A DNA stretch of 32,113 nucleotides from Lachnospiraceae bacterium (GTDB taxonomy: Bacteria > Bacillota > Clostridia > Lachnospirales > Lachnospiraceae). Below are positions 1 through 32,113 of the stretch, one piece after another. The first letter of the stretch is position 1, and each line of letters starts with the position of its first letter. The translations under genes and the position numbers were made by a program. The stretch spans positions 1 through 32,113 of the forward strand of contig JAIKXH010000167.1 of NCBI GenBank assembly GCA_024684215.1, read 5' to 3'. The notes under the pieces are model-generated. The model did no database searches. It worked only from the letters and a program-made list of their open reading frames with translations, and was not told the origin of the DNA.

Positions 1-147
1 CAACCTCCGCACGGGTGATATTGTTATCGCCCTTGAAAGTGCCGTCCGCATAACCGTTGAGCCGGCCGATTTATCTTTCAGAGTTACGGTAATGTCCGGC
101 TTTGCTACACCACTTCCGTTTGTAACGGTGATAGTGTAGTAGTCCTT
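1..147 (-). pseudogene. Remnant of a surface protein with Ig-like and SLH motifs
   Basis: Read on the minus strand, 147 to about 67 encodes a beta-rich stretch beginning KDYYTITVTNGSG and ending in VTLKDKSA, typical of an Ig-like domain of an exported protein. From about 64 down to 1, in a different frame, it reads LNGYADGTFKGDNNITRAEV, a clear S-layer homology (SLH) motif. A TAA stop (148-150) lies directly before the first stretch, and the SLH frame is also closed by a stop just upstream. No single frame or start codon joins the two parts. This looks like the decayed or rearranged end of a large cell-wall protein. The SLH part may continue intact beyond the left edge. Confidence 0.55.
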
Positions 148-181
148 TTAAGACAAACTCATCAAAGATTTTCGGGCATAG

Positions 182-216
182 AAAAATCCCACAAACCGTT
201 TGGTTGTGGGATTTTT
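182..216. terminator. Bidirectional intrinsic terminator after rpsI
   Basis: Perfect 13-bp inverted repeat: arms 182-194 and 204-216 with a 9-nt loop. The stem has a GTGGG/CCCAC core flanked by five A on one side and five T on the other, so it can end transcripts from either direction. It lies 20 nt after the rpsI stop and separates the ribosomal operon from the broken SLH gene. Confidence 0.93.
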
Positions 217-236
217 GAGCATTTGTAACTGTAATT

Positions 237-632
237 TTATCTCTTTGAGAACTGGGGAGCGCGACGTGCAGCCTTTAAGCCGTACTTCTTTCTCTCCTTC
301 ATACGAGGGTCTCTTGTAAGGAAGCCTTCCTTCTTGAGAACAGGTCTGAAATCTTCATCTACCTGAAGGAGTGCTCTTGAAAGACCGTGGCGAATAGCGC
401 CGGCCTGACCTGTGGTTCCGCCACCCTTAACAGTTACGGTTACATCGAACTTTCCGTCGTTCTCAGTAGCAACAAGGGGCTGACGAACTACCATCTTAAG
501 GGTCTCAAGACCAAAATACTCGTCGATATCTCTCTTATTGATAGTAATCTTTCCTTTTCCGGGAGTAACATAAACTCTTGCAACAGAGCTCTTTCTTCTA
601 CCGGTTCCATAATATCTTTCTGACTTAGCCAT
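237..632 (-). CDS. rpsI: 30S ribosomal protein S9
   Basis: Ribosomal protein uS9, 131 aa, the usual bacterial length. The protein starts with the [10 protein letters not shown] segment and ends in the basic tail RRAPQFSKR, whose terminal Lys-Arg reaches the P-site tRNA in the small subunit. A strong ribosome site (GGGAGG) stands just before the ATG at 632. It lies 14 nt downstream of rplM, the conserved rplM-rpsI order, and is transcribed from the rplM promoter. A terminator follows at 182-216. The identification is certain. Confidence 0.98.
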
Positions 633-646
633 TTATTTAACCTCCC

Positions 647-1075
647 TTAGAATGTAAGCTCTTCAGGCTTCTGAGCAGCATGAGGATGCTCAGCTCCTGC
701 GTATACGTGAAGCTTTGTGTACATCTGTCTTCCAAGGGGTCCCTTGGGAAGCATACCCTTTACTGCAAGCTCGATAACTTCAGCAGGGCTGTTTGCAAGC
801 TTATCTCTAAGTGACTCTTCCTTCATTCCTCCAACATAATCAGAGTGATGATAGTAAATCTTCTGGTCAAGCTTCTTACCGGTAACCTTAACCTTCTCAG
901 CATTAACTACGATTACATAGTCTCCGCAATCAAGGAAAGGAGTGTAAGTAGGCTTGTTCTTACCTCTTAAAACTTTAGCGACCTCAGCAGCAAGACGGCC
1001 AAGAGTCTTATTAGTAGCGTCTACTACATACCATTTTCTCTCAATGGTAGTAGCGCTAGGCATATAAGTCTTCAT
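647..1075 (-). CDS. rplM: 50S ribosomal protein L13
   Basis: Ribosomal protein uL13, 142 aa from the ATG at 1075. The open frame extends to 1123, but GGAGG lies 8 nt before the ATG at 1075 and the family begins with MKTYMPS, so the upstream 16 codons are not used. Visible hallmarks are [15 protein letters not shown], the [10 protein letters not shown] strand, the [10 protein letters not shown] segment and [13 protein letters not shown] near the end. It is a large-subunit assembly protein and the first gene of the rplM-rpsI operon, behind a leader of about 200 nt that may be autoregulatory. Confidence 0.98.
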
Positions 1076-1278
1076 CGTGTTTCCTCCAAATTGATTAGCT
1101 ACATTTCGCGAACCGCTCCGCAAATGTATTTAGTTCTTTTAATATTACAGGAAAACCTGTCTCACATCATTTTTTCGATAAGAACGGATGTCCGGGCCGT
1201 AAATATCATGATGAGAGGCACTCTGATTATCGGAGGCTCGGGTTGGGAGACCCTCACTTATCCTAAATCGTCGCACAT
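1076..1278 (-). promoter_or_regulatory. Structured rplM leader, candidate L13-type leader
   Basis: Roughly 200 nt of transcript between the inferred start site and rplM. Just upstream of the ribosome site, 1101-1127 can form a stem with a six-base outer helix (ACATTT/AAATGT) and a three-base GCG/CGC helix, interrupted by one bulged G. A second small hairpin, ACAGG/CCTGT with a 4-nt loop, lies at about 1151-1164. Ribosomal protein operons in Firmicutes often carry such leaders, including a known L13 leader motif. Whether this matches that family needs a covariance search. Confidence 0.4.
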
Positions 1279-1284
1279 TCACAG

Positions 1285-1313
1285 ATTTTACAATAATGCA
1301 AATGTAATGTCAA
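1285..1313 (-). promoter_or_regulatory. Sigma-A promoter of rplM-rpsI
   Basis: Minus-strand -35 TTGACA (1308-1313), a 17-bp spacer and -10 TAAAAT (1285-1290). The -35 is a perfect consensus and the spacing is ideal, as expected for a highly expressed ribosomal operon. Confidence 0.88.
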
Positions 1314-1377
1314 GCATTATACACGAAATTTACGTCACTTTTTTGTATAGATTACCTGACCGATCTCATTTAACAGT

Positions 1378-1465
1378 ACTTTTACTTTTTATACAGAATG
1401 CCCGACCTGTTTTACAGACTTTTACTGTTCCTATAAATCCGGCTTTTACTGTTTCTACAGATCCA
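1378..1465. repeat. Degenerate 24-bp tandem repeats after the LRR gene
   Basis: Two adjacent 24-bp copies (1418-1441 and 1442-1465) share most bases. A weaker copy starts at 1378. Read on the minus strand they repeat ACAGTAAAAG, and the block includes the stop codon of the LRR gene (1455-1457). Confidence 0.55.
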
Positions 1466-2366
1466 GGTCGTCAAAAAAATCCCCCGCGGAAGTGCTCTCG
1501 CCCTTGTATCTTATAAGATATCCCTTCATCTGGGTGTATCTGTCACCCATACTGTCTATAAGACCGGTTACATTATCCTTATTGATACATCCCGCGTCTA
1601 TAAGCAGGTCGAAATATTCCTGCTCCTCACCGTGTTCCTCCAAAACAAGAGGCCAAACGACACTATTCATGTTTTCTGTAAGGTATGCCTTGAACGTATT
1701 TTCGTTTTCTGTCGAAAGTCCGCATTTGTGCATTAACCTCGTGAGTAATATTCTTACCTTTTCCTTCTTGCGGAGAAGTATGTATGTGTCTAAATTGCTG
1801 TCATCTCCAACGTAATCCTCCTCGCCGCAAAGAAGCATTTTGGAAAATCCGTCAGTATCATCTTTTGCCAGTATCTGTATAATCAGCGAATCAAAATGTT
1901 CTATCCAGTCTTCGCTTCCGGCCTTTTCAAGATCAAATAAAAAGGGAGCATCCATCTTAGTTACCGCAAGTGCCAATAAACAGGAAATGTCCTCACCAAT
2001 ATCATTTGCCGTGATTTTCTCAAGCTTAACACAATCCTTAAAAAGTCCGCTTCCAAGTATAAGCTTTCTTTTTGGAAGCACTATTTCTTTTAGAACGGAG
2101 CATGAAGCAAACGCCCAGTCACCTATGGAAGACACTTTAGACGGCAGTTCAATCCTGGTGACCGTCTTAGCCCCAAGAAAAGCTTTTTTACCTATCTCTG
2201 TGACCGCAGCTCCGTCAATACATTCAGGGACAGTGATATTGATATCTTTGCCTCGATAATATTCTATTTTAACAGTGTTTTCGACTGCTTTATTTTCAAC
2301 CGATAAGTCATTTACAGAGCTTATTCCCAAAACACCGCTGCCGATATCAATTTCTTTGACCATCAT
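1455..2366 (-). CDS. Leucine-rich repeat (LRR_5/BspA-like) protein
   Basis: 303 aa, no signal peptide or membrane segment. Residues about 53-125 hold BspA-type leucine-rich repeats (VTEIGKKAFLGAKTVTRIELP, then SSIGDWAFASCSVLKEIVLP, then a third partial unit). The remaining C-terminal part (about 130-303) is mostly helical and acidic, ends in DFFDDLDL, and matches no family I recognise. The gene is the last of a block with the VWA-like metallopeptidase and the MoxR-type ATPase, 122 nt after the ATPase. Repeat proteins in such blocks may be substrates or adaptors of the ATPase pair, but that is inference. Two ATG codons open the frame; the ribosome site is weak. Confidence 0.75.
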   Translation of the reverse strand: MMVKEIDIGSGVLGISSVNDLSVENKAVENTVKIEYYRGKDINITVPECIDGAAVTEIGKKAFLGAKTVTRIELPSKVSSIGDWAFASCSVLKEIVLPKRKLILGSGLFKDCVKLEKITANDIGEDISCLLALAVTKMDAPFLFDLEKAGSEDWIEHFDSLIIQILAKDDTDGFSKMLLCGEEDYVGDDSNLDTYILLRKKEKVRILLTRLMHKCGLSTENENTFKAYLTENMNSVVWPLVLEEHGEEQEYFDLLIDAGCINKDNVTGLIDSMGDRYTQMKGYLIRYKGESTSAGDFFDDLDL

Positions 2367-2411
2367 TATTTATCTCTATATATGTCTTTTTTGTTTCTAC
2401 CGCAATCTGTT

Positions 2412-2494
2412 TTTTTCAAGTTTATGATTTACAGGTTTAAGTTTTACGGCTTTATGTTTTACAGCTTTATGTTTTAAGGCTTTATGTTTTACAG
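2412..2494. repeat. 15-bp tandem repeat carrying in-frame stop codons
   Basis: On the minus strand from 2494 down, the unit CTGTAAAACATAAAG is repeated five times with small changes (2480-2494, 2465-2479, 2450-2464, 2435-2449 and 2420-2434), followed by a decayed unit. The first unit contains the last codon and the stop (CTG TAA) of the ATPase gene. Because 15 is a multiple of three, every unit keeps a TAA in that frame. Confidence 0.85.
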
Positions 2495-4051
2495 ATTAAG
2501 CTTATCTATCTCTGAGAGGAGCTCACCGTTTCTCTCGCCCACTAACATTTCTGAACTGTATTTGTTATAGTCCTCGCTTCCGAACTCTGAGAGGAACTTT
2601 GTTCCAACCTCACTTACAGTTAATTCTGTCAGCAAGATCAACATTTCGTTGCCCTGTTCATAAGCTTTATTGGTAAATTCAAAAGCATTGTGAAGTCCGC
2701 TCTGAGTCTTCTCCACCTCTGCTTTCAGCTCGTCTTTTTCCTTATTAAAGCAGTCTCTTATGACCTCAAATACCTCTGCGTCATTTAAAGCACCCTCTGC
2801 CTTATCTTTTGCCTTGCCGATATCTTTTTTACATCTGTCATAAAATTTAAGAGTAAGCTTTGAGGCCTTCTTTTCACCGTCTGACAATGATCCTGCTGCC
2901 TTAAGCGAGTCGGTCTTTTTGCGTCTTGCATCAATGAGGCTTTCCAAAATATCTTCAGATGAGCGCTTATCCGTGCTGCTTACTCCGTCAGCGCCCGCAC
3001 CGGGCACATTCTCCGAGCCTGTCTTAATCGCTTTTAATGCGGGCAGCACACCTTTAAGCATATCAGCCTTTAGATTAACCGCACTCATATCGCCCAATAC
3101 TTCCGATACCAAAAGTCCCATGAGAGATATCTTCTCGTCAAATGGTGCAGCTTTAGCCTTTGATACCATTGCATCCGAATACTCTCCGGCCATAATAACC
3201 TTGGCATCATAATCGTTTTTATATTTGTTATAGAGATCGTAATATGCGGTAAACTCTCTGACTATGCGGTCGTTTCTAAGGTACTGGCCTACCAGTTCCT
3301 CCGATACTCTGATTCCTTCCTCCTCATAGAGCTGCAAAATCTGAGACAGATCCTCCCAGCCTCTTGCAGTCACATAGCTTTTTCCCGATGCAACCGTCTC
3401 TATCACATAAAAATCCTTTTTGTTCAATTCCAGATATGTTGTGATGGCGCCGTGTATTCCGCGGGTTCTCGCATATTTTTTCCACGCATCGTAATCCGCA
3501 TCGACATTTAATATCTTTAATCTGTCCAGGGTTACAACGTCAAATTCTCTGACGGATTTGTTGTACTCCGGAGGGTTTCCGGCCGTAACAATAACCCATC
3601 CTTCCGGGACCTGATGGCGTCCGAAGGTTTTGTACTGTAAAAACTGAAGCATTGAAGGAGCAAGCGTCTCCGACACGCAATTGATCTCGTCAAGGAAAAG
3701 TATACCCTCACGAATTCCGCTCTTTTCCATGGTCTCATACACGGATGCTATGATTTCACTCATGGTATATTCCGAAACTGCGAACTCTTCGCCGCCGTAA
3801 TTTTTGTGCTCTATAAAAGGAAGTCCGAGTGCGGACTGGCGGGTATGATGAGTCATGGAATATGTAACCAGCGCTATTCCCAGCTCTCCGGCTATCTGTT
3901 CCATAATTGCGGTTTTACCGATACCGGGCGCTCCAAGCAAAAACACGGGGCGCTGGCGCACCACGGGAATTCTGTATTCGCCGAATCCGTCCTTTTTTAA
4001 ATAAAGTCTGACTGTATCTTCAATGTACTTTTTCGCATCTCTTATGTTCAT
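2489..4051 (-). CDS. MoxR-type AAA ATPase
   Basis: 520 aa cytosolic ATPase. Walker A GAPGIGKT is at residues 40-47, Walker B ILFLDEINC at 117-125, and the sensor region VTAGNPPEYN follows near 156-165. The first 230 residues form the AAA module. The rest is a long Lys/Glu-rich helical region, probably partly coiled coil. MoxR ATPases act as chaperones, usually with a VWA-domain partner, and here the VWA-like metallopeptidase lies just upstream (80 nt gap) in the same direction. The ATG at 4051 follows an AGGGG ribosome site. The biological target is unknown. Confidence 0.85.
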   Translation of the reverse strand: MNIRDAKKYIEDTVRLYLKKDGFGEYRIPVVRQRPVFLLGAPGIGKTAIMEQIAGELGIALVTYSMTHHTRQSALGLPFIEHKNYGGEEFAVSEYTMSEIIASVYETMEKSGIREGILFLDEINCVSETLAPSMLQFLQYKTFGRHQVPEGWVIVTAGNPPEYNKSVREFDVVTLDRLKILNVDADYDAWKKYARTRGIHGAITTYLELNKKDFYVIETVASGKSYVTARGWEDLSQILQLYEEEGIRVSEELVGQYLRNDRIVREFTAYYDLYNKYKNDYDAKVIMAGEYSDAMVSKAKAAPFDEKISLMGLLVSEVLGDMSAVNLKADMLKGVLPALKAIKTGSENVPGAGADGVSSTDKRSSEDILESLIDARRKKTDSLKAAGSLSDGEKKASKLTLKFYDRCKKDIGKAKDKAEGALNDAEVFEVIRDCFNKEKDELKAEVEKTQSGLHNAFEFTNKAYEQGNEMLILLTELTVSEVGTKFLSEFGSEDYNKYSSEMLVGERNGELLSEIDKLNL

Positions 4052-4131
4052 ACTTTAACCCCTATCTGCCTGTTCTCTTTCCGGCACTAAAAAATTATAC
4101 GATCACCAATCTAAAGATAATCCCGGCTTTA

Positions 4132-5415
4132 TCACAAATTCTCATCCAGCACTACCTTAGCAGCCCAGGCCGGCACTTCGGGTGCTTTATCGTCCTCGCT
4201 TAAAAATACAAAAGCCACATCAAAATCAGGCATATTTGCGGGATAAATTCCATAACCGTCGGTGAAATATATAAGACCTTTTATTTTCTTAAGTTCTCCG
4301 TCTTTCTTGAGCTTTTCTACATAATCAAAAACCGGGCGAAAATCAGTAGAGCCAAAACCGGTCAGTTTTCCGTTCTTTAAAAAATCATCAAATTCCTCAT
4401 CACAGGTAATCTTGGTATCGCTCTGAACCTGATTGTCGCACTGAACTATGTGAACGTTCATTTTCTTAAAGAAAGTCTCTTCGCTCTTTAATATATTAAC
4501 GGTCTTTTGAAGAAAATCCTTTACCACCTGTCCTTTGCATGATGCGGACGTGTCTATCGCTATGACAAACTCGTTTATCCTGTTTATATCTTTATATTCA
4601 AGAGGCTCTACAAGCGGCATATTTCCGTAGTTTTCCAGTCCGTATGTGTAATACACATAATCGAACTCGTCATCGTTAATATGCATTGCTTCGCCCTGCA
4701 TCATAAACTGCTTTAGGAATTTACTGTAATCCGCCTTCTGTCTGGTGGCCTCGGCAAGCTCCAAATCGAGGCTCTCGCCGCCTGCCTTGTTTTTTGAAAA
4801 GCTCTTTAAATCGGCTTTTATCCTCTCAGTAATCTTTTTCCATTGTTCTAGCGATATCTCAAATTTTTCAGGCTCAATCCACAGTTCATGGACATCCGTG
4901 CAAAAAAGCCTTTTAAGCTGCGCTCCCTCATCGAAAGACGGAGGCTCAAGCAAAAACAGCCTGTAAAGTTTTTGCGCCGAAAGCTGTGGACAGCGTTTTC
5001 TCAAAGTCTTTAATTTGAGTCGTCTCTCAGCATCGGCATCGGAGAGATCTTTGTAGGTATCGAGCTCCATCGTAACGGTCCATACCGCTATGTCCGAGGC
5101 TAAATCCCACGCTTCTTTGTTTTTTTTGTCATATTCAAAATTGTGATGAAAGACAAGGTGAAAAATCTCATGAAGATAAAGGTTAACGACAAATTCCTGG
5201 TCTCTTTTAAAATCCTTTATAAGCTTTTCGGGATCAAAATAAATCTTTTCTCCGTCACAGGCGTACCTCGCGCTTCCAAATACCGGTGCCCATTCGAGGT
5301 TTCCCATGGCAATCTCAAGAAAGCGCAGGGAAAGAAGTATTTTTGCATGCGCCGCACTTATTATCTTATATGAAATTTCAAGAAGCTTTTCCCTGCTGTT
5401 TTCAGCTGTTTCCAT
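4132..5415 (-). CDS. VWA-like metallopeptidase (DUF2201-type), MoxR partner
   Basis: 427 aa, no signal peptide. The N-terminal half carries a zinc-peptidase motif HEIFH (H82, E83, H86) inside LYLHEIFHLVFHH. The C-terminal half is a von Willebrand A-like domain with a complete MIDAS: D288-T-S290-A-S292, a Thr in GFGSTDF (about 357) and D386 in YFTDGYG. This pairing is the DUF2201 N-terminal/VWA-like architecture often encoded beside a MoxR ATPase, as here. Both the zinc and the metal-ion adhesion motifs look intact, so it could be an active protease or a scaffold. GGAG lies 8 nt before the ATG at 5415. The substrate is unknown. Confidence 0.85.
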   Translation of the reverse strand: METAENSREKLLEISYKIISAAHAKILLSLRFLEIAMGNLEWAPVFGSARYACDGEKIYFDPEKLIKDFKRDQEFVVNLYLHEIFHLVFHHNFEYDKKNKEAWDLASDIAVWTVTMELDTYKDLSDADAERRLKLKTLRKRCPQLSAQKLYRLFLLEPPSFDEGAQLKRLFCTDVHELWIEPEKFEISLEQWKKITERIKADLKSFSKNKAGGESLDLELAEATRQKADYSKFLKQFMMQGEAMHINDDEFDYVYYTYGLENYGNMPLVEPLEYKDINRINEFVIAIDTSASCKGQVVKDFLQKTVNILKSEETFFKKMNVHIVQCDNQVQSDTKITCDEEFDDFLKNGKLTGFGSTDFRPVFDYVEKLKKDGELKKIKGLIYFTDGYGIYPANMPDFDVAFVFLSEDDKAPEVPAWAAKVVLDENL

Positions 5416-5468
5416 ATTTTCATCTCCGCACGGGTCACATCTTCACCATCAAGCGGTTAAATAATTTT

Positions 5469-7025
5469 TTAAACAATAAGCTTTGACCACTTTGAGCAGT
5501 CCCATACATCCGTGGCCAGCCCATCATAAAATTCGGGCTCGTGGCAAACCATAAGAATACTGCCCTTATACGCCTTAAGAGCTCTTTTTAATTCGTCCTT
5601 TGCATCTACATCGAGATGATTTGTCGGCTCGTCAAGGAGCAAAATATTTGTAGGTTTATTTATAAGCTTGCAAAGTCTTACCTTTGCCTGCTCTCCGCCC
5701 GATAAAACCCTAACCTGGCTCTCGATATGTTTTGTGGTAAGTCCGCACTTTGCAAGAGCACTTCTTACCTCATACTGAGTATATCCGGGGAATGCCTGCC
5801 ATATTTCTTCTATGCAGGTAGTGGTCACGCTTCTGTCCATCTCCTGCTCGAAATAACCGATCTCCAAATAATCACCAAGCTCACATTTTCCGGAAATAGC
5901 GGGAATAAGTCCCAAAATACTCTTTAAAAGGGTTGTCTTTCCTATTCCGTTTGCGCCGGTGAGCACAATCTTACTTCCCCTTTCCATCTCGAGATTAAGC
6001 GGGCTTGAAAGCGGCTCATCATACCCTATAACCAGATCCTTAGTGTTAAATATATACCTTCCCGGAGTTCTGGCCTCTTTAAAATTAAACTCCGGCTTAG
6101 GCTTCTCTGCGGCAAGCTCTATCACATCCATCTTATCGAGCTTTTTCTGGCGTGACATTGCCATATTTCTGGTCGCTACTCTGGCCTTGTTTCTGGCTAC
6201 GAAATCCTTTAAATCCTTAATCTCCTGCTGCTGTTTGTTGTAAGCGGCCTCGAGCTGGGACTGTTTCATCTCATAGACCTCTCTAAACTTATCGTAGTCA
6301 CCTACATATCTTTCAAGCTTGCGATTGTCCATGTGATATATAAGATTGACCACGCTGTTCAGGAAGGGTATATCATGCGAGATTAAAATAAAAGCGTTCT
6401 CGTAGTCGTTTAAATATCTCTTGAGCCATTCGATATGCTCTGCGTCAAGATAGTTGGTAGGCTCGTCAAGAAGCAGAATATCAGGCTTTTCAAGAAGCAG
6501 TTTTGCCATAAGTACCTTTGTCCTCTGGCCTCCGGAGAGCTCTGTTACATCCCTCTCAAGCCCAAGGTCAAGTATTCCGAGCGCTCTTGCAACCTCCTCC
6601 ACTTTTGCATCAATCATATAAAAATCATGCATGGTAAGAAGGTCCGAAATCGTTCCGGCCTCCTCCATGAGCTCATCCATTTTTTCAGGATCCGCATCTT
6701 GGAGACTCTCATAGATCGCATTCATTTCCTTTTCCATATCGAAAAGAAAATCAAAGGCGCTCTTTAAAACAGTCTCTATACTCATGCCTTTTTCGAGAAC
6801 GGTATGCTGGTCGAGGTAACCGACGCGGACATTTTTAGCCCACTCGATCTTACCCTCATCGGGCATAAGTTTGTTTGTGATAATATTCATAAAGGTTGAC
6901 TTACCTTCACCGTTTGCTCCGATAAGTCCGATATGCTCCCCCTTTAAAAGTCTGAAGGAAACATCCTCAAAAATAGCTCTGTCACCGAAGCCGTGGCTCA
7001 AGTGTTCAACATTTAATATACTCAT
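5469..7025 (-). CDS. ABC-F family ATP-binding protein
   Basis: 518 aa with two ABC cassettes and no membrane domain, so it belongs to the ribosome-associated ABC-F group rather than to a transporter. Cassette 1: Walker A GANGEGKST (36-44), signature LSGGQ (163-167), Walker B ILLLDEPTNYLD (183-194). Cassette 2: GANGIGKTT (357-365), LSGGEQ (441-446), ILLLDEPTNHLD (461-472). The basic linker (about 255-300) is the P-site tRNA interaction motif region. The sequence resembles YkpA/YbiT-like members, which act in translation. It starts 19 nt after the methyltransferase stop, so the two are probably co-transcribed. Confidence 0.9.
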   Translation of the reverse strand: MSILNVEHLSHGFGDRAIFEDVSFRLLKGEHIGLIGANGEGKSTFMNIITNKLMPDEGKIEWAKNVRVGYLDQHTVLEKGMSIETVLKSAFDFLFDMEKEMNAIYESLQDADPEKMDELMEEAGTISDLLTMHDFYMIDAKVEEVARALGILDLGLERDVTELSGGQRTKVLMAKLLLEKPDILLLDEPTNYLDAEHIEWLKRYLNDYENAFILISHDIPFLNSVVNLIYHMDNRKLERYVGDYDKFREVYEMKQSQLEAAYNKQQQEIKDLKDFVARNKARVATRNMAMSRQKKLDKMDVIELAAEKPKPEFNFKEARTPGRYIFNTKDLVIGYDEPLSSPLNLEMERGSKIVLTGANGIGKTTLLKSILGLIPAISGKCELGDYLEIGYFEQEMDRSVTTTCIEEIWQAFPGYTQYEVRSALAKCGLTTKHIESQVRVLSGGEQAKVRLCKLINKPTNILLLDEPTNHLDVDAKDELKRALKAYKGSILMVCHEPEFYDGLATDVWDCSKWSKLIV

Positions 7026-7044
7026 AAAAAATCCAATCTGTATT

Positions 7045-7941
7045 TTATTCGCTGACCCAGCGTCCCGAAGCTCCGCAGGGAAGTACCAGTCCGTTGGAAG
7101 AAACGTTTAATCCTATCTCCGAGCTTTCAACTCTTCCACCTCTGCTACTTTTTACGGCACTCTCAATCATATATGTAAGGACCGCGGGCTGGAGTCCCGT
7201 TGTATAGCTGTTAATAAGGAAAAATGACGCATCCTTTGACAAAAGCTGCGCTGCAAGCTGTACAAAGGGCCATATGCTCTCCTCAATCTTCCAGATTTCC
7301 CCCTTGGGTCCTCTTCCATAGGAAGGAGGGTCCATTATGATTCCGTCGTAAGTATTGCCTCTTCTGATCTCACGCTCTACAAATTTAGTGCAGTCATCCA
7401 CAAGCCACCTTATAGGAGCATCAGAAAGTCCCGATGAGGCAGCATTTTCCTTTGCCCATGCAACCATGCCCTTTGCAGCGTCAACATGTGTAACCTGTGC
7501 GCCTGCTGCCGCAGCAGCTATAGTCGCTCCGCCGGTGTAAGCAAATAGATTAAGCACCTTAAAGCTTTTACCGCTCTCCACCTTCTTTTTAATAACAGAG
7601 CTTGTCCAGTCCCAGTTTACGGCCTGTTCCGGGAATACTCCTGTATGCTTAAAAGCAAAAGGCTTTAAGTGAAAGGTCAATTCCTTTGACACGGTTCCGT
7701 TAACCAATGGATATTTTATTTCCCATTCCTCCGGAAGATTGAAAAACTCCCACTCTCCGCCGCCTTTGCTTGAGCGATGGTAATGTCCGTTTTTCTTTTT
7801 CCAGCGCTTATCATCGTGTCCGGTGCTCCATATAACCTGAGGATCGGGGCGAACCAAAATATAATCCCCCCATCTCTCAAGCTTTTCTCCGTCAGAGGTA
7901 TCTATTACCTCGTAATCTTTCCAATTATCGGCAGTCCACAT
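7045..7941 (-). CDS. Class I SAM-dependent methyltransferase (RlmI/RlmK-like)
   Basis: 298 aa from the ATG at 7941, which has an AGGA ribosome site. The frame could be opened by a GTG at 7971, but nothing resembling a ribosome site precedes it. SAM-binding motif I is NLFAYTGGATIAAAAAGA (about 131-148), the acidic residue of motif II is in VTHVDAAKG, and the catalytic motif DPPSYG is at about 204-209. DPPxYG-type enzymes of this group (COG1092) usually methylate rRNA bases. The exact target cannot be read from the sequence. Its neighbour, an ABC-F translation factor, fits a ribosome-related role. Confidence 0.85.
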   Translation of the reverse strand: MWTADNWKDYEVIDTSDGEKLERWGDYILVRPDPQVIWSTGHDDKRWKKKNGHYHRSSKGGGEWEFFNLPEEWEIKYPLVNGTVSKELTFHLKPFAFKHTGVFPEQAVNWDWTSSVIKKKVESGKSFKVLNLFAYTGGATIAAAAAGAQVTHVDAAKGMVAWAKENAASSGLSDAPIRWLVDDCTKFVEREIRRGNTYDGIIMDPPSYGRGPKGEIWKIEESIWPFVQLAAQLLSKDASFFLINSYTTGLQPAVLTYMIESAVKSSRGGRVESSEIGLNVSSNGLVLPCGASGRWVSE

Positions 7942-8004
7942 ATCTTTTTTCCTATCCGTTTCGTTCGTCACTTACTATTTGCCATAAATGGCTTACAGTT
8001 GCCT

Positions 8005-8140
8005 TTATCTATCTGCAAATTGCCATTATATGTAAATAATCATAATCTGTAAACCATCATTATCTGTAAAATATCATAATCTGTAAATTATCATCATCTG
8101 TAAAATATCATAATCTGTGAATTATCATCATAAGTAAAAA
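8005..8140. repeat. 17-bp tandem repeat array upstream of the methyltransferase
   Basis: Six clear 17-bp units: 8039-8055, 8056-8072, 8073-8089, 8090-8106, 8107-8123 and 8124-8140. Two more diverged ones lie at 8022-8038 and 8005-8021. The consensus is ATCATAATCTGTAAATT. Units alternate between CATAATCTG and CATCATCTG forms, giving a 34-bp higher-order period. On the minus strand most units present a TTTACA hexamer. The array lies between the terminator of the c-di-GMP gene and the methyltransferase start. Confidence 0.9.
8025..8053 (-). promoter_or_regulatory. Promoter of methyltransferase/ABC-F genes
   Basis: Minus-strand -35 TTTACA (8048-8053), a 17-bp spacer and a perfect -10 TATAAT (8025-8030). 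The -35 belongs to a repeat unit, and the diverged unit at 8022-8038 supplies the -10. It lies about 85 nt before the methyltransferase start, with no competing gene between. Confidence 0.7.
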
Positions 8141-8168
8141 CTCATAGCACCGATAGGGCGCTATGAGT
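8140..8168 (-). terminator. Intrinsic terminator of the c-di-GMP gene
   Basis: A 9-bp perfect stem (8140-8148 with 8160-8168; ACTCATAGC/GCTATGAGT) and an 11-nt loop. On the minus strand it is followed by a run of T. It lies about 80 nt after the stop codon at 8246. A-rich flanks on the other side may make it work in both directions. Confidence 0.82.
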
Positions 8169-8245
8169 CATTTTACCATAAAATGCGTCTGATTACGATA
8201 GTTAACCTTTCCTTGGGGATACTTTTACCTTATGCTTTCCCCCGG

Positions 8246-11200
8246 TTAATCCTTTCCTTTAAGTTTACTTTTATTTTCATACATGGCTTTGTCCGCGCGT
8301 TTAAAGACATCTTCGGCATATTTATCGCCATCGAATTTTGCCACTCCGCCGGCTACTACAATTTTTCCTTCCTTTTGGCTCTTAACATTAATCTCATAGA
8401 ATTTCTCCATCAGAGAGTCAATATTCTCGTAATCCGAGCCATTGGCAATCACTGCAAACTCGTCTCCACCCACGCGGAATACAGGGCTGTGGGAAAAAAT
8501 ATCGCATATAATCTTGCAGCCGTCTTTTATCATTTGATCTCCCGCACAATGACCAAGACGATCGTTTACATCCTTCAAATTGTTGATGTCAAAGACACCT
8601 ATGGCGAAATCAAGATTTTTCTGTTCTTTTATCTGTTCGTCCAGGGCCTTCTCGGATTCATTGTAGGCATTTTTATTTTTCACTCCTGTAAGAGAGTCCA
8701 GATTTACCCTATTTCTCGCTACCGCCAAATTATATGCGTATTCCTGATCCTGTCTGACTCTGGCATCGACATCGTTTACTCCAAACAAAAGAACGTTTCT
8801 TCCGTTTTCAAAAACGCTCGCAGCCTTTAAGCGCACATACTTTTGTGTTCCGCCGATCATAAGTCTGTAGGTTATAGTATACATTCCATCCTTTTGTATG
8901 GAGTTTAATATATTCTCCTTGGTAAAGGACTCTTTAAACATCTCCAAGTCCTCGCTGTAAATCGCCTTTTGGGCTTCCTTTACGGAATCCCTAAAAAAGC
9001 TTTTACCGGACTTCGATACATTCAGGCTGGCAAAATCACTGTTTGCATCATACTGATTGTAATCATTTGTAACAGGATCCACCATATAGAAAGCAATGTA
9101 ATCTCCGGACAGCGCACTGATTCTGGAAAAAGCTTTCTTTTCCTCCTTTAGCCGTTCAAGTGCCTCTCTTTCGCGCATCTGCGCATCCACATTGTTAACA
9201 CCTATTATGATGTGCTTACCGTTTTTACCTATATCCATGGCCTTCATATTTACGTATACATACGAATTGTCTATCAAAAGTCTGTACGTATATGTGAAGC
9301 TTCCGTATTTTTCGATATAGTCCAGAACAATTTCTTTACTGAAGGTATTTATAAATCCTTCCCTGTCGTCCTTGTGAAGTAAATTATAAGCATCAATTCT
9401 GCTGTTTTCAAAAAAGTCCGTACCGTTCCTCTCCACAACCAATTCGTTGGTTATGGGATCGGTCCTGTATTCTACAAATTTTTCTGTCTCCGTGTTGACA
9501 TAGTATAGTGACAGATAATCCGAGGACAAGGCTAACGCTATGCTTCCGTAAGTGAGGGTGTTAAAATCTTTGTTTTCATCCCTTATTTCAAGCATGATAA
9601 CCGCTATGGCTTTTCGTCCTGTTACGGGATTGACAGCGAGTCTTCTGAAAAGAGTATGAATCGCTTTTCCGTCGGGGCTTCTCTTATCCTCTATGGCCTG
9701 AACTCCGCTTTGTCCGCAGCGGATAAGAGATTTTTTAAAGGAACGGCTTATTTCGTCATCTTTAAAAACCATGTATTTTCCGTCGTCTATCTCCTTGGCT
9801 TTAAAGCTCTTTTTCAGAACGGACTTACACGCTTTATTCAATCTGATAGACCATGCGCTGTCATCATCTGCCTCAAAAATAGCCATTGGAAGCGAATTAT
9901 AATAAACACCTTCCTCCAATCCCTCTCCGGTATTCAGAGAGATATCGTAGAGATTGACTCTGCCTATAGCCTCGTAATATCCACATTCCTCAGGATTTTC
10001 GAATCCTATCTGCTTACCCGTCTCATATCTGTTGAGGACTGCGTCAAAACTGATCGGCTTACAGAAATAGTAACCCTGAAGTTTTGTGGCACCTACCTCA
10101 CGTAAAAATTCAACCTGCTCAGCGGTTTCAACACCCTCTACGACTGTATCAAGTCCGAGGTTTAAAGCCATGTTTATAAGTTCACTTATAATAATTCTGC
10201 TCTTTTTTGTTTTGTCAAACTGCCTCATAAACTGCATATCGAGTTTAATGGTGCTGACCGGTATACTCTGAAGCATCTCCGGTGAGGAGTATCCGCTTCC
10301 GTAGTCATCCATCCACACTTTAAAGCCCATCCTATCCAGCAGTTCAATCTGACTGTTCATATATGCCATATCCGTGGCTATAGCACTTTCTGTGATTTCA
10401 ATAGTAAATTTATCATGTGATATTCCTGCCCTGTCCACTCTTTTTCTGATTTCTTCCACGATATCGCACATTTCAAAATCAGATCTCGATACGTTGACTG
10501 AGCAGGGAACTATATGAATACCGCGTTCTTCAAAAACACTTATTCTTTCGATAACCTGATCCAACACACATAAATCAAGCTTATATATCTGTTTTGTATC
10601 CTCCAAAACCGGAATGAAATCAGCCGGAGACATAAAGCCCATGGTAGGATCCACCCACCTGGCAAGCGCTTCTTCATCACAAACTCTTCCGTTGGCAGAG
10701 CGCACTATGGGTTGATAATATACCTGTATCCATCTCTCTCTGATGGCCGTATCAAGATTTTCGAGGATATATTCTCTTATCCTTACAGCCTTTAACATCG
10801 TCTCATCATAGTAATTAAATGAGGATGCAAAGATATCCTTGTTCATATCGCAAGCCATCTTTGCCCTGTCACAAGCTACGGCAAAAGATGATTCACCGGA
10901 AGGATACTCATAGATTCCCACTCTCAAAGTAAGAGATTTTCCTTCATTAAGTCCCTTAACCTTCTCGAATATCTCTTTCAAAATTTTTTCAATATTTTCA
11001 TTTGGGGTAAGTACCACAAAGCGATCGCTTCCGAATCTGCAGCAATTTATATTTGAAAAATAAGACACAAGAATACCCGACAGGCCGGCAAGCAGTCTGT
11101 CTCCTTCATTAAAACCGTATTTAATGTTGTAATTTCTCATGTCGTTGAAATCAAAGTATAATAGAACAGGCTTTCTTCCGCTTTCCACTATTTTATCGTG

Positions 11201-11713
11201 AGCGGAATCAGCCAAACTGAAAAAATAATTGGTTTCCGGGAGTCCCGTAACCGAATCATAATTATTACCCTGTTGCTTGCCCACTTCTCTGGCCACATTC
11301 TCAAGCGCCTGATCAAAAAGGCTCGCTTTATCATCCTTATAAAGGCCCTCATCGGCATACCAAATAATGGCCAATCTTTCACCATCGGCCGTATAAATAT
11401 GTTTTCCCCTGGCATGAATGATCTTGTAGCCGTCTTTATAACGCGATCTGTAAAGAACATTATATTCTTTGTCATTCATGGCAAAATTAATCGCTGCCTC
11501 GCCAATTCTGGCCACATCCTCAGGATGATCAACATCATATATATGGTTATTTAACTGATCTAAAGCCGTTTCCCTGTCAACATTAAATAAATCACATAAT
11601 CCGTCCGACACATAAAGCGCCTTTATTCTGCCATCAATCATCTTGAAAATGGCATAAGGAATGCAGCTTCTCTCAATCAGATTCTGACTCTCAGCATCAT
11701 AATAAGCGTTAAT
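8246..11713 (-). CDS. c-di-GMP protein: PAS, GGDEF (degenerate), EAL, PAS-like repeats, GGDEF
   Basis: 1155 aa from a proposed ATT start at 11713; no signal peptide or membrane segment. Order: PAS (about 15-125); GGDEF domain with GSDRF in place of GGDEF (228-232), so probably inactive; EAL phosphodiesterase domain with EALARW (348-353), ITESA, MDDYGSGYS and EGVE motifs all present; two or three PAS-like sensor repeats (about 590-985), the last two clearly homologous; C-terminal GGDEF domain with intact GGDEF (1082-1086) and no visible RxxD inhibitory site. It could both make and break c-di-GMP. Start choice: the PAS core (IPYAIFKMIDGRI) begins before the first ATG (11641), no ATG/GTG/TTG exists upstream, an in-frame stop lies at 11726-11728, and AAGGAGG (11721-11727) sits 7 nt before ATT, which overlaps the GH2 stop. 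Confidence 0.85.
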   Translation of the reverse strand: MNAYYDAESQNLIERSCIPYAIFKMIDGRIKALYVSDGLCDLFNVDRETALDQLNNHIYDVDHPEDVARIGEAAINFAMNDKEYNVLYRSRYKDGYKIIHARGKHIYTADGERLAIIWYADEGLYKDDKASLFDQALENVAREVGKQQGNNYDSVTGLPETNYFFSLADSAHDKIVESGRKPVLLYFDFNDMRNYNIKYGFNEGDRLLAGLSGILVSYFSNINCCRFGSDRFVVLTPNENIEKILKEIFEKVKGLNEGKSLTLRVGIYEYPSGESSFAVACDRAKMACDMNKDIFASSFNYYDETMLKAVRIREYILENLDTAIRERWIQVYYQPIVRSANGRVCDEEALARWVDPTMGFMSPADFIPVLEDTKQIYKLDLCVLDQVIERISVFEERGIHIVPCSVNVSRSDFEMCDIVEEIRKRVDRAGISHDKFTIEITESAIATDMAYMNSQIELLDRMGFKVWMDDYGSGYSSPEMLQSIPVSTIKLDMQFMRQFDKTKKSRIIISELINMALNLGLDTVVEGVETAEQVEFLREVGATKLQGYYFCKPISFDAVLNRYETGKQIGFENPEECGYYEAIGRVNLYDISLNTGEGLEEGVYYNSLPMAIFEADDDSAWSIRLNKACKSVLKKSFKAKEIDDGKYMVFKDDEISRSFKKSLIRCGQSGVQAIEDKRSPDGKAIHTLFRRLAVNPVTGRKAIAVIMLEIRDENKDFNTLTYGSIALALSSDYLSLYYVNTETEKFVEYRTDPITNELVVERNGTDFFENSRIDAYNLLHKDDREGFINTFSKEIVLDYIEKYGSFTYTYRLLIDNSYVYVNMKAMDIGKNGKHIIIGVNNVDAQMREREALERLKEEKKAFSRISALSGDYIAFYMVDPVTNDYNQYDANSDFASLNVSKSGKSFFRDSVKEAQKAIYSEDLEMFKESFTKENILNSIQKDGMYTITYRLMIGGTQKYVRLKAASVFENGRNVLLFGVNDVDARVRQDQEYAYNLAVARNRVNLDSLTGVKNKNAYNESEKALDEQIKEQKNLDFAIGVFDINNLKDVNDRLGHCAGDQMIKDGCKIICDIFSHSPVFRVGGDEFAVIANGSDYENIDSLMEKFYEINVKSQKEGKIVVAGGVAKFDGDKYAEDVFKRADKAMYENKSKLKGKD

Positions 11714-14700
11714 AAGCGAGCCTCCTTAACTGTTGCATATGAGTCCTTAATATATCGTCAACCGGCTCTTCTTCAAGATAGTTAAGCAGGCTTTTTTCCA
11801 AAGCCGCTGCAGGAGCATTACCTTCCTGTGCCAGTTTTCTTAAAGGACTGGTGCAAACAACTACGTGACTGGGTCCTGCTTTACCGTCCATAAGCATGAA
11901 CTCGTAAATGATTCCCAGATTATCATTGGATTCACAATTGTCTATTACAGTGACTATAGGTCTAAAACCAAGCCAATTAAGCATGCTCACTCGGCTTCTT
12001 TCAATTATCTCATACCACTGCGGAGTAGTAAAGTCCTCACACTTAAATTCTTTTAATGCGGGGTGATCCTTTGCTATAAGCGTACCAAGGGTTCCGACAG
12101 GAATGGGCTTTCCCATGGACTCGGATATGCTTTTAAACATAGGATAATTCCAAAAATCCGTGCAATAAGCTCCCGGAAGGCTTCTGTTCTCCGAAGGATT
12201 TAAATAAAAGAGTACGGATTTACCGCAGTCAACGGCAGCATCGGTCTCCACCATGTCCGTAGTTATGGCTACCTTTCCCGACTCTGTAACCTCGAAGCTG
12301 TGCTCGCTTCCGTCCTCTTCTTCCGCTACAAACACATCCGTTTTAACCTTGATGTTTTCAGCTTTATCGTAACCCCACAGCGTATAATGATTCTCTGCTA
12401 TCAAATCTTTGTCCGAATAAACCTTCAGGTTTAAAACATATTTTTCAATATCTGCGCTTTTAGGGGTCTTTATGTCAAATGCACCGATTTCATAGAGTCC
12501 GCAGCCCTCCAAAGCCTTAGGTTTTGTTTCTTTTTCGTAAACAGGCTTTTCATCTTTGGTATTTATCAGAGTCACTTTTAGTTTTAGCGATTCCGGCATG
12601 CTTTTTTTATAATATGAGAGCTTTACATTCAACCTGAAATCATCGCCGTTTGAAAATACAAAATCACTGAATTCTCCAAGGACGACAACAGCGGAGCAAA
12701 ATTCCCTCCAATCCATAGGACTTATAAGTCCCTTGTTTTTCATAAGCGCGTTAAGCGGTCCCACAAGCGCAGTTCCCTGTCCTGAATAATCCTGCAGATC
12801 AAGGATCTGGAAGCCTGCCATACACGAACTTCTAAGAGCTGCCTCCAATTCATTTTTATAGCATTCTATAGCCAATGCGCCTGAGGATCTAAAATAACCG
12901 TCGGCTCTTTTTGTGAGGCTCATGTCCTCTAATCTTTCCTGGAAAACTTCAAGATTTCTAGCCTGGCAAACACCGTTATATTGAGTTATTTCATTATAAT
13001 CGGGATAAATAAAATACTGTCCGATTTCGTGAGAAACTACCGGAATTTCGGGCACAAGCTCTCCTTTTGCCTCACTCAGCTTAACTCTCTTTACGCCCGT
13101 GCCGTATTGAATCTCTATAGTTCCGTCGCTTTCTTTACCCGCTGCCGCGGACATTTCTTTATAAGATGGCTTTATCGCCTCATCATAATTCCAATCGGTA
13201 GAAGGCTTCGATTTTTGAATCCTTCCGAGTGGCGCATCACACATAGCATATGAGCCTCTTATCTGGCGCTCTTTTGTGAATCTTACACCCGAAAAGAAAT
13301 CATCATTGGGTAAAATGTTTGGTACCCACTGAAAATTGTTTGACCCTTGAGTATACATTATGTCGGGACGAAGCTCTTTATATCCGCCCATGAGTTCGTT
13401 TATGGCATCCTTGTCTCCCCAGAGTTCGTTTCCCATGGACATCATTACAAATGAAGGGTGTCCGGCAAATTCATTTATAATATTAAAGCCTTCCTGCTTT
13501 AAGAATTCCTGCGCATCCTTAACATCACCATACTCGTCCTCATTCTCGCCGTGCCATGTTCCCCAGAAAGGAATCTCAGGCTGAAAATATATTCCGAGAA
13601 GGTCCGCAGCGATAAAAGCCGCCTCGGGAGGTGTAGCGGTGTGACATCTCTCATGATTGATGCCCCAGTCCTTTGCAATCTTAAAGTCCTTAAGCCATCC
13701 GGTTACATTCATTGGTGCGAAGCCGGAAAGCGGAAAAAGCATCCCCTGATGTCTGCCCCTTAAAAAAGTCTTGGTTCCGTTTATCTCAAATTTATCTCCC
13801 GCAGCCTTAAACTCTCTTAAACCGAACCAGAGGTATTTCTCAAATATTTCGGCTCCGTCCTCATCGGTTCCGGAAAATTTTATTCGATATACGTAAGGCT
13901 CTTCCTCGTCCCAGGTTTTTGCATTTTTCCCAAGTGGAAGCTCCAGTTCAATCTTGTTTTCACCGGGGTTTAAGCTCTTTGTATGAGAAGTTACGGGTAC
14001 CGCACCCTTTTTTATATCAAGATATTTATCAAGAATATCAAAATCGGTGGCCAAAGCCTGTTCTTTATCGGCTCTTGTCTCCCATGCGGATATATCCGAA
14101 TCCGCTGCCAAAAGCTTGCTTTTTAATATGCAAAGATCGGCGCCTATCTTAATCTCTATATTTTCTGTATCAAAGCTTTCGATATCGGCTTTAATAAGCG
14201 CCTTTTTAGCATTAAAATCGCAAAATGTCGTTGCACTCTGTAAACGCGCCCCCTCGCATATCTCTAGAGATATCTCGCCAAGGATACCGTTCCAGTTGGT
14301 CTGGGTATCGGGGCTTGTCATATGTCCGCCGTTTGCAACATAATCCGTATTTGAGACCATAATCGTAATCTCGGGATTTGCAGAATCGATAAATCCCGTA
14401 AGATCATATACATGCTTTGCAATAAAGCTATCCCTTTTTCCGACAAATTTTCCGTCCACCCATACATATGATTTTCTGGTTCTCTCAAGAGTCAGATAAA
14501 AATGCTTTGACGCTATGTCTTTTTTGCTCTTTAAGGGAAGCTTTACCGATTTTTTGTACCAGCTGTATCCCTCAAATTTATATACTTCTGTAAGGAAATA
14601 TGTCTCTCTCGCTCTGTTGGCTTCACCCTTTTTTGCATATGCGGTGGAATTTGGAAGCACAATGGAATCTTCAAAAACAATGTTTTCGAAGTGCCCTTCC

Positions 14701-14765
14701 AATCCCTTTTTATCTTTGTCAAGACAAAAACTCCACTCTCCGGCAAGATTAAGCTTTGTACCCAT
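11709..14765 (-). CDS. Glycoside hydrolase family 2 protein
   Basis: About 1018 aa, cytosolic (no signal peptide). An N-terminal jelly-roll sugar-binding domain (about 1-180), an Ig-like domain and a TIM barrel follow the GH2 plan. The predicted acid/base is E447 in MSMGNELWG, and the nucleophile is E580 in VVSHEIGQY. The last 180 residues form an extra domain (about 840-1000) with the LNWLGFRPIVTVIDNCES segment seen in some long GH2 enzymes. GH2 covers beta-galactosidases, glucuronidases and mannosidases; I cannot fix the substrate. The ATG at 14765 is 11 nt from AAGGAG; a TTG two codons upstream (14771) is the alternative. A terminator separates it from the ACT gene, and its end overlaps the start of the c-di-GMP gene. 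Confidence 0.85.
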   Translation of the reverse strand: MGTKLNLAGEWSFCLDKDKKGLEGHFENIVFEDSIVLPNSTAYAKKGEANRARETYFLTEVYKFEGYSWYKKSVKLPLKSKKDIASKHFYLTLERTRKSYVWVDGKFVGKRDSFIAKHVYDLTGFIDSANPEITIMVSNTDYVANGGHMTSPDTQTNWNGILGEISLEICEGARLQSATTFCDFNAKKALIKADIESFDTENIEIKIGADLCILKSKLLAADSDISAWETRADKEQALATDFDILDKYLDIKKGAVPVTSHTKSLNPGENKIELELPLGKNAKTWDEEEPYVYRIKFSGTDEDGAEIFEKYLWFGLREFKAAGDKFEINGTKTFLRGRHQGMLFPLSGFAPMNVTGWLKDFKIAKDWGINHERCHTATPPEAAFIAADLLGIYFQPEIPFWGTWHGENEDEYGDVKDAQEFLKQEGFNIINEFAGHPSFVMMSMGNELWGDKDAINELMGGYKELRPDIMYTQGSNNFQWVPNILPNDDFFSGVRFTKERQIRGSYAMCDAPLGRIQKSKPSTDWNYDEAIKPSYKEMSAAAGKESDGTIEIQYGTGVKRVKLSEAKGELVPEIPVVSHEIGQYFIYPDYNEITQYNGVCQARNLEVFQERLEDMSLTKRADGYFRSSGALAIECYKNELEAALRSSCMAGFQILDLQDYSGQGTALVGPLNALMKNKGLISPMDWREFCSAVVVLGEFSDFVFSNGDDFRLNVKLSYYKKSMPESLKLKVTLINTKDEKPVYEKETKPKALEGCGLYEIGAFDIKTPKSADIEKYVLNLKVYSDKDLIAENHYTLWGYDKAENIKVKTDVFVAEEEDGSEHSFEVTESGKVAITTDMVETDAAVDCGKSVLFYLNPSENRSLPGAYCTDFWNYPMFKSISESMGKPIPVGTLGTLIAKDHPALKEFKCEDFTTPQWYEIIERSRVSMLNWLGFRPIVTVIDNCESNDNLGIIYEFMLMDGKAGPSHVVVCTSPLRKLAQEGNAPAAALEKSLLNYLEEEPVDDILRTHMQQLRRLAY

Positions 14766-14792
14766 TCCCAATAAGTCTCCTTACATTTTTGT

Positions 14793-14826
14793 AAAAAAAT
14801 ACTGTCCGAAATAACTTCGAACAGTA
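14793..14826 (-). terminator. Intrinsic terminator after the ACT-domain gene
   Basis: Stem of about 11 bp (arms 14800-14810 and 14816-14826, 5-nt loop) with one G-U pair when read on the minus strand, followed by seven T (14793-14799). It lies about 25 nt after the ACT gene stop and only 14 nt before the GH2 ribosome site. GH2 expression therefore depends on readthrough or on a promoter I could not locate. Confidence 0.85.
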
Positions 14827-14850
14827 ATATTTTATCATACTAAAGCATAA

Positions 14851-15255
14851 TCAGCAAAGTGAAAAGCCCCTGCTTCTAAGGCTGTTTTCCACTTCCTTTG
14901 CCTCCTGGCAATGCATAACCATAATAGGGCAGCCGGACTCTCTGTTGTAAGAAAGATACAAGTAATTTACATTGATGTTTGAATTATTTAAAGCTTCAAG
15001 GAGCTTGTTGAGATTTCCGACCTCATCCTTTACTTCAACTCCGATTACATCGGTAAGCTTGCAGATAATCCCTGCTTCCTTAAGCTTTTCGCAAGCCTTT
15101 TGAGGTTCGCTCACAACCATTCTCACAATACCGTACTCAGCAGAATCGTTGGTTACGGAGCCCAGTATGTTTATATTTTCCTTGGCTAAAATGCTTGTGA
15201 TCTCAAGCATCTTTCCCTTTGTATTTTCAGCATAAATAGAAACCTGTTTTAACAT
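14851..15255 (-). CDS. Tandem ACT-domain protein
   Basis: 134 aa made of two ACT domains: about 1-67 (VSIYAENTKGKMLEITSILA, then NINILGSVTND) and about 70-134 (GVEVKDEVGNLNKLLEALNN, then INVNYLYLSY). There is no catalytic domain. ACT pairs of this size (COG4747-like) bind small ligands, usually amino acids, and are presumed sensors. It has its own extended -10 promoter and its own terminator, so it forms a single-gene unit inserted between the GH95 and GH2 genes. Its role relative to the sugar genes is not evident. Confidence 0.85.
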   Translation of the reverse strand: MLKQVSIYAENTKGKMLEITSILAKENINILGSVTNDSAEYGIVRMVVSEPQKACEKLKEAGIICKLTDVIGVEVKDEVGNLNKLLEALNNSNINVNYLYLSYNRESGCPIMVMHCQEAKEVENSLRSRGFSLC

Positions 15256-15320
15256 TTTATAACTCCCTTCGGGTAAACTATATCTCTTTAAAGCGTTACA
15301 CTTTAACGTCCTAAATCGGT

Positions 15321-15342
15321 ATTATAACAGATTCGCTTACAA
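15321..15342 (-). promoter_or_regulatory. Extended -10 promoter of the ACT gene with a cre-like sequence
   Basis: Minus-strand TGTTATAAT (15321-15329) is an extended -10 element with perfect TATAAT and no good -35. Directly upstream, 15328-15342 reads TTGTAAGCGAATCTG, which matches the catabolite-responsive element consensus except at its last two fixed positions. The overlap suggests possible CcpA control, but the site is imperfect. Confidence 0.6.
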
Positions 15343-15431
15343 TATTCCACCTTTTTTATAAATACTTGCCATAAGTTTTCCTTTTACGAACAAATATCTT
15401 AAGTATTTTCGTCAAGGTCAGACATATTCAT

Positions 15432-17819
15432 TTAAATAGTCAAAGATGTCCTTGCTCCGGCTTTTAGATTGATGCTAACGGTTTTACCATCAATCTCCAC
15501 GCTTTCTTTTGTATCGGCATCAGCAGTAAGGAAAGCCGACGAAAGTTTTCCTTTTTCCCATGAAAGGTCTACTGTTATTCCGCCTTTTGCTCTAAGCCCT
15601 TTTACTTTTCCGCTCTCCCACTCATTTGGAAGCGCAGGAAGCAGATGGATCACTCCGTCTGTGCACTGAAGCACTGCTTCTGCGATTGCAGCGGTTCCGC
15701 CGAAGTTTCCGTCTATCTGGAAAGGCGGGTGATTGTCAAACATATTTGGATTTGTTGAATTTGCAAGGAGCATAACGAGGTTTTCATACACCTTTTCGCT
15801 GTCATAAAGCCTAGCCCACATATTTGTTATCCACGCCCTGCTCCAGCCGGTGTGCCCGCCTCCGTGAGAAAGTCTTCTTTCAAGCGTTGCCCTTGCTGCT
15901 TTTGCAAGCTCCGGTGTTTCACCGGGACTTATCATATCTTCGGGATAAAGGGCAAATAAATGAGAAATATGCCTGTGACCGATTTCAACCTCATTATAGT
16001 CCTCGGCCCATTCTTTAATCTGTCCATATTTACCGATCTCAGGTTTTGGCATTTTATCAAGTATAGCCTTCAATTCATCGGCAAAAGCCTTCTCTTTCGA
16101 AAGCTCATCATCGTTCTTAAAATAACCGCTTTCTTCCAAAATTCCAACAGCCTCAATAATGTCTTCGAAAAGAGCAGTGATTATTTGCGAATCCATAGAA
16201 GGGCCTATGCAAAGACATCCCCTTACACCTTTATCCGTCTCGTAGGTATTTTCGGGAGATACGGAGGGGCAAGTAACCAGTCTGCCCTTTGAATCCTCTA
16301 TCAAAAACTCCGTGAAAAATTCCGCCGCACCCTTCATAAGGTGATACTTGTCTTTGAGGAAATCTATATCTTTTGTATATTCGTAATGTTCAAATACGTG
16401 AAGTGCAAGCCAGGCTCCGCTCATTGGCCATATTGTGGCAGGCATCCAGAGATCCTGCGGCGCAGTATCTCCCCATATATCCGTATTGTGATGGCACACA
16501 TAACCTTTGGTTATTCCATACATTTCTTTGGCAGTGTTCCGACCGTTTATGGCCACCCTCTCCAACAAGTCAAAAAGAGGCAAATGAAACTCCGATAAAT
16601 TGCAGCTCTCAGCAGGCCAATAATTCATTTCGGTATTGATGTTTACCGTAAATCTGCCGCCCCATGCGGGCCACATATCCTTGTTCCAGATACCCTGTAG
16701 ATTAAGCGGCTGCGTCCCCGGTCTGCTTCCCGAGATCATAAGGTACCGTCCAAAATTAAAATAAAGCTCCATCAGCTTATTGTCTGATTTGGATGCAACC
16801 TTTAAGCTGCCATCGTCGGCATTATTACCTCGTTCGTTTAAGCCCTCTTTCATCCTGAGAAGTCTTTCATCAGTAGGAAGATTGCTTGCTCCGTCGCTGT
16901 TATCGTTTAGCTCAAAGCTCACTCTGTCAAAATATTTTTTGTAATCTTCAATATGAGCTTTTTTTACATCCTCATATTTCTTTGAAAGGACCGTCTCAGC
17001 TTCTGCGATTGCCTTTTTCGTGTACTCTTTTCCTTCGTAATAGTTTGTTCTCGCGGTAACGATTATCAAAGCTTCATCGGCATCTTTACATACCAGCTTT
17101 CCGCCGACGGTTTTAATGCTTCCGCCTATGCAAGCGCCGGCTAAAACAGCTGCGAAAAAGATTCCGTTTTCAGAGCCCGTACCGCCGTTATAAAGGATCA
17201 TGTTATCCTTAACCGGCCTGTTATCATCGTAGTAATCGTCTCTGCCGTCAATATCCGCCTTAAAGCTGACTGCGCCTTTCTTTGAAGATTTTACATGCAC
17301 TATCAAAGCGTTATCGGGTGCGGTTACAAAATACTCTCTTGTAAAAGTTACGCCGCCGGTTTCATATTTTACCTTTGCAACGGCCTCACCTATATCAAGA
17401 ATTCGCTCATAAAAAGCATTTTTCTTTGATTCTTTATCGCTGTCTTTAGAATCATTTTCAGCGCCAAATCTTCCGTAGACTTCATTTTCTTTATCACTGT
17501 CAAATTCTATGTGTAAATCGCCAAGAGGCATATAGTGCCTGCAATTGGGGGTTACGCCCTGCATTTTTTCAAAAGCTACCTTTTCAGCAGCGGGGATATC
17601 TCCCTTGAGCAATAGGTCTCTTACTTCTTTTAAGCCTTCTTTTGCATCGGGATTTACGCGGTGTCTTAAGCCTCCTGACCAAACGGAATCCTCGTTCAGT
17701 CCCACAAGTTCCTTTGATATTCCGCCGTATACCATGCCCCCTATTCTGCCGTTTCCTATAGGCATGGCCTCGTTAAAATCATTCGCAGGTTTTGTATATT
17801 TAAGTATGTTTTGGCTCAT
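15432..17819 (-). CDS. GH95 alpha-L-fucosidase-type glycoside hydrolase
   Basis: 795 aa from the ATG at 17819, without a signal peptide. The start lies 2 nt after the HAD stop, with GGGGA upstream; an ATG five codons earlier (17834) is possible. The family hallmarks are present: RFTVNINTEMNYWPAE with the two Asn (N393, N395), PSVSPENTYE with the general acid Glu (E523), HGGGHTGWSRAW, and FQIDGNFGG with D703. Together they match the Asn-activated inverting mechanism of GH95. The family acts on alpha-1,2-L-fucosides (for example on xyloglucan or host glycans), and some members are alpha-L-galactosidases. Being intracellular, it must act on imported oligosaccharides. It is coupled to the HAD gene. 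Confidence 0.92.
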   Translation of the reverse strand: MSQNILKYTKPANDFNEAMPIGNGRIGGMVYGGISKELVGLNEDSVWSGGLRHRVNPDAKEGLKEVRDLLLKGDIPAAEKVAFEKMQGVTPNCRHYMPLGDLHIEFDSDKENEVYGRFGAENDSKDSDKESKKNAFYERILDIGEAVAKVKYETGGVTFTREYFVTAPDNALIVHVKSSKKGAVSFKADIDGRDDYYDDNRPVKDNMILYNGGTGSENGIFFAAVLAGACIGGSIKTVGGKLVCKDADEALIIVTARTNYYEGKEYTKKAIAEAETVLSKKYEDVKKAHIEDYKKYFDRVSFELNDNSDGASNLPTDERLLRMKEGLNERGNNADDGSLKVASKSDNKLMELYFNFGRYLMISGSRPGTQPLNLQGIWNKDMWPAWGGRFTVNINTEMNYWPAESCNLSEFHLPLFDLLERVAINGRNTAKEMYGITKGYVCHHNTDIWGDTAPQDLWMPATIWPMSGAWLALHVFEHYEYTKDIDFLKDKYHLMKGAAEFFTEFLIEDSKGRLVTCPSVSPENTYETDKGVRGCLCIGPSMDSQIITALFEDIIEAVGILEESGYFKNDDELSKEKAFADELKAILDKMPKPEIGKYGQIKEWAEDYNEVEIGHRHISHLFALYPEDMISPGETPELAKAARATLERRLSHGGGHTGWSRAWITNMWARLYDSEKVYENLVMLLANSTNPNMFDNHPPFQIDGNFGGTAAIAEAVLQCTDGVIHLLPALPNEWESGKVKGLRAKGGITVDLSWEKGKLSSAFLTADADTKESVEIDGKTVSINLKAGARTSLTI

Positions 17820-17821
17820 AT

Positions 17822-18505
17822 CTACTTTCCCCATTTGCTGAAATCCATACCGTCAAAAGGAAGTCCGTCCCCCGGCAGATCACCTATTTCCTTGCCATTA
17901 TCCGGGCCTTTTAAATACTCCATTATCACCGGGTACATAATATCATAGCCGTCGAATCTGATGGCTCTCATACCAAAATCTCTTGCGGCATCAACATTTT
18001 TTTGTGAATCGTCTGTAAAAAGACACTCCTCTGGCTTTAACCCATATTTGTTGCAAATACATTCATATATTTCCCTGTTGGGCTTAATTATCTTCTCCTC
18101 ATAGGAAAATACTCCGCCGTCCATGTAATCCTTGAATTCCAGTGCGTCCGGATTGCTCCTTACGATAAAATCGGAATAGTTTGAAAGGAAATATACATTG
18201 TATCCAAGGCTCTTTAGTTCCTTGACCCATGCAGTGGCATAATCCCTTTTTCCGATAAGCTCATGAAAGTTTTCCATCGCTATATCAAAGCTTTTTGCGT
18301 ACTGCCCGGCACTTTCTCTTAAATGAGAAAACACCTCCTCTTCAGGGATAACATTTCTGTCAAGCTCAGTCCACCAGCCGCTCTGCCATACAGCATCGGA
18401 AACTGCCTTTCTTGTGGCTTCGTCTTCAAATAAAGACTCCATATATTCGTTCCATTCAAACTTTATAAGCACCTTGCCTATATCAAAGATCACATTTTTA
18501 ATCAT
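17822..18505 (-). CDS. HAD-superfamily hydrolase (YihX-like)
   Basis: 227 aa. HAD motifs: I FDIGKVL with nucleophile D8 but Gly at the usual second Asp (G10); II LSN (S108-N109); III K141-P142; IV FTDDSQKN (D165-D166). The D-x-G form of motif I is normal in the YihX subgroup, whose E. coli member dephosphorylates alpha-D-glucose 1-phosphate. Its place between the mannose-6-phosphate isomerase fusion and the GH95 gene suggests action on a sugar phosphate, perhaps mannose or glucose 1-phosphate, but this is inference. A tail of about 27 residues rich in Gly and Asp follows the core. An AGGTGA ribosome site precedes the ATG. Confidence 0.88.
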   Translation of the reverse strand: MIKNVIFDIGKVLIKFEWNEYMESLFEDEATRKAVSDAVWQSGWWTELDRNVIPEEEVFSHLRESAGQYAKSFDIAMENFHELIGKRDYATAWVKELKSLGYNVYFLSNYSDFIVRSNPDALEFKDYMDGGVFSYEEKIIKPNREIYECICNKYGLKPEECLFTDDSQKNVDAARDFGMRAIRFDGYDIMYPVIMEYLKGPDNGKEIGDLPGDGLPFDGMDFSKWGK

Positions 18506-18529
18506 TTAAAATCACCTAATTCATCCGGC

Positions 18530-18590
18530 TCATGTATTTCACATTTGAAATCGCCCGGCTTATCCTGTTCATGTATTACACATTTGAAAT
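18530..18590. repeat. 22-bp direct repeat duplicating the 3' end of the fusion gene
   Basis: Copies at 18530-18551 and 18569-18590 differ at one of 22 bases, with a 39-bp period. The right copy holds the last codons and TAA stop of the esterase-isomerase gene. In the left copy the stop triplet reads AAA instead. Confidence 0.8.
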
Positions 18591-20717
18591 AATAAGCTCC
18601 ATTTTGCCCTTAAGCTCTACTTTAGCAGTACCGGCCGGAAGTATCAAATGATTTCCTTTATTAACCTTGTAGCCGTTAAGCTGCCCCTCTCCCGAAAGCA
18701 CGCTCACGCATAGGAAGGGTACGTCTATTGCAAAGTTAAATTCTCCGTCTACGCTTACCTTTGAAACAGTGTAATACTTGCAGGAATACATCTCGGTAAC
18801 CGCATTTGCTTCAGTATTTGCAAAGCTCTTTATACTGTCGCTTGCACTCTTTGCCGGCACGGTTATTACATCGATGCTCTTGTCGATATGTAGCTCACGG
18901 GGCTTTCCGTTCTGAAGTCTGTCATAGTCGTAAACCCTGTATGTGATATCACTGTTTTGCTGAGTTTCCAAAAGAAGGATTCCGCCTTTTATCGCGTGTA
19001 CGGTACCGGGATCTATCTGTATAAAATCTCCTTTTTTAACAGGAATCTCTCTGATGAATTTATCCCATTTTCCGTTCTTTATCATATCGGAAAGCTCTGC
19101 CTTATCTTTGGCATTATGGCCTACAACAAGAGTTCCGTTTTCGGGGCAATCAAGCACGTACCAGCATTCTGTCTTACCAAAGGAGCCGTTCTCATTTACC
19201 TTTGCGTATTCATCATCGGGATGAACCTGTATGCTTAAGTCTGCCTTGGCATCGATGATTTTGGTAAGAAGCGGGAATCTGTCATAGGGAAGGACCCTGC
19301 TTCCGTCCGCAGCCTTGTTTCCAAACAGCTCCGGATGCGTGTTCCAAAGCTCACTGAGCTTTACTCCCTCGTATGCTCCGCATGCTACGATTCCCTCACC
19401 GTTTTTATGTGCGGAGATTCCCCAGCACTCTCCGATATCATCGCCGGGCTCATCATAGCCGTAGTCCTCGCGAAGTCTCGTTCCGCCCCAGATTGTATGG
19501 GCAAAAGCAGGCTTTAAAAACAAGGGCTTGGGATTGCCGGAGGCTATCACGCTAACCAGATAGAAAGGAAGCTCGCTCTTTTCAGGTGCATCTACAATCT
19601 CTATCTCCACGATATGCTCTCCGCCTTTTCCGTGGTCAAGGAGTGTATCAAGGCAAAGCTTATCTCCCCAGGTTTCATCGAAGTTTCCGTCAAGAGTGGC
19701 TGCCACCTTTCCGTCAACCTTTGCAACAGCAACAGGTGCGGGCAGCTTTATAGTTCTCCTGTACTGAACACCGATGCAGCTTCCGCTTACCTTAAAGGCA
19801 ATCTTTGCTCCTTTTTTCGTAGCGGTCCATCCGTTCTTAAATATGTCGGTGATATGGTTTTGTGGCTCGGTATCTGCGGTCCATCCTTCGTTTGAAATGA
19901 TATCCGCATTTTTGTTTCTGTATCTTACCGAATCCTCATAAGCATTGGCAGTAAGGGGGGCCGGGAGTTTATTGCAACTGCCCGAAGCATCGTTACAAAT
20001 ACTTGCAGAAGTGTCGTCGCCGGAGCTTGCCTGTGCGCCTTCTGCCTTGCTGTTTTCTGCCTTGCAGCATACCTCACATTTTCTGATTTTGTCGAGGCCG
20101 TATGTTATCACGCTTGCAACCATATCATGTCCGATATCGTTTGGATGAAGGTCATCGGGTGTAATCTCTCTGTTCTCAATCTCTCCGGATAAAAGAAGCG
20201 GATAGATAGTGCTCTGCATAGAAAATGCAGGGATATTGTAATGTCTTGCAATCCTTGAATGCATGAGCTCAGCGCTTGAACCATTGTCATAGCAGACATT
20301 ATAGAATGTGTATACCGCAGGTTTATTGGGCGCCGATAAAAGCTTTCTCACCACTCCCTCATAGGTTTCCATATAATGGGGAGTGGACATATCGTTAACC
20401 GCATACTCAACGCTTATAACATCGGGATTGTAGCTAAGTACATCCTCTGCTGCTCTTGCGCATCCAAACTGGGAGTCGGTAGCACCGATTCCGGCATTTA
20501 CAAATGTAAGCCTTGCCTTGGGAAAAGTTTTCTCCCACCATGCAAACACTCTTGCTGCGTAGCATTTGGAGGGCTCGGATGCAAGGCTTCCCTGAGTGAT
20601 GGAACCGCCCAAAAAAGCGATCGTTAAGCTCTCTCCCTTTTCGGCACGCTCGAAGGCTGCCTTTAAAGCGGTCGTATCACCGATATTCTTTATTCCTGCT
20701 TCATAATTAATTGACAT
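18576..20717 (-). CDS. Fusion: CE17-type SGNH acetylesterase + CBM35-like domain + mannose-6-phosphate isomerase
   Basis: 713 aa, cytosolic. Residues 1-212 are an SGNH esterase: GGSITQG with Ser39, Gly in NAGIGA, N108 in AVNDM, and D188/H191 in PDDLHPND. A Ser/Ala/Cys-rich linker (about 215-250) leads to a beta domain (255-394) like the CBM35-type module of CE17 mannan esterases. Residues 396-713 are a full-length class I short mannose-6-phosphate isomerase (EC 5.3.1.8), beginning PKPLFLKPAF, with metal ligands Q497, H499, E517 and H574 and Arg594. The reading frame is continuous, with no internal start or ribosome site at the junction (near 19535). The esterase would strip acetyl groups from manno-oligosaccharides, and the isomerase makes fructose 6-phosphate from the final product. 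AGGAG precedes the ATG. Confidence 0.92.
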   Translation of the reverse strand: MSINYEAGIKNIGDTTALKAAFERAEKGESLTIAFLGGSITQGSLASEPSKCYAARVFAWWEKTFPKARLTFVNAGIGATDSQFGCARAAEDVLSYNPDVISVEYAVNDMSTPHYMETYEGVVRKLLSAPNKPAVYTFYNVCYDNGSSAELMHSRIARHYNIPAFSMQSTIYPLLLSGEIENREITPDDLHPNDIGHDMVASVITYGLDKIRKCEVCCKAENSKAEGAQASSGDDTSASICNDASGSCNKLPAPLTANAYEDSVRYRNKNADIISNEGWTADTEPQNHITDIFKNGWTATKKGAKIAFKVSGSCIGVQYRRTIKLPAPVAVAKVDGKVAATLDGNFDETWGDKLCLDTLLDHGKGGEHIVEIEIVDAPEKSELPFYLVSVIASGNPKPLFLKPAFAHTIWGGTRLREDYGYDEPGDDIGECWGISAHKNGEGIVACGAYEGVKLSELWNTHPELFGNKAADGSRVLPYDRFPLLTKIIDAKADLSIQVHPDDEYAKVNENGSFGKTECWYVLDCPENGTLVVGHNAKDKAELSDMIKNGKWDKFIREIPVKKGDFIQIDPGTVHAIKGGILLLETQQNSDITYRVYDYDRLQNGKPRELHIDKSIDVITVPAKSASDSIKSFANTEANAVTEMYSCKYYTVSKVSVDGEFNFAIDVPFLCVSVLSGEGQLNGYKVNKGNHLILPAGTAKVELKGKMELIISNV

Positions 20718-20796
20718 GATAGTTGGTCTCCTATATTCAAGGTTTCATATATGGGTTTTGATATTCACCATATTTATAATACGTTTTGGGAAAGTG

Positions 20797-20856
20797 CCTG
20801 TGATATATTCTTAGAACGATTTAGCGTAGCGATTAGTGAAAAGAATATATCACGGG
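20797..20856. other. Imperfect long hairpin between CE2 and the fusion gene
   Basis: A 13-bp perfect inverted repeat (20800-20812 with 20841-20853) extended by further pairs, with a 28-nt loop containing GCGTAGCG. There is no T run after it, so it does not look like a normal terminator. It could be an mRNA-processing or stability element, or a copy of a dispersed intergenic repeat. Confidence 0.6.
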
Positions 20857-20867
20857 TAATTGCCCTA

Positions 20868-22025
20868 TCAGTTTTTTAATATGCTGTGAATGAATGCGGT
20901 CATCTCGGCTGCCATCTCGTTGTGCTCAGGGATACGTGGATGTCCCGGAGTTGCAGCTCCGTTTCGCTTGTACATGAAATGGTAGAGACCACCGTTTTGT
21001 GACGCACCGTCCTTCATCGAAGTTCCCGGCTCTGTAGCTTTACCATCCTCTTTGTTTATCTTGCTTACCACCTCTTCAATCGCCTTATCCCAGGCGGGAT
21101 CGTGCATGAGAAGCGTGGTCGCACATACAATGGTTACACCCGGATAATATGCGCGGAGTTTTTTTATAAATGCCTCGTACTCGCGTCTCCACTCGCACGC
21201 TTTTTCGCCGTCATAATCTTCCTTCATGATATCAACCGGATTGGCATCATTTTGGCCGAAAGCCAGGATTATCACATCGGGAATCCACTTTGTATAATCC
21301 CAGTGATTCTCTCCTAAAGGCGGATTATATTTTAGCATATCATAACAGGATTTAACACCTCTGAAGTCCTCGGGTCCGTTAAACCAGCCGGTCTTATCAA
21401 GAAGAGATATTCCGCCCTGTGAAGTGTCATGAAGCTCCATATCAAGCGCTCTTGCAACCTGCCATGAATATGAATAATAACTGTTTGAAAACCTTCCCTC
21501 GTTGTTTTCGGGATCGGATTTTCCGACATAATCAAGGGCCTCGCATACCTCTCCGCAGGAAACGCTGTCGCCTATAACTTCAAGCTTTTTTGAAGGTAAG
21601 GATGCTAGCTTTGAAACGGCTTCATTCTCTCCTATTTCCATACCGTAAAAGGTCACATAGTGCTGGCCACCGTCCTGGCGTTTAAAGACCATAATTTCAT
21701 GGTTGCCGGAAGACAAGTTTTTGAAATAATCATCCTCTGAAAATTCTTTTCCGTCTTCGCATCTTACCGCCTCGGAAATATCGTATGTGGTGATTCCTGA
21801 ATCTTTTAATGTTATTTTTCCCTGCTTACCGTCTACGATTACTCCGATGGAGTTTTCGGCCCATGCTCTGTGGTTTTCAAAAGTAAGACGGAGCGTATTT
21901 CCGGTAAAACCTATCTTAAAAAAACTTGCGGCATAGATAAGCACAGGTGCTTTTTTATCTGTAAAATCAATTCTTCCGCTGTAGATAAATTCTGCGGCAT
22001 CAGGTGATATTATTTTTAAGTTCAT
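20868..22025 (-). CDS. CE2-type acetylesterase (jelly-roll + SGNH)
   Basis: 385 aa with no signal peptide. Residues about 1-140 form a beta jelly-roll (ending HYVTFYGMEIGE), followed by an SGNH hydrolase domain: block I IGDSVSCG with Ser154, block II Gly in SQGGIS, block III N259 in AFGQND, and H362 in GHPRIPEH. This two-domain order defines carbohydrate esterase family 2. The Roseburia intestinalis CE2 enzyme works with a CE17 partner to remove acetyl groups from all positions of manno-oligosaccharides, and a CE17-type domain is encoded next here. AGAGG precedes the ATG. An intrinsic terminator just upstream separates it from GH130_1. Confidence 0.9.
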   Translation of the reverse strand: MNLKIISPDAAEFIYSGRIDFTDKKAPVLIYAASFFKIGFTGNTLRLTFENHRAWAENSIGVIVDGKQGKITLKDSGITTYDISEAVRCEDGKEFSEDDYFKNLSSGNHEIMVFKRQDGGQHYVTFYGMEIGENEAVSKLASLPSKKLEVIGDSVSCGEVCEALDYVGKSDPENNEGRFSNSYYSYSWQVARALDMELHDTSQGGISLLDKTGWFNGPEDFRGVKSCYDMLKYNPPLGENHWDYTKWIPDVIILAFGQNDANPVDIMKEDYDGEKACEWRREYEAFIKKLRAYYPGVTIVCATTLLMHDPAWDKAIEEVVSKINKEDGKATEPGTSMKDGASQNGGLYHFMYKRNGAATPGHPRIPEHNEMAAEMTAFIHSILKN

Positions 22026-22065
22026 ATTTTTCTCGTCCTCTCATACACACTGTTTTATACAGCAA

Positions 22066-22090
22066 AACCCCGAAGCGTAACTTCGGGGTT
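22066..22090 (-). terminator. Terminator-like hairpin between GH130_1 and CE2
   Basis: A perfect 10-bp GC-rich stem (22066-22075 with 22081-22090, AACCCCGAAG/CTTCGGGGTT) and a 5-nt loop, starting 9 nt after the GH130_1 stop. On the minus strand four T follow in total, then GC, so termination is probably partial. That would lower expression of the esterases relative to the phosphorylases. Confidence 0.75.
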
Positions 22091-22099
22091 AATTAGTTC

Positions 22100-23275
22100 C
22101 TACTTTCCAAGCAATTCGAGATTTTTCTTAATAAGCTCGCATCTTTGAGCGACACATTCAACACTTCTGCCGGGATCTGCAGGTGTGTTAAATACATAGT
22201 CGGTAAGCTTCTCGATTGTGGTTGTGGCAACATGAAGTCTGGTATCCGAAGATGCATAGTAGATAAATACTTCATTTTTATCGTTTACGATAGCACCATT
22301 GGTGAATACTACATTAGATACATCGCCTACTCTCTCGCCGCCTCTTGGGCCTATAAGCATTCCCGAAGGCTCTGCGATAACCTTTGAAGGATCCTTTAAA
22401 TCAGTGGCAAAAGCATATATTACGTAGCGAAGGCCGGCGGCGGTGTTTCTTACACCGTGAGCGATGTGTATCCAGCCTTTCTCCGTCTTTATGGGCACCG
22501 CACCGGCACCGTTTTTAGCCTCAGTAATAGTGTGATATTTTCTGAGTGAAGTCATTTTTTCCTCATCGATAACTGCGTGAGTTATATCATCACAAAGTCC
22601 GAAGCCTACTCCTCCGCCGCTTCCGGTCTCGATAAAATCGTCCATGGGGCGTGTATAAAAAGCGTACTTTCCGTTTACAAACTCCGGATGAAGTACCACA
22701 TTTCTCTGCTGAGGAGAACGAAGAGTCTGTAAATTATCCAGTCTCTCCCAGTTCTTTAAATCCTTTGTGCGGACGATTCCGGCAGCTGCGGTTGCAGCGG
22801 ACAGATCGTTTACAGTGGTATCCTTGCTTTCAGAGCAGAACACTCCGTAGATATAACCGTCCTCATGCTTAGTGAGTCTCATATCATAGACATTGGTCTC
22901 GTCCTTGCATGTATCGGGAAGAAGTATGGGGTAATCCCAAAACTTAAATCCGTCCACACCGTTATCGGACTCAGCTACCGCGAAAAATGATTTTCTGTCA
23001 TTTCCTTCGACTCTCGCTACGAGATAGTATTTTCCGTTAAGATATATTGCTCCGGAGTTAAAGGTTGCATTGACTCCCAGTCTCTCCATGAAAAACGGAT
23101 TTGTATCTTTACTTATATCGTACATCCATGTTACGGGAATCATCTCTCTGGTAAGTACAGGGTTCTCGTATCTGTCATATATTCCGTTATAAAAATCGGA
23201 TTTTTTATTCTTTCTGGATGTAAGTTCATCTACCTTCTTTTGAAGCTCATAATATTTCTCGTGAATCATATCCAT
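22100..23275 (-). CDS. GH130 subfamily 1 beta-1,4-mannosylglucose phosphorylase
   Basis: 391 aa, the usual size. Phosphorolyses 4-O-beta-D-mannosyl-D-glucose to alpha-mannose 1-phosphate and glucose (EC 2.4.1.281). Subfamily 1 signatures are visible: [18 protein letters not shown] (87-104), the catalytic Asp131 in TNVYDMRL (the same number as the acid of the characterised Bacteroides enzyme), [15 protein letters not shown], and [12 protein letters not shown]. It starts 7 nt after the epimerase stop with TAGGAG overlapping that stop, so translation is coupled. Its substrate is exactly the product of the upstream epimerase acting on mannobiose. A terminator-like hairpin follows. Confidence 0.95.
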
Positions 23276-23282
23276 AATTCTC

Positions 23283-24518
23283 CTAAACTTCTATTCCTGC
23301 AGCTCTTTTCATTACTTCCATGCACATACGTCCATTGTGATAGGGACATTTCCAGGGCTCAACGATAGGCTTTTTAGTGTCGGGATTTCCATCCTTATCA
23401 ACCTGTGAAAACCATTCGCTTCCTCCGCGCTTATCCATCACAAAATCTTTTATAAACTGCCATACGTTTCCTGCAGCTTCTAAGTATTCATTCTTTGATT
23501 TATCTGCCAGGTATCCGTTCAAAAATCCAAGCACAGTTTCAGCCTGTACCCACCAAACTCTCCATTCGTTTACCACACCCTTATCGCATTCGTTTGCAAG
23601 GCTTCTGCCGTCAAATGCGGTCTTATAGATGTTTTCTGTCAGATCCTTTGTGATCGGGTACATCTTATCTTCGTACTTTTTATTTCCGAGAATCTTTACT
23701 CCCCTGTCCATAAGCCAGGCGGTTTCAATATCGTGACCATAGGAATGGAGGTCGATGATCGAATTGTAAGAAGCATCAAAGAATACTTCCTGTCTGTGAA
23801 GAGAAGGATTATAAATCTTGTCCGCAAAGGTATCCATCATCCAGGCAAGTCTCTCGCCGATATAAGGATCCTTTGATACTCTGTAAAGCTCGCTGTACGC
23901 CTCAAAAACATGGAGAAGAGTGTTCATGGTCTTGTCCGCCATAACACCGTTTTCAGAGAGCTTTTCGTTTGATTCCGGCTTAAAATCAACGGTTTTTGCC
24001 TCAAGATATCCGATCTCATCGGTGAAATTATCTTCAATGATTCCTACAAGCCTCTTTGCAAGCTCCAAAGCCTGTCTGTCACCTATGGCATCATAATACG
24101 AAGCCAGTGCATAGATGCAAAAAGCCTGATTATAACAGTGCTTTGTGGTATCTGCGGGAGAGCCGTCATAGTTTAATGACCAGAATATACCGCCGTTTTT
24201 CTTGTCAATGCACTTTCCGACAAGGAAATTATAAGCATGCTTTGCTTCATCTTTTACATCAAGGGCAGTATAGCCATACTTAATAAAATCACCGTCGGTT
24301 ATAAGCCCCTGCTTATACAAAAGTAAAACATTACTGAAAAACCAGGTGATACGGCTGTTTAATATGCATCCCTTTTCCGCCTTCATATTGAGTTCAAGAT
24401 TATATGAAAGCCATCCGTAATATCCGCCATATTTATCATCGCGCAGTCCCTTCCAAAAAGGTATTATCGACTGAAGCAAATGAACTTTCATCTCGCTTGA
24501 CATATTTTCAAGATTCAT
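23283..24518 (-). CDS. Cellobiose/mannobiose 2-epimerase (AGE family)
   Basis: 411 aa, an (alpha/alpha)6-barrel protein of the N-acylglucosamine 2-epimerase family. It carries the cellobiose 2-epimerase signatures [14 protein letters not shown] with His262, RVWWVQAE, and KCPYHNGRM with His394, the two catalytic histidines of EC 5.1.3.11 enzymes. In mannan pathways it converts beta-1,4-mannobiose to mannosylglucose. It lies between the two GH130 phosphorylase genes, which use its substrate and product series. A 93-nt gap with a strong RNA hairpin separates it from GH130_2. The ATG at 24518 follows an AAAGGGATGGG ribosome site. Confidence 0.95.
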
Positions 24519-24545
24519 ATTTTTCCCATCCCTTTCTGAAGATGA

Positions 24546-24603
24546 GAAGGATTAATCCGACATAAATACGTCACGCAGACATTTTATATCGGACTAACCC
24601 TTC
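24546..24603 (-). promoter_or_regulatory. 20-bp RNA hairpin between GH130_2 and the epimerase gene
   Basis: Arms 24546-24565 and 24584-24603 with an 18-nt loop. On the minus-strand transcript all 20 positions pair, three of them as G-U. On the plus strand those three would be A-C mismatches, so the structure is specific to the operon mRNA. No T run follows. It probably stabilises or processes the message rather than ending it, allowing different levels of the upstream and downstream genes. Confidence 0.8.
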
Positions 24604-24611
24604 AAAAATTA

Positions 24612-25637
24612 TTAACACTTTCCAAGATCAGTGTCATTCCAATCTGTATCTGAATGATCCTTGATGTATTTAACAATCTCATCAAAGTAGCAGAATGCAA
24701 CTCCTACATAGCTGTCAGCGCATCCGTAGTAAAGAGCGATCTTTCCGCTCTCGGGATCGTGAACCGTAGCGCAAGGGAAGCATACATTGGGAACGAAGCC
24801 TCTCTCCTCGTACCACTCTTCGGGGGTAAGAAGGAAATTCTCACATCTGTAAAGAACCTTTGAAGGCTCGTCAAGATCAAGGATGGCACCGCCGATTGAA
24901 TATACATATCCGTTACAGGTTCCGCTTACGCCGTGATAGAATATAAGCCAACCTTCACTGGTCTCAATGGGGGCTGCTCCTCCGCCGATCTTGAGGGACT
25001 CCCACCACATTCCGTTACGTCCCATAACATGTCTGTGATGTCCCCAATACTCGAGGTCAGGGCTCTCTGAAATAAAGATATCACCGAAAGGAGTATGTCC
25101 GGAATCTGAAGGACGGCTGAGCATCTTGTACATTCCGTTAATCTTTCTGGGGAAAAGTACTGCATTTCTGTTGAAAGGAATGAAAGGGCACTCCATCTTT
25201 GTCCAGGTCTTGAAATCCTGTGTCTTTGCCATTCCGATGGATGCTCCGTAGAAATCCTGGCACCAGATTGCATAGTAGGTATCCTCTACCTTTACAAGGC
25301 GGGGATCGTATGCATACTTAGGCATAAAGTCGTTGCCGTTCTCATCCTTGAAACGGATCTTGTCCTTTTCAAAGTCCCAGTGAATACCATCCTTACTTCT
25401 TCCAAAATAGATGAAGGAAATACCGTTTGTCTGCTCACCGCGGAATACTCCGACGTATGCTCCTTCATAAGGAACTACGGCACTGTTGAAAATTCTTGCA
25501 ACGCCTTCAATGGGGTTTCTGCCTATGATAGGGTTTTCGGAATATCTCCAAATAGGTGCGCCGGGCTTAAGATCAGCAGGCTTGTCCTGCCAAGGTACAT
25601 TAGGTACTGCTGGTGCAATCATTTTAATTTCGCTCAT
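24612..25637 (-). CDS. GH130 subfamily 2 beta-1,4-mannooligosaccharide phosphorylase
   Basis: 341 aa. Subfamily 2 enzymes remove terminal mannose from beta-1,4-manno-oligosaccharides with phosphate, giving mannose 1-phosphate (EC 2.4.1.319). Visible features: ENPIIGRNPIEGVARIFNSA near 34-53, catalytic Asp111 in KYAYDPRLV, RPSDSGHTPFGD, and GGGAAPIETSEGWLIFYHG. The protein is five-bladed-propeller sized and has no signal peptide. It is the first gene after the promoter at 25705-25733, with an AAAGGAGA ribosome site. It works with the epimerase and GH130_1 encoded directly downstream. Confidence 0.95.
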   Translation of the reverse strand: MSEIKMIAPAVPNVPWQDKPADLKPGAPIWRYSENPIIGRNPIEGVARIFNSAVVPYEGAYVGVFRGEQTNGISFIYFGRSKDGIHWDFEKDKIRFKDENGNDFMPKYAYDPRLVKVEDTYYAIWCQDFYGASIGMAKTQDFKTWTKMECPFIPFNRNAVLFPRKINGMYKMLSRPSDSGHTPFGDIFISESPDLEYWGHHRHVMGRNGMWWESLKIGGGAAPIETSEGWLIFYHGVSGTCNGYVYSIGGAILDLDEPSKVLYRCENFLLTPEEWYEERGFVPNVCFPCATVHDPESGKIALYYGCADSYVGVAFCYFDEIVKYIKDHSDTDWNDTDLGKC

Positions 25638-25704
25638 TTTAATCTCCTTTGTAAGCTAAAAAAATAAAAAAACAAAAATTTGAATAAGGTTTACTGTAAT
25701 TACT

Positions 25705-25733
25705 ATAATATTCGACGTTTAAAATATAAACAA
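25705..25733 (-). promoter_or_regulatory. Promoter of the GH130_2-epimerase-GH130_1 operon
   Basis: Minus-strand -35 TTGTTT (25728-25733), a 17-bp spacer and -10 TATTAT (25705-25710), about 70 nt before the GH130_2 start. Upstream lie the motif copies at 25775-25791 and 25799-25814 and an inverted repeat ATTGCT/AGCAAT (25741-25772). Confidence 0.7.
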
Positions 25734-25740
25734 TCGTAAT

Positions 25741-25772
25741 ATTGCTTAAAAATATTAGAATGTTTTAGCAAT
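25741..25772. promoter_or_regulatory. Inverted repeat upstream of the GH130_2 promoter
   Basis: ATTGCTTAAAA (25741-25751) and TTTTAGCAAT (25763-25772) are inverted copies with one extra base. It is AT-rich and sits just upstream of the -35 box and 35 nt past the LacI-type gene stop. It could be an operator or a weak lacI terminator; I cannot tell which. Confidence 0.4.
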
Positions 25773-25774
25773 CA

Positions 25775-25814
25775 TTACTTAAATTTAACTAGTATATAAG
25801 CTAAATTTACTTAA
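25775..25814. promoter_or_regulatory. Candidate operator pair centred on TAAATTTA
   Basis: On the minus strand, TTAAGTAAATTTAGCT (25799-25814) is identical over 16 bases to the site upstream of GH36 at 29212-29227. A related copy TAGTTAAATTTAAGTAA lies at 25775-25791. The first copy overlaps the stop codon of the LacI-type gene (25807-25809). The placement just upstream of a promoter suits a regulator site. Confidence 0.5.
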
Positions 25815-26829
25815 TTTTTCTAACACTCTCCCTAATTACCATTTTTCCTTCAATTACGCTTACCGCTGCCCCGCCCTTTTGACCGGACATTTTCTTTATA
25901 AGATTGTCAACGCAAACGCTTGACATTTCATCAATATCCACCGCATAGGTTGTTATTCCGATATCGCATAATCCGGGATAAATAAAATCATCATATCCAA
26001 CCACCGATATATCCTCAGGCACGGCATAACCGGCTTTGTGTAGCTTTTTTATCAGCATTCCGGCGGTAAGATCGCAGTTACAAAAGAAAGCTGTCGGCAT
26101 TTCTTTCGGGAGGATCATCTTGTTTTCCTCATCGATATATTCTCCGGAGTCGTCTCTGTCATCGATTATCCATTCTTTTTTTAAAGGTATACCGTGCTCA
26201 AGCAGCGCCTTCATATATCCAAGATATCTGTCTGTTATGGATCCGGTGTTTCCTACAGTTCCGACATAAGCTATATTTTTATGCCCCATTCTGATCAGAT
26301 AATCGGTCATGTAATATCCGCCGTAATAGCTGTCGGATATTACCACATCGGTTGCCTGCTTTTTATCCATAAAATCCATAAATACCAGCGGGATATTCAG
26401 CTGTCTTTGCAAAAAAGTTATATACGCATCTGAAAGCGCACCTATTACTATAAGGCCGTCGATTTTGCTCTCGGATACAATCATGGGAAGAATACTGTCT
26501 TTTTCCATTACCGAAGTCACAACCTCAAGCATGGAAAAGCTTCCTCTGTCAACGCAGCTTCTCGCAACCTGCTGATACATCTGCCAGTAAAACGAAGAGT
26601 ATCCGCCAAGGTAGCCCTCTCTTATAAGGACACCTATGTTATAGCTGGTGATCTGGGCACGTTTTTTTGCCACGGAAGGCTGTACATATCCAAGCTTGTC
26701 CGCAAGCTTTATTATCTTTTCGCGCATTTGCTCGCTGACACCTTTTTGCCCCGAAAGCGCCTTGGATACGGTTACAACACTGACCCCCATCTCCTTTGCG
26801 ATATCTGCAAGTTTTACACTCTTTGCCAT
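25807..26829 (-). CDS. LacI-family transcriptional regulator
   Basis: 340 aa from the ATG at 26829, chosen because AGAGG precedes it. The open frame upstream has only a TTG without a ribosome site. An N-terminal helix-turn-helix (KLADIAKEMGVSVVTVSKALSG, about 6-27) is followed by a periplasmic-binding-like sensor domain (INIGVLIREGYLG-type strand, ICNCD-like segment AFFCNCDLTAGM, VVGYDDFIYPG). It lies between GH36 and the phosphorylase operon, in the same direction, so it is probably the local repressor responding to a manno-oligosaccharide or sugar phosphate. Candidate binding sites are at 25775-25814 and 29212-29227. Confidence 0.92.
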   Translation of the reverse strand: MAKSVKLADIAKEMGVSVVTVSKALSGQKGVSEQMREKIIKLADKLGYVQPSVAKKRAQITSYNIGVLIREGYLGGYSSFYWQMYQQVARSCVDRGSFSMLEVVTSVMEKDSILPMIVSESKIDGLIVIGALSDAYITFLQRQLNIPLVFMDFMDKKQATDVVISDSYYGGYYMTDYLIRMGHKNIAYVGTVGNTGSITDRYLGYMKALLEHGIPLKKEWIIDDRDDSGEYIDEENKMILPKEMPTAFFCNCDLTAGMLIKKLHKAGYAVPEDISVVGYDDFIYPGLCDIGITTYAVDIDEMSSVCVDNLIKKMSGQKGGAAVSVIEGKMVIRESVRKIK

Positions 26830-26890
26830 CTTAATACCTCTGCTTTTACTAAACACTAAAAACAACCTGTATTTTGCATAGACTGCAGTT

Positions 26891-29104
26891 CTACTGCTGT
26901 CTCACAAAATGGATAAGCTTTGATTTATAGTCACCCCAAGGGTTTTGAACAAAAATTCCGGCTTCCATAATCGTTCTTCCCGACAATACCTCATTCTCTC
27001 CCTCGATTAAATATTTTGCATCGGGATCAAGGCCCGCAAATCTTATAAGTCTGCTGTGATAATTGGGTCTTCCGACAACCTGAACGAATGTAAACAAGGC
27101 TTCGGACTTATCCTTGCTGACCACGCCGTAGCAGTCGTAAAATCTGTTTTCTCTGTAGGAAGCTATGCGGTAATAATCGCCGCTTCTTACAAGGCTGTGA
27201 TACTTGTGGTACATAGCGGTCTGCTCAGGGATCTGCTGCCTGTCGCTCTCGGGAATCTTTGTTATATCAAGTTCATAGCCAAATGTACCCGCAAGTGCTA
27301 CATGACCTCTTGTCTCAAAAGGTGTCACCCTTCCAACAGTATGGTTAGGGCAATCCGAAACATGTGCGCCTATCGATGAAAGCGGGTAGATAAGTGCCGT
27401 TCCTTCCTGGATTCCGAGTCTTTCTATGGCATCAGTATCATCGGAGCACCAAATCTGAGGTCCGTAGTAAAGCATTCCGGGATCAAATCTCGCTCCTCCG
27501 CCGGAACAGTTTTCAAGGAGTAGATTAGGGAAGGTTTTTACAAGCCTCTCCTGGAGTTCATATACCGCAAGGGCAAATCTGTGGCACAGCTCTCCCTGAT
27601 TGTCTTTTCCGAGATATGCGCTTCCTATGTCAGTTATCTGCCTGTTCATATCCCACTTGAGATATTCTATATTTGCGCTTTCAAGCACGGTTTTTATGCT
27701 GTTCCAGGTATGCTCAAGCACTTCAGGTCTGGTCAGATCAAGTACATACTGGTTTCTCGACCTTGTAGGTACTCTTCCGGGTATTGCAATTGCCCAGTCA
27801 GGATGAGCTCTGTATAGGTCAGAGTCCGGTGATATCATCTCAGGCTCCATCCATATACCGAACTTAAGCCCGATTTTATTTACCTCATCAACGAGGTATT
27901 TGAGGCCGCCTTTAAGCTTGTCCTCATTGACGTTCCAGTCACCGAGCGATGAGTTGTCATCGTTTCTTTTTCCAAACCATCCGTCATCCATAACAAGCAT
28001 TTCAATGCCGGATTTTTTAGCCTCACGTGCAATATCCAAAAGCTTTTCGGTATTAAAATCGAAATAGGTAGCTTCCCAGTTATTAATAAGAATAGGTCTT
28101 TCCTTATCCTTATAGGGGCTTCTTATCAAATGATTCCTATAAAGGTCATGATAGGTGCGGCTCATTTTGCCAAGGCCTTCATTTGAATAAACCAAAGCTA
28201 CCTCAGGTGCTTCAAAGGACTCACCCTTTTTAAGCTCCCATTTAAAGCCGCCGGGATTAATGCCCATAACGGCTCTTACCGAGTCAAACTGACTCTTTTC
28301 AACCTGCGCAAGGAAATTGCCGGAATAGATAAAGTTAAATCCGTATACTTTTCCTTTTTCCTGAGTAGCGCCCTTTTCCAAAAGCGCCATGAAAGGATGC
28401 TCCTGGTGTGAGGATTCCCCCTTTACGGAGCCTACACTCGTTTTTCCGTAGCCGATAGGCCTGACATCAATCTGACGCTCTCTTGCCCAGGATCCGTGAA
28501 GCGTGAGAAGCTCATAGTTTTCACTGTCCATATCAAAGGAAGCACTAAGGACCTTAGTCAGATATATACTGCTTTGCGAATCGTTTATGATCTTTACGCT
28601 TCGTATAAGCGCATCACTGTCCTCAAAGACCGTATATCTGAGAACTGCCTTTAAAGAAAGCGATTTGTCGGAGGCGTAAATCTCAAGACTTTTAGCCTTC
28701 GCACCCATTTTGCCGTCCAAAGATTTTTCGTTTTCAAAGGTCTGAGGCAATCCATTAATAACGGTTTTTCCGTCTATGATCTTATAATCATCGTAAGTAA
28801 AATTAACAGCGCTATGACCCTCGCAGTCTATTACCTCGACAGCACCCTCTCTGTAATCGCCCAGTCCGTTTCCGGGGAATTCGCAAGGGAACGTGTCCAT
28901 AAACGAGCCCCTGTCGCGGTTATTTTTTGAAGGGACAAATGGATTCTCATCTATTCTTAAAAGATGCAAAGGTACTTCATCAAGCTTCGGTCCGTAGTAT
29001 ATGTGCCCGATAAAAGCCTCTTCATCAACTATTCCGATAATATATGAAGTATTTTCAGTATCGATTTTAAAGGTATTGTTCTCTTTGTTAAAAGTGATAT
29101 TCAT
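26891..29104 (-). CDS. GH36 alpha-galactosidase
   Basis: 737 aa, the usual length, no signal peptide. Removes alpha-1,6-linked galactose from galactomannan or raffinose-type oligosaccharides (EC 3.2.1.22). An N-terminal beta-supersandwich (about 1-320) precedes the TIM barrel with VMDDGWFGKR, the nucleophile Asp485 in LKWDMNRQ, ENCSGGGARFD, and the acid/base Asp555 in WCSDDTDAIERL. A short beta domain ends the protein. AGGAGG lies before the ATG at 29104. The gene is followed 61 nt later by the LacI-type gene and is the first gene of this transcription unit. It fits side-chain trimming before the phosphorylases act. Confidence 0.95.
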   Translation of the reverse strand: MNITFNKENNTFKIDTENTSYIIGIVDEEAFIGHIYYGPKLDEVPLHLLRIDENPFVPSKNNRDRGSFMDTFPCEFPGNGLGDYREGAVEVIDCEGHSAVNFTYDDYKIIDGKTVINGLPQTFENEKSLDGKMGAKAKSLEIYASDKSLSLKAVLRYTVFEDSDALIRSVKIINDSQSSIYLTKVLSASFDMDSENYELLTLHGSWARERQIDVRPIGYGKTSVGSVKGESSHQEHPFMALLEKGATQEKGKVYGFNFIYSGNFLAQVEKSQFDSVRAVMGINPGGFKWELKKGESFEAPEVALVYSNEGLGKMSRTYHDLYRNHLIRSPYKDKERPILINNWEATYFDFNTEKLLDIAREAKKSGIEMLVMDDGWFGKRNDDNSSLGDWNVNEDKLKGGLKYLVDEVNKIGLKFGIWMEPEMISPDSDLYRAHPDWAIAIPGRVPTRSRNQYVLDLTRPEVLEHTWNSIKTVLESANIEYLKWDMNRQITDIGSAYLGKDNQGELCHRFALAVYELQERLVKTFPNLLLENCSGGGARFDPGMLYYGPQIWCSDDTDAIERLGIQEGTALIYPLSSIGAHVSDCPNHTVGRVTPFETRGHVALAGTFGYELDITKIPESDRQQIPEQTAMYHKYHSLVRSGDYYRIASYRENRFYDCYGVVSKDKSEALFTFVQVVGRPNYHSRLIRFAGLDPDAKYLIEGENEVLSGRTIMEAGIFVQNPWGDYKSKLIHFVRQQ

Positions 29105-29211
29105 AAATGCTCCTCCTAAATCAGTGTAGGAAACCTGCGGATAATAAAAAGTATACAGCCGCTTCCCCGCAGACGATATACAAATAATTACTAGTTTTTT
29201 AATTTATTTTT

Positions 29212-29227
29212 AGCTAAATTTACTTAA
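29212..29227. promoter_or_regulatory. Candidate operator upstream of GH36
   Basis: Minus-strand TTAAGTAAATTTAGCT, an exact 16-base match to 25799-25814. It sits about 110 nt before the GH36 start, with ACTAGT nearby (29190-29195) as also at the other site (25788-25793). I found no convincing -35/-10 pair for GH36 itself. Confidence 0.5.
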
Positions 29228-29301
29228 CTTAAGTCTTTATTGGGATGGTTAAGAATTCTCTCTAATTTATAAAGAATTAAGATTTTTACGAATTATATTG
29301 A

Positions 29302-29330
29302 TGTTTTTTTTGCGATTCTTATATTATAAT
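29302..29330 (+). promoter_or_regulatory. Promoter of the DUF3737 gene
   Basis: Plus-strand -10 TATAAT (29325-29330) with TGTTTT (29302-29307) at 17 bp. Alternatively TTGATG (29298-29303) pairs with TATTAT (29322-29327) at 18 bp. The site lies about 40 nt before the start codon. Confidence 0.7.
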
Positions 29331-29371
29331 GAATTTAATTGAGTCAAATTGAATTTTTGGAGGAAAAAACT

Positions 29372-30244
29372 ATGGAGAATATTACCAGGGAAACTCTGAC
29401 CGGAGAGAGAGCCCTTTTTCATTCTAAAGACTTACATATAACAGAATGCGTTTTTGATAAAGGCGAAAGTCCTTTAAAAGAAAGCTCAAATATCGAGGTG
29501 GACGAATGCCTCTTTAGATGGAAATATCCTATCTGGTACAGTAACAATGTTAAAGTAAGAAGATCCACATGGTTTGACATGGCAAGAGCAGGTGTGTGGT
29601 ATTCTAAAAATCTTGATATCAAGGACAGCGTTATCCAGGCGCCCAAAAACTTCCGCCGTTGCGATAACCTTTCCCTCGAAAATGTAGCGTTTACAAATGC
29701 CCAGGAAACCCTTTGGGCTTGCAGCAATGTTAAATTAAAGGATGTTACAGTAAAGGGTGACTACTTTGCAATGAACTGCAGCGATATAGAGGTGGACAAT
29801 CTTACTCTCGACGGCAATTACAGCTTTGACGGTGTCAAAAATGCCGTTATTAGGAATTCTCACCTTATAACCAAGGATGCGTTTTGGAATACCGAAAATG
29901 TTACGGTTTATGATTCCTTTATCACCGGTGAATACCTCGGATGGAACGCTAAAAACTTGACACTTGTAAACTGTGTTATCGAAAGCCTTCAGGGTATGTG
30001 TTATATCGATAATCTCGTTATGAAGGATTGCAAGCTCTTTAATACCAATCTCGCATTCGAGTACTCAACCGTTGATGCAGACGTAACAGGTGATATTATA
30101 AGTGTTCTCAACCCCAAGAGCGGCATTATCAAAGCCGAGCGCATAAAGGAGCTTATCATCGAGAAGGACAAGATTGATCCCTCCGCTACAAAGATTGTAT
30201 GCAGCAGCATTGATAAAACTTCCGACCACCCGGTTTATGAATAA
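29372..30244 (+). CDS. DUF3737 family protein (right-handed beta-helix)
   Basis: 290 aa from the ATG at 29372, which has GGAGG 8 nt upstream. A TTG at 29339 lacks a ribosome site. The sequence is a run of short repeats of about 20 residues (for example NNVKVRRSTWFDMARAGVW, KNLDIKDSVIQ, NLSLENVAFTNAQETLW, NVTVYDSFITGEYLGW), the pattern of a right-handed beta-helix. This is the DUF3737 family, common in Firmicutes and without a known function. No signal peptide. It is followed 48 nt later by a MalY-type gene in the same direction, a pairing that may be functional. Confidence 0.85.
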   Translation: MENITRETLTGERALFHSKDLHITECVFDKGESPLKESSNIEVDECLFRWKYPIWYSNNVKVRRSTWFDMARAGVWYSKNLDIKDSVIQAPKNFRRCDNLSLENVAFTNAQETLWACSNVKLKDVTVKGDYFAMNCSDIEVDNLTLDGNYSFDGVKNAVIRNSHLITKDAFWNTENVTVYDSFITGEYLGWNAKNLTLVNCVIESLQGMCYIDNLVMKDCKLFNTNLAFEYSTVDADVTGDIISVLNPKSGIIKAERIKELIIEKDKIDPSATKIVCSSIDKTSDHPVYE

Positions 30245-30292
30245 AATAACGCATTGTATAAAAAATAAACTGTCTTCATAAAAAGGATATAT

Positions 30293-31513
30293 ATGTACAA
30301 ATACAATTTTGACAAAATGACAGATCGTAAGGGAACGGGCTCCTATAAATGGGACGACTGCAAAAATGCAGCCTACCCTCTTTGGGTTGCGGATATGGAC
30401 TTTGAGGCGGCACCTCCCATCCGCAAAGCTTTGGAAGACAGAGTGGCCCATGGAATATTCGGCTACAATATCATCCCTGATAATTGGTATGATTCATATA
30501 TATCCTGGTGGGACAGACGACACAATTTCAAGATGGAAAAGGACTGGCTGGTGTTTTGTACAGGCGTAGTGCCTGCTATTTCCAGCACAGTCCGCAAGCT
30601 CACCGAGCCCGGCGATAATGTTGTAATTCTCACCCCCGTTTATAATATTTTCTTTAACAGCATTATAAATAACGGGTGCAATGTATGCGAAGTTCCTCTT
30701 ATTTACAGAAGAGACCTTCTAGATAATCATACTGCTGGAGTTGAAACTTCATCTAATCTCGATTCAGATTGTATAACTCGTGATATTTATACCATTGATT
30801 TCGATAACATGGAGAAGGTTTTGTCCGATGATAAGACAAAGCTTCTCATTTTCTGCAATCCTCACAACCCTGTTGGCCGCATTTGGAGCGCCGATGAGCT
30901 TAGAAAGGTCGGAGAACTCTGTGCCAAGCACAATGTTACTGTTTTATCCGATGAAATCCACTGTGATCTCACCGATCCCGGAAAAGAATATGTTCCTTTT
31001 GCTTCCGTATCGGAGACCTGCAAAAATATCAGCATCACCGCCATCGCACCCACAAAAGCATTCAACATAGCAGGAATGCAGACAGCAGCTGTCAGCATTC
31101 CCAACCTGGACCTTCGCAAAAAAATATGGCGTGCACTTAATACAGATGAGGTTGCCGAGCCAAACAGTTTTGCAATTCCTGTAACCATTGCTGCATTTAA
31201 CGAGGGTGAACCTTGGCTTTTAGAGCTTCGCAGATATATTTTTGAAAACAAGCAGATTGTAAAAGATTTCCTTTCTGGTTATCCGAAGCTTAAACTCATT
31301 CCTTCCGAAGCTACATATCTTCTTTGGATTGACTGTAACGATATGGGATTGTCCGGTGAAGAATTAAGCGAAAAGCTTATAAAGGAAACCGGCGTATATT
31401 TAACCGCCGGCGAAGAATACGGAAAAAGCGGAGCAGGCTTTTTAAGAATGAACATTGCCTGCCCCAGAAAGCGCCTTGAAGAAGCTCTTGAGCTTTTGAA
31501 TAAAGTACTTTAG
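30293..31513 (+). CDS. MalY/PatB-type PLP-dependent C-S lyase
   Basis: 406 aa fold-type I PLP enzyme. Motifs: WVADMDFEAAPPI near 31-43, CNPHNPVGR (188-196), SDEIHCDL with the PLP-pyridine Asp220, the Schiff-base lysine K255 in IAPTKAFNIAG, and Arg in FLRMNIACPR near the C-terminus. MalY/PatB enzymes cleave cystathionine and related C-S bonds (EC 4.4.1.13) and some act as aminotransferases. An insertion of about 17 residues (146-163) precedes the large-domain strand. AAGGAT lies 4 nt before the ATG. It ends 20 nt from the convergent CPBP protease gene, with no clear terminator between them. Confidence 0.92.
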   Translation: MYKYNFDKMTDRKGTGSYKWDDCKNAAYPLWVADMDFEAAPPIRKALEDRVAHGIFGYNIIPDNWYDSYISWWDRRHNFKMEKDWLVFCTGVVPAISSTVRKLTEPGDNVVILTPVYNIFFNSIINNGCNVCEVPLIYRRDLLDNHTAGVETSSNLDSDCITRDIYTIDFDNMEKVLSDDKTKLLIFCNPHNPVGRIWSADELRKVGELCAKHNVTVLSDEIHCDLTDPGKEYVPFASVSETCKNISITAIAPTKAFNIAGMQTAAVSIPNLDLRKKIWRALNTDEVAEPNSFAIPVTIAAFNEGEPWLLELRRYIFENKQIVKDFLSGYPKLKLIPSEATYLLWIDCNDMGLSGEELSEKLIKETGVYLTAGEEYGKSGAGFLRMNIACPRKRLEEALELLNKVL

Positions 31514-31533
31514 TAACGATATGCAATTATGAT

Positions 31534-32113
31534 TTAAATGACTATAATGATCCAAATGATCTTCCATACGATATGCGCCCCGGCGTGTGCCATCATGGAA
31601 TATTGAATGCCATATTTGCGATATAGATATCCAAAGACCAGTCCTCCGGCACCGTTTAGAAGAAAGCATCGTAGCAAAATCATCGGTGTTATTACGCCCC
31701 ACATCTGCATAGTAGACGGCAGATGACCTGCCGCAAAGAGAAGTGCGGCAATGATATTTGCAGCAATAATGACTCCCGTAGGGGGATCTGCTTCTCTACG
31801 GAAGAAAATCTTCCATACAATATAGGCGATGAGCGACATCATAAACAATCTCAGCATGACCTCTTCGATCACACCTCCATAAAGTACTGATGCCATCCAG
31901 TATGCAAATGACGGCTTTCCCTGATACGTTGCCGCAACCTGTGGGATATGGTTCTTAAAATAAAAGATATCTGTGCAAAGGACAAGACCGGTAAACAGCG
32001 TCATCAAGACTGTAACCATAACCGGCTTTTTTTCAAATCTAACCGGCTTCATGAGCCCGATCTTATCGGAAATAATATATCCGAAAAAGCCGAATATCAA
32101 CGCATATGCCAGA
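31534..32113 (-). CDS. CPBP-family intramembrane metalloprotease (5' end missing)
   Basis: 192 codons visible; the frame stays open through the right edge (LAYALIFGFF), so the true start lies outside the window. Several hydrophobic helices are visible. CPBP (CAAX protease and bacteriocin-processing) motifs are present: VIEEVMLRLFMM with the EExxxR site, FAAGHLPS, and the final AHAGAHIVWK segment with conserved histidines. These enzymes cleave within membranes and serve in bacteriocin self-immunity or processing. The target here is unknown. It is convergent with the MalY-type gene. Confidence 0.85.
   Translation of the reverse strand, partial: LAYALIFGFFGYIISDKIGLMKPVRFEKKPVMVTVLMTLFTGLVLCTDIFYFKNHIPQVAATYQGKPSFAYWMASVLYGGVIEEVMLRLFMMSLIAYIVWKIFFRREADPPTGVIIAANIIAALLFAAGHLPSTMQMWGVITPMILLRCFLLNGAGGLVFGYLYRKYGIQYSMMAHAGAHIVWKIIWIIIVI

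What the first reader, a model, noticed from the sequence alone, without database searches (positions are those of the whole stretch)
18576..20717. In-frame fusion of a mannan acetylesterase to mannose-6-phosphate isomerase
One continuous 713-codon frame joins a CE17-type SGNH esterase with its CBM35-like module to a complete class I isomerase. The join is abrupt (IASGN then PKPLFLKP), as if an isomerase lost its start and was appended. The two activities are the entry and exit steps of mannan catabolism and are not consecutive. All catalytic and metal-binding residues of both parts look intact. I do not know of a described enzyme with this pairing.
Basis: partly seen in the sequence, partly recalled or inferred. 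Interest (0 to 1): 0.78.

Follow-up and report, generated by a model that had tools for sequence, protein, structure and literature searches.

The report
Mannan esterase fused to mannose-phosphate isomerase
A gut-type bacterium encodes one protein that carries both an enzyme that strips acetyl groups off plant mannan fragments and the enzyme that feeds mannose phosphate into glycolysis, and related bacteria appear to have made the same join several times independently.

Summary
One 713-codon frame, on the minus strand (20717-18576), joins a complete CE17-type mannan 2-O-acetylesterase (SGNH + CBM35) to a complete class I mannose-6-phosphate isomerase (ManA) with no linker, inside a Roseburia-like mannan operon. 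An assembly error is very unlikely: I found 13 distinct fused proteins in Lachnospiraceae, one in the named strain Roseburia porci, and 8 of 31 genomes of the window's genus carry one (20 of 31 have separate neighbouring genes). It is the only ManA found in its genome. The catalytic and metal residues checked are kept in 13 of 13, both parts look under purifying selection, and AlphaFold models both as well folded. The 13 show six junction types and need six changes on the CE17 tree (four forced), so fusion probably recurred. In the loci searched, CE17-ManA is fused in 12 of 39 neighbouring pairs, GH1-ManA in 20 of 20, 18 other pair types in 0 of 249; but a GGDEF-CE17 fusion outside that count shows ManA is not the only partner. 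A GH1-ManA protein is already published for R. intestinalis; I met no description of CE17-ManA. New variant of a known kind; why the parts are joined is open.

The parts
18576..20717 (-). CE17-ManA fusion gene (713 aa + stop)
20082..20711 (-). SGNH esterase domain (residues 3-212); S39, N108, D188, H191 = RiCE17 Ser41, Asn110, Asp190, His193
   Evidence: RiCE17 residues from a passage of PMC13276840
19971..20081 (-). disordered, length-variable linker between SGNH and CBM (residues 213-249)
   Evidence: pLDDT below 50 at 219-248; dN/dS high and alignment gappy
19536..19970 (-). CBM35-like module (residues 250-394), clamp tryptophan W350 = RiCE17 Trp326
19524..19538 (-). junction ...SGN|PKP..., no linker
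18579..19529 (-). class I mannose-6-phosphate isomerase (residues 397-713); Q497, H499, E517, H574, R594 present
   Evidence: role of these residues recalled
20868..22025 (-). CE2 esterase, next gene upstream
22100..23275 (-). GH130 (mannosylglucose-phosphorylase position)
   Evidence: subfamily by gene order, inference
23283..24518 (-). mannobiose/cellobiose 2-epimerase-like (Mep position)
24612..25637 (-). GH130 mannooligosaccharide phosphorylase-like
25807..26865 (-). LacI-family regulator
26891..29104 (-). GH36 alpha-galactosidase

Best explanation
A true bifunctional enzyme of beta-mannan catabolism. The N-terminal CE17 part removes 2-O-acetyl groups from imported manno-oligosaccharides; the C-terminal ManA part, the only isomerase found in the genome, turns mannose 6-phosphate (from GH130 phosphorolysis and a phosphomannomutase) into fructose 6-phosphate. 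The two parts act on different substrates and are joined like beads, without channelling. The fusion arose when the sequence between two co-transcribed neighbours (CE17 stop, ManA ribosome site and start) was lost in frame, and this seems to have happened several times. It is kept at the least because the ManA N-terminus tolerates a partner; a further benefit from tying isomerase dosage to the catabolic enzymes is possible. Shown by computation: single frame, conservation, intact residues, constraint on both parts, recurrence. Inferred: both activities, cytosolic site, any benefit of being joined.
For: ORF and families; residues S39, N108, D188, H191, W350 and Q497, H499, E517, H574, R594 invariant in 13 of 13 fusions; AlphaFold pLDDT 90.7, pTM 0.85, only 219-248 below 50, junction ordered; Foldseek TMt 0.95 to 6hfz and 0.92 to 1qwr. 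Sole ManA found. Constraint: in the one pair with dS under 1 (L060/L061) omega is 0.11 SGNH, 0.03 CBM, 0.02 PMI; other computable domain comparisons 0.035-0.123. Mannan locus; like setting in R. porci (SBP, permease, epimerase, 2 x GH130, CE2, fusion, GH113). GH26 and two PGM/PMM genes elsewhere in the genome. Recurrence: six junction types; CE17 tree 6 changes, bootstrap 6-6, 4 forced; ManA tree 5 changes, 3 forced; AU test rejects one clade for 10 short-branch fused rows, p 5.7e-10. RiGH1_D2 of R. intestinalis is an active phosphomannose isomerase though part of a larger protein (PMC6385246 passages).
Against: No assay of this protein. Trees alone cannot tell gain from loss; window clade + L066 as one clade is not rejected (p 0.255), though their junctions differ; L032 and L075 sit on long CE17 branches with a long-branch warning, and R. 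porci (L070) is unresolved on both trees. The 10-row group of the AU test was chosen after seeing the tree. Most dS values exceed 1.2 or are saturated. In-frame internal start candidates exist in 6 of 13. No domain-orientation score came with the model. Nothing shows that fusion improves growth.
Confidence: 0.8

Rival explanations
1. Neutral fusion: short gaps between co-transcribed neighbours are deleted now and then and the product is simply tolerated; no benefit of being joined.
For: Aligned CE17 and ManA domains lie 7-186 nt apart in the 34 unfused neighbouring pairs printed; junctions differ and look like chance deletions; the zero-linker join leaves both folds whole. GGDEF-CE17 fusions show that fusion in these loci is not confined to ManA.
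Against: 18 other neighbouring pair types among 12 seed families are fused in 0 of 249 cases, some with smaller gaps. Tolerance peculiar to the ManA N-terminus could still explain this.
Confidence: 0.45
2. Dosage lock: fusing ManA to an upstream catabolic enzyme guarantees isomerase whenever the pathway is made and so avoids mannose-6-phosphate build-up.
For: ManA is fused downstream of two unrelated upstream enzymes, CE17 and GH1; sole ManA found; an imbalance of hexokinase and MPI is proposed to cause mannose toxicity in bees, and MPI disruption can repress growth in other bacteria (PMC5090037 passages).
Against: Unfused relatives already have the genes side by side. The same paper reports that Gilliamella strains without MPI are not impaired by mannose, which is apparently not taken up there. 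In a PMI-ROK protein the PMI is upstream. No growth data.
Confidence: 0.35
3. Two products: an internal start or proteolysis releases free ManA from the fused frame.
For: In-frame ribosome-site-plus-start candidates before the ManA part in 6 of 13 (window, L062 and L065 GTG 40 codons before WGG; L032, L075, L077 at other places).
Against: 7 of 13 have none in frame, and the six are not at one place; the strings are common by chance; the junction is ordered in the model.
Confidence: 0.1
4. Assembly or sequencing error removed a stop.
For: Most of the records are metagenome-assembled genomes.
Against: Seven genomes from several record series (RGIG, RUG, Tb.RUG, UBA and the window) share the zero-linker join; the named strain R. 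porci has a fusion of its own.
Confidence: 0.01

Closest known systems
RiGH1 of Roseburia intestinalis (ROSINTL182_05469/70), GH1-phosphomannose isomerase (PMC6385246, passages); FpGH1 'GH1 isomerase' (PMC8262883, passages)
   Same: ManA as C-terminal part of a larger protein in the same kind of mannan locus; the isomerase part of RiGH1 was shown active
   Different: Upstream partner is a GH1 glycosidase, not the CE17 esterase; CE17 (RiCEX) is a separate gene there
RiCE17 (PDB 6hfz/6hh9), mannan 2-O-acetylesterase
   Same: SGNH + CBM35; triad, oxyanion Asn and clamp Trp present; 53% identity in the fold match
   Different: RiCE17 ends after the CBM35
ManA / PMI class I of Bacillus subtilis (PDB 1qwr)
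   Same: whole domain and motifs, 45-46% identity in the fold match
   Different: stand-alone, with its own start; here the first residues are replaced by the esterase
PMI-ROK fusion (L152)
   Same: class I PMI in a two-domain protein
   Different: PMI is N-terminal there and the partner is a ROK-family protein

Membership tests
CE17 | sequence/fold match to RiCE17 with SGNH + CBM35 | tested here: met
CE17 | Ser-Asp-His triad, oxyanion Asn, CBM clamp Trp (residues named in PMC13276840) | tested here: met
CE17 | 2-O-acetylesterase activity on mannan | not testable with these tools
   needs assay
Class I mannose-6-phosphate isomerase (ManA) | TIGR00218 above cut-off; PF20511 and PF21621 | tested here: met
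Class I mannose-6-phosphate isomerase (ManA) | metal ligands Gln, His, Glu, His and active-site Arg (assignment recalled, from no call) | tested here: met
   Q497, H499, E517, H574, R594 invariant in 13 of 13
Class I mannose-6-phosphate isomerase (ManA) | M6P-F6P interconversion | not testable with these tools
   needs assay
GH1-PMI bifunctional protein (RiGH1) | GH1 domain upstream of PMI | tested here: not met
   no GH1 match in the window protein

The most novel reading that the evidence does not exclude
In Lachnospiraceae mannan loci ManA is a repeatedly selected fusion partner: several separate fusions to CE17 (six by parsimony on the CE17 tree, at least three forced on either tree) besides the GH1-ManA fusions, an adaptive lock that couples mannose-6-phosphate disposal to upstream enzyme dosage.
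Probability: 0.3. Interest if true: 0.65.

Novelty: new variant of a known kind. Interest (0 to 1): 0.5.

Why it matters
It adds a second partner to the known GH1-isomerase fusion and shows a recurrent gene fusion in gut and rumen fibre degraders. Natural fused, one-stop-apart and separate pairs exist within one genus, so the question whether fusing non-consecutive pathway enzymes is adaptive or neutral can be tested directly. Names taken from one half alone will hide the other activity.

Tried and rejected
Open-frame lengths in the genome-search tables suggested fusions in G014, G029 and G293; stop-to-stop translation put the two parts in separate frames (one stop between them in G014 and G029), so they were not counted. 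Internal start for free ManA: no shared candidate. A single clade of the 10 short-branch fusions: rejected. The family draw (397 genomes, 30 loci given, later matches not listed) showed true fusions in G000 and G342 only. The class draw (391 genomes, 20 loci given, later matches not listed) showed no new CE17-ManA fusion; of its 17 new loci I read the frames of 9. Paper searches showed no CE17-isomerase fusion in the listings and passages seen; one search held 104 papers of which 20 were listed, and Michalak 2020 (PNAS, recalled) is not held.

Rows dropped before the trees: ManA domains under 270 aa, CE17 domains under 300 aa or under 33% identity, exact duplicates; the 13 fused rows were kept. 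Label S in the trees includes neighbours whose frames overlap, so the A/S split there is rough. The pair count printed only pair types seen at least twice, counts loci that are related to one another, and knows only 12 seed families, so it could not see GGDEF-CE17. The Fisher values collapse the fused pairs to events but not the unfused ones, and the six short-gap types were chosen by hand: read them as rough.

Full report
What is there. The frame 18576-20717 is on the minus strand and encodes 713 aa without a stop. Residues 3-215 and 250-394 align to the R. intestinalis esterase RiCE17 (6hfz) and 397-713 to B. subtilis ManA (1qwr); Pfam and NCBIfam agree (Lipase_GDSL_2, PMI_typeI_cat, MPI_cupin_dom, TIGR00218 above cut-off). 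RiCE17's Ser41, Asn110, Asp190, His193 and Trp326, as named in a passage of PMC13276840, are S39, N108, D188, H191 and W350 here. The isomerase motifs (ligand roles recalled) are present and invariant in 13 of 13 fusions. AlphaFold2 on a 40-row alignment gives mean pLDDT 90.7, pTM 0.85; only 219-248, between SGNH and CBM, falls below 50, and the junction is ordered. Foldseek finds 6hfz (TMt 0.95) and 1qwr (TMt 0.92).

Setting. Upstream on the same strand lie GH36, LacI, GH130, epimerase, GH130 and CE2, families also named for the R. intestinalis mannan locus (PMC6385246, passages). GH26 and two PGM/PMM genes lie elsewhere in the genome. TIGR00218 and the protein itself find no second ManA in the 92%-complete genome.

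Relatives. All 31 genomes searched of the genus match at least one half. True single frames, checked by stop-to-stop translation, are in 8 of 31 (G000, G005, G006, G009, G010, G020, G024, G025); 20 of 31 have CE17 and ManA as separate frames in one small locus; in 3 (G004, G022, G030) they were not found together. Five more distinct fusions are in Roseburia porci (L070), L071, L075, L077 and L032: 13 in all. In the 34 unfused neighbouring pairs printed the aligned domains lie 7-186 nt apart; in L069 (G014) a TGA stands directly between them in frame.

How often. Measured between aligned domain ends the junctions fall in six types: no linker (7 genomes, window included), 4 aa (L066), 7 aa (L070), 10 aa (L071), 1 aa (L075, L077), 2 aa (L032). 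On the CE17 tree (66 rows) the fused label needs 6 changes (bootstrap range 6-6), 4 forced by starred branches; on the ManA tree (108 rows, quick) 5, 3 forced. One clade for the 10 short-branch fused rows is rejected (p 5.7e-10); the window clade plus L066 as one clade is not (p 0.255). L032 and L075 lie on long CE17 branches and L070 is unresolved. The trees cannot tell gain from loss; the differing linkers, and AAGGAG strings left inside the junctions of L071 and L032 that look like old ribosome sites, favour repeated gain from neighbours. This is inference.

Is ManA special. In 81 loci (window, L060-L139) I counted neighbouring domain pairs within 250 nt among 12 seed families: CE17-ManA 12 fused, 27 separate; GH1-ManA 20 fused, 0 separate; 18 other pair types seen at least twice 0 fused of 249. 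With the 12 fused taken as 5 events, Fisher p is 1.4e-5, or 2.9e-4 against 123 pairs of six hand-picked short-gap types; both are rough. The loci were found with the fused protein as query, so the fused share is inflated; the 8 of 31 in the genus does not suffer from that. Against the claim: three loci (L072, L096, L111) carry CE17 fused to an upstream GGDEF protein, which the seeds could not see, and in L152 PMI stands upstream of a ROK domain. So ManA is the commonest, not the only, fusion partner.

Selection. In the one pair with dS under 1 (L060/L061) omega is 0.11, 0.03 and 0.02 for SGNH, CBM and PMI; other computable domain comparisons give 0.035-0.123 but with dS above 1.2; the SGNH-CBM linker shows no constraint. 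Both halves seem to be kept.

Known work. La Rosa 2019 (PMC6385246; passages) describes a predicted bifunctional protein with a GH1 part (aa 1-246, no activity found) and an isomerase part (aa 247-768, active). In the 774-aa homologue L080 Pfam places GH1 at 6-455 and PMI at 469-773, so the published 1-246 piece was probably half a barrel; I did not have the R. intestinalis sequence itself. In the passages seen of PMC8262883, PMC7666174, PMC13278490, PMC12659350, PMC13276840 and PMC9487903 CE17 is mentioned and no CE17-isomerase fusion.

Verdict. Real, conserved, probably recurrent two-enzyme fusion; new partner for a known kind of ManA fusion; purpose of the joining open.

Noticed in passing
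L072:7964-11110, L111:8282-11119, L096:9467-11119: CE17 is in one open frame with an upstream GGDEF protein (1049, 946 and, shortened, 551 aa; a weak PAS match in the first two), with no Met in the last 25 or so residues before CE17 (other start codons not checked); ManA follows as a separate gene. A c-di-GMP-type protein fused to a mannan esterase looks worth its own study.
   Followed up: partly
L080:8612-10933 and 27 other ManA rows: GH1-ManA fusions of about 775 aa are common in the Lachnospiraceae loci fetched; the published border of R. intestinalis RiGH1_D1 (aa 1-246) seems to cut the GH1 barrel in half.
   Followed up: partly
L152:1489-3366 (L149, L151, L153 have frames of similar length, not scanned): PMI followed by a ROK-family domain in one 626-aa frame.
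   Followed up: no
L069 (G014) and L067 (G029): CE17 and ManA in the same frame with the CE17 stop between them (TGA directly after CE17 in L069): a natural one-stop-apart stage.
   Followed up: partly
window 8246-11641 (-): 1131-aa PAS/EAL/GGDEF protein near the mannan locus.
   Followed up: no
window 11709-17834 (-): GH2-like (1020 aa) and GH95 (800 aa) genes downstream of the mannan genes; GH95 also follows the fusion in L060.
   Followed up: no
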